Shown piece by piece: positions 1 through 64,000 of a DNA stretch of 64,000 nucleotides; within the stretch, counting starts at the first letter, position 1, and each line of letters opens with the position of its first letter. The notes beneath the pieces were generated by a model that worked only from the letters and a program-made list of their open reading frames with translations, made no database searches and was not told the DNA's origin. Location: assembly GCF_025345565.1 (NCBI RefSeq), contig NZ_CP054475.1:1394448-1458447 (forward strand), in the 5' to 3' direction. This DNA comes from Thalassolituus hydrocarboniclasticus (GTDB lineage Bacteria > Pseudomonadota > Gammaproteobacteria > Pseudomonadales > Oceanobacteraceae). Made by a program: the position numbers and the translations under genes.

Positions 1-1807
1 GACTGAATGCACGGCCGGCGTGGAAACCGCGCTCATCGCAGCTGACCACTTCCATATAAGGTGGAATGGTGGCGGTATCCAGCTGCACCACGTGGGTGCC
101 CGGACGGACGTTTTCGATATGCCATTCACCATTGGCATCGGTGACGACATAGGTGCCGTCTTCCATAAACAGACGCACATTGGAGACGGCTTCGGCATCG
201 AGATTACCGTTACAGTCGTCGAGGTAGACGCGGCCAAACAAACGCGCACTGTCTTTAAAAAATTCGTCGGCGATCTGTACCTGAGCCTGGGCAATATTAC
301 TCTGCACTTCATCATCAACCAGCCAGGCTTTGTTGATTAATGCGCCTTGTGCCTGGGCGGTAATCTGGGTGACGTACGTCAGCAGCAGTGAGCCGTTCGC
401 ATCGATATCGGGCAGGGCAAAAGTCAGCTGGCGGCCGTTGCTGCTGATCACCGGGTCGGCAATTTTTTCATCGTTAATACGCACAGAGCCATTGCGCAGA
501 CGCATTCCCAATGGCAACTGGTCAATAATATTGGCGCCTTTGACGGCCACCTGAGCATTATTCAGGCGAATGCTGAACTGTACAAAATCACCAATGCCGG
601 CTTCGTTTTTACTGGCGGTCTTACTCAGTAATACACCACCTTCAAGCGGGTCGGCGGCGATGTCGGAAATAAATACCCGGCCGCCCGCCAGACTGAACAC
701 TTCGCCGCGGGAAATGGTATTCAGTTCGAACGGACCATTCGGCACATTATTCAGATCGTTACTGTCCAGCTGCGATGGTACGCGGTATTTTGCCGGTGCT
801 TCAAACTGCAGCTGGTAATTTCCGGCCGGCACATAAGGGAAACGGAAGCTGCCATCGGGGAAGCTGTTGGCATCGCGGGCCAGAGCGGCAATGCCTATCG
901 ACTGGCGCTGAACTTTAGGGCCGGTGACAACACTGGCAGGCCATGGGGTAACGCCATCATCGTCAAACACGGTGGCAGGATTACCGGTATCGGCATTAAT
1001 TAAGGTAACGGTTACGCCATTAACCGGTGCGCCGGTTTGTGCATCAAAGATGCGGCTGTATGGGTCAAAGCGGGTATTCAGCGTTACTGTATCGGTTACG
1101 TCGCTGCTGTCCTGATAACTGATGGTGGCGTTCTGACCATAGGATAATGACAGGGCACAATCGTAATTCACGTTATTGTTGTCGCTTAAACGTGTCGGCA
1201 AAACGCCAACAAAGATACCGGTATTGTCGCCGGTTTCGGTTAAGCGTAAATGTTCGGTGTCTGAACCATTGCTGTTGCGGACATCGATTTCAATCTGGTC
1301 GGGGCGGGCTGAATTCAGATTTTTATCCAGCTCCACCACCTGAATAATTAAAGGCTCACCAATTTTAAAACCGTATTCGACGGCATTCAGCTGGTAGCTG
1401 CCAGGCAAAGACTGTGCATTGCCGGATAAATCGGTAAAAGCGGTTAATGCAGAAAAATTACCGCTGCTGTCGGCACATTCACTGCCATTAATAATGGTGC
1501 CGGAAGCGGATGATCCGCCGTTGTGCAGTAGCAGCATCTCGGCCGGAGTCGGAGCGACGGCCGCCGGATTAATTTCTTCAGTAACCAGTGTTGCAGAACT
1601 GCTGACACTGTCGGTTAAACCATTGCTGCGTTCAAAAGAAGCAACAGCGGTATTAGTAATGGGAGTATTGGCCGGGGTAACCGCGGCCAATACCTGCTGA
1701 CTGAGCAGCAAACAGCCGGCAACGGCAAACGCCAGACAGCCGCGAACGGCGGTCTTACGACCGCGGTTCAACAGTTGAGTGCGAATGCGTTGCAGGCTGT
1801 TCTGCAT
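1..1807 (-). CDS. large secreted DUF11/SdrD-B surface protein (partial, runs off left edge)
   Basis: An open frame of 602 codons reaches the window edge without a stop. It starts at ATG 1807, two bases after the stop of the upstream gene. A long basic n-region is followed by a hydrophobic core ending in QQVLAA, a signal peptide. The visible part holds a beta-rich N-terminal region, a prealbumin-like insert (APVNGVTVTLINADTG), a DUF11 domain around residues 385-480 (LSKTASKNEAGIGDFVQF) and the start of an SdrD-B/Cna-B-like module (DDCNGNLDAEAVSNVRLF). Such proteins are surface or envelope proteins built from Ig-like domains. It is the last and largest visible member of an operon whose upstream genes encode smaller related proteins. 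The C-terminus and any anchoring domain lie outside the window. Function unknown. Confidence 0.8.
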   Translation of the reverse strand, partial: MQNSLQRIRTQLLNRGRKTAVRGCLAFAVAGCLLLSQQVLAAVTPANTPITNTAVASFERSNGLTDSVSSSATLVTEEINPAAVAPTPAEMLLLHNGGSSASGTIINGSECADSSGNFSALTAFTDLSGNAQSLPGSYQLNAVEYGFKIGEPLIIQVVELDKNLNSARPDQIEIDVRNSNGSDTEHLRLTETGDNTGIFVGVLPTRLSDNNNVNYDCALSLSYGQNATISYQDSSDVTDTVTLNTRFDPYSRIFDAQTGAPVNGVTVTLINADTGNPATVFDDDGVTPWPASVVTGPKVQRQSIGIAALARDANSFPDGSFRFPYVPAGNYQLQFEAPAKYRVPSQLDSNDLNNVPNGPFELNTISRGEVFSLAGGRVFISDIAADPLEGGVLLSKTASKNEAGIGDFVQFSIRLNNAQVAVKGANIIDQLPLGMRLRNGSVRINDEKIADPVISSNGRQLTFALPDIDANGSLLLTYVTQITAQAQGALINKAWLVDDEVQSNIAQAQVQIADEFFKDSARLFGRVYLDDCNGNLDAEAVSNVRLFMEDGTYVVTDANGEWHIENVRPGTHVVQLDTATIPPYMEVVSCDERGFHAGRAFS

Positions 1808-1809
1808 GA

Positions 1810-2991
1810 TCAGTCGACCGTCACAGTAAAGGTGATAGTGCTGGTATATTTCGCCGGGAAGGTGGTGTAGGTCGCTTTAATTACACCGCCGTCGTTGAAT
1901 GGCAAGGTTTCCGGATCCTTGTAGGTCAACGCCGCATCGATACCGTCACGCACTACTGCTTTCGCGTCAAAGCATGCGAATGCAGTGTTGTTGCAGTAAG
2001 TAGTGTTGGCCGGGATGGCATCGGCAATATTAACGTCAGTAGCGTTCTCACTGCCCAGGTTGGTCAGGTGAATGGTGTACTGAACGGTTGCGCCGGGAAT
2101 GGCTTTCGGACTTGCCGCTTCGTTAATCGGATCCCAGATCACTTTGGATTCTTTAAGGAAACCATTTTTGTTTGGATTGGTAGGATCAGTCGGATCAGTG
2201 ACTTCGAAATCCGGGAAGGCCAGGAACAGGGCGTCCCATGCCGATTCGGTAGCATTACCGATTTCAGATTCGTTATCACCCGCTTGTGCGTCGTCAGCAA
2301 ATACAAACTGAACGGTATCCGTGTCGGCCTGACCAACATTGTCAGTAACAGCAACAGGGTCGGTTTCACCAACAACAGTCACTTCGCTTGCGGTTGCTGT
2401 TAACTGTACGGCGAAAACATCTTGATCCACACCTTTGATTTCACTGGTTGGAATCAGAACCCAGACCAGTGCTGTGGTGTTGCTGGCATTTCCGTCTTCA
2501 TTCAGAGAGATATTACCAGTCAGTTCGGTTGCCGGAGCGGCAGCACCAGCAGCACTGCTGTACAGTTTAAAAAGGTTGCTTACCGGATCTTTGGTATCAG
2601 CCAGCGAGGTGTAATCTGTACCGGTAAAACCCAAGGTCGCAGCACTGGTGCCGTCACCATTTACCGGTGTAAGGGCGAAAGTAGTTGGCGCGTTGGTGGT
2701 GTTGGCCAGATTAAATTTACCCATCACGTAGTATTTGCTGCCAGCAACATCAATTTCAGCTGATGCATTTGGCGCTGCAATATCAGCACGTGCCAGGTTA
2801 AAGTCGATTTTTACGTCGACCTGCAGTTTTTTCTCAGCTTTTACTTCAGTTTGGGAGACGTTATTAACTTTGTAGTTAAGCGTCGCAGTATTTACGATTT
2901 CAATACCGGCTTGTGTCGCCGCCTGAGCCCCAAAACTTACGAGGCCGGCGAAGGACATAGCAGCAGGCAGAATCAGTTTTTGTATGTTCAT
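1810..2991 (-). CDS. secreted DUF11-containing protein
   Basis: 393 residues with a clear signal peptide (cleavage near FGAQAA). The start region NTATLNYKVNN is shared with the 339-residue protein two genes upstream. The middle is an acidic, Thr/Asn/Asp-rich beta domain. The C-terminal ~90 residues form a DUF11 repeat (GATVQYTIHLTNLGSENATD, ...ADAIPANTTYC) of the type found in bacterial surface and S-layer-like proteins. No catalytic motif is visible. It lies 14 bp after the stop of the preceding gene and 2 bp before the next, so it is translationally linked to both. Role unknown; a structural surface component is the likeliest reading. Confidence 0.8.
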   Translation of the reverse strand: MNIQKLILPAAMSFAGLVSFGAQAATQAGIEIVNTATLNYKVNNVSQTEVKAEKKLQVDVKIDFNLARADIAAPNASAEIDVAGSKYYVMGKFNLANTTNAPTTFALTPVNGDGTSAATLGFTGTDYTSLADTKDPVSNLFKLYSSAAGAAAPATELTGNISLNEDGNASNTTALVWVLIPTSEIKGVDQDVFAVQLTATASEVTVVGETDPVAVTDNVGQADTDTVQFVFADDAQAGDNESEIGNATESAWDALFLAFPDFEVTDPTDPTNPNKNGFLKESKVIWDPINEAASPKAIPGATVQYTIHLTNLGSENATDVNIADAIPANTTYCNNTAFACFDAKAVVRDGIDAALTYKDPETLPFNDGGVIKATYTTFPAKYTSTITFTVTVD

Positions 2992-3005
2992 ACAGATTCT
3001 CCGGG

Positions 3006-3467
3006 TTATTTAATACGAACTTTAAATTCCACTTTACCGCTGGCTCCGGCTTCGACCGGCTGAGTCAGCATCCAGCGGATGTGGCTGTAGTCTTCCGCTT
3101 TTGCCGCACGGGTAGTGCCCTGTGCAGTGACGGTCAGTTCGCTGGCTTTGCCAAAGTTCTGACCACCGTCAACGGAATAGGTAATGGTGCTGTTGGCACC
3201 GGTTGCACTGTTGGCGATGTAGATCGTTTCGGCAGGAACCGGGTTATTGATTACAACGCCTTCAGCGGCTTCCTTGCCGTTATTGTTGTAAGAGATGCGG
3301 TAACCGACTTTATCGCCGGGTACTACTTTCTCAGGTGTTTGCCACTCTTCCACAACGCTGCCGTCGGCCTGTTGCACCGCAACGATTTTAAAAGCCTCGG
3401 TGGTCAGGCTTACTTCGGCCATTGCCAGAGCAGGAAGAAAAGCAAATGCGAGCAGAAGAGTGCGCAT
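3006..3467 (-). CDS. small secreted DUF11-like protein
   Basis: 153 residues from ATG 3467, chosen because it begins a compact signal peptide (MRTLLLAFAFLPALAMA) and follows a GAGG ribosome site. A longer in-frame start would overlap the upstream gene and spoil the signal peptide. The mature part is a single DUF11-like beta-sandwich (VPGDKVGYRISYNNNGKEAA, then VINNPVPAETIYIANS) ending in a strand GKVEFKVRIK. It sits 13 bp after the stop of the 339-residue gene. It is probably one domain of the same surface assembly as its neighbours. No enzymatic motif. Confidence 0.8.
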   Translation of the reverse strand: MRTLLLAFAFLPALAMAEVSLTTEAFKIVAVQQADGSVVEEWQTPEKVVPGDKVGYRISYNNNGKEAAEGVVINNPVPAETIYIANSATGANSTITYSVDGGQNFGKASELTVTAQGTTRAAKAEDYSHIRWMLTQPVEAGASGKVEFKVRIK

Positions 3468-3480
3468 AAATACCTCGTTA

Positions 3481-4500
3481 TTAATCGATGGTGGCGGTGA
3501 ACTGGATGGTGTAATCGCCGGCTGCTGCCTGATTACCCAAAACAAAGGTCACACGGCCGTTGTTGCCAGCATTGGCGTCATAACGGCCCGCATCCGGATC
3601 GGCTGCAGAATCGGTGTTGGCTGAGGCATTGGTGGTTGTCAGCAGGGTACCGGCCAGGTTGCTGTTTGCCAGCAGCAGGGAGCCTGTGTTGTAAGTCAGG
3701 TTCGCTGGCAGCTCATCGACGATGCGCAGGTTATTAACCGCAGCGGTTACCTGAACCAGAATCTGATAGGTCACCACACTGCCTGGCACTTTTACGCTGC
3801 CCAGAGTTGGGTGCTCGGTCGACAGAATGCTTTTGGTGATAACAACCAGACCGGCGGTTGAGGTTACTTTATAGCTGCTGGCTTTGATTGCACCGCCAGC
3901 ATCATTGGCCAGTACCGCATCGGTACCGCCATCGCCCTGACCTGCAAGTACCTGACCCTGTATCCCCGTCGAGGCACCTGGGGTCGCAGAGGTAACGTTA
4001 AAGGCGATATTAGCGGTATCGTCGATTCCCTGGGCAGCCGGAATATCAACCACAACAAAGACTTTGGTGGCCTGTTCCGGAGTCAGGTTAATATTGGTGA
4101 CTTCACTTTCAGTGCCCTGAAATCCTGGTACATCGTCATCCAGATAAATCTTAACGTTGGTAACATCGAACGCATCGCCGGTACCGTTGCTGACGGCCAG
4201 GTCGAATGATTCATCACCGTTACCGGTATTTGTGATGGTGTATTCAATAACCTGAGCAGTGCTGCCAGCCTGAACTTCCAGTGCATTGGTAACGCTGCTG
4301 GTCACTGCAACGTCGATTTTTTCCTGCACAACAAATTCCGTCGTGCTGCTGACGCTCAGCTGTGAAGTTGCATCGGCTGGTGCGTAGTACGTTGCTGTTG
4401 CGGTGTTTTTAATCTGGGTGCCGACAGAGGTCGCCGCCCAGCCACTTGCCGAGGCAAGCATACCTGCGAGAAGCAGGGACGTGCGTTTAATGGTCTGCAT
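3481..4500 (-). CDS. secreted DUF11-like protein, first intact gene of the surface-protein operon
   Basis: 339 residues with a signal peptide (LLLAGMLASASGWAA) and an early NTATATYYAP segment like the 393-residue paralogue. It contains two or three beta-sandwich domains; the C-terminal one is DUF11-like (VTYQILVQVTAAVNNLRIVDELPANLTYNTGS, split here into VTYQILVQV and IVDELPANL). An AAGGAG ribosome site stands six bases before ATG 4500. It heads a four-gene minus-strand operon. Ten bases upstream is the stop codon of what looks like a broken fifth family member. Function unknown; export and assembly on the cell surface are inferred from the signal peptide and domain type. Confidence 0.8.
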   Translation of the reverse strand: MQTIKRTSLLLAGMLASASGWAATSVGTQIKNTATATYYAPADATSQLSVSSTTEFVVQEKIDVAVTSSVTNALEVQAGSTAQVIEYTITNTGNGDESFDLAVSNGTGDAFDVTNVKIYLDDDVPGFQGTESEVTNINLTPEQATKVFVVVDIPAAQGIDDTANIAFNVTSATPGASTGIQGQVLAGQGDGGTDAVLANDAGGAIKASSYKVTSTAGLVVITKSILSTEHPTLGSVKVPGSVVTYQILVQVTAAVNNLRIVDELPANLTYNTGSLLLANSNLAGTLLTTTNASANTDSAADPDAGRYDANAGNNGRVTFVLGNQAAAGDYTIQFTATID

Positions 4501-4510
4501 GGAATGCTCC

Positions 4511-4588
4511 TTATTGGACCTTTACTTTGTAGCGAAATTTGAATTCCGGCTGGCGGGTGCCAGAGGCGTTTTCCGCCTGACTTGCGAC
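4511..4588 (-). pseudogene. possible 3' remnant of a further DUF11-family gene
   Basis: On the minus strand the 25 codons before the TAA at 4511-4513 read as a plausible domain end (ASGTRQPEFKFRYKVKVQ). This resembles the last strand of the 153-residue paralogue (ASGKVEFKVRIK). The stop lies directly before the AAGGAG site of the 339-residue gene, the normal operon spacing. Upstream of about 4590 the frame loses any family resemblance. I read it as the leftover tail of a deleted operon gene; chance similarity over such a short stretch cannot be excluded. Confidence 0.3.
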
Positions 4589-4599
4589 GCCAGAAAAAG

Positions 4600-5312
4600 G
4601 AAGGGCTGTGCTTTTAAGAACGGCCGGCTTCAGGCCGGAGAGGGCTGCAGATATTTTCGTCAGGGATCTGGCAGGCTGTGCCTGGTGGCAAATTGCGGAA
4701 AAAAAGGCGTGCGGAATGCTTCCCGTACGGCAAAAATTCCGGAACTTGTTAATCGTTGTAAAATTAAACAAAGCCTGTTTGCTCAAAGTGTAATCCGTAC
4801 CTTTGTCTTAAAACGTTCTGCCTTATGTTTCACGGAGGCATCTTAGGTAGGGCATATGGTTGAGTCAATTTGCCGGCAGGCACCAGACGGGCTTTAAAAC
4901 TGTGATGTAACACACTGTTTTTAGAGAATAATTTTCGTTTACTTAAAAAGTGACATTTTTCTTCATGTTTGCCTGCATTGCAGGAAAGAATATTAAAAAA
5001 ATACTACTCATAACTGTCGTTTATGAGTGGAATGTGACAGAAATTGTCACCCGCACTCACCCCTTCAGTTGGCCGTAACCATTTGTAACAAAAAGAGTAT
5101 TTTTGTGACATTGATATAAATATTTATAGCTGAGTGTCAATTTTCTTGTGAATAGGTCTGTTAATTCGTCAGAAAATTTTTGTTTGCAGCGGATTGGTAA
5201 GTAAATCGCTATCTTCTGTAACTATAAATATCCGCAGATCCGGAAATGCTGAATGCTGGGTGGCGCCGTGGTTTTAAAATTGCGCAGTGCTTTATGTGCC
5301 GGAATGATTCTG
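4600..5312. other. AT-rich non-coding region upstream of the DUF11 operon
   Basis: No convincing coding frame on either strand. From about 4850 the DNA becomes clearly AT-rich, with several short TGTAACA/TGTTACA-like and TGTGACA-like words near 4900-5120 that could bind regulators. The promoter of the minus-strand operon should lie here. A small GC-rich hairpin (GCCGGCTTCAGGCCGGC-like) is visible near 4622-4640. I could not assign a specific -10/-35 pair. Confidence 0.4.
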
Positions 5313-5384
5313 TCTCAGCCTCTCAGCCTCTCAGCCTCTCAGCCTCTCAGCCTCTCAGCCTCTCAGCCTCTCAATCTCACAATC
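5313..5384. repeat. 8-bp tandem repeat (TCTCAGCC)n
   Basis: Seven perfect head-to-tail copies of TCTCAGCC occupy 5313-5368, followed by two decayed copies (TCTCAATC, TCACAATC). The array is in non-coding DNA between the DUF11 operon and the porin. It is a simple-sequence tract likely to change length by slippage. Confidence 0.95.
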
Positions 5385-5447
5385 CCTCAGGCTTGGCAGT
5401 GCCATCTCTGGTCAGCCAGGCGTTCTGATCCCCGGCCGCCAGTGGCC

Positions 5448-5520
5448 GCAGAGAAGGAGCTGCAGAGAAGGAGCTGCAGAGAAGGAGCTGCAGAGAAGGA
5501 GCTGCAGAGAAGGAGCTGCA
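5448..5520. repeat. 14-bp tandem repeat (GCAGAGAAGGAGCT)n
   Basis: Five perfect copies of GCAGAGAAGGAGCT run from 5448 to 5517, then a partial GCA. The array lies between the 8-bp array and the porin terminator. Each unit contains AAGGAG, but no reading frame follows that would use it as a ribosome site. Confidence 0.95.
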
Positions 5521-5543
5521 CTTTGATTGGATTCAGTTCAGGC

Positions 5544-5577
5544 ATAAAAAAACCCGGCAAGAGCCGGGTTTTTTTAT
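5544..5577 (-). terminator. rho-independent terminator of the porin gene
   Basis: Stem AACCCGGC/GCCGGGTT with loop AAGA, flanked by A7 and T7, 16 bp past the porin stop. It is nearly symmetric, so it would also stop transcription coming from the left. Confidence 0.9.
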
Positions 5578-5592
5578 TACCTCAGATACAGA

Positions 5593-6753
5593 TCAGAAGC
5601 TGTATTTGGCGGTAAAGTGCAGGCGGTTCAGATCGCCTTCATTTTTGGTAGTAGATACCTTTTCCAGCGTTGCCATGCTGTATTCCACACCATAGGTTAC
5701 TTCTTTGGTTGGGGAGTACATCAGGTTCAGACGGGTGCTGCTTGATGATTCAACACGTCCTGCAGCGATAGCATCATCATCGTAGTCAGCGTCCAGCATG
5801 GAATAGGCGATGGTGCTGCGCATCTTATCGTTCCAGAAGTGGCGATAAGCAACAAAGGCTGCGTTAACTGTGGTTGCTTTAATGTCGCCACTAGCATCGA
5901 CGATGGCATCCTGAGCTGCTGCAAGACCTACGTAGCGGGCAACATCACCGGTGGTGTAGCTGAACTTCAGATCATCGGCGCCGAGCTTGACCATACCGGA
6001 CAGGCTTACACCGAACCCATTAGCTGTTTCATCTACGCCATTCTGTAAACCATCCTGTACTGCAAACTGACGGGCAATTGCGGCAACGGTAAAGGCATGA
6101 TCACCGGTCTTCAGGTTGTAACGGGCAACGATATCAGGCAGGCCGGAATCATCGGTAGTCAGTGTGCCCGGTGCTCCTGGAGCGGCAGGTGCTGTGACAA
6201 GGGTGGTTTCCGGGTTTTCCAGAGCAAACTGGAAGTCACCCATGGTGTAGCGGATCTGTGCCTGACGGTTAAATACGGTACCGTCACTGACACCGAGGAA
6301 GTCCACGGTTTCCGGCAGAGCGCCGACGTTCATAAAGGTGGACCAGGTCTGACCAACGGTCAGATTATTATGGGTAAAGAACGCATGACGCAGACGTGGG
6401 CTGTAGGAGTTGGAAACAACTTCGTTACCCTGAGCTGAACCAAGAAAGTCCATTTCTACAAAACCGGTTACCTTGTCACCGCTGTCGGTGGTGGTTACGG
6501 TTTTGAAGTTAATTCGGGAAGATTTGGCGCTGAAGTCGACACTGCTGGTTTCTTCGCCGGTGCCGCCGCTGGTTGGTGTGGCTGACGGTACATAGAAATC
6601 ACGGCCCAGACTCGCTGCGCCAATATCACCATCGGAATAGGTGCTCATCATGGCGTCCATCTTGATATAGCCGCCATAGCTGAACTCGGTATTTGCTGCC
6701 TGAACAGCCATCGGCAGGGCCGCGGCCAACAGAATTGCAGAAGTCTTACGCAT
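5593..6753 (-). CDS. DcaP-like trimeric outer-membrane porin
   Basis: 386 residues from ATG 6753, preceded by AAGGAGAGC. The signal peptide (MRKTSAILLAAALPMAVQA) is followed by FSYGGYIKMDAMMSTYSDGD, the typical first strand of DcaP-like porins. The conserved FVEMDFLG, PRLRHAF and VGQTWSTFM segments and a C-terminal aromatic residue (FTAKYSF) support a beta-barrel inserted by the Bam machinery. DcaP-family channels pass small, often dicarboxylate-like or organic-acid solutes; the substrate here cannot be read from sequence. Its position next to acs fits carboxylate uptake, but that is only context. It is monocistronic, with its own terminator. Confidence 0.85.
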   Translation of the reverse strand: MRKTSAILLAAALPMAVQAANTEFSYGGYIKMDAMMSTYSDGDIGAASLGRDFYVPSATPTSGGTGEETSSVDFSAKSSRINFKTVTTTDSGDKVTGFVEMDFLGSAQGNEVVSNSYSPRLRHAFFTHNNLTVGQTWSTFMNVGALPETVDFLGVSDGTVFNRQAQIRYTMGDFQFALENPETTLVTAPAAPGAPGTLTTDDSGLPDIVARYNLKTGDHAFTVAAIARQFAVQDGLQNGVDETANGFGVSLSGMVKLGADDLKFSYTTGDVARYVGLAAAQDAIVDASGDIKATTVNAAFVAYRHFWNDKMRSTIAYSMLDADYDDDAIAAGRVESSSSTRLNLMYSPTKEVTYGVEYSMATLEKVSTTKNEGDLNRLHFTAKYSF

Positions 6754-7395
6754 GTCGCTCTCCTTATTATCATAGTTGTGCCTGCTCACTATGGTGCACA
6801 GTTTCTGTGCGACGAAATTAGCCAAAGGTCGAAGCTGCGAGGCGTTAAGTAGAAGTACTTACTAACTCTCTGCTGAACTACGGATCAGCATCAGCGCTTT
6901 ACAGCAGCAGCGGGAGCTACAGTTCCGGGGCGTATACAGACTGGCGGGAGAAGAATCTTCCAATGTGATTTATACCGTTAACTCCAATGATCATTCTGCC
7001 ATGGCATTACGTTATTCATTCGGGACAGGCACAGGTGTATATCCGGGCTGATATTCAGATTGAGCAGTTTTTCTTTAGATATCAGCAAGATAACCAAACA
7101 AGAAACACTGGTTCAGGATTCCGTTCGGGGGTATTAAACAGATACCGGTATTTTTATCCCGGCCATTTTCGGGAAAGCGGATACCGGGTTTTGACCGGTC
7201 TCTGGCAGTAAGCCGCAAAGCAGGTATGAGCAGCGACGGCAGATAGCCTGTAAATCCCGGCCAGTGGCTGTTTTTTCCAGCGATAGACCATTGTCTAATT
7301 TGGGGAAGAGCAACCGGTCACTCAATATGAGTTCAAGATAGACATTGCCGCCGAGCACTAGCGAGCTTTAAAAATAATCACTTAGGGAGAACGCT
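6754..7395. other. divergent intergenic region between porin and acs
   Basis: About 640 bp without a believable gene. It must hold the porin promoter (near the right-hand side of the porin start) and the acs promoter. The clearest element is the TAGAC-N4-GTCTA inverted repeat at 7284-7297, about 100 bp before acs. An AAGTACTT palindrome sits near 6854. The short frames inside show no ribosome site or protein-like composition. Confidence 0.5.
7284..7297 (+). promoter_or_regulatory. TAGAC-N4-GTCTA inverted repeat upstream of acs (candidate CrbR site)
   Basis: TAGACCATTGTCTA has perfect 5-bp arms. Related words occur upstream of yjcH-actP (13813-13827) and of the DUF4212/symporter operon (20897-20913). 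All three units are expected targets of the CrbS/CrbR acetate system encoded here. The assignment to CrbR is inference from this co-occurrence. Confidence 0.45.
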
Positions 7396-9348
<1,953 letters not shown>

Positions 9349-9390
9349 TCAGCACGGATGAGCAAGTCATCATCAGGTGTCTGACAGAGC

Positions 9391-9419
9391 TGCCCAGAGA
9401 TTTCTCTGGGCAGTTTTTT
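9391..9419 (+). terminator. rho-independent terminator after acs
   Basis: Perfect 10-bp stem TGCCCAGAGA/TCTCTGGGCA followed by GT6, 42 bp past the acs stop. It separates acs from the response-regulator gene. Confidence 0.9.
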
Positions 9420-9516
9420 GCATTTTTACGGTGGACACAAGCATCTGCTGATAAAATGTCGCACAATAACAAAAGACGGCGGTAAAACCGCTCAGCAGGA
9501 TTCTCCGGAGGGGACT

Positions 9517-10191
9517 ATGCAGCTCGCACAAAAAATCATCATTGCCGATGACCACCCATTATTCCGTACCGCAATGCAGCAGGCGGTTAAACAGCTGGTG
9601 CCTGATGTCACAATTGAACAGGCAGAATCTCTGCCGGAATTGCAGCAGGTCGTGGAGCAGCATAAAGATGCCGATCTGATTCTGCTGGATCTGCAGATGC
9701 CGGGAGCACACGGTTATTCCGGACTGGTCTTTCTGCGCTCACATTATCCGGAAATTCCGGTGATTGTTGTGTCGGCCTGTGAAGATCCGGCCATTATGTG
9801 TCAGGCGATCGACCACGAAGCCTCGGGATATATCTCTAAATCCTCACCGCTGGAACATATCGCCAAAGCGATAGAAATGGTGCTGCAGGGCGATATTTAT
9901 CTGCCCGATGCCGCCCGTCGTCATCAGCATCAGCCAAACCAGAATGCGCTGGATCTGGCCGAACGTCTGGCCAGTCTGACACCACAGCAGTTCCGCGTAC
10001 TGACCATGATGTCTGAGGGTATGCTGAATAAACAGATCGCCTATGATCTGGACGTCAGCGAAGCCACCATCAAGGCACACGTAACTGCGATTTTCCGCAA
10101 ACTGGGTGTGCGCACCCGGACTCAGGCGGTTATTTCGGTACAGAGTCTGGATTTTGAAAAGCCGGATGCCTTAATGGCGACTCAGGTCTGA
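9517..10191 (+). CDS. crbR: LuxR-family response regulator of the acetate switch (CrbR/ErdR type)
   Basis: 224 residues from ATG 9517, chosen for the GGAGGGG ribosome site and because the receiver domain begins at once (KIIIADDHPLF). Receiver domain about 5-120: acidic pair ADD, phospho-acceptor Asp in LILLDLQMPG, conserved Lys in GYISKSS. LuxR-type HTH about 148-212 (LTPQQFRVLTMMSEGMLNKQ). In Vibrio and Pseudomonas the homologue CrbR/ErdR, driven by the hybrid kinase CrbS, activates acs and acetate-uptake genes. Here it lies between acs and convergent crbS, the same gene company. The symbol rests on family plus context. Confidence 0.85.
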   Translation: MQLAQKIIIADDHPLFRTAMQQAVKQLVPDVTIEQAESLPELQQVVEQHKDADLILLDLQMPGAHGYSGLVFLRSHYPEIPVIVVSACEDPAIMCQAIDHEASGYISKSSPLEHIAKAIEMVLQGDIYLPDAARRHQHQPNQNALDLAERLASLTPQQFRVLTMMSEGMLNKQIAYDLDVSEATIKAHVTAIFRKLGVRTRTQAVISVQSLDFEKPDALMATQV

Positions 10192-10226
10192 TCATTCAGA
10201 GGTCCGCTAAAAACGGATAAACATGA

Positions 10227-10259
10227 TAAAAAAAACAGGAGCATGGCTCCTGTTTTTTT
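10227..10259. terminator. bidirectional terminator between crbR and crbS
   Basis: Stem ACAGGAGC/GCTCCTGT with loop ATG, flanked by A8 and T7. It serves both convergent genes. Confidence 0.9.
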
Positions 10260-10294
10260 ATTGCGGCTATTGGTTTATTTCCGGCAGACAGAAC

Positions 10295-13200
10295 TCAGCG
10301 GATAAGGCGCCGAATCAGTGCGCGCAGTGCCGCTGGCCGTACCGGTTTTTTCAGGAAATAGAAGCCGAGGGATTTGGCTTCTTCCGCTACCGAGGGTCTT
10401 GGGTCTGCCGAGATCAGTACACCCGGAATATCTTCATTGAAATGACGGCGCAGCATCGACATGACCTGCAGACCGGTAACGTCGCTGTCGAGTTGATAAT
10501 CAGCCAGCATAATCTGCGGCTTGAATGGCACCTGTTCGGCTTCGTGCTCGTCACTGCAGCTGAATACTTCACATTGCCAGCTACTGAGCAGGGCATTCAT
10601 GCCGGCCAGTACTTCGGCATCATTGTCGATGCAGAAGGTCTGCAGTCCTTCAAAGCTGCCGGAGACGCGCACCTGCTGATCGCGGTTATCCTCCTTGACC
10701 ACATCCGCTTCGGTCAGGGGCAGGGTGATGCGGAAACGCGTGCCGTTTCCTACCCAGGAATCGACTTCCACGCTGTGCCCCATGCGCTTGGCCATGCGAT
10801 CAACAATGGCCAGCCCTAATCCCAGCCCTTTGCTGTCCTGCTTGCCCTGATTCAGGCGTTTGAACTCACCAAAAATTTCACCGAGTTTAGAGCGGGGAAT
10901 ACCCGGGCCGGTATCCCAGACCTCAATAACCAGATTCTGTCCACGCTTACGGCAACCAAGCAGCAGGCCGCCTTTATGGGTATAGCGTACGGCGTTACTG
11001 AGCAGGTTCTGCACGATACGGCGCAGCCAGTGGGCGTCACTCAATACCCAGTAATTGCAGGGCCGGAAACGCAGTACCAGGCCTTTCTCTGCGGCCAGCG
11101 CGGTAAACTCATCACGCAGGGGTTTTAATACGGCGCTTAACTGAATCGGTCGCAGGCTGGGCTCAATGGCGCCGGCATCCAGCTTGGATATTTCAACCAG
11201 TACCGACAGTACATCTTCGGCTGACTGCAGAGAGCCTTCGAGATGGGTCAGCAGGTGGCGTTGCTCCACCGATAAATTGTGTTGTGCCAGTGTCGAAGCG
11301 AATAATTTGGCAGCATTTAATGGCTGCATCAGATCATGTCCGGCCGCCGCGAGGAAGCGGGTTTTACTGGTGTTGGCTTCGATCAGCTGTGAGGTCAGAT
11401 CATCCAGTTGCTGGGTACTTTTTTCGACCCGGCGTTCAAGAGTGATATTGGCTTCTTTTAATGCCTGTTCAGCTTTTCTGTGCACGGTAATGTCAGTGAA
11501 ACTGGTGACGAAACCACCATCCGGCATCGGATGGCCCTGCATGGAAATTACCACGCCATTCGGCAGCAGGCGTTCAAACTGATGGGCCGAACCGGCACTT
11601 AAAAAACGCATCCGGCGTGCAACCTGCTGCTCTATGCTGCCCGGGCCGCAGAAACCACGCTCGGCATTAAAGGCAATAATATCGGCCACGGGTTTACCCA
11701 CCTGAATAAAGCCCGGCGGATAATTAAACAGTTCCAGATAGCGGCGGTTCCAGGCCACCAGATTGAGATTGCGGTCAACCACACTGACGCCCTGATGCAG
11801 ATTCTCTACCGCAGCCTGCAATTGCTCGCGGCTCATAGCAAAGGCCTGGCTGGCTTCGCTGGCGAGGAAGGCAAGATCGCGGATCTGAATCTGCTCGCCA
11901 CCGAGCAGGGTGGAAAAAATCACCCGCGCCGAGGATGAACCTACCACCGAGGCCAGTAATTTCTCGGCATCGTGCAGCAGTTCACTGGAGGCCATGGCAT
12001 GATCGTACTGAATGCCATGATGAGCCTGATAATCAGCAAAAAAGGATTCGGCTTTTTTGTAGCCCAGAATCCGCTCCAGCACTACGCGCACATCATCCAC
12101 TTTGCAGGTAAAAGAGGGGGCGACCTGATTGCCCGGATTGAGCGCCTTAGTGCTGGTAAAGTCGGAGGCCAGCATCCGCTCACGTACGGATGCGTTGGTG
12201 ACCACGGAAAAGAAAATATAAAAGGATACATTGACCGACAGACTCAGTATTACGCCGAAGCTGAAATCATCCAGGTTCAGTCCCAGCATCTGCGATGGTG
12301 TTGTACCGTTCTGATCAATGCCCTGTGAAAGTACTGGCCATAGCAGGGTATAAATCCAGATAAAGGTGCCACTCAGTAATCCGGCGATAGCCCCCTGACG
12401 GTTTCCTCCCTGCCAGATCAGACCGCCAATTAATGGCGGTGCAAATTGTGCGACGGCGGCAAAAGATAACAGGCCGATAGCTGCCAGCGATTCAAATTCG
12501 CCGACCATGCGATAAAAAAGGTAAGAACCCAGAATCATCACCACAATCACCATGCGGCGCACGGTCAATACCAGAGTGCGCACACTGGATGATTGCTGAA
12601 TATCACTCTGCTGCTGGGTATTGCGGAAAAAGGCCGGCAATACCAGTTCGTTCGACACCATAGTGCTGATGGCAATCGTCGCAACAATAATCATACCGGT
12701 GGCCGCGCTGCCGCCGCCGATAAAGGCAATAATAGCGAGCACATCCTGGCCGAGGGACACCGGCAGGCTGAGCACGTAGGTATCCGGGGTAAACCCCAGA
12801 TCACGCATAAATAAATGCCCGGTTAAGGCGATAGGCACGACAAACAGCAGCATCAGCACCAGGTACAGCGGAAACATCCAGCGTGCGGTGTGAATATGGC
12901 GTACGGATTCATTCTCAATCACCGCCACCTGAAACTGGCGCGGCAGGCAAAGAATGGCAAAGCCGGCCAGCAGGCTTTGCAGAATAAAAGCGAGTGAAAT
13001 CACATCACTGTTGAACAGGGCGTGTTCAGGCATCACCGTTTTTGACAGGCTGAGCAGATCCAGCGGCGAGTCGAACAGGGAGGTCATAACCCAGATGCCA
13101 ACGGCAAGAATCGCCAGCAGTTTCACCATGGATTCAAAGGCAACCGCCAGAATCATCCCCGGATGCTGTTCGCTGGCGTCAATGTCGCGGGTACCGAAGA

Positions 13201-13732
13201 CAATCACAAACAGCGCCATTGCCCAGCTGATATGAAAGGCCGTGTCCTGCCAGAAAAAAACCGGCCCGCCGGTCTCTGCTCCCAAAGGCTGCGTGACCAG
13301 CTCGAAGGTGGTGGCAATGGCTTTGAGTTGCAGTGCGATGTAAGGCACAACCCCCAGCACTGCGACGATGGTTACCAGAATGGCCAGCGTGTGGTCACGG
13401 CCGTAACGGGTAGCGATAAAGTCGGCAATGGATGTGAGGCGCTTTTCTTTAGCGATGCGGATAATTTTTCCCAGCATACGCCAGAAAAACAGCAGAAAGA
13501 TAATCGGACCGATATAAATACTGAGGAACATCCAGCCACTGGTGGCGGCCATGCCTACTGCACCGTAAAAGGTCCAGGATGTGCAATAAACCGCCAGTGA
13601 CAGGCTGTAAATCATGCCGGTGTTGTGTACTGGCCTGCCGCTGTGGGCGCGCCGGTCGCCGTACCAGGCAATGGCAAACAGGGTGCTGATGTATAACACG
13701 GAAATGGAAATGAGCTGCCAGGCCGGAATCAT
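10295..13732 (-). CDS. crbS: hybrid sensor kinase with Na+/solute-symporter sensor domain (CrbS/MxtR type)
   Basis: 1145 residues. Residues 1-515 form an SSS-family transporter-like domain with about 12-13 membrane helices. A PAS domain follows (about 640-755; NLVAWNRRYLELFNYP), then a coiled coil and HisKA (GHDLMQPLNAAK, phospho-His about 799). HATPase_c covers about 895-1005 with N box NLLSNAVRYT, G1 DTGPGIP and G2 GLGLGLAI. A C-terminal receiver holds Asp about 1078 in LADYQLD and Lys in FLKKPV. This architecture is that of CrbS/MxtR, which controls the acetate switch through CrbR/ErdR. The transporter part is thought to sense, perhaps also move, a solute. It is convergent with crbR and divergent from yjcH-actP. 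Confidence 0.92.
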   Translation of the reverse strand: MIPAWQLISISVLYISTLFAIAWYGDRRAHSGRPVHNTGMIYSLSLAVYCTSWTFYGAVGMAATSGWMFLSIYIGPIIFLLFFWRMLGKIIRIAKEKRLTSIADFIATRYGRDHTLAILVTIVAVLGVVPYIALQLKAIATTFELVTQPLGAETGGPVFFWQDTAFHISWAMALFVIVFGTRDIDASEQHPGMILAVAFESMVKLLAILAVGIWVMTSLFDSPLDLLSLSKTVMPEHALFNSDVISLAFILQSLLAGFAILCLPRQFQVAVIENESVRHIHTARWMFPLYLVLMLLFVVPIALTGHLFMRDLGFTPDTYVLSLPVSLGQDVLAIIAFIGGGSAATGMIIVATIAISTMVSNELVLPAFFRNTQQQSDIQQSSSVRTLVLTVRRMVIVVMILGSYLFYRMVGEFESLAAIGLLSFAAVAQFAPPLIGGLIWQGGNRQGAIAGLLSGTFIWIYTLLWPVLSQGIDQNGTTPSQMLGLNLDDFSFGVILSLSVNVSFYIFFSVVTNASVRERMLASDFTSTKALNPGNQVAPSFTCKVDDVRVVLERILGYKKAESFFADYQAHHGIQYDHAMASSELLHDAEKLLASVVGSSSARVIFSTLLGGEQIQIRDLAFLASEASQAFAMSREQLQAAVENLHQGVSVVDRNLNLVAWNRRYLELFNYPPGFIQVGKPVADIIAFNAERGFCGPGSIEQQVARRMRFLSAGSAHQFERLLPNGVVISMQGHPMPDGGFVTSFTDITVHRKAEQALKEANITLERRVEKSTQQLDDLTSQLIEANTSKTRFLAAAGHDLMQPLNAAKLFASTLAQHNLSVEQRHLLTHLEGSLQSAEDVLSVLVEISKLDAGAIEPSLRPIQLSAVLKPLRDEFTALAAEKGLVLRFRPCNYWVLSDAHWLRRIVQNLLSNAVRYTHKGGLLLGCRKRGQNLVIEVWDTGPGIPRSKLGEIFGEFKRLNQGKQDSKGLGLGLAIVDRMAKRMGHSVEVDSWVGNGTRFRITLPLTEADVVKEDNRDQQVRVSGSFEGLQTFCIDNDAEVLAGMNALLSSWQCEVFSCSDEHEAEQVPFKPQIMLADYQLDSDVTGLQVMSMLRRHFNEDIPGVLISADPRPSVAEEAKSLGFYFLKKPVRPAALRALIRRLIR

Positions 13733-13812
13733 AGTTTTCCTTGTTGTATTTTTTCTGCCTTCGGGGAGCTTAACACGAGCCTGCTGTTCACTCTTTGCTG
13801 CTGCCCTGATCT

Positions 13813-13870
13813 TAGACCAAGGTCGTAGATGGCGGAAGCCCGGACAGTCCTCATCCTGAGACTATGGTCG
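13813..13870 (+). promoter_or_regulatory. two TAGAC-N4-GTC-type motifs upstream of yjcH-actP
   Basis: TAGACCAAGGTCGTA at 13813-13827 contains the palindrome GACCAAGGTC. A weaker AGAC-TATG-GTCG follows at 13859-13870. They lie 65-120 bp before yjcH and resemble the sites before acs and the DUF4212 operon. The region also separates the divergent crbS start. Regulator assignment (CrbR) is inferred. Confidence 0.4.
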
Positions 13871-13933
13871 GGCTGGGGGGGAGGTGCCCGTTGAGTAGAA
13901 TGCCAATGAGTTATTTATTTGCAGGAGTCAGGC

Positions 13934-14248
13934 ATGCAGTCCGATGTCTACCAAAAAATCAAAGATCACCCGGATTTTCAGAGTCTGGTAGCCAAGCGTA
14001 AAGCCTTTGCTCTGAAGCTCTCCGCCATCGTTCTGGTGATGTACTTTTCTTTTATTATGCTGGTTGCTTTTGCGCCCGGCGTTCTGGCTGAGCCGGTTGC
14101 CCAGAACAGCGTGACCACCTGGGGAATCCCGATCGGCGTATTCATTATTATCTCTTCGTTTCTGTTAACCGGGATTTATGTCAAACGCGCCAATACTGAA
14201 TTTGATGAAGAAAATCAGCGCATTGTTGCTGAATGTCTGAAGGGTTAA
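13934..14248 (+). CDS. yjcH: DUF485 inner-membrane protein, partner of the acetate symporter
   Basis: 104 residues from ATG 13934, which has GCAGGAG upstream; an in-frame start five codons earlier lacks one. Two hydrophobic helices (about 35-57 and 70-92) with the DUF485 pattern [18 protein letters not shown] at the N-terminus. In enterics yjcH sits between acs and actP and is co-transcribed with them. Its biochemical role is not settled. It is 10 bp upstream of actP. Confidence 0.9.
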
Positions 14249-14258
14249 GGAAGCAGAT

Positions 14259-15920
14259 ATGTTAAAGCGTTTACACCTGCTGGTATTGCTGCCGTTTTTA
14301 TCGCTGAGCAGCCTGTCATTGGGGGCTGATGCCATCGGTGGTGCCGTGGAGCAGCAGGCGACCAACTGGTCGGCCATTATTATGTTTCTTATTTTTGTGG
14401 CTTTTACCCTTGGGATCACCGTCTGGTCCAGTCGCCGTACCCGTTCTGCCGCCGATTATTATGCGGCTGGTGGTGGTATTACCGGTTTTCAGAATGGTCT
14501 GGCCATTGCCGGCGATTACATGTCGGCAGCATCGTTTCTCGGTATTTCGGGGCTGGTGTATCTATCCGGTTTTGATGGCCTGATTTATTCCATCGGCTTT
14601 CTGGTCGGCTGGCCGCTGATTCTGTTTATGATCGCCGAGCGTTTACGTAATCTGGGTAAATTTACCTTTGCCGATGTGGCCTCGTATCGTCTGGGGCAGA
14701 CCCAGATCCGCACGTTGTCGGCGGTTGGCTCACTCTGTGTCGTATCGCTGTATCTGATCGCGCAGATGGTGGGTTCCGGTAAGCTGATTCAGCTGCTGTT
14801 CGGGCTGCCATACGACTATGCCGTCGTGCTGGTGGGTATTTTAATGGTGCTGTACGTCACCATGGGCGGCATGCTGGCCACTACCTGGGTACAGATTATT
14901 AAAGCGGTGCTGCTGTTGTCTGGTGCCAGCTTTATGGCGTTGATGGTGCTGGTGCACGTTGGTTTCGACATGGGGAATTTATTCCTGCAGGCAACCGAAG
15001 TTCACGAAAAAGGCATTGCGATTATGGCGCCCGGTGGTCTGATTTCTGACCCGGTATCGGCCATCAGTCTGGGCATTGCCCTGATGTTCGGCACCGCCGG
15101 TTTGCCGCATATTCTGATGCGTTTCTTTACCGTGGCCGACGCCCGCGAAGCGCGCAAATCGGTTTTTTATGCCACGGGTTTTATCGGCTATTTCTATATC
15201 CTGACCTTTATTATTGGTTTCGGTGCCATTGTTCTGGTGTCGACCAACAGCGAGTTCCTGAACGAGGCCGGTGCTTTGATTGGCGGTAACAATATGGCCG
15301 CTATTCACCTGTCGAAAGCCGTCGGCGGCGACTGGTTCCTCGGTTTTATTTCAGCCGTTGCCTTCGCCACCATTCTGGCGGTGGTATCAGGTCTGGCATT
15401 GGCGGGGGCTTCTGCGGTCTCCCATGATCTTTATGCCAACGTTTTCCGCCCGGATGCCAGCGATGAAGACGAGGTGCGGGTATCAAAAGTGACCACGCTG
15501 CTGCTGGGCGTGATTGCTATCGGTCTGGGAATCCTGTTTGAAGAACAGAATATTGCCTTTATGGTGGGCCTGGCGTTTGCGATTGCTGCCAGTACCAATT
15601 TCCCCGTGCTGTTTCTGTCGATGTACTGGCAGCGTCTGACGACCCGTGGCGCCATGATCGGTGGCTGGCTGGGGCTGTTGACGGCCGTTTCACTGGTGAT
15701 TCTGGGGCCGATTGTCTGGGTGGATATTCTGGGCAACGAAAGCGCGGTTTTCCCATACAAATATCCGGCCCTGTTCTCGGTCATTGTTGCCTTCGCCGGT
15801 ATCTGGTATTTCTCGGTCAGCGATAAATCGGCCGCCGGAGCGCAGGAACGGGAGAAATTTGATCAGCAGTTTGTGCGCTCGCATACCGGGTTGGGTGCGG
15901 CACAGGCAGCAGATCACTGA
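14259..15920 (+). CDS. actP: cation/acetate symporter ActP
   Basis: 553 residues, close to the 549 of E. coli ActP. A cleavable N-terminal segment ([12 protein letters not shown]) precedes about 13 membrane helices of the sodium:solute symporter family. Typical stretches are [30 protein letters not shown] and the sodium-motif region [18 protein letters not shown]. It imports acetate and similar short monocarboxylates with a cation. Translation is probably coupled to yjcH. A terminator follows before the DUF294 gene. Confidence 0.93.
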
Positions 15921-16004
15921 GCCTGTTATACGAAACAGAACAGGCCTGAGAATATTGACCGGCATATCCGGTCTGCACGATTGCCTCGAGCTGGGGCTCC
16001 CCTT

Positions 16005-16034
16005 GGCACCGTCCTGTGACGGTGTCTTTTTTAT
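16005..16034 (+). terminator. rho-independent terminator after actP
   Basis: Stem CACCGTC/GACGGTG, loop CTGT, followed by TCT6. It lies between actP and the DUF294 gene. Confidence 0.85.
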
Positions 16035-16079
16035 TTTATACTGACGGAAAGCGGCCGCGTCGCAGGAAGGAGACTGGGT

Positions 16080-17879
16080 ATGACGATTCAGATAAACCTT
16101 AACCAACCGCCGTTCAGTTTTTTATCTGAGCAGCAGCTGGAATGGTTAACCAGGCGCCTGGACCTGGTTTTCTTCGCGGCCGGAGCTGTGATTCTCGATG
16201 AAGGCGATGTCTCTCCCGGGGTGTACATCGTTTATAAAGGTGTGGTCGAAGAAACCGATAAAAGTGGAAAACAGGTTTTCTCCCAGTACGGTAAGGAAGA
16301 TATTTTTGATGTGCGCGCAGTGCTGGAATCTTCCTGTAAGCACCGTTATACCGCGATCGAAGAAACCCTCTGTTATTTACTGCGCGCCAAAGACTTTATC
16401 CAGTTGCTGGATGAATCCAGTGATTTTTCCATCTATTTCAAAACCGACCTCGGCACCCAGGAAGAACTGGTCGATCAGCGCAGCAACGACGTATCCGAAT
16501 TTATTCTCGCGCGTATCGATGAAGACAGCGTACGACCACCGGTTTATGTCACCGGCCAGACCAGTCTGGCGCGGGTGGCGGCCATTATGGAAGAGCAGAA
16601 GTACGACGCGGTGCTGGTACGCACCGCGCGTCAGATTGGCATCGTCACCGGTACCGATTTACTGCGCGCCACATTACTGGGCGATAAAACCAAGCAAAGT
16701 AAAGTGGCCGATATTGCCCAGTTCGATCTGATCGAAGTGAAATACGGCGACTTCCTGTTCAGCGCATTACTGAAGATGACGCAGCACCATATTGAACGGG
16801 TTATTGTCACCCGTGACGGTGACATTGTCGGCATGCTGGAGCTGATGGATATGCTCAGTGTGTTCTCGACGCACTCTCATGTGATTGCCATGCGTATTGA
16901 ACAGGCCAAAACCATGAAAGAGCTGGTGGTGGCTGCCCGGCGTCTGGAGGTGCTGATTGACAGCCTGAGTGGTCAGGGTGTGAAGGTGGTGGCCATTATG
17001 GAACTGATCACCACCCTGAACCGTCGTTTAATGGAGCGGGCATTTGAGCTGATTTTTCCCAAGCGTTTGCAAAACAGTGTGTGCATTCTGGTTCTGGGCA
17101 GTGAAGGTCGCGGCGAACAGATCATGAAAACCGATCAGGATAACGCCATTATTCTGCAGAACGAGCATGACCGCGAAGCGGTGTTGCCACTGCTGCATAA
17201 TCTGCATCAGGCCTTGCTTGATTTCGGTTATCCGCCTTGTCCGGGTGGCGTTATGTTTATTAACGACAGCTGGATTAATACTGTAGAAGGCTGGGTCGGT
17301 AAAGTGCAGCGCTGGATGCGTTCCGGCAGTCCTGAGCCGATGATGAATATGGCTATCTTTATGGATGCCGAGCCGGTATGTGGCAACCGTGAATTATTTA
17401 CACCGGTAAAAGCCAGCTGGCAGAGTGAATCACTGCGTTCGAGTATGACCTCTGCCTGGTTTGCCAAACCGGCACTCAAATTCGAAACGCCGCTGACCTT
17501 CCTCGGTAAAATCCGCGAAGACCACGGCACTATTGATATTAAAAAAGGCGGAATTTTTCCGCTGGTACATGGCGTGCGCGCGCTGGCATTTGAATATGCC
17601 ATCAGCGACTGCAATACCCTTGAGCGGCTGGATAAATTACAGGCACTGAACGTGCTTGATGACGAAACCACTCAGGGCCTTAAAGATGCCTTACTGTTCT
17701 TTTTACGTATCCGCCTGCGCCAGCAGCTGGAAAGCGAAGCGGATAACCCCGGGCTGTCTCAGCAGCTGCAACTCGACAGCCTGCGCAGTGTGGACCGCAG
17801 TTTATTACGTCATGCACTGCACCGGGTTAAAAAATTCAAACAATTGCTGATTAACCATTACCATCTGGAGAGTTTCTGA
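16080..17879 (+). CDS. cNMP-binding/CBS/DUF294 nucleotidyltransferase-like protein
   Basis: 599 residues. Order: cyclic-nucleotide-binding-like domain (about 10-130; EGDVSPGVYIVYKGVVEE), a CBS pair (about 150-275), a DUF294 nucleotidyltransferase-like domain (about 300-450) with GSEGRGEQIMKTDQDNA carrying the GS...DxD pattern, and a DUF294 C-terminal helical domain. Proteins of this architecture usually sit next to acetate-type symporters and an epsilon-like exonuclease in gammaproteobacteria, exactly as here, and are presumed signal-transduction proteins. The nucleotide bound and the target are unknown. The stop overlaps the next start by one base (TGATG). Confidence 0.88.
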   Translation: MTIQINLNQPPFSFLSEQQLEWLTRRLDLVFFAAGAVILDEGDVSPGVYIVYKGVVEETDKSGKQVFSQYGKEDIFDVRAVLESSCKHRYTAIEETLCYLLRAKDFIQLLDESSDFSIYFKTDLGTQEELVDQRSNDVSEFILARIDEDSVRPPVYVTGQTSLARVAAIMEEQKYDAVLVRTARQIGIVTGTDLLRATLLGDKTKQSKVADIAQFDLIEVKYGDFLFSALLKMTQHHIERVIVTRDGDIVGMLELMDMLSVFSTHSHVIAMRIEQAKTMKELVVAARRLEVLIDSLSGQGVKVVAIMELITTLNRRLMERAFELIFPKRLQNSVCILVLGSEGRGEQIMKTDQDNAIILQNEHDREAVLPLLHNLHQALLDFGYPPCPGGVMFINDSWINTVEGWVGKVQRWMRSGSPEPMMNMAIFMDAEPVCGNRELFTPVKASWQSESLRSSMTSAWFAKPALKFETPLTFLGKIREDHGTIDIKKGGIFPLVHGVRALAFEYAISDCNTLERLDKLQALNVLDDETTQGLKDALLFFLRIRLRQQLESEADNPGLSQQLQLDSLRSVDRSLLRHALHRVKKFKQLLINHYHLESF

Positions 17880-18493
17880 TGGCACCTTTCTGGTTGCTGA
17901 AAAAACTACCGGGCTATATGCCGCCACAAGGGCGCTGGCGTCACCTGGCGGAGCCTTATGATGGCGATGAAGTGGTGGTTCTGGATTGTGAAACCAGCTG
18001 CTTTGATAAGAAAAAAGGCGAGCTGCTGAGTGTGGCTGCGGTACGGGTAAAAGGCGGAGAAATCCGTTTGTCCGAAGCCCTGGATCTGACCATTAATTCT
18101 AATGCGGTAACCGACCCGAACGCAGTGCGGGTGCATTATCTGCGGCGTGAAGACCGGCGTCAGGGCGTTGCCGTTTCAGAAGCGATTGAAAAGGTACTGG
18201 ATTTTGTTGGTAACCGGCCGATTTGTGGCTTTTATATCGAATACGACCGGGCGATTCTGAATCGTTATATTAAACAGCTGCATAACTTTCAGCTGCCGAA
18301 CCGCTTTATCGAAGTATCGGAGTTGTATGTGCGCCAGAAACGCAAATACATTCCGGAGCTGCAGCTCGATCTGACCTTTGAAGGGCTGGCGAAAGATCTG
18401 AAAGTCCCCATTATTGAACGTCATACCGCGATGGGCGATGTTATTTCCACCGCACTGATGTATATCAAACTGACCCACTTCCCGCGTAAATAA
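17879..18493 (+). CDS. DnaQ-like 3'-5' exonuclease (DEDDh)
   Basis: 204 residues. Exo I is VVLDCETSCF (DxE), Exo II lies near FYIEYDRAILNRY, and Exo III RHTAMGDVISTA gives the His and Asp of the DEDDh set. It is related to the polymerase III epsilon subunit but lacks the polymerase-binding tail, so a stand-alone nuclease is likelier than a replisome subunit. It is translationally coupled to the DUF294 protein, a conserved pairing. Substrate unknown. Confidence 0.85.
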   Translation: MAPFWLLKKLPGYMPPQGRWRHLAEPYDGDEVVVLDCETSCFDKKKGELLSVAAVRVKGGEIRLSEALDLTINSNAVTDPNAVRVHYLRREDRRQGVAVSEAIEKVLDFVGNRPICGFYIEYDRAILNRYIKQLHNFQLPNRFIEVSELYVRQKRKYIPELQLDLTFEGLAKDLKVPIIERHTAMGDVISTALMYIKLTHFPRK

Positions 18494-18520
18494 CAGAGCG
18501 AATGTCAGGCGCTTCTGGCG

Positions 18521-18634
18521 TCAGACGACAGAAGTCAGATGACAGACGACAGAAGTCAGACGACAGACGACAGACGACAGAAGTCAGATGACAGACGACA
18601 GAAGTCAGACGACAGAAGTCAGACGACAGATGCT
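18521..18634. repeat. imperfect GACAGAAGTCAGA-type tandem repeat
   Basis: Seven or so irregular copies built from GACGACA, GAAGTCAGA and TGACAGACGACA units fill the space after the exonuclease stop. Copy boundaries vary, which suggests repeated slippage. Non-coding. Confidence 0.85.
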
Positions 18635-18639
18635 CCCGA

Positions 18640-18716
18640 CCTCCGACCTCAGACCTCAGACCTCAGACCTCAGACCTCAGACCTCAGACCTCAGACCTCA
18701 GACCTCAGACCTCAGA
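18640..18716. repeat. 7-bp tandem repeat (CCTCAGA)n
   Basis: One decayed unit (CCTCCGA) followed by ten perfect copies of CCTCAGA (18647-18716), ending two bases before a terminator. Sequence and placement recall the TCTCAGCC array near the porin terminator. Confidence 0.95.
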
Positions 18717-18718
18717 CC

Positions 18719-18750
18719 ATAAAAAAAACCGGCCGAAGCCGGTTTTTTTA
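18719..18750. terminator. bidirectional terminator between exonuclease and symporter genes
   Basis: Stem AACCGGC/GCCGGTT with loop CGAA, flanked by A8 and T7. It lies between convergent transcription units. Confidence 0.9.
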
Positions 18751-18771
18751 TGGTTGGGTCAGCACCAGATC

Positions 18772-20547
18772 TCAGTGATCGTGCGCCTCACCAGCTCCTT
18801 TAGGGAAGCGGATGTCTTCAACCATGTGGCGGATATCATCCGGTACCGGAGCGGTCATATTCGACACGATGAATGCGGTAGCGAAGTTCAGCAGCGCACC
18901 CAGAGCACCGAAGGCTTCCGGAGAAATGCCCAGGAACCAGTTGTCCGGAGTATTCGCCAGCATTTCAGTACCGGTTACAAAGAACCAGCCTTTGTAGGTA
19001 AAGATGTATACCAGGGTAGACACCAGACCAACCAGCATACCGGCAACCGCACCACTGTTATTCACTTTACTGCTGAAGATACCCATCATCAGTGCAGGGA
19101 AGATCGAGGAGGCTGCAAGACCGAAGGCCAGCGCCACCACCTGTGCGGCAAAGCCCGGTGGGTTCAGACCCAGGTAACCTGCTACCAGAATGGCACCGGC
19201 CATGGCGATACGTGCAGCCATGAGTTCCTGTTTCTCACCGATATCCGGCATAAAGGTACGCTTCAGCAGGTCGTGAGAGATCGCCGTCGACATCGCCAGC
19301 AGCAGACCTGCTGCAGTGGACAGTGCCGCCGCCAGACCACCGGCCGCTACCAGAGCGATTACCCAGTTTGGCAGGTTAGCGATTTCCGGGTTAGCCAGTA
19401 CCATGATGTCACGGTCGACTTTCACCATTTCGTTACCTTTCCAGCCGAAAGATTCAGCTTTGGCGGCAAACTCAGGGTTCTTGTCGTTGTAGTACTGGAT
19501 ACGGCCATCGCCATTCTTATCTTCGAACGCCAGCAGACCTGTGGTTTCCCACTTCTTGAACCAGTCCGGACGATCAGCATAAGCCAGGTTACCTTCGGCA
19601 CTGCCAACCGGGCCAGGCTGAATGGTATTGGTCAGGTTCAGACGGGCCATAGAACCCACAGCCGGGGCAGTGGTGTACAGAATGGCGATGAACAGCAGAG
19701 CCCAGCCTGCGGATGAACGCGCATCAGACACCTTAGGTACGGTGAAGAAGCGGATGATCACGTGTGGCAGACCAGCAGTACCCATCATCAGCGACAGGGT
19801 GTACATCAGCATGTTGAAGGTACCGCCTTTCTGCGCGGTATATTCAGCAAAACCAAGGTCAACCAGCGTCTGATCCAGTTTTACCAGCAGCGGGGTACCG
19901 TCAGCGGTGTCACTGAGGAAACCCAGTTGTGGAATCGGGTTGTTGGTCAGGTTCAGAGAGATAAAGATCGCCGGTACGGTGTAAGCAAAAATCAGTACAC
20001 AGTATTGCGCGATCTGAGTGTAGGTTACGCCTTTCATACCGCCGAGTACGGCGTAGAAGAATACGATACCCATACCGGCATACAGACCGGTTGCATAATC
20101 CACGTCGAGGAAACGGGAGAACGCCACACCAATACCTTTCATCTGGCCGATTACGTAAGTCAGAGACGCTACGATCAGACAGACAACGGCCACAATACGG
20201 GCAGTACGGGAGTAGTAACGGTCACCGATAAAATCAGGCACAGTAAACTTGCCGAATTTACGCAGGTAAGGAGCCAGGCAGAGTGCCAGCAGTACATAAC
20301 CACCGGTCCAGCCCATCAGGAAGATAGAAGCATCATAACCCTGGAAGGCGATCAGGCCCGCCATGGAGATAAAGGAAGCGGCAGACATCCAGTCGGCTGC
20401 TGTTGCCATACCGTTGGCAACCGGGTGAACACCGCGGCCAGCCGCATAATATTCACCGGTCGTTCCGGCACGGGCCCAGATAGCGATCCCAAAATAGAGG
20501 CCGAAGCTCAGGCCTACTACGATGTAAGTTAAGGTCTGTAAATCCAT
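18772..20547 (-). CDS. sodium:solute symporter (acetate-type, VC_2705-like subfamily)
   Basis: 591 residues from ATG 20547; GAGGAG lies seven bases upstream, while a TTG two codons earlier is less likely. It is an SSS-family transporter with about 13 helices. Markers are GEYYAAGRGVHPVANGMATA, ADWMSAASFISMAGL and AAALSTAAGLLLAMSTAISHD. A hydrophilic insert of about 80 residues (near 325-400; FEDKNGDGRIQYYND looks EF-hand-like, DKNGDGRIQ) is typical of the VC_2705 subfamily that pairs with a DUF4212 subunit. It is probably a second uptake system for acetate or another short carboxylate. Co-transcribed after the DUF4212 gene, 14 bp apart. Confidence 0.9.
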   Translation of the reverse strand: MDLQTLTYIVVGLSFGLYFGIAIWARAGTTGEYYAAGRGVHPVANGMATAADWMSAASFISMAGLIAFQGYDASIFLMGWTGGYVLLALCLAPYLRKFGKFTVPDFIGDRYYSRTARIVAVVCLIVASLTYVIGQMKGIGVAFSRFLDVDYATGLYAGMGIVFFYAVLGGMKGVTYTQIAQYCVLIFAYTVPAIFISLNLTNNPIPQLGFLSDTADGTPLLVKLDQTLVDLGFAEYTAQKGGTFNMLMYTLSLMMGTAGLPHVIIRFFTVPKVSDARSSAGWALLFIAILYTTAPAVGSMARLNLTNTIQPGPVGSAEGNLAYADRPDWFKKWETTGLLAFEDKNGDGRIQYYNDKNPEFAAKAESFGWKGNEMVKVDRDIMVLANPEIANLPNWVIALVAAGGLAAALSTAAGLLLAMSTAISHDLLKRTFMPDIGEKQELMAARIAMAGAILVAGYLGLNPPGFAAQVVALAFGLAASSIFPALMMGIFSSKVNNSGAVAGMLVGLVSTLVYIFTYKGWFFVTGTEMLANTPDNWFLGISPEAFGALGALLNFATAFIVSNMTAPVPDDIRHMVEDIRFPKGAGEAHDH

Positions 20548-20561
20548 GCTCAACTCCTCAC

Positions 20562-20831
20562 TTATTCATCGTCATCAACACCGAACTCACGATCGAGTTC
20601 GCGCATTTTTTTGGCGTAAATTGCAACAATTGCCAGGAACACATAAATCGAACCCTGCTGTGCAAACCAGAAACCCAGACCAACGCCGCCTACCGGAATC
20701 ATATCGAGTACCGGGCGGAACAGGATGCCGAAGCCATACGACGTCACTGCCCAAATAACCAGTAATACGAACATTAATCTCAGGTTTTTGCGCCAGTACG
20801 CGTTCTTATCGTCTTCTGACTTGAAAGCCAT
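20562..20831 (-). CDS. DUF4212 symporter small subunit
   Basis: 89 residues with two membrane helices (about 18-40 and 50-72), a conserved N-terminal YWRKNLRLM segment and an acidic C-terminal tail. The AGGAGGGG ribosome site is strong. DUF4212 proteins almost always precede a VC_2705-like sodium:solute symporter, as here, and are annotated as its small subunit. Confidence 0.92.
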   Translation of the reverse strand: MAFKSEDDKNAYWRKNLRLMFVLLVIWAVTSYGFGILFRPVLDMIPVGGVGLGFWFAQQGSIYVFLAIVAIYAKKMRELDREFGVDDDE

Positions 20832-20896
20832 AACCCCTCCTAGTTTTTATTTGAATGCAGAATCAACCTAGCAGCATAGCGTCAGAACACGACAGC

Positions 20897-20913
20897 TAGA
20901 CCTTGGTAGTACC
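20897..20913 (-). promoter_or_regulatory. TACTACCAAGGTCTA motif upstream of the DUF4212 operon
   Basis: Read on the minus strand, toward the operon, this is TACTACCAAGGTCTA. It shares ACCAAGGTC with the site before yjcH-actP and TAGAC with that before acs. It is a candidate CrbR site about 70-80 bp before the start codon. Confidence 0.4.
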
Positions 20914-20917
20914 AATT

Positions 20918-20935
20918 TTGAACAGCTCTGTTCAA
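20918..20935. promoter_or_regulatory. 18-bp perfect palindrome upstream of the DUF4212 operon
   Basis: TTGAACAGCTCTGTTCAA is a perfect inverted repeat with 8-bp arms and a 2-bp centre, four bases from the neighbouring CrbR-like motif. It is AT-flanked and far from any coding sequence, so a protein-binding site is likely. A second inverted repeat, AGTAAC-N5-GTTACT, follows at 20959-20975. Regulator unknown. Confidence 0.5.
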
Positions 20936-21298
20936 TTTGTGTTTTCTATAGCTAAAACAGTAACTTAGCGTTACTTTTGTGCACCTTTTAAAGGCTTGGG
21001 TGACCATGGTCGCAGGTGGCAAAAATGGCGTGCTTTGGTGCTAATACGTACGCCTTTAGTCCGGTATAAAAGCGCTCCGGCGACGGCTGATTATGAATAA
21101 TTGGCCCGATTTGCCGGGTCTGACAGAGCCATTGAAAGCGACAGATGGCGGATTTTTCCCGCAATATATTTTATGATCCGCTCACCTGGCCTACCAATAA
21201 CAGATAACGCAACTGGCCGGGGTCCGGCCGTGCTGCGGCTCGTTGTTATACGGGCATTGCCTGCGTCCGGAATTGCACCAGCTCTGGAGAGTCCCTTT

Positions 21299-21853
21299 GT
21301 GAAAAAATCCTTATCCGCTTTAGCGTTTACCCTGCTGTCATCCGTTACTCTGGCAGATCCGGCTGTAGGCCAGTGGGTTACCATCGACGATGAAGATGGC
21401 AGTCAGGCCAGTGTTGTCGACATCAGCATTAACGAAGAAGGCAAGCTGCAGGGTACTATCGTAAAACTGCTGCGTGAAAAAGATCAGGGCAAATCCTGTG
21501 AAAAATGCCCGGACGATTTTAAAGATCAGCCAGTAGAAGGTCTGACCTTTATGTGGGATCTGGAAAATGACGGTGAAGGCGAGTGGGAAAGCGGCCGTAT
21601 TCTCGACCCTAAATCCGGCAGCATTTATAAGTCCCAGCTGGAAGTTGCCGAAGATGGTCAGAGCCTGAGCGTTCGCGGTTATATCGGCGTATCCTGGATT
21701 GGCCGCAGCCAGAAATGGTTACGTTACGAAGCCCCAGCTGCAGAAACAGCTGCAGAAACTGCAAGCGCAGACAGCAGTGCAGAAACAACCGAAGCAGCGA
21801 CTGCTGAAGCCGCGCCGGTTGAAACAGCAGCCGAAACCGCTGCCGCAGAATAA
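21299..21853 (+). CDS. secreted DUF2147 protein with Ala/Glu-rich tail
   Basis: 184 residues from GTG 21299, chosen because it follows GGAGAG and begins a signal peptide (KKSLSALAFTLLSSVTLA); in-frame codons further upstream look non-coding. The DUF2147 domain spans about 22-140 (PAVGQWVTIDDEDGS; MWDLENDGEGEWESGRILDP; VRGYIGVSWIGRSQKW). The family is a periplasmic/secreted beta-rich domain of unknown function. The last ~45 residues are a low-complexity Ala/Glu/Thr tail that looks like a spacer. Monocistronic, with its own terminator. Confidence 0.85.
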   Translation: MKKSLSALAFTLLSSVTLADPAVGQWVTIDDEDGSQASVVDISINEEGKLQGTIVKLLREKDQGKSCEKCPDDFKDQPVEGLTFMWDLENDGEGEWESGRILDPKSGSIYKSQLEVAEDGQSLSVRGYIGVSWIGRSQKWLRYEAPAAETAAETASADSSAETTEAATAEAAPVETAAETAAAE

Positions 21854-21878
21854 CGTATTAGGTTTTTTATTCTGCTGA

Positions 21879-21904
21879 AGCCCGCTTAACCGCGGGCTTT
21901 TTTG
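21879..21904 (+). terminator. rho-independent terminator after the DUF2147 gene
   Basis: Stem AAGCCCGC/GCGGGCTT followed by a run of Ts, 25 bp past the stop. Confidence 0.88.
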
Positions 21905-21958
21905 TGTCTGTAATCTGCTCATATCGGCAATGTGATTTCTGCCCGTTGTTGAACGCCA

Positions 21959-21987
21959 CAGTCATAACCCCGTCATATTTTCTTCCT
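21959..21987 (+). promoter_or_regulatory. Pho-box-like tandem repeat upstream of the TonB receptor
   Basis: CAGTCAT-AACC-CCGTCAT-ATTT-TCTTCCT matches the PhoB binding pattern of 7-bp CTGTCAT-like units spaced by 4 bp. Two units are good and the third is weak. It lies about 92 bp before the receptor start and 17 bp before a GntR-type palindrome, the same arrangement as at the other two phosphonate promoters. Confidence 0.55.
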
Positions 21988-22003
21988 AATCTGCACTGGC
22001 TAA

Positions 22004-22017
22004 CTGGATTAGACCAG
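22004..22017 (+). promoter_or_regulatory. GntR/HutC-type operator upstream of the TonB receptor
   Basis: CTGGATTAGACCAG is an imperfect palindrome of the TGGTCTAGACCA type bound by HutC-subfamily GntR regulators. It stands downstream of the Pho box, where a repressor would block initiation or promoter clearance. The local candidate regulator is the PhnR-like protein at 32771-33499. Confidence 0.55.
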
Positions 22018-22078
22018 ATTCGGATGCCGCCGGCACAAGGGGCGTGATTGCGGCTTACTGGAAACTATGGGGATTAGG

Positions 22079-24874
22079 ATGAAGACGTTTAAAACTGCAA
22101 AACTGCCACTGCTGGCGACACTGTTACTGGGCAGCCAGCTGGCACTGGCCGATGCCAGCCTGATGGGTTCGGTGATTGATCAAAGCTCAATCTTACCCGG
22201 TGCAACGGTGACCGTTGTGGAAACCGGTGCCCGTGTTCAGAGCGATGAGCGCGGTCAGTTTATTCTCAAAGGCCTGCAGGCCGGCACTTACAATCTGAAA
22301 ATTACCTACGTCGGTTATGAACCGTTGCAGACAACGGTTACTGTAATGGCTGATGAGCGTAAAGATCTGGGCGCACTGAAAGTGGTATTTACCGGTGCAG
22401 GCATCGAAGAAGTGGTCGCCGTTGGCCATATTTTCCAGGGCGAAATGAAAGCGCTGAACACGCAGAAAAATTCCAACCGTATTCTCAATGCTATTTCGGC
22501 TGACGGTATCGGTAAATTACCGGACCGCAACGCCGCCGAAGCGGTACAGCGTATTCCTGGCGTATCTATCGAGCGCGATCAGGGCGAAGGCCGCTTTGTT
22601 GCCGTGCGTGGTTTACCGGCACAGTGGAGTTCTGCCTCGCTGAATGGTGACCGCATTCCGACTGCCGAAGAAGAAACCACCTCGCGTGCGACAGCATTCG
22701 ATTTTTTCCCGACCGAAATGATCGAAAGCGTGGAAGTCAGCAAAGCGGTCACGCCGGATATGGAAGGCGATGCCATTGGCGGTAATGTGAATTTTATTAC
22801 CCGCCGCGCACCGCAGGAAACCACACTGGATGTCACCGTTGGTACCAACTACAACGATAAAGCGGAAGAGAGTGGTTATAACCTGAATATTCTGGCCGGT
22901 GACCGCAGTAACGATGGTAAGTGGGGTTATATCGTTAATGCCAGCCAGTATGTGCGTAACTGGGCGACCGATAACTTCGAACCACGCCGCAGTGGCGAAG
23001 GGATTAAACGTCTTGAATTGCGCGATTATACCGGTGAGCGCGATACCCGTGGTTTTAACGGTGCCGTGGAATATAAATTCGATAATGGCGATACCGTCTA
23101 TGCCCGTACCCTGTACGGCACCCTGATCGACGATGAAACCCATTACAAACACCGCTACCGTTTTGATAAAGACCGGATCGAGCTGCAGCATATTCACAAT
23201 ATTCTGACCACCGAACTCAGCGGGCATCAGCTGGGTGGCGAGCACTGGGTCGGAGAGGGTGGTTTACTGGAATGGAAAGCCTCAACCTACGATAACCACT
23301 TCTATTACGGTGATGTGCCGAACAGCAAAGACAAGAGCTATTTTGTTGCCCGTTTTGATCAGAAAAACGTAGGCTTTGTCGGGCTGGACAACCGTAGCGG
23401 TAAAAACCTGTCGTACAACATTATTGACGGTGGTAACAGCCCGGCCAGTGAACCATCCACGCATTTACCGGATGGCTTCAGCATGGACCCGACACAGATG
23501 GCGCTGTCCTCCATCGAGCTTTATAAGGTCGATGTGCGGGAAAAAGATAAAGTCGTGGCCCAGCTCGATTTTACCCAGGATATGAATTACGACCTGCAAT
23601 TAAAATTCGGTACCAAATACCGTGAAAAAGAACGGGTTGCACGTTTTTCCGATGAGTTTTATCAGTGGAAAGACAGTGCGACAACGCCGCTTTTGAGCGA
23701 CTTTGACTTAAGTGATCAGCCGGGCCGTAACGATTATCTGGAAGAAATTAACGCCGGTTACGCCGATGATTTCAGTCAGGTGGCGGATATGTCGGATCTG
23801 GAAAATTTCTGGAATAACAACCGCGATCAGTTCGAGCTGATTGATGACGAATCCTATACCGTAGCCAACGGTGGCGCGCTGGGCCGTAACTTTGATGTAA
23901 ACGAAACCCAGATGGCCGGTTACGGGATGGCGACTTATCAGCTGAACGATGATGTCAGCCTGGTCGGTGGCGTGCGCATTGAACGCACCGAGACCGAAGT
24001 ATCCGGTTACAGTGCCGAAGACAATGCCGGCACGCTGGTGATTGTGCCGGTTAAAAAGACCAAGTCTTACACCTCGGTACTGCCGTCTGTACATATGACC
24101 TACGCCCTGACCGACGACAGCAACCTGCGTGCTGCCTTCAGCCGTACCTTTGCCCGTCCGGACTTTGGTTCGCTGGCGCCGGGTCAGGCCTATTCTGAAG
24201 CCGATGGTGAACTGGTGGTGGGTAATCCGGGACTGAACCCGACCTATTCCAATAATCTGGATGTGTTATTCGAGCGTTATTACGACAATGTCGGTGTGAT
24301 TTCCGGCGGCCTGTTCTATAAGCAGATCAGTGATCCGATTTTCAGCAAGCGTTCTGAAGTAACCTTTAAAGGTGAAACCGTTGACCGTGTGGATTCGGTG
24401 AACGGTGATAATGCCTGGCTGGCCGGTGCCGAGTTTGCTTTCAGCCGTCGCCTCGATTTTATAGCCGATGCGCTGGAAAATGTGGGCGTACAGGCCAACT
24501 ACACCCGTATGCGTTCGGTGATGGAATTAACCAATGGCCGCAAAGCCGATATTCCGCGTCAGGCCGACTCGCTGTATAACGCCGCGTTATTCTACGATGA
24601 CAGCACCTTTGCTGTGCGCATCGCGGTTAACCATAAAGGCGCTTATATTCAGGAACACGGTGACAGCAGTGACGAAGACAGCTACTACGGTGATTACACC
24701 AGTGTTGACCTGAGTGCGTCTTATCAGGCAACCAGCGATCTGATGGTGTATGCCGATGTGAATAACATCACCAACGAACCGATGAAGTACTACCTCGGCA
24801 GCGAAAGCCGCCCACTGCAGGTGGAATACTACGGTTACCGCGCCAATCTGGGTGTGAAATACAGCTTCTTCTGA
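22079..24874 (+). CDS. TonB-dependent outer-membrane receptor
   Basis: 931 residues from ATG 22079 (GGGGATTAGG upstream; a start four codons earlier is less well placed). Signal peptide (LLLGSQLALA), then a carboxypeptidase-regulatory-like domain (about 30-100; GATVTVVETGARVQSDERG), then the plug (LPDRNAAEAVQRIPGVSIE, FVAVRGL, GGNVNFITRR) and a 22-strand barrel ending in VKYSFF. This 'CarboxypepD_reg-like plus plug' type takes up large or complex nutrients with ExbBD-TonB energy. Upstream are a Pho-box-like repeat and a GntR operator shared with the phosphonate genes, so a phosphonate-containing ligand is inferred. No local TonB/ExbBD genes. Confidence 0.93.
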   Translation: MKTFKTAKLPLLATLLLGSQLALADASLMGSVIDQSSILPGATVTVVETGARVQSDERGQFILKGLQAGTYNLKITYVGYEPLQTTVTVMADERKDLGALKVVFTGAGIEEVVAVGHIFQGEMKALNTQKNSNRILNAISADGIGKLPDRNAAEAVQRIPGVSIERDQGEGRFVAVRGLPAQWSSASLNGDRIPTAEEETTSRATAFDFFPTEMIESVEVSKAVTPDMEGDAIGGNVNFITRRAPQETTLDVTVGTNYNDKAEESGYNLNILAGDRSNDGKWGYIVNASQYVRNWATDNFEPRRSGEGIKRLELRDYTGERDTRGFNGAVEYKFDNGDTVYARTLYGTLIDDETHYKHRYRFDKDRIELQHIHNILTTELSGHQLGGEHWVGEGGLLEWKASTYDNHFYYGDVPNSKDKSYFVARFDQKNVGFVGLDNRSGKNLSYNIIDGGNSPASEPSTHLPDGFSMDPTQMALSSIELYKVDVREKDKVVAQLDFTQDMNYDLQLKFGTKYREKERVARFSDEFYQWKDSATTPLLSDFDLSDQPGRNDYLEEINAGYADDFSQVADMSDLENFWNNNRDQFELIDDESYTVANGGALGRNFDVNETQMAGYGMATYQLNDDVSLVGGVRIERTETEVSGYSAEDNAGTLVIVPVKKTKSYTSVLPSVHMTYALTDDSNLRAAFSRTFARPDFGSLAPGQAYSEADGELVVGNPGLNPTYSNNLDVLFERYYDNVGVISGGLFYKQISDPIFSKRSEVTFKGETVDRVDSVNGDNAWLAGAEFAFSRRLDFIADALENVGVQANYTRMRSVMELTNGRKADIPRQADSLYNAALFYDDSTFAVRIAVNHKGAYIQEHGDSSDEDSYYGDYTSVDLSASYQATSDLMVYADVNNITNEPMKYYLGSESRPLQVEYYGYRANLGVKYSFF

Positions 24875-24896
24875 TGTGCAGGTGACTTTTTAATCA

Positions 24897-24930
24897 GCCT
24901 CACGGGACAAACCCGTGAGGCTTTTTTTTT
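24897..24930 (+). terminator. rho-independent terminator after the TonB receptor
   Basis: Perfect 10-bp stem GCCTCACGGG/CCCGTGAGGC, loop ACAAA, followed by T9. It should limit read-through into the large lipoprotein gene. Confidence 0.93.
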
Positions 24931-25058
24931 GCATATGAGACTGATATCACAAATCTATACGAAAAAGACCTGATTTATCCATATTTGTTTTTGAGTGCTT
25001 TAACAGCGTCGGTGCAGTGATTAGCATGCGTGATCTGATTAAATGCATGAGAGATATT

Positions 25059-28000
25059 ATGAGACAGCTATCGGCTTTTATACTTTTTGGGATGTTAACC
25101 GCCTGTGGGGGTGGTGGATCAGGTGTAAAAGTGGATGCTGAACCGGGAAAACCCACCCATCCGGAAACAGAAGTACCGGCCGTTACCCGCTTGCAGGTCG
25201 TTGAGAGCCGCGCTGACAGTATTTTGTTGCGCTGGGGACATCCTGCCGGTGTTGCACAGTTTGAGGTTTACCGTGATGGCAATCTGTTAGCCGTCATTAA
25301 CGGCAATCTGACCTCGTATCAGGATAACAATCTGATTGCCGGGCAATCGTATCAATATCAGGTTGTTGCACTCAACGCATCCGGACAACGCTCCCAGCCT
25401 GTTTCTGTCAGCGCGACAGCGTTTAACAATCAGGCTCCTGTTATTGCAGCCGTACCGGAATTCCTGACGCTGACCAGCAGCCAAAGCACTGGCCAGTCAC
25501 TGCATAGCTTCTCTGCCACCGACGCGGACGGACACAAGCTGAGCTGGAGCATTGCCCAGCCACTGAATGCGCCTTTTTCAATATCAGCCGATGGAGTACT
25601 TACTCTTAAACAGAGTGCAGCCAATCTGGGTGGCAAGGTCTATTCGCTGGTCATCGATGTCAGTGACGGTTTCAGTGTTACCAGCACCTCTGTCGGTGTC
25701 GGTTTTATTGATATGGGAAATTCTGCGGGGCAGCGCGGATTGCTGCGTCAGGTATATACCGGTCATACCTTTGATGGCACTGTAGATTCGCTGCTGGCTT
25801 TTAATCAGTATCCGAACAGCCCAAGCTCAAGCAGTGTTGAGCCGCAGTTTAAATCACCATCCGGTGTAGGTAATAACTATGGGCAGCGCATGTCGGGGTT
25901 CCTGTTGCCGCCGGTGACTGGTGAATATACTTTCTGGGTTGCAGCGGACGATGCTTCTCAGTTGTTTTTAAGTACGGATTTCAGTGCAGACAACAAACAG
26001 AAAATAGCTGAAGTTACCAGTTGGGTTGGAGAAGATAACTGGGGAGCCAGGCCAGAACAAAAATCACAATCTGTAACGCTGCAAGGCGGTAAGCCGTATT
26101 TTATCGAAGCGTTAATGGTAGAGCAGTCAGGTGGTGATCACCTGTCGGTAGCCTGGACAATTCCCGGCGGAGAGCGTCAGCTTATCAGTGGTCAGTACCT
26201 CAGTCAGCCGCTTGATCGCCAGCCCCCTGAAGCCATAACCGACTTATCTCTGGTCAGAACAGACGAAGCCAGCGTGATTCTTGAATGGAGTAAGCCTGCG
26301 GATAATAACGCTGTTGCCGGCTATGAAGTCTGGAAAAGCGGTACATTACTGTCGACACTTAATGCTGCCGATTTATCAGAAACCAATATCGAAATTAATA
26401 ATCTTGATGGTGGTCAGCGCTACGACTTTTATATTGTGGCATTCGATGCTGCCGGTAACCGTTCGGTCGCGGGTAATATTGCCTCGGTGATGATCAGTGA
26501 TTACACCCCGCCGGCTGCTCCCGGTAATTTAGCAGTAAGTGATGTTACGACCTATTCAGCAAACATCCGCTGGTCTGAACCGGAAAACGGCCTGCTGTAC
26601 CGTATTTTTATTGACGATCAGTTAATTACTACCAGTGCGGCGGCAGAGTACACACTCCGCAACCTGAAGCCGGGTCAGAATTATACTGTTCAGGTATTCA
26701 GTGTCGATGCCGCCGGCAATCAGTCAGCCCGAAGTGCTGCCAAAACAATTACCACCGTTGCTATCAATACTGCCGAACCGTATTTCACGGCAGAACATTT
26801 TTCTGCGCTGGTGTCACGGGATGCGACCGCCGGACAGGGTATTTTCCAGGCTCGCGGTTATATTGACGGCAATGCCCCGCTGAATTATCAGATTACGGCT
26901 GGTAATGACGCCGGGTTATTTTCGTTATCGGCAAGTGGCGAACTGACTCTGGCCGCCAGCGCTCAGAATGCAGCTTTCAGTCATACCTTAACCATCAGTG
27001 CCAGTAATGGCAGCAGCTCAGCCAGTATGCAGCTGACGGTGATGGTGCTGGAGTCATCCCGCTTGGCGCAGCAGGGGGTTAATCAGCAGATATGGACCAA
27101 TGTTTCCGGAGGTCAGGTTGCTGATATTCCGTTAAGTGCTATGCCGGCTGAGCAAAACCGTCTGCAGAACTTATCCAGCCCATCGGGCATGGGTGACAAC
27201 TATGGTCAGCGTGTGCGGGGATTCTTAAAAGTACCGGTAACGGGCAGCTACAGTTTCTGGATTGCGTCCGATGACAGCAGTGAGCTGCGCCTGTCCAGTG
27301 ATATCGATCCGGCCAAGGCCGAAGTGGTTGCACGGGTAACTGGTTACACCAATCAGGACAGCTGGATTAACAATAATCAGCTGAAAACCAATATTGAGCT
27401 GTTAGCCGGACAGCTGTATTACATCGAAGCCTTGCATAAAGAAGGTGGCGGTGGTGACCATATGTCGGTTGCCTGGCAGGGCGCAGGGGGCGCTGCGAAA
27501 ACGCAATTAACCGGCGATTATCTGATGCCATACAGTGCGCTGTACCCATCTGCGCCGACGGTGAATAAACTGGTGCAGTCCGGCTTTGATAAAAATGGTG
27601 AACAGTTAACACTGAGCCTTAATATTCCTGACGATGCTGATGGTCTGCAGGTGTTTATTTATTACGGCACCACCGATGCCGGTGATCAGATTTCCGGATG
27701 GCAGAAAATGTTTTCTCCGGGCGCATTAGCGGCCGGTAATCAGCAGATTTTTCTGCCGGGTATCGTTCCGGGTGAGAACTATTTTATCCGTGTGGAAGTA
27801 CGTGGCCCGGCCGGCAGCAGCTGGAGTTCTGTGGTGCCTGTATCCACCCAGATTATTCCCGCAGGTAAACAGGCCGGTGAAGCCTTACCACAAAGCATCG
27901 ACCTGAGTGTCGAGGTAGACGGTAATACCAAGCAACTGAGTTTTTATAAGCACAGTGTGCGCTCGCCGAATTATCAGTTATTAACCTTCGATAACCGTCG

Positions 28001-29855
28001 CCAGCAGCAATATCAGGCGCTGGTGCCTATGCCGGAACCGCGCACCTATCGTGGCCGGGTGACGAATGACCCGTATCAGGTGGTTACCGGGGTAATTGAT
28101 GCGATGGGCCGTATGCATATTTCCGCCTGGCGCGGCGACGGACGGGCCTGGGGTAAAGTTGTTGATGTGTCTGATCTGATTGATGAGCAGGCGCTGGGTA
28201 ACAGTGAAACCCAGACCGAAGAACTGCAGATTCAGGTGAGTGTTCCGGCCGCGGAAAATAACCGTTATTACGTGCCGCAGCCAGGTGCTGATTTCCATAA
28301 CAATCTGGTCCGCGTATCGTTTAAACACGAATACAACCAGTTTATGAATCAGGCCGGTGGCAGTGTGATTAACTCCATTGCGCAAATGGAAAACCATATC
28401 AACGAAACAGATTATGTCTGGGCACAGAAAACCGGTTTACGCTGGGATGTGGGTCGCGCATTAATCGAAGTGCATGGCGATTCAACCGCTGGCAATAACC
28501 AGCCAAGACCGGCGGGAACCGATGCCACGAATTTCAGCATTGATTTTCAGGATCCGTTTAATGGTGGTCATTGCTGGGGCGGTGGTGACTGGGTCGGGTG
28601 TGTTGCCAACTACACTATGAACTGGGGCTATACCCATGAAATCGGTCATAACATGGGCTTAGGCCATGGTGAACAGACCGACAATAATAACCAGCTGCAG
28701 GAACCCGGCACTCATATGTCGAACATGCAGGCGCGTAAAACCACGCGGCGTTTGCAGGCTGGCAGTAAATTCAAACCGGCCAGAACATTGACCGATGCGA
28801 TGCCACCAGCAGCCTTTAAAGATTATCTGAGTGTTTATCAGGATGAGTCTGCAAGCGTTGCTGTATTGGCTAATGACTATGATGCCAATGGTGAGGAACT
28901 GAGCATTGCCGCCTTTGATGCAACCACGGCACAGGGTGGACAGGTAACACAGCAGGGCAATGTTTTACGCTACACACCGCCTGCAGGTTATATCGGTGTG
29001 GATCAGTTTACCTACACCGTAACCGATGGTTCTTTGCGTACTGTCGGGCCGGTGCAGATTCAGGTTTTACGTAATGGCTTAACCGGCGACTGGAATATGG
29101 AGGCTATAACCTCTGACCATAACGTTACTGACGCCAGCGGCGATAATAATCACCTGACCGCGCCGGAATTATCCGCCTTAAGCAGCGGTCTGGCGCTGGC
29201 GGATGTGCGTGAAGCCAGCAACAGCAATCATGCGATGACGATGGCCCTGATGGCTTCGGCAGCTAAAGCAGATGATGCGCTGGGGCATAGTTTATTGCCG
29301 CATAAACTCGATCCGGGTCATAAAAGTTTTACCGCCTCAATGTGGGTCAAATATAACGAGATCAGTGGGGCGCGCTTATTGATGGGTAAATCCTCCAATG
29401 GCCCGAATAATATGGAATACGGTGGTTGGGAAATCCGCAGTAACGGCACTGCCGTGGAAATGCAGGTTAATTTCCGTGATCGTCTGATGGTGAATAATCA
29501 GGCGGTTATCCGTGCAGACAATGCGCTGAGCAATGGCGTCTGGCAGCATCTGGTGATGGTTATTGACCGTGACGGTGGTAGTGAAAGCGGTGAACTGCGC
29601 GGTTATCTGAACGGTGTGGCGATTGCAGAACCGGTTCCCTTACCTCAGGGAGCCGGGCCCATTATGGCGGCGATGAACTCCTCCGGTTATGGTGGTGGTT
29701 CGCCGTTCCGGGTTGGTGGGCATGCGCACCTGAACTGCAGTGGTGAAGGGAATGCAAAGGTATGCGAGCTGGCGGCAGGACAGGCATTTGATGATGTGAA
29801 AATTTATCATAAGGCCCTGAGCGAAGCCGAAATCCAGGCACTCTCTGTGCGTTAA
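25059..29855 (+). CDS. giant surface lipoprotein metalloprotease with PA14, FN3, cadherin-like and LamG domains
   Basis: 1598 residues from ATG 25059, chosen because it gives a short lipoprotein signal (FILFGMLTACGGGG, lipobox LTAC); in-frame ATGs at 25026 and 25047 are possible. Order by sequence pattern: FN3 (about 40-118), cadherin-like (127-220), PA14 (225-385; FLLPPVTGEYTFWVAADD), two FN3 (389-565), cadherin-like (573-668), second PA14 (671-825; VPVTGSYSFWIASDDSS), FN3-like (833-925), a peptidase region with metzincin zinc motif HEIGHNMGLGH at 1193-1203, an Ig/cadherin tandem-repeat domain (1255-1335) and a LamG-like C-terminus. PA14 and LamG modules commonly bind glycans. It follows the TonB receptor on the same strand. 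The substrate is unknown; cleavage of a glycosylated or phosphonylated protein is inference. Confidence 0.85.
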   Translation: MRQLSAFILFGMLTACGGGGSGVKVDAEPGKPTHPETEVPAVTRLQVVESRADSILLRWGHPAGVAQFEVYRDGNLLAVINGNLTSYQDNNLIAGQSYQYQVVALNASGQRSQPVSVSATAFNNQAPVIAAVPEFLTLTSSQSTGQSLHSFSATDADGHKLSWSIAQPLNAPFSISADGVLTLKQSAANLGGKVYSLVIDVSDGFSVTSTSVGVGFIDMGNSAGQRGLLRQVYTGHTFDGTVDSLLAFNQYPNSPSSSSVEPQFKSPSGVGNNYGQRMSGFLLPPVTGEYTFWVAADDASQLFLSTDFSADNKQKIAEVTSWVGEDNWGARPEQKSQSVTLQGGKPYFIEALMVEQSGGDHLSVAWTIPGGERQLISGQYLSQPLDRQPPEAITDLSLVRTDEASVILEWSKPADNNAVAGYEVWKSGTLLSTLNAADLSETNIEINNLDGGQRYDFYIVAFDAAGNRSVAGNIASVMISDYTPPAAPGNLAVSDVTTYSANIRWSEPENGLLYRIFIDDQLITTSAAAEYTLRNLKPGQNYTVQVFSVDAAGNQSARSAAKTITTVAINTAEPYFTAEHFSALVSRDATAGQGIFQARGYIDGNAPLNYQITAGNDAGLFSLSASGELTLAASAQNAAFSHTLTISASNGSSSASMQLTVMVLESSRLAQQGVNQQIWTNVSGGQVADIPLSAMPAEQNRLQNLSSPSGMGDNYGQRVRGFLKVPVTGSYSFWIASDDSSELRLSSDIDPAKAEVVARVTGYTNQDSWINNNQLKTNIELLAGQLYYIEALHKEGGGGDHMSVAWQGAGGAAKTQLTGDYLMPYSALYPSAPTVNKLVQSGFDKNGEQLTLSLNIPDDADGLQVFIYYGTTDAGDQISGWQKMFSPGALAAGNQQIFLPGIVPGENYFIRVEVRGPAGSSWSSVVPVSTQIIPAGKQAGEALPQSIDLSVEVDGNTKQLSFYKHSVRSPNYQLLTFDNRRQQQYQALVPMPEPRTYRGRVTNDPYQVVTGVIDAMGRMHISAWRGDGRAWGKVVDVSDLIDEQALGNSETQTEELQIQVSVPAAENNRYYVPQPGADFHNNLVRVSFKHEYNQFMNQAGGSVINSIAQMENHINETDYVWAQKTGLRWDVGRALIEVHGDSTAGNNQPRPAGTDATNFSIDFQDPFNGGHCWGGGDWVGCVANYTMNWGYTHEIGHNMGLGHGEQTDNNNQLQEPGTHMSNMQARKTTRRLQAGSKFKPARTLTDAMPPAAFKDYLSVYQDESASVAVLANDYDANGEELSIAAFDATTAQGGQVTQQGNVLRYTPPAGYIGVDQFTYTVTDGSLRTVGPVQIQVLRNGLTGDWNMEAITSDHNVTDASGDNNHLTAPELSALSSGLALADVREASNSNHAMTMALMASAAKADDALGHSLLPHKLDPGHKSFTASMWVKYNEISGARLLMGKSSNGPNNMEYGGWEIRSNGTAVEMQVNFRDRLMVNNQAVIRADNALSNGVWQHLVMVIDRDGGSESGELRGYLNGVAIAEPVPLPQGAGPIMAAMNSSGYGGGSPFRVGGHAHLNCSGEGNAKVCELAAGQAFDDVKIYHKALSEAEIQALSVR

Positions 29856-29884
29856 CCATCACGGTTTAAAAGCGGCAACAACAC

Positions 29885-29922
29885 AGCCCGGTGTGACTTC
29901 AGTCACTCCGGGCTTTGTTTTT
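29885..29922 (+). terminator. rho-independent terminator after the lipoprotein gene
   Basis: A 13-bp stem with one mismatch (AGCCCGGTGTGAC pairing with GTCACTCCGGGCT), loop TTCA, followed by TTGT5. Confidence 0.85.
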
Positions 29923-30003
29923 CTGAGGCTGTTGTTTCTGAATCTGCGGTTTTGTCTGGCGTATCAGAAACTCTCCCTTTTCCAGGTTCAGCTCTGAACC
30001 TGC

Positions 30004-30031
30004 CTGTCATCGTTTTGTCATCCGCTGTCTT
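30004..30031 (+). promoter_or_regulatory. Pho box upstream of the FAD oxidoreductase operon
   Basis: CTGTCAT-CGTT-TTGTCAT-CCG-CTGTCTT: two near-consensus PhoB half-sites at 11-bp spacing plus a third at 10 bp. An AATACT -10-like hexamer follows at 30035-30040, and a GntR operator at 30046-30059. Confidence 0.65.
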
Positions 30032-30045
30032 TTAAATACTACCAT

Positions 30046-30059
30046 CTGGACTAGACCAA
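30046..30059 (+). promoter_or_regulatory. GntR/HutC-type operator upstream of the FAD oxidoreductase operon
   Basis: CTGGACTAGACCAA contains TGGACTAGACCA, one mismatch from the TGGTCTAGACCA palindrome. It starts six bases after the -10-like hexamer and ends 14 bases before the start codon, over the expected transcription start. Confidence 0.6.
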
Positions 30060-30072
30060 AAGAAGTATCAGG

Positions 30073-31308
30073 ATGGCAGTAAAACAGCAGGTGGTTATTA
30101 TTGGCGGCGGTATTCTTGGCCTCGCCATCGCCCATTATCTGCAGAGCAGCGGTGAGGCACAGGTAACGCTGTTTGAACGCGGCGAATTAGGCGCAGGCAC
30201 TACCAGTCAGGCGGCAGCCTTATTAACCCGCGCGCGCAGCAGCGACAGTGCGGCATTAATGGTGCACGAAACTCACAGCACCCTGCGTATGCTGGAGCAG
30301 CGTTTTAATCTGCCCTTTGCGCAACGCAGCGGTTGTTTGCACATCGCCGTTAACGATAACGAACGTCAGCAACAACAACGGTATTTTCAGCAGGCGCAGC
30401 AGTTGGATGTTGGCACACAATGGCTGGCCAGCAGCGATATTCAGCGCCTGCTGCCCTGGCTGACGCTTCCTGCAGACAGCAGTGCGTTGTATTACCCCGA
30501 TGACGGCCACGCCGACCCTTATACCCTGGCACAGCTGTATGCCCGTTCGGCCCGCGCCGCCGGTGCGCAGATTATTTCCCATTGTGCGGTTAACCGGCTG
30601 GAGTTGCAGAGCAATAAACTGACCGGCGTACACATCGCCAGCGGTGAATTTATCCGTGCCGACACTGTGGTGCTGGCGGCCGGCCCCTGGAGTGCGGCGC
30701 TGGCCTGTGACTACGATATCGCACTGGCGATGGCACCGGTGCGCAGCCATTACTGGATAACCAACAACCAGCCGCAGGTTGATGCCAAGCAGCCGATGGC
30801 GATTATTCCTTCGGCCAAAGCCTATTTCCGCAGCGAACAATCGGCGCTGTTATTCGGTGTGCGCGACAGCCAGTGTTGTGTCGCCGACCCGCGTGCATTA
30901 CCGCACGATATTCACAGTTTTCATTTTGCCGAAGACGCCAATGGCTGGCTGGCACTGGAAGAGCACTGGCATAGCCTGCTGACTCTGTGCCCGCTGCTGG
31001 AGCAGGCGCAACTGGCGCATTACTTAAGCGGTGTGTCGTCTTACACGCCGGATGGCAAACCCCTGCTCGGGCGTCTGGAGCAGTACAGCAATGCCTTTGT
31101 CGCCACCGGCTGCTCCGGTGCCGGTATTGCCTTCAGTGCCGGTATTGGCCGCCTGCTCAGTGAGCAGATTCTTGAACAACCGACCTTTGTTAACCCGGAA
31201 GAATTCTCGCCGGCACGCTTTGCCACGATGCAACCCAAGGCTGATCCGATGAGCCCTGAATTCCGCCTGCACTGTGCCCGCGCGCGCAGCGGCAAGAGTA
31301 CCGGCTGA
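30073..31308 (+). CDS. FAD-dependent amino-acid-oxidase-like oxidoreductase of the phosphonate operon
   Basis: 411 residues of the DAO/glycine-oxidase-like family. The N-terminal dinucleotide-binding motif VVIIGGGILGLAIAHYLQ and a C-terminal FAD-contact region (VATGCSGAGIAFSAGIGRLL) are present. Such enzymes oxidise secondary or primary amines to imines with FAD. Relatives recur in aminophosphonate gene clusters, where roles on 2-aminoethylphosphonate or N-methylated forms have been described. That is the likeliest substrate class here, by context with phnW and phnX. First gene of a three-gene operon with the DUF5690 transporter and PhnR. No signal peptide; cytoplasmic. Confidence 0.82.
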   Translation: MAVKQQVVIIGGGILGLAIAHYLQSSGEAQVTLFERGELGAGTTSQAAALLTRARSSDSAALMVHETHSTLRMLEQRFNLPFAQRSGCLHIAVNDNERQQQQRYFQQAQQLDVGTQWLASSDIQRLLPWLTLPADSSALYYPDDGHADPYTLAQLYARSARAAGAQIISHCAVNRLELQSNKLTGVHIASGEFIRADTVVLAAGPWSAALACDYDIALAMAPVRSHYWITNNQPQVDAKQPMAIIPSAKAYFRSEQSALLFGVRDSQCCVADPRALPHDIHSFHFAEDANGWLALEEHWHSLLTLCPLLEQAQLAHYLSGVSSYTPDGKPLLGRLEQYSNAFVATGCSGAGIAFSAGIGRLLSEQILEQPTFVNPEEFSPARFATMQPKADPMSPEFRLHCARARSGKSTG

Positions 31309-31406
31309 ATGCAGCATTTTCATACAGCCGACATATCCCTCGGGTATTTCCTGTTTATAAGAACTGATTGCGCTGCAGGCACAGGTGCCGCAGCGGGAGT
31401 ATTTTA

Positions 31407-32768
31407 ATGTTAATTATGCCGTTTCAGCGTTTTCATCAGCAGGTTCAGCAACGTTTACAGCAGGCGCCTGCTGTCTGGTTTGTGGTGTTCGCCATCAGTG
31501 CCGCTTTTATGACGTACTTTTCGATGTACGCCTTCCGCAAGCCTTTCTCGGTGGCGATGTACGATGGCCAGACCCTGTTTGGCATGGATTACAAAGTCAT
31601 CCTGATTTTTGCGCAGGTGCTGGGTTATCTGTTGTCGAAGTTTATCGGTATCCGTGTGGTGTCGGGCATGATGCACGATCGCCGCGCGCTGGCCATTGTC
31701 TTACTGGTCGCCAGTGCGCAACTGGCATTGTTTTTATTTGCGGTATTACCGGCGCCATTAAAACCGCTGGCGATGTTTTTTAATGGTCTGCCACTGGGCA
31801 TGATCTGGGGGCTGGTATTCAGCTATCTGGAAGGGCGTAAAACCTCGGAATTACTCGGGGCAGGGTTAAGCGCCACCTTTATTGTCGCCTCTGGCATGGT
31901 ACGCAGTGTGGGCAAAGCGTTAATCGTTTATGCCGATGTGCCGGAATTCTGGATGCCGTTTTTAACCGGCCTGATTTTTATGCCGCTGCTGCTGATTTCG
32001 GTCTATGCACTGTCGATGATTCCGGAACCGGATGCCACTGACGAAGAACTGCGACTGAAACGCCAGCCGATGACCGCCGCCGACCGCTGGCAGTTATTCG
32101 GCCAGTACTGGTTTGGCCTGAGTCTGCTGATTCTGGCGTTTTTACTGTTTACCGGCCTGCGCGATTTTCGCGATAACTTTTCTGCCGAAATCTGGCAGGC
32201 GCTGGGCTATGGCAATGAACCCGCGATTTTTACCTACGCCGGGGTGCGCATTGCCGGTATGGTGCTGGTGGCGCTGGCGTTATTAATGTTTATCCGCGAT
32301 AACTTCCGCGCCTTTACCGCCAATCATATTGCCATTGTGCTGGGCTGCTTTATTTTGGGTTACAGCACCTGGCTGCATCAGCAACACTGGCTCGACAGTA
32401 AAATCTGGATGGTCGCCTTAGGTACGGGGTTGTATCTGGCCTATATTCCGTTTAACTGCTTTTTGTTTGACCGTTTTGTCGCGCTGGCCGGTGGCGTGGC
32501 CAATGCCGGATTTCTGATTTATCTGGCCGACAGCGCCGGTTATACCGGCAGTGTCGGGTTGCTGTTGGTTAAGCATTTTTATGCAGCCGACATCAGCTGG
32601 CTGAATTTCTTTGTCAGTGCCGTTTACAGCACCGCAATCGTTGGTGGTTTGCTGGTGACGATGTCATGGTTGTATTTCCGCTGGCGTTTTATCCGCAATG
32701 GGCAGCAGTTTCAGGAAGAGCCTAAGGAACAGCTGCTGGCTTCTGTTGCATCGACACGGCTAAAATAG
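31407..32768 (+). CDS. DUF5690-family MFS-like membrane transporter
   Basis: 453 residues from ATG 31407, seven bases after GGGAG. About 12 membrane helices. The early motif AFMTYFSMYAFRKPFSVA is characteristic of the DUF5690 family, an MFS-related group without an assigned substrate as far as I know. It lies between the FAD oxidoreductase and the phosphonate regulator, under a Pho box and a GntR operator. No ABC (phnSTUV/phnCDE) phosphonate importer is visible in the window. It is therefore the best local candidate for inner-membrane uptake of the aminophosphonate or an organophosphonate ester. That role is inferred from position only. Confidence 0.8.
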   Translation: MLIMPFQRFHQQVQQRLQQAPAVWFVVFAISAAFMTYFSMYAFRKPFSVAMYDGQTLFGMDYKVILIFAQVLGYLLSKFIGIRVVSGMMHDRRALAIVLLVASAQLALFLFAVLPAPLKPLAMFFNGLPLGMIWGLVFSYLEGRKTSELLGAGLSATFIVASGMVRSVGKALIVYADVPEFWMPFLTGLIFMPLLLISVYALSMIPEPDATDEELRLKRQPMTAADRWQLFGQYWFGLSLLILAFLLFTGLRDFRDNFSAEIWQALGYGNEPAIFTYAGVRIAGMVLVALALLMFIRDNFRAFTANHIAIVLGCFILGYSTWLHQQHWLDSKIWMVALGTGLYLAYIPFNCFLFDRFVALAGGVANAGFLIYLADSAGYTGSVGLLLVKHFYAADISWLNFFVSAVYSTAIVGGLLVTMSWLYFRWRFIRNGQQFQEEPKEQLLASVASTRLK

Positions 32769-32770
32769 CC

Positions 32771-33499
32771 ATGCATACCGATTCTGGACTCAAAAAAATG
32801 CTGCCAGCCAATATCGAAATACGCGACTACCTGGCCGGACTGATCAAACAGTCACGGCTGAAACAGAACGAACGTCTGCCATCCGAACGCGAACTGGTGG
32901 AGCAGTTTAAAAGCACACGTATTACCGTGCGCGATGCGTTGTCAAAGCTGGAATCGGAAGGGCTGATTTACCGCTCCAACCGCCGCGGCTGGTTTGTCTC
33001 GCCACCACGGCTGGAATATGACCCGTCTTCGCGGGTGAATTTCTACCTGCTGGCGGAGCAGCAACAACGCACTCCGGCCACCGAATTAATTTCACAAAAG
33101 CGCATTAAAGGCCCACAGACAGCGCGCACGGCACTGGCCGTTGCCGCTGACGAAAAACTGATTGAACTGGTACGTCTGCGTTCCCTCGATGGCCGCCCGG
33201 TGCTGTACGAATTTATCTACCTGCCGGAAAGCCGTTTTCCGGAACTGATGAAAAAAGATCTGGAAGGCTCACTTACCACCCTGATGCAGCGCGATTACAA
33301 CGTCGAAATTACGCACGAAGATAACCGCATCTGCGTGTCAGCGGTGTACGATCAGGTGGCCGACGCGCTGTCGCATATTAACGGCGCGCCCTGTCTGGAG
33401 ATTCGCCGTATCCGTTATGAAGGGGAGCGCAAAGCGGTGGAGTTTGATATTGAGCACTGGGTTCACAGTGCGATAGAACTGCGGATTCCCAGTCACTGA
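32771..33499 (+). CDS. phnR: GntR/HutC-family regulator of phosphonate genes (PhnR-like)
   Basis: 242 residues. N-terminal winged HTH about 14-78 (LPSERELVEQFKSTRITVRDA, cut here as LPSERELVEQF and RITVRDAL), then a UTRA ligand-binding domain about 95-238. This is the HutC subfamily, which binds TGGTCTAGACCA-like palindromes and releases DNA on ligand binding. Three such palindromes stand before the TonB receptor, the FAD operon and phnW, so this protein is the natural candidate. The effector could be 2-aminoethylphosphonate or a breakdown product. Starts 2 bp after the transporter stop. Confidence 0.85.
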   Translation: MHTDSGLKKMLPANIEIRDYLAGLIKQSRLKQNERLPSERELVEQFKSTRITVRDALSKLESEGLIYRSNRRGWFVSPPRLEYDPSSRVNFYLLAEQQQRTPATELISQKRIKGPQTARTALAVAADEKLIELVRLRSLDGRPVLYEFIYLPESRFPELMKKDLEGSLTTLMQRDYNVEITHEDNRICVSAVYDQVADALSHINGAPCLEIRRIRYEGERKAVEFDIEHWVHSAIELRIPSH

Positions 33500-33527
33500 T
33501 TTTCTTTTTCAGCTGTTTTGTGGGAGG

Positions 33528-33590
33528 GGCTTGGTAGGAGCGGCTTTTAGCCGCGATACTGTTTCAGTGGCCGCTGCCGGGTTGGCTTTT
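33528..33590 (+). repeat. REP-like element, left arm of an inverted pair around the phnWX island
   Basis: Begins GGCTTGGTAGGAGCGGCTTT and contains the hairpin GCGGCTTTTAGCCGC. The reverse complement of 38821-38884 matches it over about 63 bp with few differences. REP-like elements of the GTAGGAGCGG...CCGCGA type are common intergenic repeats in gammaproteobacteria. Together the two arms bracket about 5.2 kb carrying phnW, phnZ-like and phnX. Confidence 0.75.
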
Positions 33591-33857
33591 GTAATCATAT
33601 CGAAGTCTTTGCGGGTGCTCCGCCCCCTGCGCCCCCATGTAAGGAGAAGTATCTCCTTCCGATCCTCTCTTGCGGCTGTCCGGTGCTGTTCAGTCAACTG
33701 CGTGGCCAATCCGGCCCGCACAGCAATTCGCCCGGAGCCTTTTACCGTTTGATAATTGAAATGAATGGGCTCCGGGCTGTACTGTGCTTTCCACCGGATT
33801 GTCTGCCTGGTTGACTGGCACCGCACAAATGCCGCGTTTATTCAGACGCAACGCAGT
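33591..33857. other. non-coding stretch after phnR
   Basis: No protein-like frame. It contains one perfect hairpin, AAGGAGA-AGTA-TCTCCTT at 33641-33658, without a T run. It could be a weak 3' end for the phnR operon. Short open frames here are translations of repeat DNA. Confidence 0.4.
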
Positions 33858-34273
33858 TTTTCAAAACAAACAAAGCAGGAATTGAAAAGCGGTTTCTCGT
33901 TATGGTTTTATGCGCCTGCAGGACGCCGGTTTGAATCATTCTGCGCCGGTACGTCCCGGCATGGATGCCGGGCGAGCGAATAGGACCATGGACAATTTTG
34001 TCGGGAACAAAATTGAGCAGCCGCAGGCTGACCCGCAGGGCGAAAGGCAGGATGCCTGAAGTCTCGCCCATTATTCGCGTTACCGCGACCGCAGGATTAT
34101 TCAGAACGGATTAAGTCCTGCACAGCGCGAAGCGGGCCGATTGTGTGCTCCTGCACAATCTGCATTTCCGCCATCCATGGCGGTCAGGAGTAAGCGCCCG
34201 ACCGGCGTGAGGGGTAAGACCCCTCAAAGAGGTCATAGGGCCGGGCGGGAGCCCAAAAGTCATCCGCGCAGCG
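33858..34273 (+). repeat. multi-hairpin dispersed repeat, copy A
   Basis: The core from 33898 to about 34273 is nearly identical to 38463-38840 in the same orientation; a weaker match extends left to about 33858. It holds several perfect stems: CCCGGCAT/ATGCCGGG (33955-33972), CAATTTTGT/ACAAAATTG (33993-34015), GATTGTG/CACAATC (34139-34160), CCGCCAT/ATGGCGG (34168-34183) and GAGGGG/CCCCTC (34209-34225). No transposase or terminal repeat is visible. It could be a non-autonomous mobile element or a structured RNA-type repeat. Confidence 0.8.
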
Positions 34274-34405
34274 CTAATTCATAAATATGGGACTATTGGA
34301 GTATTCCTGCGCATTAGCGTAAATCTAATTACAAAAGCCATCCCGCGCAGCGGCCACAAAACTCAATAACGCCCTCAGGAACCCCCAGCCCAACACTCTT
34401 CATTA
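34274..34405. other. spacer between repeat A and the phnW promoter
   Basis: Non-coding. It includes a short copy of the repeat-end word (AAAGCC...CGCGCAGCGGCCACA near 34334-34358) that also occurs at the end of repeat B. Confidence 0.5.
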
Positions 34406-34434
34406 CTGTCACAAAAACTTCATTAAACTGCCGT
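34406..34434 (+). promoter_or_regulatory. Pho box upstream of phnW
   Basis: CTGTCAC-AAAA-ACTTCAT-TAAA-CTGCCGT: three 7-bp units at the 11-bp period expected for PhoB, with AT-rich spacers. A TATAGT -10-like hexamer lies at 34457-34462, followed by the GntR palindrome. Confidence 0.7.
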
Positions 34435-34469
34435 TGCCGCTCACTCCGTTAGCTTTTATAGTTTGCGCA

Positions 34470-34487
34470 TTCTGGTCTAGACCAGAA
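34470..34487 (+). promoter_or_regulatory. perfect GntR/HutC operator upstream of phnW
   Basis: TTCTGGTCTAGACCAGAA is an 18-bp perfect palindrome containing the HutC-type TGGTCTAGACCA core. It starts eight bases after the -10-like hexamer, so it covers the expected transcription start. It is the best of the three local sites. Confidence 0.75.
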
Positions 34488-34530
34488 TTAAGAAAATACA
34501 AAACGAACTCGGCGCAAACGTGACGGACTT

Positions 34531-35646
34531 ATGAATAACCCTTATTTATTACTCACTCCCGGCCCCCTGAGTACCACGGCCAGTGTAAAGCAGACCATGC
34601 TGCGTGACTGGTGTACCTGGGATGACGATTACAACCTGGGGGTGGTGCAGCCTATCCGTGAACAGTTGGTAGAGCTGGCGCTCTGTGGTGAAAAAGAGTG
34701 CGCTGCAGAGGAATACAGTGCGGTGCTGTTGCAGGGCAGTGGCAGCTTTGCGGTAGAGAGTGTCATCAGCAGTGCCTTTTCGGCCGACGATAAATTACTG
34801 ATTTTAGCTAATGGCGCTTACGGTCAGCGTATTGCCGATATGGCGCGTGTACACCGTATTAATTACGGGCTGTTAACCGCCGCCGAACATGAGTGGGTGA
34901 GTCTGAAAGAACTGAATCAGGCTTTGCACGATGATCCGGCCATTACCCATGTAGCGCTGGTTCATTGTGAAACCACCTCCGGTATTCTGAATCCGCTGGC
35001 GGCCTATGCCGAAGTGATTAAAGCCGCCGGCAAAACCCTGATTGTCGATGCCATGAGCTCGTTTGGTGGTATCGAAATTCCGCTGGCCGCACTGGGTATC
35101 GATTTTCTGATCAGCTCGGCCAATAAATGCATTCAGGGCGTGCCCGGTATGGGCTTTGTGATAGCAAAACGCGATGCGCTGGCCAAATGTGCCGGTCGTG
35201 CGCGCACATTAAGTCTGGATTTATTTGACCAGTGGCAGTGCATGGAGCAGGGCCATGGTAAATGGCGTTTTACCTCGCCAACCCATGTGGTACGCGCTTT
35301 TCAGCAGGCGCTGGCGGAATTGGCAGAAGAGGGTGGCATCAGCGCGCGGGCACAGCGTTATGCCGACAATCACCGTACCCTGGTCGATGGTATGCAGGCG
35401 CTGGGTTTCGAATGTGTGGTCAGCCGCGATAAACAATCGCCTTTTATTTCGACCTTTAAATATCCCGATAATCCGGCGTTCGATTTTAACCAGCTGTATC
35501 AGCGTTTAAAGCAGGAAGGCTTTGTGATTTATCCGGGCAAGGTCACGGCAACGCCGTGTTTCCGCATTGGCCATATCGGTGATGTTTTTCCGCAGGACAT
35601 GCAGCGTTTGCTGCAGGCGCTGGAAAAACACCGCTTCTGGCTCTGA
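34531..35646 (+). CDS. phnW: 2-aminoethylphosphonate--pyruvate transaminase
   Basis: 371 residues, the normal length for PhnW. It is a PLP aminotransferase that converts 2-aminoethylphosphonate plus pyruvate to phosphonoacetaldehyde plus alanine. Hallmarks: YLLLTPGPLSTTASVKQTML with the following RDWCTWDDDYN, the LLQGSGSFAVES phosphate-binding region, DAMSSFGG, and the PLP-lysine segment SSANKCIQGVPGMGFV (Lys about 195). First gene of phnW-phnZ-like-phnX, with a Pho box and GntR operator upstream. The ribosome site (GACGGA) is weak. Confidence 0.96.
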   Translation: MNNPYLLLTPGPLSTTASVKQTMLRDWCTWDDDYNLGVVQPIREQLVELALCGEKECAAEEYSAVLLQGSGSFAVESVISSAFSADDKLLILANGAYGQRIADMARVHRINYGLLTAAEHEWVSLKELNQALHDDPAITHVALVHCETTSGILNPLAAYAEVIKAAGKTLIVDAMSSFGGIEIPLAALGIDFLISSANKCIQGVPGMGFVIAKRDALAKCAGRARTLSLDLFDQWQCMEQGHGKWRFTSPTHVVRAFQQALAELAEEGGISARAQRYADNHRTLVDGMQALGFECVVSRDKQSPFISTFKYPDNPAFDFNQLYQRLKQEGFVIYPGKVTATPCFRIGHIGDVFPQDMQRLLQALEKHRFWL

Positions 35647-35669
35647 CAGCCGACAACGGAGGAATCATC

Positions 35670-36263
35670 ATGCGCTTACGCACGCTGGCGCGCAAAGCCG
35701 TTGATCAGGTCTGGCAACCCTTTGCCGATTACGGCCATATGCCATTGGGGGAAGATATTTCCCAGACCCGGCATGCTCTGCAATGTGCCTGGTTTGCCGA
35801 ACAGGATAATGCGCCAGCGCATCTGGTTATTGCCGCTCTGCTGCATGATGTTGGCCATTTAATTACCTGGCAGGAGCAGGGGCTGCATCCGGAAGCCGGT
35901 GGCGATAACGGCTACCACGAAAAAGTCGGCGCGGCTTTTTTAAGTGAGTATTTTGCCGATGACGTGACCAAACCCATTCGTCTGCATGTCGCGGCCAAGC
36001 GTTATTTATATTCCACCGATGCCGCATACCGCGACTCGCTGTCGGCAGCATCGCAGCAGAGCCTGGAACTGCAGGGCGGCTGGATGGATGAAAGCACCTG
36101 CCGTGCCTTTGAATCTTCGCCCTGGTTTGTCGACGCTTTACGGCTGCGTAAATACGACGAGCAGGGAAAACAACCGGCCTTACAGGTGCCGGGCATTGAC
36201 CATTATTACGAACTATTAATTCAGCACACCCGTGTGGTGCAGGAGCGCAATACCCATGTTTAA
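35670..36263 (+). CDS. HD-domain phosphonate-operon protein (PhnZ-like mixed-valent di-iron oxygenase family)
   Basis: 197 residues with a GGAGG site. HD-type metal ligands: QTRHALQ, LLHDVGHLI, and RLHVAAKRYL with a downstream conserved Asp candidate. The LGEDISQTRHALQ, SAASQQSLELQGG and VPGIDHYYELL stretches match the HD protein associated with phosphonate operons, related to PhnZ. PhnZ cleaves (R)-1-hydroxy-2-aminoethylphosphonate to glycine and phosphate with O2, after PhnY hydroxylation. No phnY-like oxygenase is seen in this window. It may act on hydroxylated aminophosphonate taken up from outside, or have another role beside PhnW/PhnX. Its last 8 bases overlap phnX. Confidence 0.85.
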   Translation: MRLRTLARKAVDQVWQPFADYGHMPLGEDISQTRHALQCAWFAEQDNAPAHLVIAALLHDVGHLITWQEQGLHPEAGGDNGYHEKVGAAFLSEYFADDVTKPIRLHVAAKRYLYSTDAAYRDSLSAASQQSLELQGGWMDESTCRAFESSPWFVDALRLRKYDEQGKQPALQVPGIDHYYELLIQHTRVVQERNTHV

Positions 36264-37083
36264 ATCGCAACGTTTTTTTGCCGGGCCAACAGAAGCCGTT
36301 ATTCTCGACTGGGCGGGCACCACCATTGATTTTGGCTCGCTGGCACCGGTTTACGCCTTTATGGAATTATTCGCCGCCGAGGGTATTGAGGTTACGCAGG
36401 CCGAAGCGCGTGAACCCATGGGCACCGAAAAGCGCGAACACATTACCCGTATGCTGGCCAATCCGCGTATTCATGCACGCTGGCTGGAAGTGAAAGGACA
36501 GGAAGCCGACAGCACCGAAATCGACCGCCTGTACCATGCCTTTGCGCCGATTCAGACGCGTATCGTTGGCGAACGTGCGCAATTAATTCCGGGCTGGAAA
36601 GCCGCTTACGACCAGCTGCGTGAGCAGGGGTTAAAAATCGGCGGTAATACCGGCTACGGCCCCGGCATGATGGAACCGGCATTAATCGCCGCCAAAGATC
36701 AGGGTTACGAACCGGATGCCTGTGTATTCGCCACCGATGTATTGCGTGGCCGCCCATACGCCGATATGGCGCTGGCGTTAGCGCTGCAACTGAGCGTTAA
36801 CCACGTACACGCCTGCATTAAAGTGGACGATACCTTACCCGGTATTGAAGAAGGCCTGCGTGCCGGTATGTGGACCGTCGGTGTCAGCATCAGCGGCAAC
36901 GAAGTCGGCCTGAATCTTGCTGACTGGCAGGCGCTTTCCGCCAGCGAACAGGCACAGCGCCGCAGCAAAGCAACCCAGCGCTTTAACGATGCCGGAGCAC
37001 ATTACGTGATTGATTCGGTCGCGGATTTACCGGGCGTGATTGCCGATATTAATGCGCGCCTGGCGCGGGGAGAAAAGCCCTGA
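36256..37083 (+). CDS. phnX: phosphonoacetaldehyde hydrolase (phosphonatase)
   Basis: 275 residues from ATG 36256, preceded by AGGAGCG; an earlier in-frame start lies deep in the upstream gene. It is a HAD-superfamily enzyme that cleaves the C-P bond of phosphonoacetaldehyde to acetaldehyde and phosphate. The nucleophile motif ILDWAGTTIDFG, the Schiff-base lysine segment EPMGTEKREHITRML and the late acidic motif KVDDTLPGIEEGL are all present. It completes the PhnW-PhnX route; the acetaldehyde could feed the acetate/acs system upstream. A weak hairpin (CCCTGAACTGAGTTCAGGG) covers its stop, without a T run. Confidence 0.96.
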   Translation: MFKSQRFFAGPTEAVILDWAGTTIDFGSLAPVYAFMELFAAEGIEVTQAEAREPMGTEKREHITRMLANPRIHARWLEVKGQEADSTEIDRLYHAFAPIQTRIVGERAQLIPGWKAAYDQLREQGLKIGGNTGYGPGMMEPALIAAKDQGYEPDACVFATDVLRGRPYADMALALALQLSVNHVHACIKVDDTLPGIEEGLRAGMWTVGVSISGNEVGLNLADWQALSASEQAQRRSKATQRFNDAGAHYVIDSVADLPGVIADINARLARGEKP

Positions 37084-37159
37084 ACTGAGTTCAGGGCAGG
37101 ACTTTTGGAGTTCAGAAAGAGTGGGGTGATGCTTTAACGGATGCTCTTGGTGGTGTCCG

Positions 37160-37288
37160 TTAAAGCGGGGGAATATCAACATCTCCAAATGCTGTGGTGG
37201 CAAAAGGGGTCTTATTCGAGAAGTCAATCCAATCCCACGACTCCAGTGCGTCTAGTATATCATTCCTACTTTGTTCGATTAGAAGCAC
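37160..37288 (-). CDS. 42-residue ORF, possible truncated immunity-like gene
   Basis: A GTG at 37288 follows GAGGAG at ideal spacing and opens 42 codons with protein-like composition (ILDALESWDWIDF, then TTAFGDVDIPPL). The AFGDV-type ending recalls the N-terminal half of small SMI1/Tdi1-type immunity domains, where a 'FGDVF' strand is common. I recall this from memory only. The reading then stops early, so it may be a truncated relic. Composition is lower in GC than phnX. It may also be simply a short orphan. Confidence 0.35.
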   Translation of the reverse strand: MLLIEQSRNDILDALESWDWIDFSNKTPFATTAFGDVDIPPL

Positions 37289-37430
37289 GATCTCTCCTCA
37301 AGGGCATAACGAAAAGCTCGTCGGTACATATTGCAGAGAGCGTTTTTGTGTAAAAATGGAGCACCGCGAAATACACAGAATCTAGCGTAGCAATATGTAT
37401 CCGAGTGCAGCTTTTTTTGCTTCGGCAACT

Positions 37431-37829
37431 TTATTTTAAACCTGCTTTGTACAGGGCAGAATTGCACCGAAATGATAATTTACCCCAATTCTCTTTAGTT
37501 GATTCAGGTTCATTCTCTGAAACTTTACGCCATTCCGACAATATAAATTGTATATCGCTCAGCTCCAGCCAAAGTGCAATTCGCCCATTTTCTTTCTCAA
37601 AGGCTGCGCTTGTTCCAGTTTCGTCTCGTAAACTATTCTGAGCAGAATTAAGTACTTCGCTCCATTCTCCTTCGTAGAGGTTACCAACTACCTTTTCGAG
37701 GACACATTCAAGGTTCCATAGAGCACGCTGCTCCGCTTGGTCTTCAATAGCGAAAACACCACTCTCTGAATAGCGCTTCAGTAATCCTGTGAGGACTATT
37801 ATTTCTTCACTTGTTAAATCAAGTTCCAT
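37431..37829 (-). CDS. hypothetical protein, low-GC orphan
   Basis: 132 residues (MELDLTSEEIIVLTGLLKRY start), acidic and mostly helical, with no signal peptide or membrane helix. The codon usage and base composition are distinctly more AT-rich than the phn genes on the left. It stands alone on the minus strand between phnX and a cluster of REP-like hairpins, inside the DNA flanked by the long direct repeats. No family recognised; composition would fit an immunity-type or other accessory protein. The ribosome site is poor. Confidence 0.55.
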   Translation of the reverse strand: MELDLTSEEIIVLTGLLKRYSESGVFAIEDQAEQRALWNLECVLEKVVGNLYEGEWSEVLNSAQNSLRDETGTSAAFEKENGRIALWLELSDIQFILSEWRKVSENEPESTKENWGKLSFRCNSALYKAGLK

Positions 37830-38263
37830 TTTTTACTCTGATGAAAAATTAGCTTATTCGTAGGCGTGCTCGTTTACACACCTAAGACCTAATTCAGATT
37901 CCCAGCCTAACCCGTTGTCCGGGCTGTGAAAGTCATCGTTATTCTTTTTTTGTCAGATTGTAAACGCGTATTCGAGTTTTTCCCTGAATTTTTATTCACA
38001 CTTTTTGCGTTATCAACTTCCGGCAGAAACAGCGCATATTTGCTATTTTATTCCAGACACGCTACCGCCGATCCTTATAAGCGCAGGGCAGGAATGGCGC
38101 ATGTTTGGTGTCGGGATTTCAGGCGGGGAGGGAACCGGATTGGGTATCTGTCCGTTGTTTGTATCGCTGCCTCCCTGCTGTGGTTTGAGAGTACTGAAGT
38201 TTGGGAGGAGGTTCAATCTGTTGATAAATTTGGTTGCAAGTGGAAAATGACGACAATAGCTTT
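37830..38263. other. non-coding stretch right of the orphan gene
   Basis: About 430 bp without a believable gene on either strand; the short frames lack ribosome sites and coding character. I see no element in it beyond AT-rich sequence at its left end. Confidence 0.4.
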
Positions 38264-38394
38264 GGTGGGCAGTGCCCACCCTACATTTCGGCGTGAGCGT
38301 ATGGCTGGCCCTGTCGCGGATAAGATCCGCTCCTTGTATCCGATTGACCGCTAGTAGGCTTCTCGGCGGCATCGCGGGCATGGCCCGTTCCTAC
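38264..38394. repeat. cluster of three different REP-like hairpins
   Basis: Within 130 bp there are GGTGGGC-AGT-GCCCACC (38264-38280, followed by CTAC), GCGGA-TAAGA-TCCGC (38316-38330, followed by TCCT) and CGGGC-ATG-GCCCG (38375-38387, followed by TTCCTAC). All end in a CCTAC-like tail typical of REP sequences. Their stems differ, so they are distinct REP types rather than copies. Confidence 0.7.
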
Positions 38395-38419
38395 AATGCT
38401 GCGCCTGATCTGATAGGCA

Positions 38420-38840
38420 GCTTTTCAAAGAAAGCAGATATTCGTTCTGAAGAGTGGCTTCGCGTTATGGTTTTATGCGCCTGCAGGACGCCGGTTTGAA
38501 TCATTCTGCGCCGGTACGTCCCGGCATGGATGCCGGGCGAACGAATAGGGCCATGGACAATTTTGTCTGGAACAAAATTGAGCAGCCGCAGGCTGACCCG
38601 CAGGGCGAAAGGCAGGACGCCTGAAGTCTCGCCCATTATTCGTGGTACCGAGATCGCAGGATTATTCAAAGCGGATTAAGTCCTGCACAGCGCGAAGCGG
38701 GCCGATTGTGTGCTCCTGCACAATCTGCATTTCCGCCATCCATGGCGGTCAGGAGTAAGCGCCCGACCGGCGTGAGGGGTAAGACCCCTCAAAGAGGTCA
38801 TAGGGCCGGGCGGCAGCCCAAAAAGCCAACCCGCGCAGCG
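38420..38840 (+). repeat. multi-hairpin dispersed repeat, copy B
   Basis: The core 38463-38840 matches copy A at an offset of 4565 bp with roughly 20-odd scattered differences. The long stems are kept: CCCGGCAT/ATGCCGGG, CAATTTTGT/ACAAAATTG with loop changed from CGGGA to CTGGA, GATTGTG/CACAATC, CCGCCAT/ATGGCGG and GAGGGG/CCCCTC. The two copies bracket phnW, phnZ-like, phnX and the orphan genes. Confidence 0.8.
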
Positions 38841-38884
38841 GCCACAGAAACAGTATCGCGGCTAAAATCCGCTCCTACAAAGCC
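38821..38884 (-). repeat. REP-like element, right arm of the inverted pair
   Basis: The reverse complement matches 33528-33590 (GTAGGAGCGGATTTTAGCCG...). The hairpin CGCGGCTAAAATCCGC is near 38857-38872. It joins directly to the end of repeat B. Confidence 0.75.
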
Positions 38885-38952
38885 ATTCCCAAAAAACACT
38901 CCCCACAAACACTCAGCCCAAACCGCGCCGCCCGGCTGCAAATCACAGCCAT

Positions 38953-39001
38953 AAAAAAACCGGAGCCTCTGCTGCACTCAACAGCAGACACTCCGGTTTT
39001 A
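38953..39001 (-). terminator. rho-independent terminator of the cytochrome lipoprotein gene
   Basis: Two-part stem: AAAACCGGAG/CTCCGGTTTT outside and CTGCTG/CAGCAG inside, with A7 and T4 flanks, 58 bp past the gene's stop on the minus strand. Confidence 0.85.
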
Positions 39002-39058
39002 TTACATCTCAGTGCAGACAGCTCTGCTTATATACTCCCGCGCAATTGCGCGAAACAA

Positions 39059-41371
39059 TCACAGCGTCAGCAAATACTGCACTAAATCATCCACCTCAGC
39101 GCTGTTCTGCGCACACCACGGATGCGGTGCCGCTGGCATGCCAATCGGCTCGGCAGTGCCCATTTCATCCGGACCGTATTCGGCACGCATTTTCTGGTAA
39201 TCCCAGTAATAGTGGTCTTTATCCCAGGGTACGCTGACAAAATATTTATGCCGCTCGATAAAGAGGTTACGTTTGTAGCCTTTATCCAGCTTGGTTAAAT
39301 ATTTCGATTTAGGTACACGGAACACGTCGCCTTTGCGGTTCAGGTCGGGGAAGGGCGTGACATGATCCGGGCCGCCGGCATTCGGGCGTACCGGTGCGTG
39401 CAGGGTGTAGTAGTTGTTATACAGGTTGCTGCCCGGTGTGCAGCGTTGCGGGCTGACCAGATCTTCGAGGTTGCGCACATGGCCGTCCGACAATAAACCA
39501 CGGTGCTGAGTCCAGTACAGATCGCGCAGGAAAGTCGCACGCACCGATTCGGTTTCTTTCTGATAAATGGTCGGGGTAAAGAAGCGGCCGACTTCATCCA
39601 GCCTTACCATTTTCTCGTTGGTATTGGCACCTACGCCGTCGCTGTGGCAGCTGCTGCAGTCGCGCTCATAAGTGGCCTTGCCACGGTTAACCGCGGCGCT
39701 GACATCGGCGTATTGTTGCCAGCCACTCTGTACAAATTCCCCTTCGCTTAACTGAGCATTGCCGGTTTGCGCGCTGAGTTTATTGCTGTATTTCAGCCAG
39801 CGGTATAAACCGACGTTGCGCAGGTCATCGTCATCCTGATCAAGGGTGGTCATATAGGCGGTCAGGGCTTCGAGCCATTCTTTGCTCATCGCACCCTGCG
39901 CGCCGTCCGGTTCTTCGGAGTGAATATAAGAACCTTCAAAACCCACATAGGATTCGGTGTGCGATAACGAACGGCGGATGGCCATGTAATTGGTCACGTT
40001 CGGAATGGCAATGGGTGAGAACTGGTAGTCGTTGTCGGTATGGCTGCCTTCGCCAACCACGCGCACCATATTGTGTTCACCGGCACCGGCAGGCATGTGG
40101 TAAAGCAGCATATCTTTGGCGATGTCTTTTTTACCGCTATTCCAGACCGGGCCTTCTTCGCTGGTATAAATACCATCGAAGGTGTTGGTAAGGGTTTGCA
40201 GCACTGTCCATTTCATCGACCAGTTCGGGTTAGGTAAACCCGGAATCACTTTGCTGATGGCCTGGCCCGGTGCTTTTTCATAACTGACTTTATAGCCGTG
40301 GCAGGAGGCACAGTTAAATCCAATCCATTCGCCATTGCCTTTATACGGCTCGTTGGCTTCGGCGTAGCGGTAACCCACCCAGCCGCTGTCGCGGGTATTG
40401 CCTTTGAATTTTGCCGGTTGTGTGGTTAAAAAGCCGGGAATCGGTGTCGCCATCGGGTAGGAATTAAAATACACATCGTCGATGGCTTCGTCCGGTACTT
40501 CACCGCGTACGGTTTTTACCGCACCAAAGAGTTTCGCCGGATCGGCTTTTCCACCGGCAATCGGGTCGTTGGCTTTGTAATTAAAAATCGCCGTCCAGTC
40601 GAGTTTACGTACGCTGTGCGCGACACCGATGTTGTAATCGTAAGACCAGAATACCTGGCGGCCTTTTTCCACCAGTTGCTCAAAGCCGGGGTTATTCACG
40701 CTGACGGCTATCGGCGTGGTGGATTTGGCATCGCTCAGGGTCGAGACCACATCGCAGTCGTGCTCGAAGGTGTCGGAAATAATGCGCGAGGTTTGTGCAT
40801 CAATCACGTTATGCGCCTGGCCCGGATGTTTTAATGATTCATTAAACCCGGTGCGCTTTTGCACCTGCACAATTAACGGCCCGCTGCTGGCGTGGTCGGG
40901 TACACGGAAGCGGATTTCACTGTCGTTCCAGCTGAGAATGTTTTTATCCCAGCTGTCGAACTGTTCGTCGCTTTCAAAATTCACCTGATCGTTAATGGCC
41001 AGGTATTGGGTGAACATGCGCAGGTCGGTTTCCAGAATACGGGTATTGCCGAGCATGATTTTTGAGAAGTCGATGTCGGTACCGCCACCAAAACCGCTGC
41101 CTTTTAAGGTAACTTCGTCACCGGCATTCAGTTGTGGGGCATTGGCGGAACCGGCACTCCAGCGCAGTTCGCCATTCACCAGTAATTGCTGAATCTGCGG
41201 TTGTGGAAAGCTGGCCGCCGAGGCCGCACGCTGTGCTTCGCGGCTGGCGTCAAAGGTACAGAGCGTTTCCTGATCGGGAAATTCACCGGGCAGTTCGGTA
41301 ATGCAGCCGCTGAGCAGCAGCGGTACGGCCAGCAATGCCAGCCCTCCGCGGATTGGGTATCTGATTGTCAT
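39059..41371 (-). CDS. diheme c-type cytochrome lipoprotein with TIG-like N-terminal domain
   Basis: 770 residues from ATG 41371, which gives a lipoprotein signal (PLLLSGC lipobox); the longer frame upstream lacks this. After a linker, residues about 75-190 look like an IPT/TIG-type Ig domain (LNAGDEVTLKGSGFGGG). Two heme-binding motifs follow: CASCH (about 355) and CSSCH (about 572). The spacing and the large intervening domain resemble the diheme peroxidase/RoxA-like superfamily, which includes rubber oxygenases, but I cannot place it more exactly. It is probably a periplasmic or surface-exposed oxidoreductase. Monocistronic with its own terminator. Confidence 0.78.
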   Translation of the reverse strand: MTIRYPIRGGLALLAVPLLLSGCITELPGEFPDQETLCTFDASREAQRAASAASFPQPQIQQLLVNGELRWSAGSANAPQLNAGDEVTLKGSGFGGGTDIDFSKIMLGNTRILETDLRMFTQYLAINDQVNFESDEQFDSWDKNILSWNDSEIRFRVPDHASSGPLIVQVQKRTGFNESLKHPGQAHNVIDAQTSRIISDTFEHDCDVVSTLSDAKSTTPIAVSVNNPGFEQLVEKGRQVFWSYDYNIGVAHSVRKLDWTAIFNYKANDPIAGGKADPAKLFGAVKTVRGEVPDEAIDDVYFNSYPMATPIPGFLTTQPAKFKGNTRDSGWVGYRYAEANEPYKGNGEWIGFNCASCHGYKVSYEKAPGQAISKVIPGLPNPNWSMKWTVLQTLTNTFDGIYTSEEGPVWNSGKKDIAKDMLLYHMPAGAGEHNMVRVVGEGSHTDNDYQFSPIAIPNVTNYMAIRRSLSHTESYVGFEGSYIHSEEPDGAQGAMSKEWLEALTAYMTTLDQDDDDLRNVGLYRWLKYSNKLSAQTGNAQLSEGEFVQSGWQQYADVSAAVNRGKATYERDCSSCHSDGVGANTNEKMVRLDEVGRFFTPTIYQKETESVRATFLRDLYWTQHRGLLSDGHVRNLEDLVSPQRCTPGSNLYNNYYTLHAPVRPNAGGPDHVTPFPDLNRKGDVFRVPKSKYLTKLDKGYKRNLFIERHKYFVSVPWDKDHYYWDYQKMRAEYGPDEMGTAEPIGMPAAPHPWCAQNSAEVDDLVQYLLTL

Positions 41372-41605
41372 GGTGGCTAGGCCCCTGATTATTATTGTTG
41401 GTAAGAATGCGCCGCGGCCGGCGGAAGCAGGCAGCGGCAATATCACGCTAGGCCTTGCCGCAGAGGCCGACAAGCCTATGATGGAGCGCTGAAGGGGTTG
41501 GCCTGAACTACGCTAGTACGTTTGTGCTAAAAACTCAGGGTGGCGTATTTTATCCGCCCGATAGTGGCCACAGAGCTGACGATTAAACCAAGTGGAGAGA
41601 GAAGG

Positions 41606-42295
41606 ATGGACGACAGCTTTTTGCTGGCACTGGCAACCTTATTTGCCACCGTCGGCCCGGTGGATGTGGCGGCGATTTATGCGGCTATCACTCTGCATGC
41701 CAGCCAGCAGGAGAAACGGCGTATGGCCTGGCGCGGTGTGCTGATTGCCAGCAGCGTACTGCTGCTGTTTGCGCTGGTCGGCGATCTGGTGCTGCATACG
41801 CTGGGAATTTCGCTGGCAGCACTGCGTACCGCCGGTGGCATTATGCTGCTGCTGATTGGTCTGGATATGGTGTTTGCACGTAATTCCGGTGCCATCAGTA
41901 CTACGCCGCTGGAGGAAGCCGAAGCCCGCCGGCGCGGTGATGTGGCGGTGTTTCCGCTGGCGCTGCCGTTAATTGCCGGGCCCGGCACCATGGGCGCGGT
42001 GATGTTGCTGATGGCGCAGGCCAGCGATGAACTGACGGCGCAGTTATCGGTACTGGCCGCGTTGTTAAGCGTTATGCTGATCTCGCTGTTATGCCTGCTG
42101 GCGGCCAGCCGGTTAACTCAGCTGCTGGGCGTAACCGGCATGCAGGTCATTACCCGCGTGATGGGCGTTTTATTATGCGCTCTGGCGGTCCAGTTCGTGT
42201 TTGATGGTATCGCCGGGAGTGGTCTGCTCAGCCACAGTGCTGACGCCGCCGCGGCCGCTTCTGTTGCGCCCGGCATCACCACGGTCGAGCAGTAA
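41606..42295 (+). CDS. MarC-family integral membrane protein
   Basis: 229 residues from ATG 41606 after GAGAGAAGG. Six predicted membrane helices with the family features VGPVDVAAIYAAIT near the start and FPLALPLIAGPGTMGAVMLL in the middle. MarC/UPF0056 proteins are inner-membrane proteins of unsettled function. The last 41 codons overlap, antisense, the end of the MMPL exporter gene. Confidence 0.85.
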   Translation: MDDSFLLALATLFATVGPVDVAAIYAAITLHASQQEKRRMAWRGVLIASSVLLLFALVGDLVLHTLGISLAALRTAGGIMLLLIGLDMVFARNSGAISTTPLEEAEARRRGDVAVFPLALPLIAGPGTMGAVMLLMAQASDELTAQLSVLAALLSVMLISLLCLLAASRLTQLLGVTGMQVITRVMGVLLCALAVQFVFDGIAGSGLLSHSADAAAAASVAPGITTVEQ

Positions 42296-44551
42296 TAACA
42301 GCGGCGGCAGCAGCAGGAAATCAATCAGCAGTGCCACCGCGATCGACAGCGCCAGCAGATTGCCCATATTGGTGCTCGGATTAAAGTGTGAAAATTCCAG
42401 CACGGCGAAACCGCCGACCAGAATGGCGGAGGTAATCAGCAGCGCGACGCCGACGGTGTGGAACGCATAGCGGATAGCATCGGCCGCCTGCATCGCCAGC
42501 GCTTTGCGTGCGTGCTGGTATTTACTGAGAAAATGCACGGTGTCATCCACCACAATGCCAAGGCTGAGACAGACCACCACCGAGGTGGCGGTATCGACCA
42601 GGCCGCTGATCATGCCCCATAAACCGTAGGCCATCGCCGCCGGCAGAATATTCGGAATCATGCTGATTAAGCCCATTTTCCACGACCGCAGGGCGGCAAT
42701 CAGCAGCAGCGAAATTAATACCAGCGCGAAGCCGGTGCCCTGCAACATGCCATGAATATTGCGGAAGGTCAGGTTGGCGAACACCACATCGAGGCCGGTG
42801 GCTTCGCTCAGATGCAACAGCGGTGCATGTTGCTGTGCCCAGGCAACGGCGGCCTGTTCCACCCGAATAATATTGACCGAATCGGAGCGGTATAAACGCA
42901 CCTGCAGACGTGAAGATGAGCGGTCATTATTGACCGTATCGTCCAGACCCAGCCCCAGCGGTAACGACAGTTCGTACAGCAATAAATACTGTGCCGCCGC
43001 TTCGGCGGAGTCGGGCACGCGGTAAAAAGCCGGATCACCGCCGTGTAAATTCTGATTCAGGCGTTTAATGATGTCGGTCAGGCTGCTGACGTGTACGACC
43101 TCGGGCTGAGCGCGCAGCCACTGGCTGAAGGCTTCCAGCTGCTGCAGATAGTCAACATTATTAATGCCCTCCGCCTGCTGGCTGTCGGCAATCATAAAGA
43201 GCAGATGCAGGCCGCCCAGTTCGCGGTCGATCATGTCGTTGGTCTGGCGCACTTCAAAACTCTCGTCAAAAAATTCATGCCAGCGTTCGGTAATTTCGTT
43301 GCGGCTGATCTGGCTGGCGCAGGCGGCAACAATCAGCACCATGCTGAGCAGCAGGCCTTTATGATGACGCACAATCAGGTCGGCCAGACGGTCAATCCAC
43401 TGGTGGTTATTTTCGGCACGTAATTTTTCCGGCACCGGCAGTAACGCCAGCACGGCGGGCAGAAAGGTGAGGGTAAAGGCCCAGGCAAAAAATACCCCGG
43501 CGGCAATCATATTACCCATATCGCGGTAAGGCGGAGAGTCGCTGGTATTCAGGCAGAGTACGCCGACCATGGTGGTAATACTGGTGATTAAAACCGGGGA
43601 GAAATTCAGCCTCATACTGTTAAGCAGTGCCTGCTGCCGCGGCTGGCCGTGGCGCAGGGCAAAATAATACGACACCAGAATATGCACGGTATCGGCGACG
43701 GCAATGGTCATGATGGCGGTGGGTACAAAACCGGTGGGCGGTGTCAGGGTATAACCCAGCCAGCCGAACAGGCCCATGGTGGACACCACCGAGAAACTGA
43801 TAATGCCGAGAATCAGCAGGGTGCCTGAAAGCGTACGCAGGGTCAGCAGCATAATGCTGATCATTACCAGGTAAGACACCAGTAATAATGATTGGATATC
43901 CTGATGAATGGCTTCGCCCATGGTGACATTGGAAACCAGCGAACCGCTGAGCATAATTCTGAAATCCGGGTAGCGGGCGCGGAATTCATCGGCCAGAGCG
44001 CGGGCGGCGTATACCACCTCCGGGGATTTTTCGGCGCTTTTTCCTTCCGGTAATAAAAAGCGCACATTAACGCCGGAGGTGCCGCCATCGGCGGAGATTA
44101 GGTTATGCAGCAGCTCGGGTAATGAAACAGCCAGTTGCTGCAGGCCGGATAAATCTTCCGTTAATTCATCCGTGCGGTAAAAATCGTTGATCAGCAGATC
44201 ATCGCCATCAACCTGGGTGTGCTGATAATTCTGCAGCGAGTCGACCCGCTGCGAATAGGGCAGCTGCCAGCCGCGTTCTGTCAGCTGTTCGATCAGGGTC
44301 AGCCCCTGTGGGGTAAACAGACTGCCGTTGGGGTTCTGCACCAGAAAATAAATATTATCCTGATTGGAATACGTGCGCTCCATGGCTTCAAAGGCCTGCA
44401 ATTGCGGATTCTGCGGACTGAAATAGGTGCGGAAATCGCTGGTAAAGCTCAGCTTCAGTACGCCGCTGGCAAGCAGACCGACGATTAACAGGGTAAAAAA
44501 CACAACGCGGCGCGGGTGGCTGATAACCCACTGGAGGTAGCTTTGGATCAT
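42173..44551 (-). CDS. RND/MMPL-family exporter
   Basis: 792 residues with the two-fold RND pattern: one helix, a large periplasmic loop (about 35-215), five helices, a second loop (about 415-600) and five helices. PTAIMTIAVADTVHILVSYY and VVVCLSLGIVVDDTVHFLSKY carry the paired acidic residues of the proton relay (AD/DD). This single-subunit MMPL/HpnN-like type moves lipids or hydrophobic molecules; the substrate is unknown. The C-terminal tail (about 40 residues) is hydrophilic and lies in the overlap with marC. Divergent from dgt. Confidence 0.88.
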   Translation of the reverse strand: MIQSYLQWVISHPRRVVFFTLLIVGLLASGVLKLSFTSDFRTYFSPQNPQLQAFEAMERTYSNQDNIYFLVQNPNGSLFTPQGLTLIEQLTERGWQLPYSQRVDSLQNYQHTQVDGDDLLINDFYRTDELTEDLSGLQQLAVSLPELLHNLISADGGTSGVNVRFLLPEGKSAEKSPEVVYAARALADEFRARYPDFRIMLSGSLVSNVTMGEAIHQDIQSLLLVSYLVMISIMLLTLRTLSGTLLILGIISFSVVSTMGLFGWLGYTLTPPTGFVPTAIMTIAVADTVHILVSYYFALRHGQPRQQALLNSMRLNFSPVLITSITTMVGVLCLNTSDSPPYRDMGNMIAAGVFFAWAFTLTFLPAVLALLPVPEKLRAENNHQWIDRLADLIVRHHKGLLLSMVLIVAACASQISRNEITERWHEFFDESFEVRQTNDMIDRELGGLHLLFMIADSQQAEGINNVDYLQQLEAFSQWLRAQPEVVHVSSLTDIIKRLNQNLHGGDPAFYRVPDSAEAAAQYLLLYELSLPLGLGLDDTVNNDRSSSRLQVRLYRSDSVNIIRVEQAAVAWAQQHAPLLHLSEATGLDVVFANLTFRNIHGMLQGTGFALVLISLLLIAALRSWKMGLISMIPNILPAAMAYGLWGMISGLVDTATSVVVCLSLGIVVDDTVHFLSKYQHARKALAMQAADAIRYAFHTVGVALLITSAILVGGFAVLEFSHFNPSTNMGNLLALSIAVALLIDFLLLPPLLLLLDRGDAGRNRSGRGGVSTVAEQTTPGDTIKHELDRQSA

Positions 44552-44759
44552 GGTGAAAATGCCTGCAGGCAGAAATTATTATTGTCGGCCGATTGTAGGC
44601 CGGTCAGGCCTGCCCACAAGGGGGAATTCCGCCATTCCGTGCTTTTATCCGGTGGGCGGGAACGGCCGCCATCGCTATACTGAGCCTGACTTTCAGGCAG
44701 ATACCGCAGCAAACAGGAAGAGCAGCATGAACCGCAGTAACGATCAGGGAGTACGCAGT

Positions 44760-46103
44760 ATGAACTGGCAGCAATTATTATCGGCCGCCCGTTCCGGTGA
44801 GCGTCAGGGGTCACTGGGTTTTGCGCTGGAGCCGGGGCGTACGCCGTTTCATAAAGATTATGACCGCATTATTTTTTCCTCGGCATTCCGTCGCCTTGAT
44901 CGTAAAACCCAGGTGCATCCGTTATCGGAAAATGACCACGTACACAGTCGTCTGACCCACAGTCTGGAAGTGGGCTGTGTTGGCCGTTCGCTGGGCACAC
45001 GGGTTGGTCAGGCGCTGGGTGAGCGCTTACCGCCCGGCATCGATGCCAGCGATGTCGGCGCGCTGGTGCAGGCGGCTTGTCTGGCCCACGATATTGGTAA
45101 TCCGCCCTATGGCCATACCGGCGAAGATGCCATCCGCCACTGGTTCCGCGCTGAGGAAAATGCTCATTTTCTGCAGGAACTGACGCCACTTCAGCGTGCG
45201 GATTTACAGACGTTTGAAGGTAATGCGCAGGGTTTCCGCATTGTCACGCAGGTTGAGTCGCACCGTTTTCAGGGCGGTATGCGTTTAACCTATGGCACGC
45301 TGGGTGCTTTTCTCAAATACCCCTGGACGGTGGATTATGTGCAGCGCGGCGAGGCGAAAAAGTTCGGCTGTTATCAGACTGAATTACCGCTGTTACGTGA
45401 GATTGCCGGGCGTCTTGGTTTGCTGGAATTAAAACCGGATTACTGGGCGCGTCATCCGCTGGTGTATCTGCTCGAAGCGGCGGACGATATCTGTTACGGC
45501 CTGATTGATCTGGAAGACGGTATCGAAATGGATCTGCTGCGCTACGATGAAGTGGAAGCGCTGCTGAAGCCGTTGCTGGCCAATCACTGGGATATGGCTC
45601 AGGCCGAACTGGAGCAGGCCGATAACCTGCGCCGGCGTTTACAGGTATTACGCGGTATGGCAATGGAAGTGCTGGTTACCGCTGCCAGTCAGGCCTTTAT
45701 CCGTAACGAGCAGGCGTTACTGTGCGGTACGCTGCAGGGCGATCTGATCGATTATTGTCCGCCGGTGGTCAAGAGTGTTGTGCAGGGCGCAAAAGACATG
45801 GCGCGCGAACGGATTTTTAAAGACAGCCGTAAACTGGCGGTGGAGATCGGTTCGTATTCCACTCTGGGAGTATTGCTTGAGGCCTTTTTAAGTGCGGTGC
45901 GTGAGCGCGTACTGGACGGTCAGGCGACTTTCCGTAATCAGCGTGTGCTGGAATTAATGGGGCGTTCGGCGCCACAGGCCGATTGGGGGTTGTATGAGGC
46001 CTATATGCGCGCGCTGGATTTTATTTCCGGTATGACTGACAGCTATGCGGCACAGATTGCGCGGCAGTTTTCCGGTTACCAGCCACCGGGGCGGGGTTTT
46101 TAA
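44760..46103 (+). CDS. dgt: deoxyguanosinetriphosphate triphosphohydrolase-like protein
   Basis: 447 residues from ATG 44760 (AGGGAG upstream; MNWQQLL fits the family start). An alternative ATG at 44727 also has a ribosome site and would add 11 residues. HD-superfamily metal ligands: SRLTHSLEV and LAHDIGNPPYGHTGEDA. RIIFSSAFRRLDRKTQVHPL is the classic dGTPase N-terminal signature. It hydrolyses dNTPs, preferentially dGTP, to the nucleoside and triphosphate in the cytoplasm. Confidence 0.92.
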   Translation: MNWQQLLSAARSGERQGSLGFALEPGRTPFHKDYDRIIFSSAFRRLDRKTQVHPLSENDHVHSRLTHSLEVGCVGRSLGTRVGQALGERLPPGIDASDVGALVQAACLAHDIGNPPYGHTGEDAIRHWFRAEENAHFLQELTPLQRADLQTFEGNAQGFRIVTQVESHRFQGGMRLTYGTLGAFLKYPWTVDYVQRGEAKKFGCYQTELPLLREIAGRLGLLELKPDYWARHPLVYLLEAADDICYGLIDLEDGIEMDLLRYDEVEALLKPLLANHWDMAQAELEQADNLRRRLQVLRGMAMEVLVTAASQAFIRNEQALLCGTLQGDLIDYCPPVVKSVVQGAKDMARERIFKDSRKLAVEIGSYSTLGVLLEAFLSAVRERVLDGQATFRNQRVLELMGRSAPQADWGLYEAYMRALDFISGMTDSYAAQIARQFSGYQPPGRGF

Positions 46104-46221
46104 CAACGCCGGGTTATGCTGTTGTTTTATCGTTGCTGTTGCTGTTGCTGTTGCAGGACGGGCGGCTGATAATCAGCGCCGTATTTTTTTCTTCTTTTTT
46201 TTGCGCCGGTGAGGTGCTCTG

Positions 46222-47550
46222 ATGATTCACGAATTATTACTGATAGCGCTGCTGATTGTACTCAGCGGCTTGTTTGCGGTGTCGGAAATTTCTATCGCTG
46301 CGGCCCGTAAAATCAAATTACGGGTACTGGCCGATGAAGGCAACGAACGGGCTGAAGCGGTACTGCGTTTGCAGGAAGAGCCCGGTGCTTTTTTTGCCAT
46401 GATACAGATTGCCCTGAATGCCATTGCCATCATGGGCGGTATTGTTGGTGAGCAGACCCTGACGCCGTATTTTCAGAATCTGCTGCAGCTGTTTTATCAG
46501 GGGCCGATGCTGGAACAGATCAGCTTTGTGCTGTCGTTTACCACGGTTACCTCGCTGTTTATTCTGTTTGCCGATCTGCTGCCGAAGCGTCTGGGCATGA
46601 TTATTCCGGAAACCATGGCGATGAAAGTCGTCACGCCGATGCGCTGGGTGACGCAGTTACTTAAGCCTCTGGTGATGTTATTTAACAGCCTGACCAACCT
46701 GTTGCTGCGCCTGTTTGGCTTGCCGATGCAGCGGGAAGATACGGTCACCACCGATGATATTGTTGCAATGATGGATGCCGGTGCCGAGCACGGCAGTCTG
46801 CAGCAGCAGGAATACCATCTGATTGGTAATGTGTTTGAGCTGGAAGGGCGCACGCTGCCAACGGCAATGACCATGCGTGAGCAGATTGTCTATTTCGATA
46901 TTAACGACAGCAGTGCAGATATCAGCGCCAAAATTATCGAGCATCCGCACAACTGGTTTTTAATCTGTGATGGTTCGCTGGATAAGCTGGTGGGTGCGGT
47001 TGAGTCGAAAGAAATTCTGCGCAAGGTCTTAAAAGGGGAACAGGCGCAGATTGGCGACGATATGATCGAACGCGAGCTGCTGTATTTACCCGACACCCTG
47101 ACCCTGGCCGAAGGCCTGAACGCCTTTAAAACCACCGCCCAGCCGTTTGCCGTGGTACTGAATGAATATGCGCTGGTGGTGGGTATTCTGACGGTAAAAG
47201 ATTTAATGAACAGTTTTATGGGCGATCTGGTCGCGTCCAGTGGGGACGAACAGATTGTCCGCCGTGATGCCAGCTCCTGGCTGGTGGATGGCAGCACCCC
47301 GGTGGTCGATCTGGCACGGGTGCTGGAGCTGGATATCGATGATTTTCCGGATAACAGCCAGTATGAAACCGTCGCCGGATTTTTAATTTACCGCCTGAAA
47401 CGTATTCCGAAGCGCACCGATTTTATTACCTTTGCCGGTTTTAAATTTGAGGCGATGGATATCGATAACCTGCGCGTTGATCAGCTGATGGTGTCACGTA
47501 TTAAAGAAAACGACAGCCCGCCGACCAACCAGATCAGCGGACCGTTATAA
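46222..47550 (+). CDS. CNNM/CBS/CorC_HlyC-domain membrane protein (YtfL/PaeA-like)
   Basis: 442 residues: an N-terminal CNNM (DUF21) transmembrane domain (about 1-190; LSGLFAVSEISIAAARKIKL), a CBS pair (about 205-335) and a CorC/HlyC transporter-associated domain at the C-terminus (about 350-430). Length and architecture match E. coli YtfL, reported as the cadaverine/putrescine exporter PaeA. Others in the family handle Mg2+ or Co2+. The stop is immediately followed by the convergent mdaB stop, with no spacer. Confidence 0.88.
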   Translation: MIHELLLIALLIVLSGLFAVSEISIAAARKIKLRVLADEGNERAEAVLRLQEEPGAFFAMIQIALNAIAIMGGIVGEQTLTPYFQNLLQLFYQGPMLEQISFVLSFTTVTSLFILFADLLPKRLGMIIPETMAMKVVTPMRWVTQLLKPLVMLFNSLTNLLLRLFGLPMQREDTVTTDDIVAMMDAGAEHGSLQQQEYHLIGNVFELEGRTLPTAMTMREQIVYFDINDSSADISAKIIEHPHNWFLICDGSLDKLVGAVESKEILRKVLKGEQAQIGDDMIERELLYLPDTLTLAEGLNAFKTTAQPFAVVLNEYALVVGILTVKDLMNSFMGDLVASSGDEQIVRRDASSWLVDGSTPVVDLARVLELDIDDFPDNSQYETVAGFLIYRLKRIPKRTDFITFAGFKFEAMDIDNLRVDQLMVSRIKENDSPPTNQISGPL

Positions 47551-48135
47551 TCATTTTATTGCCTGTGTTGCAGCGGGAATAACCTGCTGCAGATGGGCAA
47601 TAAAATCCTGTTCCAGATGGCTGGTATCGCCGGCAATCACATTGTCGGCATGGAAGGTTGGCCACTGCTCGCGCAGACCCAGATAACGGTTGGTGAGAAT
47701 GGGCTGCACCAGAACATCATCAATATGCTGATACTGTTCCAGCACCGGACAGGCGCCCAGATCGCTGGCTTTCATATTGGAAGTAACAACCAGCATAAAA
47801 GCCTTGCCGCCCAGCTGTCCGCCTTCGCCATACATATCGGTGATTAAAAAGGTTTTACGGTGCTGCAATACTTCATCAAAGTATTCTTTTAACAGCGCCG
47901 GTGCACCAAACCACCAGATCGGAAAATGGTAAACGATGGCATCGGCCCAGTGCAGATGTTCTATTTCTTCTTCGATGTTCCAGCCGCCTGCGGCTTTAAT
48001 GACTGCCAGATTACGCACCTGAACGGAATGCCCCTGACGCCGTGCGAAGCCCTCGGTTAATGCTGAAAGGGTGGCATTTAATTCGCCTTTGGCGGCGTAC
48101 AGTTTGGGGTTGGTGGTCAGAATCAGAATATTCAT
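47551..48135 (-). CDS. mdaB: NAD(P)H quinone reductase, MdaB-like flavodoxin-fold protein
   Basis: 194 residues. It has the flavodoxin-like fold typical of the MdaB/NQO family: the N-terminal ILILTTNPKLYAAKGELN and the GGWNIEEEIEHLHWADAIVY and FPIWWFGAPALLKEYFDEV segments that line the flavin site. It reduces quinones by two electrons, protecting against oxidative and electrophile stress. Last gene of an operon with a nitroreductase and a 59-residue ORF, probably under the divergent LysR regulator. Confidence 0.85.
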   Translation of the reverse strand: MNILILTTNPKLYAAKGELNATLSALTEGFARRQGHSVQVRNLAVIKAAGGWNIEEEIEHLHWADAIVYHFPIWWFGAPALLKEYFDEVLQHRKTFLITDMYGEGGQLGGKAFMLVVTSNMKASDLGACPVLEQYQHIDDVLVQPILTNRYLGLREQWPTFHADNVIAGDTSHLEQDFIAHLQQVIPAATQAIK

Positions 48136-48187
48136 TGATACCTCTGCCGGTCAGCGGCGTTGTTTTGCGGTTCACAATAGGTTGTCG

Positions 48188-48367
48188 TCACAATAAATAG
48201 GGCAGACGGGAGCGGTAGGCGCAGGCCTGGTCGCTGCTGTCTGCGTGAGTGCGCAGCAATAAAAAATTGCAATCCAGACTCAGTTGCCAGTCTTTGTTGT
48301 GGCGGCGGCAGGTACGGATATGGCGGAACATTGTGCGTACGGAAATGCAGTAAACGGCTGTGCTCAT
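48188..48367 (-). CDS. 59-residue Cys-containing ORF in the nitroreductase operon
   Basis: ATG 48367 follows AGGAGA at five bases and fills most of the gap between the nitroreductase stop (48384) and mdaB. The product (MSTAVYCISVRTMFRHIRT start) is basic and carries four cysteines (7, 20, 33, 49). No family recognised. The good ribosome site and operon spacing favour a real gene, but composition alone does not prove it. Confidence 0.45.
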   Translation of the reverse strand: MSTAVYCISVRTMFRHIRTCRRHNKDWQLSLDCNFLLLRTHADSSDQACAYRSRLPYLL

Positions 48368-48383
48368 AGGGTCTCCTGTCCGG

Positions 48384-49109
48384 CTAATCAAAACGGTGTA
48401 ATACATCGCCCAGTGGACGGCGGGTTTTCTCACCCGGTTCTGTCAGGCGATAGCCCAGCGCCAGTGCCCAGACCGGTTTGAACAGGGTGTTATCAATACC
48501 GGTAAGCTCCTGTAATTGTTGCTGCCAGATTTCCTGCACAAAACCTTCAATCGGGCAGGAGTCGATACCCAGCAGCGCGGCCACTGTCATCATGTTGGCC
48601 AGTGGCAGGTAGGTCTGATGGGTGGCCCAGTCGGTCAGACTGCGCTCGGATTCCAGCAGGTTGAAATCCTGTTCCTGAAAGGTGCGGAAGAAGCCGCCTT
48701 TGGCACTCACCACTTCCGCAGGCAGTTGCTGCACCTCGGTCATCATATGGCGGATGTAATCAGAGTCATGACGCACGCCCGGAGCGCAACGCACCATGCC
48801 AATTAATACGTGGCTGGCGCTGGTAAACTGGCGTTTACCGCCCCAGCTGTTTTCACTCAGCTGCGCGCGTAATTGCGGATTCTGAATTAACAGAAACTGC
48901 CAGGGCTCGAAGCCAAAAGAGCTGGGTGACAGGCGTCCGGCTTCGATAATGGTGGCAAAGTCTTCGCTGCTGATTTTTCGGGTCGGATCAAAGGTTTTGC
49001 AGGCATGGCGGAAGCGGAATGCCTGCAGAATCTGCTGGCGCAGGGCTTCCTGCACGGTATTGGTGTGATTATTAGGAGCGCTTTGGGTTGTTGCTTCGTG
49101 GGCGGACAT
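48384..49109 (-). CDS. NAD(P)H-dependent nitroreductase
   Basis: 241 residues, nitroreductase fold. FMN/substrate segments: FRHACKTFDPTRKIS, RLSPSSFGFEPWQFLLIQ, and the C-terminal GYRLTEPGEKTRRPLGDVLH. It reduces nitro-aromatics, quinones or flavins with NAD(P)H in the cytoplasm. GAGGAAC precedes ATG 49109. It starts an operon with a small ORF and mdaB, divergent from a LysR gene, the usual layout of an electrophile/quinone-responsive unit. Confidence 0.9.
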   Translation of the reverse strand: MSAHEATTQSAPNNHTNTVQEALRQQILQAFRFRHACKTFDPTRKISSEDFATIIEAGRLSPSSFGFEPWQFLLIQNPQLRAQLSENSWGGKRQFTSASHVLIGMVRCAPGVRHDSDYIRHMMTEVQQLPAEVVSAKGGFFRTFQEQDFNLLESERSLTDWATHQTYLPLANMMTVAALLGIDSCPIEGFVQEIWQQQLQELTGIDNTLFKPVWALALGYRLTEPGEKTRRPLGDVLHRFD

Positions 49110-49231
49110 ATCGTGTTCCTCGGATGGAGTGGAATATGCCCAGTCTATTTATTGTTTGAGATTGAAAAAGACGATAACGTTTGAGTTACTTTCAAAAATA
49201 TTTTGATAGTGGCTGTCAAATGGAGGTATTC

Positions 49232-50116
49232 ATGAATCTCGCCGATCTGGAGCTGTTTATTCAGGTGGCCGATGCCGGCAGTTTATCGGCCGCTGCGCGG
49301 GTGCTGGACTGCAGCCCGGCGGTGGCCAGTGCGGCATTAAAGCGGCTTGAGCTGCAGCTGGGGGCGCGTCTGTTCAGCCGTTCAACCCGCTCATTACGGC
49401 TGACGCGGGAAGGGACGTTGTTTCTGGCCTATGCGCGCAAGGCGCTCAGTCTGCTGCAGGAAGGTCGTGGTTTGCTGGATGGTGAGCTGCATCATGTGGC
49501 CGGGCAGCTGAGTATTTCGGCGCCTTCTGATCTGGGGCGGCACTGGCTGCAACCGGCGCTGGATGATTTTCAGGCACTGTACCCGCAGGTACAGCTGCAG
49601 CTGAGTCTGAGCGATGAGCTGAGTAATTTTTACCGTGATCCGGTGGATGTGGCACTGCGTTACGGCCAGCTGAGTGACTCCGGGCTGATTGCCACACGCC
49701 TGTTGGATAACCGCCGCTTACTTTGTGCCGCACCGGCATATCTGCAACGGGCGGGAATGCCGCAGCAGCTGGAGGCGTTAAAACAGCATAATTGTCTGAC
49801 CTTTTTCCTGCGCGGTGAGCGTTATGATCACTGGCATTTCCGTGACGGGCAGGGCAATCAGAGCGATCTGACGGTCAGTGGTAACCGCAGTGCCAGCGAT
49901 GGGGCACTGGTGCGCGAATGGGCGTTGGCCGGTCTGGGGATTGCCTACAAATCGCAGCTCGATATCGCCGCGGATGTGCAGGCCGGACGGCTGCAGGTGG
50001 TGTTACCGGATTACTGGCAGGATGCGCCGCTGTATCTGGTGTATGCCGAGCGCGAATATCTGCGCCCGGCGGTACGGTGTTTTATCGACTTTATGAAGGC
50101 GCGGGTGCGCAACTGA
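49232..50116 (+). CDS. LysR-family transcriptional regulator
   Basis: 294 residues from ATG 49232 (TGGAGG upstream); longer in-frame starts lack one. N-terminal winged HTH (MNLADLELFIQVADAGSLSA) and a periplasmic-binding-like effector domain (about 90-290). It is divergent from the nitroreductase-mdaB operon with about 120 bp between the starts, so it probably controls that operon and itself. The effector is unknown; the close relatives I know of respond to quinones or electrophiles. Confidence 0.88.
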   Translation: MNLADLELFIQVADAGSLSAAARVLDCSPAVASAALKRLELQLGARLFSRSTRSLRLTREGTLFLAYARKALSLLQEGRGLLDGELHHVAGQLSISAPSDLGRHWLQPALDDFQALYPQVQLQLSLSDELSNFYRDPVDVALRYGQLSDSGLIATRLLDNRRLLCAAPAYLQRAGMPQQLEALKQHNCLTFFLRGERYDHWHFRDGQGNQSDLTVSGNRSASDGALVREWALAGLGIAYKSQLDIAADVQAGRLQVVLPDYWQDAPLYLVYAEREYLRPAVRCFIDFMKARVRN

Positions 50117-50119
50117 AGT

Positions 50120-51184
50120 TCAGCTGCTTCCGGCGCGTAATTCGATAACTTCGGCCGCAGGCGGCAGAGGAGTCGTGCTTTGCGTTGCGCTATCTGCTGC
50201 CGGGTTGTTTGCCGCAGGGCTGTTTTCGGACGTTCCGGCAGCCGCTTCTTCCATGGCCCGCAGGCGTTCTTTTTCCAGTTTTTTCTTCCAGCGTTTTTCA
50301 GCCTTTTTCAGGTGTTTGCCCATCATTTTGGCCAGCTGCGGCACCAGTGCCGGCGGCAGATCATGGCCCATGCCCTGAATGACTTTCAGTTTGGCTTTAC
50401 GGATGGCGGCGGCGGTATCTTCGCCCATACGCACCGGAATTAACGGGTCGTCGGTACCGTGAATCACCAGCGTCGGCAGTTTGATTTTACGCAGCAGGTG
50501 GCTGCGGTCACCGGCGGCGGTAATGGCAACCAGCTGGCGTTTAAAACCGGTGGGATTGGTGGTGCGTTCAAAGCTGGTTTCGGCCAGTGCGCGCAGCTCC
50601 ATTTCATCCATCGGGTAGGCCGGGCTGCCGATTAAACGGTTCATACGCATGGTGTAGCGGATAGACGCTTCGCGGTTAAACGGTGTCGGGCGCTTGGCCA
50701 GCTGCAGCAGCACTTTCAGTTTGGCATCGGGCAGGCCGGGGCTGGTCGCTGACGACATAATGGAGGTCAGGCTGCGCACCCGCTTTTTATGTTTGGCGGC
50801 GAGAATCTGGGCAATCATACCGCCCATAGAGGCGCCGACCAGGTGCGCGCTGTCGATCTGCAGTTCATCCATTAACGCCAGTACATCGCGGGCCATATCT
50901 TTCAGCGTGTACGGCACCCGGGCTTTGCGTTTGAGTTTGGTGACCAGCCAGGTGGCGAGCAGGCTGGGGTTGCCGTGATGATCCATCTGCGATGAGCGGC
51001 CAACGTCACGGTTATCAAAACGTACGACCTGATAGCCTTTATCAACCAGCGCCTGACACAGGCTATCTGGCCAGATCCGCATCTGTGCGCCTAAACCCAT
51101 AATCAGAATCACAGCGGGGTCGGCCGGGTTGCCCATTCTTTCATAGGCCAGCTCAATGCCATCGGGGGTGCGGATGTGCGACAT
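50120..51184 (-). CDS. alpha/beta-fold hydrolase with charged C-terminal tail
   Basis: 354 residues. Oxyanion-hole region VILIMGLGAQMRIWP, nucleophile elbow VGASMGGMIAQ, acid in IHGTDDPLIP and histidine in QGMGHDLPPAL complete a hydrolase triad. The last ~75 residues form a Lys/Arg/Glu-rich helix (LKKAEKRWKKKLEKERL) and a low-complexity tail beyond the usual fold. It resembles esterases/lipases of the TesB-unrelated 'alpha/beta hydrolase' group; the substrate is unknown. Convergent with the LysR gene, 3 bp between stops. Confidence 0.85.
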   Translation of the reverse strand: MSHIRTPDGIELAYERMGNPADPAVILIMGLGAQMRIWPDSLCQALVDKGYQVVRFDNRDVGRSSQMDHHGNPSLLATWLVTKLKRKARVPYTLKDMARDVLALMDELQIDSAHLVGASMGGMIAQILAAKHKKRVRSLTSIMSSATSPGLPDAKLKVLLQLAKRPTPFNREASIRYTMRMNRLIGSPAYPMDEMELRALAETSFERTTNPTGFKRQLVAITAAGDRSHLLRKIKLPTLVIHGTDDPLIPVRMGEDTAAAIRKAKLKVIQGMGHDLPPALVPQLAKMMGKHLKKAEKRWKKKLEKERLRAMEEAAAGTSENSPAANNPAADSATQSTTPLPPAAEVIELRAGSS

Positions 51185-51287
51185 GCAACCTTATCTCCAT
51201 ATCAGGGTCTTTGATACTCGCTCGCCTTGTGACCGCGCGACGGTTAGAATGCGGTACTTTATAGATTGTAGTTATAAGTGTAGAGCT

Positions 51288-52118
51288 ATGAATATCGATT
51301 TCCCCCTGATTCTGATGGTGCTTACCCTGGGCACCGGTGTGATTGCCGGCGTCGATAAATTCTGGCTGGCCAAACGCCGTAAAGCACGTGCGGAGGCTCT
51401 TATCGCCGAACGTGCGCACCCGGACGATATTCATGAGGCGGAAACCGAGCCTTTTATTATCGAACAATCGAAATCCTTTTTCCCGGTGTTGGCGCTGGTG
51501 TTTGTTCTGCGTTCTTTTATTGCTGAGCCTTTCCAGATTCCGTCGAGCTCAATGGAGCCCGGACTGGTGACAGGGGATTTTATTCTGGTCAGCAAATTTC
51601 ATTATGGTCTGCGTTTACCGGTATTCGGTACCAATCTGGTCCCCCTCGGTGAACCACAGCGCGGCGATGTGATGGTGTTTTTCCCGCCCGATGACCCACG
51701 TTACTTTATTAAACGGGTAATCGGTCTGCCGGGTGATCATATTGAATACCGTAACCGCCAGCTGAAGGTGAACGGCAACGTGATTGAAACCCATGAGCTG
51801 GGCGGCGAGCCGCCATACCGTCCGCTGAAATATCTGGCGCAGGAGCAACTGGATTCGGCTGATGCCACCGTGCAATGGGTTGTCGGGCGTCACCCGGTCA
51901 CTCAGCAGCTGACGGTTCTCGCTGGTCCGGAGGGCGAGTGGCGCGTACCGCAGGGCAGTTATTTTATGATGGGTGACAACCGCGGTAACAGTTCTGACAG
52001 CCGCAGCTGGGGCTTTGTACCGGAGGAAAATATTGTCGGTAAAGCGGTAGCGGTATGGATGCACTGGGAAAGCTGGGGCGATATCCCATCATTCAGCCGC
52101 AATAAGTGGATCGACTGA
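51288..52118 (+). CDS. lepB: signal peptidase I
   Basis: 276 residues from ATG 51288; codons further upstream are non-coding. Two N-terminal membrane helices (about 5-22 and 63-80) precede the periplasmic catalytic domain. The catalytic Ser88 lies in IPSSSMEPGL and the catalytic Lys142 in YFIKRVIGLPGD. GDNRGNSSDSRSWGFV is the conserved box E. It removes signal peptides from Sec and Tat exported proteins at the inner membrane. The usual neighbours lepA and rnc are not here, so this may be a relocated or second copy. Confidence 0.93.
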   Translation: MNIDFPLILMVLTLGTGVIAGVDKFWLAKRRKARAEALIAERAHPDDIHEAETEPFIIEQSKSFFPVLALVFVLRSFIAEPFQIPSSSMEPGLVTGDFILVSKFHYGLRLPVFGTNLVPLGEPQRGDVMVFFPPDDPRYFIKRVIGLPGDHIEYRNRQLKVNGNVIETHELGGEPPYRPLKYLAQEQLDSADATVQWVVGRHPVTQQLTVLAGPEGEWRVPQGSYFMMGDNRGNSSDSRSWGFVPEENIVGKAVAVWMHWESWGDIPSFSRNKWID

Positions 52119-52157
52119 TCTACACTTAGGCGATACGTTATAAACAGGTATCGCCTT

Positions 52158-52283
52158 ATGCCATCCCATACTCCGACAACGAAAAAAGCTCCCTGCAAAT
52201 TCTGCCAGCGTTCACGCTGGCTGATGACCATCACCATTCTGGTGGTGCTTTTCAGCATTGTTCTTCTGAATCTCGGCCACTGA
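52158..52283 (+). CDS. 41-residue single-helix membrane protein with CxxC
   Basis: ATG 52158 opens 41 codons: a basic N-terminus with CKFC, then a single hydrophobic helix (MTITILVVLFSIVLLNLG) before TGA. Composition is that of a small bitopic membrane protein. The ribosome site (CAGGTAT) is modest. It lies 39 bp after lepB on the same strand. No family recognised. Confidence 0.5.
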   Translation: MPSHTPTTKKAPCKFCQRSRWLMTITILVVLFSIVLLNLGH

Positions 52284-52385
52284 GCCCTGTTTATTTTCCT
52301 GATTATGATACTGTCACTAAAGTCGTATCCGGGCGGGAATATTTTTACGATTTAAGGACTGGATATTTACTGCCAAGGGCATACA

Positions 52386-52781
52386 ATGCCGCCCCTTGAT
52401 AGGTTGATGTACGGCAATTCTGTGAATTATCTGACGAGACAACTCAAAGGCAAGGCACTGGATATCCTTTACCGGCTGATCCCCGTGCGACCGGTGATGC
52501 GCAGCGCCAACGAGCAAATGCTGCTGGACCGTGAATCACGCCGTATGCACCTGTATTACTGTCGTAGTTGTCCCTCCTCTGTCACCATCAAACGCCACTG
52601 TGAACGTCTCGGTTTACGGGTGGTGGAAAAAGACGTCCTGCGTGTTAATGCCTACCGTAATGAACTGCTCAATGGCGGTGGCGCTCCTAAAGTTCCCTGT
52701 TTACGTGTTGATGATGAACAGGGCGGCAAATGGCTGTACAGCCCGGATGCCATTCTCGACTATCTGCAAAACCGCTTCTGA
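52386..52781 (+). CDS. glutaredoxin-fold protein with N-terminal extension
   Basis: 131 residues as given; ATG 52407 would give 124. The C-terminal ~80 residues are glutaredoxin-like: strand LYYCRSCPSS, cis-Pro segment KVPCLRVDD, and the final YSPDAILDYL. The active site reads C-P-S-S rather than CPFC/CPYC, so it would be monothiol at that position; an upstream Cys (YCRSC) could partner it. The N-terminal ~45 residues are basic and helical and could contact the membrane. Probably a redox or iron-sulphur-related role. Confidence 0.75.
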   Translation: MPPLDRLMYGNSVNYLTRQLKGKALDILYRLIPVRPVMRSANEQMLLDRESRRMHLYYCRSCPSSVTIKRHCERLGLRVVEKDVLRVNAYRNELLNGGGAPKVPCLRVDDEQGGKWLYSPDAILDYLQNRF

Positions 52782-52899
52782 TCTGTTATATCGCCAGTCT
52801 TTCTGCTGCTTCTTATCCTGTTCTGTGGCGTGAACGGCCTTCGCCCTGAGGGCAGGCTGACGTTAGAATGCGGGCATTGTTTTGCCTCAGGAAGTGGCT

Positions 52900-53913
52900 A
52901 TGCCCGTTTTAACGTCTTCGTACTGTCCGCCCTGGCTGCTGGCCAATGGTTATGTTCAGAGCATTTTTCCGACTTTTTTCCGTAAGCTGGATGACGATCA
53001 TCTGTTGCGTGAGCGTATTGCCACCGATGACGGAGATTTTCTTGATCTCGACTGGAGCCGTGTCGGTTCGCGTACCCTGGTCATTGTTTCCCACGGGCTG
53101 GAAGGCCATTCACGCCGGCCTTATGTATTGGGTACGGTACGTGAAGCCAACCGTCAGGGCTGGGATGCGCTGGCCTGGAATTTCCGCTCCTGCAGTGGTG
53201 ACACTAATTTGTTGCCACGCATGTATCACAGTGGCGCAACCGATGACCTGCACCGCGTGGTGCGTCATGCGCTGGCTCAGGGTTATGAGCAGGTTCATCT
53301 GGTGGGCTATTCGATGGGCGGCAATCTGAGTCTGGTGTATGCCGGGCGGGAGGCGGAGCAGGTGCCGCCACAAGTGCGTTCGGTGGTGGCTTTTTCTGTG
53401 CCCTGCGATCTGCGCAGCAGCGCGTATCAGCTGGCTAAGTGGCAGAACCGTGTTTTTATGTGGAAATTCCTGCGCGACCTGAAAGAAAAAATGACGGTAA
53501 AGTCGCAGCGTTTTCCGCATCTGGTCAGTGTGGATGGATTTGATGATATCCGTACCTTCAAGCAGTTTGACGATCGTTATACCGCACCGCTGCACGGTTT
53601 CCGTGACGCTGAGGATTACTGGACGCAGTCCAGCAGTTTGCGTTATCTGCCCGGGTTGCAGATTCCGACGTTGCTGGTAAACGCGCGTAACGATCCGTTT
53701 CTGTCGCCTGAATGCTTCCCTGAACAACTGGCTGCCGGACACGATTACCTGCATCTGGAAATGCCCGCCAGTGGTGGTCATGTTGGTTTTATCCAGCGCA
53801 CGGCTGATCAGACCTACTGGATGGAACAGCGGGCCATGGCCTTTATTGCAGAGGCGGCTGGTCAGCTGGAGCCTGAGCAGACGGATGCTGTAGCGGAAAG
53901 CCTGACTTCCTGA
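52900..53913 (+). CDS. YheT-family alpha/beta hydrolase
   Basis: 337 residues from ATG 52900 (AGGAAG upstream; an earlier in-frame start is unsupported). The N-terminal PPWLLANGYVQSIFPTFFRK is the hallmark of the YheT/ABHD1-3 family. Oxyanion region VSHGLEGHSRRPY, nucleophile GYSMGGNLSL, acid in NARNDPFLSPE and histidine in PASGGHVGF are all present. These are esterase-like enzymes of poorly known substrate, often membrane-lipid linked. Confidence 0.88.
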   Translation: MPVLTSSYCPPWLLANGYVQSIFPTFFRKLDDDHLLRERIATDDGDFLDLDWSRVGSRTLVIVSHGLEGHSRRPYVLGTVREANRQGWDALAWNFRSCSGDTNLLPRMYHSGATDDLHRVVRHALAQGYEQVHLVGYSMGGNLSLVYAGREAEQVPPQVRSVVAFSVPCDLRSSAYQLAKWQNRVFMWKFLRDLKEKMTVKSQRFPHLVSVDGFDDIRTFKQFDDRYTAPLHGFRDAEDYWTQSSSLRYLPGLQIPTLLVNARNDPFLSPECFPEQLAAGHDYLHLEMPASGGHVGFIQRTADQTYWMEQRAMAFIAEAAGQLEPEQTDAVAESLTS

Positions 53914-54128
53914 GTAAAAGTCCGTTGTAAGCGGCTGTGACGGACGTAGCCAAAGATTTCTGACGGTTACTGTGAGTCAGTGTGATCGGTTATCTGTTCG
54001 GATATTTGACGAAATTCTGAAAAATCAGACGTCATATTTCCGTTATGTTGTGTTGAGTTGTTAAAACAACCATTTACTGAACGTAAGTTGACTATGGTTT
54101 GAGGTAAGCATTCTGCGAGCCTCAAGCC

Positions 54129-56273
54129 ATGATCCGTTGGTCATTCTTACTTCTGCTGTTGTGCAGCGCTGTCTCCCGCGCAGCTTTGCTGCCTGCGCTG
54201 CAGTGGCAGCAGATCCGGCTCAGCGATGACCGCGTAATTGAAGTGATGCCACGGGCTGACCAGCATCAGTTGTGGGTTGAAACCCGTGACGGCGAAGCCC
54301 TGCTGGAAGTAAATGGCTACTGGTACTACGCCATCAGCAGTGATGACGGTCTGCTGAGCGCCGGTGAACCACTGGTCAGTGGCAGCCCGGCGCCAGAATC
54401 TGTGGTTCACTCAGCATTTCATACGTTTTCAGCTCCGGCCTCCCGCTTATCCACCTCCGGAATCTCTGCCTTCAGCACTTCTGTTGCCGCTCCGCAACGC
54501 AAACCTTTTCGCTACGATGTCAGCGCATCCTATTACCGTCAGCCATTGCTGGTGGTGCGCGTTGCTTTTGCCGATCAGGCCTTTATTGCCAGTGATGCAG
54601 AAGTCGCTGCCCGCTTTTTTGGCAGCGAAGGCAGTGTGCAGAATTACTACCGTGAAAATTCCTACCAGCGTTTTGACATTCAGCCTGCCCGTGAACAAAA
54701 CGGCGTGGCCGATGACGGTATCGTCAGTATTACCCTGAACAGCAATCACCCGGATTTCGGTAACGGTTACGGCAGCAATAGTCAGGCGCTGGTGCATGAC
54801 GTGCTGGCGCAACTGGGAACACAGCTGGATCTGAATGAATACGACCGCAACGGCGATCAGTGGCTGGATCCGAACGAGCTTGGGGTGGTGTTTCTGATTG
54901 CCGGTTATGAGCAGGCTTATGCCGGTGCTGCCAGTAGCCGTCCGCGCATCTGGGCGCATAAATCAACGCTCTATCAGGGCCGCCTGGGGGATTTTTATCT
55001 GGCAGAGTACGCCATGTTTGGCGAACGCCATCAGACCCATCTGGCAACCATTGGCGTGATCTGCCATGAGCTTGGACACCTGCTGTTTGATCTGCCGGAT
55101 CTGTATGACAACAGCGGTGCTGGTATGGGAATCGGCCGCTGGGGGTTGATGGGGCTCGGCGGCTGGAACCGTACAGCAGGGGCGGCCGGTGAGACGCCGG
55201 CGCATATGCTGTCCTGGAGTAAGGAGCAAGCCGGATTTATCCGTCCGCAGATCGCCGTTGCCGGTGTTAACCGGGTTGCATTACGGGCCGTCAGTGATGG
55301 TGATGATGCACTGAGTATTGATCTGGATAAATACCGTCATGGTGAGCGTCTGATGCTCGAACATCGCCGTCAGTCTGGCTATGATCAGGGCTTGCCGGGG
55401 GCTGGCGTACTGGTCAGCCGTATCAATGACCGCGCTGGCTTCGGCACCCTGAATGTGGCGCAGCAGGAAGGCCGCTTATTGGTTATTGAAGAAGCTGATG
55501 GCCGTGATGACCTGCTCAGTAACAACAACCTGGGTGAAGCGTCTGATCTGTTCAGTTCGGTATCCGGGCAGACGCTGTATTCGGCCGTGCAAGGGCAGGA
55601 CAGCAGCAGTGGTGCGGTGCAGTTGCTGCAGTTGCAGGCCGGTTTGGTGGCTGAACTGGACGTGAATCTTTCTGCGGCGACCGTGGGAGATAACCTAGGG
55701 CTGGATGAATTGCCGCCGAATGCAGTCTGGGGAGAGGCCGGTGGTTCTGCTCAGGTGCTGATGACTCTGGCAGTGAATGATGGTGTATTGTCATTTGATG
55801 GTGCCGACCTGTTTGCGCTCGGCAGTGGCCGTGCGGATCTTGCGTTATATCGCAGCTTTGTCGCTGGCGAAGGGCAGGATCTGTTGTGGCAGGACAGTAA
55901 TTTTATCCTGCAGAGCGGCTGGAACCGTTTGCTGCTGGCGGAGCCTGTAGCTGCCGCCGGTATGAACAGCGTGGTTCTTGAGATCCGTGTTGAGTCTCTG
56001 TCGGGACTGGCGCCACTGGTAACCGATGAGCAGGGCGGGCTGAGTGGCCAGACCTGGGTGCGCCAGCAGAGCACGGATACTTATCAGTCCGCACATTTTG
56101 ATGCCAGTGCGCGTCTGCTGGTGAGTGTTGAGGCTCAGGCTGAAGTCATTCCACCGCAGATTGCTGATCCGGGCAAAAGCATGGATGCGCAGTCTTCTTC
56201 AGCCGCAGGCGGTGCTCTTATAGTGCTGTTGCCGTTACTGGCTTGTGCCGGACGACGTCGCCGTACTGCCTGA
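54129..56273 (+). CDS. secreted M6-family metalloprotease with GlyGly-CTERM-like sorting tail
   Basis: 714 residues. Signal peptide (LLLLLCSAVSRA), then an M6/immune-inhibitor-A-type peptidase with zinc motif HELGHLLFDLPDLYD starting at His313. YYRENSYQRFDIQP and WGLMGLGGWN are family features. An acidic Ca-like loop (YDRNGDQWLDPNELG) lies at about 235-250. The C-terminus ends SSSAAGGALIVLLPLLACAG followed by Arg-rich RRRRTA: a Gly-Gly turn, a hydrophobic helix and a basic end, the tripartite GlyGly-CTERM signal. The next gene is a rhombosortase, which would cut this tail and release or anchor the enzyme at the surface. Confidence 0.88.
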   Translation: MIRWSFLLLLLCSAVSRAALLPALQWQQIRLSDDRVIEVMPRADQHQLWVETRDGEALLEVNGYWYYAISSDDGLLSAGEPLVSGSPAPESVVHSAFHTFSAPASRLSTSGISAFSTSVAAPQRKPFRYDVSASYYRQPLLVVRVAFADQAFIASDAEVAARFFGSEGSVQNYYRENSYQRFDIQPAREQNGVADDGIVSITLNSNHPDFGNGYGSNSQALVHDVLAQLGTQLDLNEYDRNGDQWLDPNELGVVFLIAGYEQAYAGAASSRPRIWAHKSTLYQGRLGDFYLAEYAMFGERHQTHLATIGVICHELGHLLFDLPDLYDNSGAGMGIGRWGLMGLGGWNRTAGAAGETPAHMLSWSKEQAGFIRPQIAVAGVNRVALRAVSDGDDALSIDLDKYRHGERLMLEHRRQSGYDQGLPGAGVLVSRINDRAGFGTLNVAQQEGRLLVIEEADGRDDLLSNNNLGEASDLFSSVSGQTLYSAVQGQDSSSGAVQLLQLQAGLVAELDVNLSAATVGDNLGLDELPPNAVWGEAGGSAQVLMTLAVNDGVLSFDGADLFALGSGRADLALYRSFVAGEGQDLLWQDSNFILQSGWNRLLLAEPVAAAGMNSVVLEIRVESLSGLAPLVTDEQGGLSGQTWVRQQSTDTYQSAHFDASARLLVSVEAQAEVIPPQIADPGKSMDAQSSSAAGGALIVLLPLLACAGRRRRTA

Positions 56274-56380
56274 ATCCTCTGTTTGTTACGCTAAGTCATA
56301 GCCATATGGCGGCGCAGAGTGAATAATCCCAACTCGATCCGGCTGCGGCCGTGTAACTTCCGGCAAACCGGGGATGGGCT

Positions 56381-56992
56381 TTGTCTTTTCTATTACAAAT
56401 CAGAACCTTGTGGCGCGGTTACAGTCTGTACCTGCTGATGATGACTGCGGTTGTATTGCTTGCTCTGGCTGAGCCTTTAAGTGGCCAGTGGCTGCGTTTC
56501 GATCGTATGGCGCTGGTGGATGGGCAGTGGTGGCGTTTGCTGTCAGCCAGTTGGGTGCACCTGTCCTGGCAGCATGCACTGGGGAATATGGCTGGTATTG
56601 CGCTGTTTGCTTATATCGCCGGGCCGTCGCTGAATTCCTGGCGTGGACTGTTGTTGTTGAGCTGGTGTGTGGCCGTCGTGGGTTGTGGCTTGTATTGGTT
56701 CGCCACTGATCTCTACGGATATGCCGGTTTGTCCGGCGCTCTGCATGGCCTGTTGCTGGTTGCGCCCTTTGTTTCGCCTTTTTACAGCCGTCGTATTGCC
56801 TGGCTGTTCTTTGTGGTGATTGTGGCCAAGGTGATCTGGGAACAAACCTCCTGGTATAACGATATGGCGCTGGCAGATGTGATTGGCGGACGGGTGGAGA
56901 CGCGCTCACATCTGCTGGGAACTCTGGCAGGGATGTTTTTTCTGCTGCAAATCTACTGGCGCCGTCTGCTGCGATTGGCTCCGGCAGATTAA
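56381..56992 (+). CDS. rrtA: rhombosortase (rhomboid-family protease for GlyGly-CTERM proteins)
   Basis: 203 residues from TTG 56381 (GGGGA upstream); a later ATG pair would remove the first membrane helix. Six membrane helices with rhomboid catalytic features: WVHLSWQHALGNM, serine in YAGLSGALHGLL (GxSG) and histidine in SHLLGTLAG. Its short size fits the rhombosortase branch rather than GlpG. It sits about 110 bp after a protease with a GlyGly-CTERM-like tail, the expected substrate. Acts in the inner membrane. Confidence 0.88.
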   Translation: MSFLLQIRTLWRGYSLYLLMMTAVVLLALAEPLSGQWLRFDRMALVDGQWWRLLSASWVHLSWQHALGNMAGIALFAYIAGPSLNSWRGLLLLSWCVAVVGCGLYWFATDLYGYAGLSGALHGLLLVAPFVSPFYSRRIAWLFFVVIVAKVIWEQTSWYNDMALADVIGGRVETRSHLLGTLAGMFFLLQIYWRRLLRLAPAD

Positions 56993-57020
56993 GGCGCGCC
57001 TGGCGGCGCACGGACGTAAC

Positions 57021-57050
57021 AAAAAAGGCAGCCAGGCTGCCTTTTTTATT
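57021..57050. terminator. bidirectional terminator between rrtA and the AraC regulator
   Basis: Stem AAAAAAGGCAGC/GCTGCCTTTTTT with loop CAG. It serves both convergent genes. Confidence 0.92.
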
Positions 57051-57076
57051 GCTCTTTATACGCTGCGGTGACGACG

Positions 57077-58126
57077 TTAACCGTTGGCGGCAACCGGCAT
57101 CTGCTTATGCGACTGACGGTACTGAGCCGGGCTCTGATCGATTTCTTTGATAAAAATCCGATCCAGGGTACGACGACCGGAAAGGCCGATATTCAGCGCA
57201 ATCTGTTCAATACTCTCATCGGTATTAACCAGCAGACGTTTGGCTGTTTCCAGGCGCACACTGGTTACGATCTGCTTCAGCGAGGTTTCTTCGCGGTGCA
57301 GGTGGCGGTTCAGGGTGCGGGCACTGATGTGGAAGTAATCAGCAACTTCCTGCTGATTGGCATTCAGGCGGATTTTGTTCTGCAGGAAAGCTTTGCGGAT
57401 ACGCTCTGCCAGTGAGCCGGAGCGTGCCAGTTTACGGTACTGCTCTTCCACTTCGCGCTTCATCATATTCAGAATGTGCGGGTTGGTGTTGTGCAGACCC
57501 TCATCCAGCCATTTGCTGTGGAACTGAATCGAACATTCGTCAGCGTTAAACTGCACCTCGCTGCGCCACTGCGAAGAATACTGGTCATTGTATTGCGTCG
57601 CCGGGAAGGGCAGTGCAATGGTGCTGATGTTCAGCTCCGGACCACACAGCTGGCGCAACCAGCTCAGTAAGGTGCTGATAATAATCTCGGTACGGCGGCG
57701 CTGGGTTGAAACGATAAAGTTTTCTTCAACGGGCAGTTTTACCTTGATGATATTGTCGCGGGTACGGGTTACCTGGATTTCCAGCTGGTCACTCAGCAGT
57801 GAGGAAAACTTTTCCAGGTAATACAGTGCTTCGCGCAGGGTGTTGCAGCACAAAAACAGATGCTGCAGCTGACAGCTGCTGTGAACGTTGAATTTGTGAG
57901 ATGACTGTACACACAGTGATTCGTCATTTGTACGCTTCACCAGCTGACTGATCAGTTCATCGGCATCTTCTGCATTGATCCGGCTGTCCGGATCCTTCAT
58001 TTGTTTAAGTACACGCTGAATCGCCCCGGAGCCATTGTCCGGCAGCTGATCAAAAAATGCAGGGCCTGCGGCTTCCAGCAGAGGACGAACCAATGCGGTG
58101 GATACGTAACCTTGTTCCATGTTCAT
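57077..58126 (-). CDS. AraC-family transcriptional regulator
   Basis: 349 residues; an ATG two codons in is an equal choice. The N-terminal ~200 residues resemble the arabinose-binding-like domain of OruR/ArgR-type AraC proteins. The C-terminal two-HTH AraC domain covers about 245-340 (ADYFHISARTLNRHLHREET; IALNIGLSGRRTLDRIFIKE). No obvious target gene is divergent from it; 300 bp of non-coding DNA with two inverted repeats lies upstream. Target and effector unknown. Confidence 0.85.
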   Translation of the reverse strand: MNMEQGYVSTALVRPLLEAAGPAFFDQLPDNGSGAIQRVLKQMKDPDSRINAEDADELISQLVKRTNDESLCVQSSHKFNVHSSCQLQHLFLCCNTLREALYYLEKFSSLLSDQLEIQVTRTRDNIIKVKLPVEENFIVSTQRRRTEIIISTLLSWLRQLCGPELNISTIALPFPATQYNDQYSSQWRSEVQFNADECSIQFHSKWLDEGLHNTNPHILNMMKREVEEQYRKLARSGSLAERIRKAFLQNKIRLNANQQEVADYFHISARTLNRHLHREETSLKQIVTSVRLETAKRLLVNTDESIEQIALNIGLSGRRTLDRIFIKEIDQSPAQYRQSHKQMPVAANG

Positions 58127-58230
58127 AGGCGTCTAATCTGATTCGGTTTTTGTTTTTTAACCATACTCAATAGCAAGCGGTATGCCACTGACAGGTTGGT
58201 AAAAAGAGCAGGCATTATGGTAAATGAATG

Positions 58231-58263
58231 TGACCAAATTTGTCATGTGTTACCTTAGGTAAC
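58231..58263. promoter_or_regulatory. two inverted repeats upstream of the AraC gene
   Basis: TGACCAAATTTGTCA (58231-58245, one mismatch) and GTTACC-TTA-GGTAAC (58249-58263, perfect) lie about 105-137 bp before the AraC start, in otherwise non-coding DNA. They are candidate operators for the regulator or for an unknown factor. Confidence 0.35.
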
Positions 58264-58425
58264 AAGAGGCTGGCACTTATCTACCCGGGCCCCCATTCTG
58301 GTCTAATGAGAAAGGTTATATTGTGACGAAACTAACAATTATTGGCATAAACCTACCCGGAATAAGGTTTTCTTGGTGTTTTCTTGTCCGGGCAGGTGGT
58401 GAAGGTGGGGGGATGATTCGCTTTT

Positions 58426-59181
58426 TCAGAATTCGTACTGGGCACCCAATGTAATTAATTGGAAGCGAACCCGGCTGAATTCTTTGCTATCCAGCGCCGT
58501 TGTCTCTAATTCGGCGCGTAATGCCAGATTGGGGTGGGCGCGCCAGAAGAATCCGCCACCGCTAATCTGGTCAATGGCGGAGGTTTGCTTGGTATTGACG
58601 ACCCGGCGGCTGATGGTCTGATCCTGAAAGGCTTTGATTTCAACGATGTCGTAATCAGCGACCCAGAGGTTAGCGCCGGTCTTCAGGAAAAAGTCGATAC
58701 TGTCCGTTAGCGGGAAGCGATAGCGGAAAGTGATAAGAAAGCTTTGTGGACGCGCACTGGCAAAACCGGTGTAGGTAGCAAAGGACTGGCGGTTATCGGC
58801 CGGGTCGGTAGCATCGGTAATGGCATTGGTGCGCGAGACCGTGCCGTGTTTGGTATTGGTGAACCTTGGCGGAGTGTCATCGCCGACATCGGTAAAGTCG
58901 GCTTCAGGGTCATCGTAGCTGGCTTCACCAATATCCATAATGCCGAATTCCAGTGCCAGGCGGTCGGTAATATTCGGGCCAAACGTCAGTTTGATGGTGT
59001 TACCGAAGGAATCCATATCCTGTGAGTCGGTAATGCCGCCCTGCAGGCCAACGAATCCGCCTTCAGCCAGGGCTGCAGGAGAAACCAGAGAAAGACCAAG
59101 CAGAGAGCTTAATGCCAGGGAAGTCAGTATGCCGCCACGCATGGGCGAGCAGGAAGATGAAGCCATAGTGAGGAGATCCAT
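58426..59181 (-). CDS. outer-membrane beta-barrel protein (OmpA/OmpW-like fold)
   Basis: 251 residues from ATG 59181, the least bad of several in-frame starts; ATGs at 59214 and further downstream are possible and no start has a good ribosome site. The signal core is SLALSSLLGLSLVSPAALA, then GGFVGLQGGITDSQDMDSFG. Alternating strands such as SFLITFRYRFPL and VRFQLITLGAQYEF end in Phe, the barrel-assembly signature. An 8-stranded small barrel is likely. Long polar loops carry the variable parts. Function unknown. Confidence 0.72.
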   Translation of the reverse strand: MDLLTMASSSCSPMRGGILTSLALSSLLGLSLVSPAALAEGGFVGLQGGITDSQDMDSFGNTIKLTFGPNITDRLALEFGIMDIGEASYDDPEADFTDVGDDTPPRFTNTKHGTVSRTNAITDATDPADNRQSFATYTGFASARPQSFLITFRYRFPLTDSIDFFLKTGANLWVADYDIVEIKAFQDQTISRRVVNTKQTSAIDQISGGGFFWRAHPNLALRAELETTALDSKEFSRVRFQLITLGAQYEF

Positions 59182-59515
59182 TTTTATAGTTGTTCTGATC
59201 TGCGATGCAGACATTGTCTTGTTATTTTCCGGCAGGTACAGAAGCTTCCGCCTGCGCCACCTTATGTCAGGCATGATACCAGTCAGCGCTTCAATATAAA
59301 GCTACTCTTCAGGCTATTTACAGAGCACCACGATGATTCGTCCCGGAAGTTTTTATGTGTCCGCTGCTTTTTGTGAGCTGGCGGATCTCAGCCAATATAG
59401 GCAGATTTGTCAATAAGTCTGCTTGCTTGTACCCGGATAGCGGAAAATTTGGCAATAATGGACTTTATTTTCCGATGAGTTTTGCTATCGTTTATGAAAA
59501 TCAATTATTAAAAAT

Positions 59516-59929
59516 ATGGTTAATATGACAATTCGAGGTTTGAGTTCTCCACATAAGCCACGAACCTGGCTGGGAGAAAACGGCATTGTCTACCATGACC
59601 TTCATGGTTTCAGTCATCTGACCACCAATCTTGTACGCTTTATGCACAACGCCCATGCGCGCATTGCCGGGCGGCAAAAGCGGCCGGTACTGCTGCTTGG
59701 GCAGGATATTCTTACGGTTGATTTCGAAGTTCAGATTTTTGCCTCACACCCGGATTTGCTGCGCACAACCAGTGCCATGGCGATTGTCGGCGACTCTTTT
59801 ATGCTGCGCCATCTGACGTCTATGTTTCTCAGTTACCATGCCCCGGCCTATCCGGTTCAGCGCTTTGACCGGCGTGACGAGGCGGAGTCATGGCTTGGCG
59901 GCATTGCCGCCCGGACTCAGAACGGCTGA
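59516..59929 (+). CDS. small STAS/SpoIIAA-like protein
   Basis: 137 residues; ATG 59525 is an alternative start. The pattern (RPVLLLGQDILTVDFEVQIF, SAMAIVGDSFMLRHLTSMFL, YPVQRFDRRDEAESWL) matches the SpoIIAA/STAS-like fold in which a short helix ends in EAxxWL. Such proteins are phospho-switch or lipid-binding domains; no phospho-acceptor serine stands out. Monocistronic, AT-rich promoter region upstream, weak ribosome site. Confidence 0.6.
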   Translation: MVNMTIRGLSSPHKPRTWLGENGIVYHDLHGFSHLTTNLVRFMHNAHARIAGRQKRPVLLLGQDILTVDFEVQIFASHPDLLRTTSAMAIVGDSFMLRHLTSMFLSYHAPAYPVQRFDRRDEAESWLGGIAARTQNG

Positions 59930-59950
59930 CTCCGGGCGGTTTTTGATCGT

Positions 59951-60847
59951 TCAGATCTTTTCTATGCGGCCTTTCATGTGCACTTTGTCGCCCTGGGTAT
60001 TACGTAATTCAAAGTCGATACCGCTGCTTGTCACGGTTTCCGGATTCAGGGTTTCGTGCAGGTTGTAGTTCAGCTCTACTGTCGAGGGCAGGAATACCGG
60101 CAGTTTGAACTCGACCTGCAGGCGGCAGGCATCACTGCCCAGCAGCGGCTGCAGCGCTGCAGCTGTACGGGCTTTGCTCCACATACCATGGGCAATGTGG
60201 CTTTTGAAACCAAACAGTCTGGCTGACAGGGCGTATAGGTGAATCGGGTTGGAATCACCTGATACTCTGGCATAGCGGCGACCCAGATCGCTGTTCAGGG
60301 TCCAGCGTTCGGCGGTGGCGAATGCTGGCAGTTCTGTGCGTTCTTTACGCGGGCCCTTTGTTGCAGAGCTGCGCATTCTTGCCAGGTTGGTACTGACAGA
60401 CTCCCATACTTTTTCTCCGCCGATGGTAATTTCGGTATGAATATCAAACTCCAGTCCCTTGTCGGTCTGCTTACTTCCGGAAAAGTGGCAGCGGATATCC
60501 AGTTTTTCTTCCTGACGGATGGCCCGGTACTGGGTAATGTCGTTGCGGATATGAACCAGTCCCATCAGCGCTAGGGGAAAGTGTTTGTGCAGCATCAGTT
60601 CCATATGCAGCGGAAAGGCCAGTACGTGCGGGTAGGTCAGTGGCAACAGCGAAGACTGACTGCGGAAGCCGCAAACACCGGCGTAGGCTGCCACACGCTC
60701 AGGCCGGGCTTTGACGCCCACCTGTAAGGCTTCAATGTCCGGCATTGTAATATCGCGCTGGCCGGATCCGCGGGCCAGCAGTGCCCGCAGATATTGCCCC
60801 AGAGTGCCCGGAGTCGCACTGAATTGCATGCGTATAGCTTGAGTCAT
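59951..60847 (-). CDS. MaoC-family (R)-specific enoyl-CoA hydratase/dehydratase
   Basis: 298 residues from ATG 60847 (AAGGAC upstream); the frame extends far upstream over the neighbouring AraC gene and that part is not real. The hydratase-2 signature YARVSGDSNPIHLYALSARL with the catalytic Asp and His is intact, near residue 205. The N-terminal half is a degenerate hot-dog domain, giving the double-hot-dog arrangement. It hydrates trans-2-enoyl-CoA or a related acyl-CoA in fatty-acid/PHA metabolism. Divergent from an AraC gene 183 bp away. Confidence 0.82.
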   Translation of the reverse strand: MTQAIRMQFSATPGTLGQYLRALLARGSGQRDITMPDIEALQVGVKARPERVAAYAGVCGFRSQSSLLPLTYPHVLAFPLHMELMLHKHFPLALMGLVHIRNDITQYRAIRQEEKLDIRCHFSGSKQTDKGLEFDIHTEITIGGEKVWESVSTNLARMRSSATKGPRKERTELPAFATAERWTLNSDLGRRYARVSGDSNPIHLYALSARLFGFKSHIAHGMWSKARTAAALQPLLGSDACRLQVEFKLPVFLPSTVELNYNLHETLNPETVTSSGIDFELRNTQGDKVHMKGRIEKI

Positions 60848-61030
60848 AACCACGGCGTCCTTAATTAATATTCTGATCAGACAAGGGTGAGACTGGTGAG
60901 TATAGAGCCGGCTTACGGGGGGCCATTGGCGCAGCCTGTTGGTGCCCGGCGTCAGTTTGGTCAATAGGACTTGCAGCGGCCTGTTTATCTGGCAGAATTC
61001 GCCAACACTCATCAGGAATTTCAACGACTT

Positions 61031-62053
61031 ATGTCCGGTGGAATGACAGAACTGCGTGACTCTGGCGTTATGATCCAGCTGGCTCATCAGGCCATGCTGA
61101 AGATGGGGCTGGATGTGGATGCGGTGTTTGCGCGTCTGGGCGTCACTCCCGAACTGCTGGCAGACCGGAATATCCGTACCCCGCATGAAGCTCAGCTGAT
61201 TTTCTGGCATGTGCTCGAAGAGGTCAGTCGGGATGCTGATATCGGCCTGCATCTTGGCGAACATATGCCCGTATACAAGGGGCAGGTGCTGCAGTACCTG
61301 TTTCTTTCCAGTCCAACCTTTGGCGAAGGGCTGAAACGAGCCCTGAATTATCAGCGCCTGCTCAGCGATGCATCCCAGGCCAGTACCGGTATTGAAGATG
61401 ATCAGGCTTATATTCTGGTAGAGAGCGCCAGTGACCGTGTGGCCGGCCTGCGTCATCTGAATGAGTGTATGGCACTCGGCCTGATTCGTTTCTTCCGTTA
61501 TGTAACCGATGACGCCTTTGTGCCATCCTGCGTGCACTTCAGCCATGAAAAACCGGCTGACAGCACAGAACATGAACGGATTTTTGCCTGCCCGGTTCTG
61601 TTTGAGCAGGAAGATAACCGCATTTACTTCAATACCCAGTTGCTGGACCTGCCTTCCTCCCATGCTGAGCCTGAGTTGTTGCAGCTGCACGAAAAACTGG
61701 CAATAGAACATGTTGCCAAGCTGGAGCGTCAGGACATCGTCACCCGCGTGTATAAAGTGTTCGGTGAAATTCTGGAGACAGGGCAGGTCAGTCTTGAGGA
61801 TGTGGCTGAGCGTCTGGGAATCAAATCCCGCACTCTGCGCACCCGTCTGGCGGAAGCGGGTACTAACTTCAACCAGTTGCTGGCCGATTACCGCTGTAAC
61901 CTTGCCAAGCGTTTACTGTCCGGTACCGATGAGAGTATCGACGAAATTGTTTACCTCACCGGTTTTTCCGAGCCGAGTACCTTCTACCGGGCTTTCAAGC
62001 GTTGGACCAGTCAGACGCCGGTTGAATACCGCAATCAGCGCAAACAGTCCTGA
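61031..62053 (+). CDS. AraC-family regulator divergent from the MaoC gene
   Basis: 340 residues from ATG 61031; a TTG at 60971 (AGGAC upstream) would add 20 residues, and ATG 61043 is another choice. N-terminal ligand-binding-like domain (about 10-190; the PF12625-type HMPVYKGQVLQYLFLSSPTF). C-terminal two-HTH AraC domain at about 240-335 (LGIKSRTLRTRLAEAGT, TGFSEPSTFYRAFKRW). It resembles regulators of lipid or fatty-acid genes. Its position suggests it controls the maoC-type gene. Confidence 0.83.
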   Translation: MSGGMTELRDSGVMIQLAHQAMLKMGLDVDAVFARLGVTPELLADRNIRTPHEAQLIFWHVLEEVSRDADIGLHLGEHMPVYKGQVLQYLFLSSPTFGEGLKRALNYQRLLSDASQASTGIEDDQAYILVESASDRVAGLRHLNECMALGLIRFFRYVTDDAFVPSCVHFSHEKPADSTEHERIFACPVLFEQEDNRIYFNTQLLDLPSSHAEPELLQLHEKLAIEHVAKLERQDIVTRVYKVFGEILETGQVSLEDVAERLGIKSRTLRTRLAEAGTNFNQLLADYRCNLAKRLLSGTDESIDEIVYLTGFSEPSTFYRAFKRWTSQTPVEYRNQRKQS

Positions 62054-62201
62054 GCGGCATTGATTACAGGCCGAAAGCAGCCCTGTTCTGGCTGCTTTCG
62101 GGCAATCTTTGAGTTCCTTTCATAATAGTGTTCATTTTTTGATCTGGTTTTCTTCGTGTGCCTGAGCCATTGTAATCGGGTTTTTATTCGGAGGATTTGT
62201 T

Positions 62202-62489
62202 ATGAGCCAGACGCAAAAACTATCGCTGATTCAGCCGCTGGTTGAACATATTATGCAGACTCAGGATGTAGCCGAGTGGCGTCAGGCCTTGCTGGATCAG
62301 GGAATCATGAGCAAAGAAGAGGTGATCGCGCTGGACCAGAAGGCATTGCATGCGGCGTACAAAACGTTAAAAACCATGCAGCTGCTGAATGAGCATCCGG
62401 ATCACATCATGAACGAAATTGAGCGTAATAAAGTCTGCTGGAAGCTGGATTTCGGCTACGACTATCATCAGGGAGCGGTCTGCTACTGA
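62202..62489 (+). CDS. hypothetical small helical protein
   Basis: 95 residues with a good ribosome site (GGAGGA) eight bases ahead of the ATG. It is almost entirely helical with two Cys near the end (KVCWKLDFGYDYHQGAVCY end). No signal peptide or membrane helix. No family recognised. Its own terminator follows. Confidence 0.7.
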   Translation: MSQTQKLSLIQPLVEHIMQTQDVAEWRQALLDQGIMSKEEVIALDQKALHAAYKTLKTMQLLNEHPDHIMNEIERNKVCWKLDFGYDYHQGAVCY

Positions 62490-62530
62490 CCTGCAGGCCT
62501 GTACTTTTATCAGCCTGTTAGCGCAAACAG

Positions 62531-62558
62531 AAAAAGCCCGCCAGTGCGGGCTTTTTTT
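62531..62558 (+). terminator. rho-independent terminator after the 95-residue gene
   Basis: Stem AAGCCCGC/GCGGGCTT with loop CAGT, flanked by A5 and T7. Confidence 0.9.
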
Positions 62559-62647
62559 ATCTACTGACTAAACTGTCACAGGGTTCAATTTCCGGCGGCG
62601 CCGGCCGATAACCCAAAGAACAGCAACACAGTCTGAGCGGAGGCTAT

Positions 62648-63697
62648 ATGGCAATCACAATTACCCCCTCGCAATACCGGAATTACGGTATGCAGAATCC
62701 TGAGGGCAGTAAGAAGACCGCAGCTTCTGCCAGTGATGTAAAGCAGGGGGCGGCAGCCGAATCCCTGGCTAAGGCACTTCCCGGCGTTGTACAGCTGGAT
62801 AAAAAGCAGAGCCCTGAAGAAACCGCTTCAGCCATCCTGCGCCATGTACAAAATGGTATTAACCAGCTGCGTTCTCAGGGGGCGGATCAGAGTCGTATCG
62901 ATCAGCGCCTGCAGGCTGCCCGCGAAGGCATTGCCAAAGGTTATGCCCAGGCAACAGAGATGCTCGACGGTATGGGACTGCTGGATGACGAGTTAAAAGG
63001 GCAGATTGCTGCCGGACGTCAGCTGGTCGATGACGGTCTGGATCAGCTCGCCCGCCCGGCAGATCAGAGTCGTGCATTGCTTGCCAGCAAAAGCTCACTC
63101 AGTGTGGCCAATGAGTTGTCTCTGCAGGTTCTGACCCAGGAAGGCGATCGGGTGACGGTGCGTTTCTCCCAGGGCAGCAGTCTCAGCACGTCAATCAGCC
63201 AGGATGGGCAGGGTAATTCGGCTTTCAGTTTGCAGGCATCGGCTCAGCAAAACTGGAGTATGGAAGTAAATGGCAGTCTGAGTGATGCCGAGCGCACCGC
63301 GCTGGCGGGCCTGTTTGATGATGTGCAGGCGCTGAGTGAGCGTTTTTTTGCCGGTGATATTGGTGCGGCTTTGGGACAGGCAATGGACCTTGGCTTTGAT
63401 GGCAGCCAACTGGCGGCGATGAGTCTTAATCTGACGCAACAAACAGTTGCGACCTCAACCAAAGCCTATGCCAGTGTTCAGCCACAGTTGCCTACACCAG
63501 AGCTGGAATCGCTGAAAGCGCCGCTGGCGTCTTATGTGGATGCTTATATGGCTGCGCTGGAAAAGGCCAGACCGCTGGCTGATGCGCCGCAGACCTTGCA
63601 GGATCTGGTGAATCAATTGTTGCCGGAAGAAGAACGCTTACCGGTCTGGAATTCTTTCCATGAGGGGTTGAATTCACTGCTCGCTAATAAAGCCTGA
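62648..63697 (+). CDS. DUF5610-domain protein
   Basis: 349 residues with CGGAGG before the ATG. The N-terminal PSQYRNYGMQNPE is typical of small polar-flagellum-associated or hook-length-like regulators, though not diagnostic. The DUF5610 helical region covers about 55-150 (AREGIAKGYAQATEMLDGMG, split by the conserved GYAQA). The rest is a beta-rich domain (LSVANELSLQVLTQEGDRVT) and a helical tail. No signal peptide. Function unknown. Confidence 0.75.
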   Translation: MAITITPSQYRNYGMQNPEGSKKTAASASDVKQGAAAESLAKALPGVVQLDKKQSPEETASAILRHVQNGINQLRSQGADQSRIDQRLQAAREGIAKGYAQATEMLDGMGLLDDELKGQIAAGRQLVDDGLDQLARPADQSRALLASKSSLSVANELSLQVLTQEGDRVTVRFSQGSSLSTSISQDGQGNSAFSLQASAQQNWSMEVNGSLSDAERTALAGLFDDVQALSERFFAGDIGAALGQAMDLGFDGSQLAAMSLNLTQQTVATSTKAYASVQPQLPTPELESLKAPLASYVDAYMAALEKARPLADAPQTLQDLVNQLLPEEERLPVWNSFHEGLNSLLANKA

Positions 63698-63796
63698 GCG
63701 TAATTTCTTTTTCTCCTTCTCTCGGCGGCAGACTTTTTGTCTGCCCCGGTGCTAACCGCTATACTTCCCCTGTCTGTTTTTAACTGGAATAACCAG

Positions 63797-64000
63797 ATGG
63801 CACTGGTTTTATTTGGCACAGAGGCCTGTCATCTGTGTGAACTGGCACAAGCGGTAATTGTGAATGTCGCCAGCCAGATAACCCTCGATGTTTATATCGA
63901 AGATATTGCTGAAACAGAAGCTCTGGCAGAACGCTATGGTTTGCGGATTCCGGTGCTGCTGAATGAACAAAGCGGGGCTGAACTTGACTGGCCCTTCGAT
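63797..64000 (+). CDS. glutaredoxin-like DUF836 protein (partial, runs off right edge)
   Basis: The first 68 codons are visible. ALVLFGTEACHLCELAQ gives a thioredoxin-fold strand with CHLC, the family's CxxC site; IPVLLNEQSGAELDWPFD is the cis-Pro strand and the WPFD motif of the family. Members are small cytoplasmic redox proteins of unknown partner. Confidence 0.82.
   Translation, partial: MALVLFGTEACHLCELAQAVIVNVASQITLDVYIEDIAETEALAERYGLRIPVLLNEQSGAELDWPFD

Follow-up and report, generated by a model that had tools for sequence, protein, structure and literature searches.

Substrate-gated Pho control of organophosphonate acquisition and degradation: a predicted regulon in Thalassolituus hydrocarboniclasticus

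Background

Under which conditions does Thalassolituus hydrocarboniclasticus switch on its genes for the use of compounds with a carbon-phosphorus (C-P) bond, and how would such compounds reach the enzymes which degrade them? The question is raised by a stretch of 64,000 nucleotides of its genome (contig NZ_CP054475.1, hereafter the window), in which a TonB-dependent receptor, an operon opening with an FAD-dependent oxidoreductase and a phnW operon are preceded by similar control regions. All coordinates are those of the window, and all features with two-dot coordinates lie on its forward strand. We consider it probable that these genes belong to a Pho regulon for organophosphonates that is gated by substrate, governed jointly by PhoB and a PhnR-like regulator, and couples acquisition and degradation into one route. 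The genes with which C-P compounds are located, taken up and degraded appear to be on only when phosphate is low and the substrate is present, and the regulon probably includes a little-studied route across both membranes.

Results

The degradative genes are recognisable by profile searches. Both phnW, encoding 2-aminoethylphosphonate:pyruvate transaminase (34531..35646; TIGR02326, 548 bits, cut-off 401), and phnX, encoding phosphonoacetaldehyde hydrolase (36232..37083; TIGR01422, 331 bits, cut-off 220), exceed the thresholds of their families, while the Phn-HD or PhnZ-like HD-domain oxygenase gene between them (35670..36263) reaches 203.7 bits with TIGR03276, narrowly under the curated cut-off of 214.6. 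The other operon begins with an FAD-dependent amine oxidoreductase of the DAO family (30073..31308), assigned through profile and solved-structure searches. Its best solved relative is dimethylglycine dehydrogenase, and a 44% identical protein adjoins phnW-phnX, together with the operator described below, in a Marinobacter locus (L073); the enzyme is possibly an N-methyl-AEP oxidase.

The three control regions share their elements and the order of these. At the receptor promoter, a Pho-box-like tandem repeat (21959..21976, CAGTCAT-N4-CCGTCAT) is followed by the operator TGGATTAGACCA (22005..22016), recognised by sequence, genome motif scan and matrix scan. At the FAD operon, a Pho box (30004..30021, CTGTCAT-N4-TTGTCAT) precedes the operator TGGACTAGACCA (30047..30058), supported by sequence, both scans and relatives. 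At phnW, a weak but conserved box (34406..34423, CTGTCAC-N4-ACTTCAT) precedes a perfect 18-bp palindrome (34470..34487; sequence, relatives and matrix scan), the core of which is TGGTCTAGACCA (34473-34484). Direct reading of the sequence confirmed the arrangement proposed in an earlier sequence-only reading, namely a Pho-box-like repeat and then a TGG-N6-CCA palindrome at all three genes. The gap of 12-36 bp given there is obtained only when a third, weak unit is taken as the starting point; measured from where the two-unit box ends, it is 28 bp at the receptor, 25 bp at the FAD operon and 49 bp at phnW. The GT-N4-AC core with dyad symmetry is exact at phnW, and one half deviates at the FAD and receptor sites. 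Further weak Pho-box-like units lie 3' of the two-unit repeats, and -10-like hexamers were observed by eye.

At least two CTGTCAT-like units at 11-bp spacing are present at each promoter, with unequal strength: the box is strong at the FAD operon, moderate at the receptor and weak at phnW, where the earlier claim of a Pho box therefore needs tempering. Searching the genome for CTGTCAT-N4-CTGTCAT with up to two mismatches returned 42 matches, against 21 in the control; these take in the receptor and FAD promoters as well as sites 5' of both PBP_like_2 (PstS-type) genes above the family cut-off, and the phnW box, with four mismatches, falls outside. A shuffle test, the weights of which are approximate, gave p values of 0.002, 0.002 and 0.012 for the three promoters (500 shuffles). 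Two PhoB-type regulators above the family cut-off are encoded in the genome alongside the PstS-type genes.

In number the palindrome does not stand out. The 4.07-Mb genome has 7 distinct matches to TGGNNTAGACCA, and the backward-read control occurs 8 times forward and once in reverse; as the count is no higher than that of the control, it is position which decides, not frequency. Three of the seven places are the window promoters and one is the promoter of a secreted phosphodiesterase gene 2.4 Mb away, a fourth promoter of the regulon that lies beyond the window. The remaining three (L001, L005, L007) each lie within a gene and were set aside. A looser site (L191), about 170 bp from a Pho box and close to an Exo_endo_phos gene, lies within a reading frame and was likewise set aside. 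With an operator matrix trained solely on distant PhnR loci, the three window palindromes rank first to third in the window (23.7, 21.4 and 18.1 bits), and the next best score is 12.5 bits. The best scores of 200 block-shuffled windows had a mean of 11.3, a 95% point of 17.4 and a maximum of 24.5, hence the receptor site by itself barely exceeds the 95% point. No Rfam family matched the window at gathering thresholds. The DasR consensus is nearly TGGTCTAGACCA, and PhnF of M. smegmatis binds a site resembling TGGTATAGACCA.

Conservation lends weight to these positions. In three genera, Pho box and operator stand as a pair with almost constant spacing, even where the loci are rearranged or dispersed; T. 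alkanivorans, a member of the same genus, has these loci too. Within the bacterial family the operator was found at 28 of the 30 corresponding promoters examined: 8/9 for phnW, 7/7 for the TonB receptor, 7/8 for the FAD/DUF5690 operon and 6/6 for the phosphodiesterase, the last from a search of 16 relatives, in which the operator is kept before all five orthologues found. The phnW gene of one genome (G023) has a half-site at most. Across all 94 PhnR loci, four duplicates included, TGGTNTANACCA occurs exactly 99 times, compared with 3 in one block shuffle. Furthermore, a Pho-box score of at least 12 bits accompanies 46 of 175 operator-gene pairs versus 7 in the reversed control (90 non-duplicate PhnR loci, window excluded, an operator between divergent genes counting twice). 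The enrichment of both elements at the promoters of related genomes, on which the sequence-only reading had made itself depend, is thus present. Among individual relatives the Pho box varies: that of the receptor is clear in L023, L025 and L203 and weaker in L028, fails to reach significance in L026 (p 0.11) and is not credible in L205; that of phnW in L028 is not significant (p 0.09); and that of the phosphodiesterase is weak, with none credible in L201.

The local regulator (32771..33499), identified by profile searches, genome search and alignment, has the GntR winged helix and UTRA domain of the GntR/HutC group. Among the NCBIfam models listed, that of PhnR, TIGR03337, gives this protein its highest score, 235.2 bits, below the curated cut-off of 296.75. 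In NagR, R38/R48 read bases and R133/R135 bind phosphate (PMC4333415, PMC4918961), and the arginines aligned with these are invariant in a 12-sequence PhnR alignment (A1 left out L009, a 99% copy, L013, with two internal stops, and L022, at 27%). NagR, DasR and PhnF resemble the regulator in domain make-up, base- and phosphate-reading arginines and GG/CC half sites (PMC4333415, PMC4918961); the Thalassolituus protein differs in having Arg in place of the wing Gly69 of NagR, in its gene set and presumably in its effector. Together with the PhoB-type regulators and PstS-type genes, these domains and invariant arginines support the earlier proposal of combined control by PhoB and the local GntR protein.

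The receptor (22067..24874) carries an N-terminal CarboxypepD_reg-like domain and scores 489 bits with TIGR01782 (curated cut-off 310). Its structure model is of low confidence (mean pLDDT 62.9), hence too poor for a fold search and uninformative on the substrate. The large PA14/LamG gene that comes next (25017-29855), which has a metallopeptidase-like motif, was weighed as a possible part of the regulon and discounted: near 24900, 3' of the receptor gene, a hairpin resembling a terminator was seen by eye, and neither direct reading nor the window matrix scan found an operator 5' of it, so that it is probably not part of the regulon.

The DUF5690 membrane protein (31368..32768), the true start of which probably lies downstream of the TTG, is predicted to adopt an MFS fold and is proposed as an organophosphorus carrier on the basis of domain search, alignment, structure model and co-occurrence. 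In a Foldseek search with the model, the ten best E-values all belonged to human G6PT/SLC37A4 (query TM-scores 0.51-0.60), and GlpT (1pw4) was among the matches. The TM-scores to the GlpT/UhpT/G6PT antiporters are, however, no higher than those to other MFS carriers, as SPNS2 and sialin, from outside the organophosphate family, reach 0.65; by sequence, no solved structure was matched up to E 10. R57-K58 and R265 are invariant in the alignment and may resemble R45/K46 and R269 of GlpT. A literature search found no publication on DUF5690.

Its distribution complements that of the usual transporters. After removal of four duplicates, 91 loci remained (90 and the window), of which 41 were left out as short or lacking phnW, phnX or Phn-HD. 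In the other 50, DUF5690 and ABC-transporter genes never occur together: 40 have ABC components and neither DUF5690 nor receptor, and nine have DUF5690 and no ABC gene, six of them also with the receptor (six of the nine belong to the window's own family). Hypergeometric values for the exclusion of ABC genes by DUF5690 and the receptor are 4e-9 and 3.5e-5, with kinship ignored. Among the 41 left out, DUF5690 and receptor occur in two (L025, L075), the receptor alone in one (L033) and ABC genes only in six, the rest having none of the three.

Discussion

The sites, their conservation, the co-occurrence of the genes and a predicted transporter fold are what the analysis establishes; from them we infer that PhoB activates, that PhnR binds and represses, and that an aminophosphonate is the inducer, as well as the substrates and their transport. 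At low phosphate, PhoB would bind the 11-bp-spaced repeats and activate the promoters, while a dimer of the PhnR-like protein, bound to the TGG-N6-CCA palindrome near the presumed transcription start, would block transcription until a small phosphonate, either an aminophosphonate or its catabolite, occupied the phosphate-reading arginines and lifted the block. Since phnR is the third gene of a controlled operon, the circuit would be autoregulated. Esters bearing a phosphonate would be cleaved by the secreted phosphodiesterase, whose gene lies at a distant site in the genome, and the receptor would take the products across the outer membrane. Passage of the inner membrane would fall to the DUF5690 carrier, standing in for the ABC transporter usual in such systems, and phosphate would finally be released by the FAD oxidase, PhnW, Phn-HD and PhnX. 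A more specific version, in which the phosphodiesterase frees lipid or glycan phosphonates for active import by the receptor and DUF5690 acts as a phosphonate:phosphate antiporter, is put forward tentatively, with rather less than even confidence. Forms of this proposed ABC-free system are found in sphingomonads with phospholipase C (L113, L133) and in a Cellvibrionaceae MAG (L075), where no esterase was seen.

The most serious alternative concerns the cargo: the receptor and DUF5690 might serve general phosphate-ester scavenging, the enzymes alone being specific to phosphonates. In other genomes DUF5690 adjoins genes for PhoX, GDPD, metallophosphoesterase and phospholipase C, or, among the genes checked (Pfam scans covered chosen neighbours), no phosphorus gene, and its cargo consequently need not be a phosphonate. 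However, of 44 family genomes the 8 that have DUF5690 are also the 8 that have PhnR, the receptor orthologue occurs in 7 of the 44, all within the nine with phnX, and both the DUF5690 operon and the receptor gene carry the operator; we hold this reading to be possible, though clearly less probable than phosphonate uptake.

That PhnR is an activator or dual regulator is improbable. In P. putida BIRD-1, full expression of phnWX is described as needing the LysR-type AepR and PhoBR (PMC9311074), and many Vibrio loci have two operators between phnW and a divergent transporter gene. The window operators, on the other hand, lie 3' of the Pho box and 26-62 bp 5' of the start codon, the usual blocking place, and the literature treats the related NagR/DasR and PhnF as repressors (PMC4918961, PMC10574752).

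Sites of the HutC subfamily share a core, GTMTAKAC (PMC4494728), so the motif alone cannot name its regulator, and two family genomes (G002 and G023, 86% and 94% complete) keep operators with no PhnR found. Even so, a reading by another GntR/HutC protein, of NagR/DasR or HutC type and concerned with aminosugar or histidine use, is the least probable of all, as this operator is shared by the PhnR loci of Vibrio, Marinobacter, Neptuniibacter and others in which phosphonate genes are present, a single place in the genome matches PhnR at E<=1e-20, and the four operator promoters belong to two phosphonate operons, a phosphodiesterase and the receptor.

The control logic favoured here, PhoB with PhnR, is already known, having been described or proposed for Salmonella (PMC10715179, PMC11203657, PMC5351497). 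The phnRSTUVWX locus treated in these sources likewise places phnW and phnX under PhoB and includes a GntR regulator of the PhnR family; Salmonella has the PhnSTUV transporter, whereas Thalassolituus has DUF5690 and the TonB receptor, and its predicted regulon adds the FAD oxidase, the HD oxygenase and the secreted phosphodiesterase. Expression of phnWX/aepXVW in P. putida BIRD-1 similarly needs nutrient limitation and substrate, with AepR as the specific regulator, unlike here, and AepXVW as the transporter (PMC9311074). The FAD-dependent phosphonate oxidoreductases PbfB, PbfC and PbfD, compared here by description, offer a further case of a PF01266 enzyme encoded within a cluster for AEP degradation (PMC10590968). 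What is new is the predicted route from secreted phosphodiesterase through TonB receptor and DUF5690 carrier to cytoplasmic phosphonatase. By term count, a paper on three AEP transporters contains none of TonB, outer membrane and porin (PMC8316502), and the titles and abstract openings returned by a literature search describe no TonB receptor for phosphonates.

Conclusions

Genomes can be searched for such systems with the operator matrix as a marker. With a TonB receptor and a DUF5690 carrier under shared control, phosphonate use would gain a step at the outer membrane and a new family of transporters, which would in turn suggest that the food includes larger molecules bearing phosphonates and not free AEP alone.

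Control regions and the genes behind them

Three two-part control regions, each with a Pho box (tandem CTGTCAT-like 7-mers at 11-bp spacing, the presumed PhoB site) and an operator (a TGG-N6-CCA palindrome, the presumed site of a GntR/HutC regulator), were present where the sequence-only reading had placed them when the sequence was read directly. Curated models assign the genes behind them to a TonB-dependent receptor (22067-24874), to an operon of an FAD oxidoreductase (30073-31308), a DUF5690 membrane protein (31368-32768) and a GntR/UTRA regulator closest to PhnR (32771-33499), and to phnW (34531-35646), a Phn-HD oxygenase (35670-36263) and phnX (36232-37083). The regulator scores under the TIGR03337 cut-off and is therefore named PhnR-like; it is 99% identical to PhnR of Thalassolituus alkanivorans TMPB967 (L067). 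The source genome is a single contig of 4.07 Mb.

Between the receptor and the FAD operon lies a gene, with no operator of its own seen, for a large protein with PA14, fn3, Big_9 and LamG domains (25017-29855). By eye, this protein has a metzincin-like HExxHxxGxxH motif; a 66% identical copy adjoins the receptor in locus L025, and no match was found in L023. The phnR-phnW gap of about 0.9 kb (33500-34380) holds no recognisable gene and, by eye, short GC-rich repeat-like stretches. In other loci, a second short segment matches the last 49 PhnX residues, at 98% identity in L023 (18542-18688, 2.3 kb away from phnX) and at 94% in L207 (5727-5873, 1.3 kb away).

The operator and its presumed regulator

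Genome wide, TGGNNTAGACCA is not enriched (seven distinct places vs nine in a backward-read control), so position is what counts: three of the seven lie at these promoters, another stands before a secreted phosphodiesterase gene and three are inside genes. In an independent test, a scan with a matrix of 231 words (both orientations) taken from distant PhnR loci only (L070-L146 except L071), the three palindromes lead the window at 23.7, 21.4 and 18.1 bits, followed by a site at 12.5; best scores in 200 block-shuffled windows averaged 11.3, with a 95% point of 17.4 and a maximum of 24.5. TGGTNTANACCA is abundant in 94 PhnR loci (1.77 Mb, four duplicates among them), with 99 exact and 163 one-mismatch occurrences; a single block shuffle gave 3 and 38. 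Some PhnR loci, including ones from Pseudomonas and Aquitalea, showed no intergenic operator.

In a HMMER alignment, PhnR R40 and R50 correspond to NagR R38 and R48, which read two operator guanines, and R135 and R137 to NagR R133 and R135, which hold the effector phosphate (PMC4333415, PMC4918961). All four are invariant in 12 of 12 PhnR sequences; they fit the TGG/CCA half sites and suggest an effector carrying a phosphonate or phosphate group. In the window's PhnR, Arg71 stands in the place of NagR Gly69. The search output shows one TGA and one TAG within the PhnR match of L013 (G035:C126:63408-64136, genome 71% complete).

The Pho box and conservation of the pair

CTGTCAT-N4-CTGTCAT with at most two mismatches has 42 matches in the genome, vs 21 in the control, including sites 5' of the two PstS-type genes that score over the cut-off. 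The box is strong at the FAD promoter, with one mismatch, moderate at the receptor, with two, and weak at phnW, with four; shuffle p values for the three window promoters were 0.002, 0.002 and 0.012 (approximate weights). Of 175 operator-gene pairs drawn from the 90 PhnR loci that are not duplicates, 46 have a Pho box of at least 12 bits before the operator, vs 7 in reversed sequence, so that many operators lack a good Pho box by this measure. In L053 (genome 1376279) a Pho-box pattern precedes a gene that, by eye, resembles the ornithine-lipid acyltransferase gene olsB (OlsB), consistent with a working Pho regulon.

The distance from Pho box to operator is 25-28 bp at five receptor promoters (own included), 16-17 or 24-25 bp at eight FAD/DUF5690 promoters (including L035, from another family) and 43-49 bp at six phnW promoters; two of these 19 boxes are individually not significant (L026 receptor, p 0.11; L028 phnW, p 0.09). 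Gene order varies among the loci, so a single block has not simply been copied. The pair also precedes a receptor gene on a separate contig (G006, gap 28), a phnW elsewhere in the genome (G013, gap 52) and the phnW of G002 (L207, gap 49). The G023 receptor has the operator and no credible Pho box. Within the bacterial family the operator precedes phnW in 8 of 9 cases, the receptor in 7 of 7, the FAD/DUF5690 operon in 7 of 8 and the phosphodiesterase in 6 of 6, or 28 of 30 non-independent instances from three genera plus G037. The two exceptions are G023 phnW, with a half-site at most and, by eye, a divergent LysR-type-looking gene upstream, and G037 DUF5690, whose reading frame starts about 240 bp from a contig end. 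The operator is kept at G002 phnW and the receptor of G023 (a genome represented by L205/L206), and PhnR was not found in either incomplete genome.

A fourth promoter and other operator-bearing enzymes

The operator at genome positions 3815608-3815619 lies 40 bp 5' of an ATG (L194:5649) opening a gene for a type I phosphodiesterase that has hemopexin repeats and looks secreted. The longest reading frame starts upstream, at 5592, and would enclose the operator; the start at 5649 is preceded, by eye, by a ribosome-binding-site-like AGGAG. Orthologues occur in 5 of 16 relatives searched (the family comprises 44 genomes), and all five, like the own gene, have the operator (at most three mismatches from a perfect palindrome). 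A clear Pho box accompanies it in L202 and a weak one in the own genome, L198, L199 and L200; L201 has none that is credible.

In two Marinobacter MAGs (L073:6562-8991, L078:7395-9824) the operator precedes a gene, adjoining phnR, FAD, phnW and phnX, for an 809-aa purple-acid-phosphatase-like enzyme (Pfam assignment, L073 only). In one pseudomonadotal locus (L172:11569-13752) and two sphingomonad loci (L113:4000-6129, L133:6967-9093), operator-like sites also precede phospholipase C-like genes that have Phn-HD, phnX and DUF5690 as neighbours, which hints at phosphonolipids as substrate.

Possible routes of import

Among 50 PhnR loci that include phnW, phnX or Phn-HD, 40 also encode the solute-binding protein or a permease of an ABC transporter, and DUF5690 and the receptor are absent from all 40. 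DUF5690 occurs in nine, six of them from the window's own family, never with ABC components and six times with the receptor; one locus has the receptor without either. PhnR and DUF5690 occupy an identical 8 of 44 family genomes, and the receptor 7, all within the nine bearing phnX. DUF5690 is rare more widely (2 of 369 genomes of the class and 10 of 398 of the phylum, counting the own one). Of the nine other phylum loci, at least five have a TonB receptor nearby (L163, at 55% identity, L176, L177, L178 and L179), four carry genes for PhnX, a PhnX-like protein or Phn-HD (L163, L172, L173, L179), and three have phosphate-ester genes (L175, PhoX; L176, GDPD and a metallophosphoesterase; L177, phospholipase C). 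L174 had no phosphorus gene among the neighbours checked, and exact operators were found in L172 only.

AlphaFold2 predicts an MFS fold for DUF5690 (mean pLDDT 84.7). By E-value, all of the ten best matches to this model are human G6PT, an organophosphate:phosphate antiporter, with E. coli GlpT at rank 31, but SPNS2, sialin and other MFS carriers give equal or higher TM-scores. R57, K58 and R265 are invariant and may be counterparts of the substrate-binding residues of GlpT.

Relation to known systems

A phosphonatase cluster that includes phnR and is controlled by PhoB is described for Salmonella, and a two-step logic, phosphate shortage first and substrate second, has been put forward (PMC11203657, PMC10715179); dual control involving a LysR-type regulator is reported in Pseudomonas putida (PMC9311074). 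The control logic is thus already known. In the literature searched, which excludes most subscription papers, no paper naming DUF5690 was found, and searches for TonB-dependent or other outer-membrane receptors of phosphonates returned no phosphonate TonB receptor in titles or abstract openings; the gene set of the predicted regulon was not found in print. The interpretation as a phosphonate regulon under PhoB and a GntR regulator holds as a well-supported prediction from sequence. What it adds to routine annotation is one predicted regulon that joins a TonB receptor and DUF5690, a putative carrier, to a secreted phosphodiesterase, the DUF5690/receptor set taking the place that an ABC transporter has in other PhnR loci.
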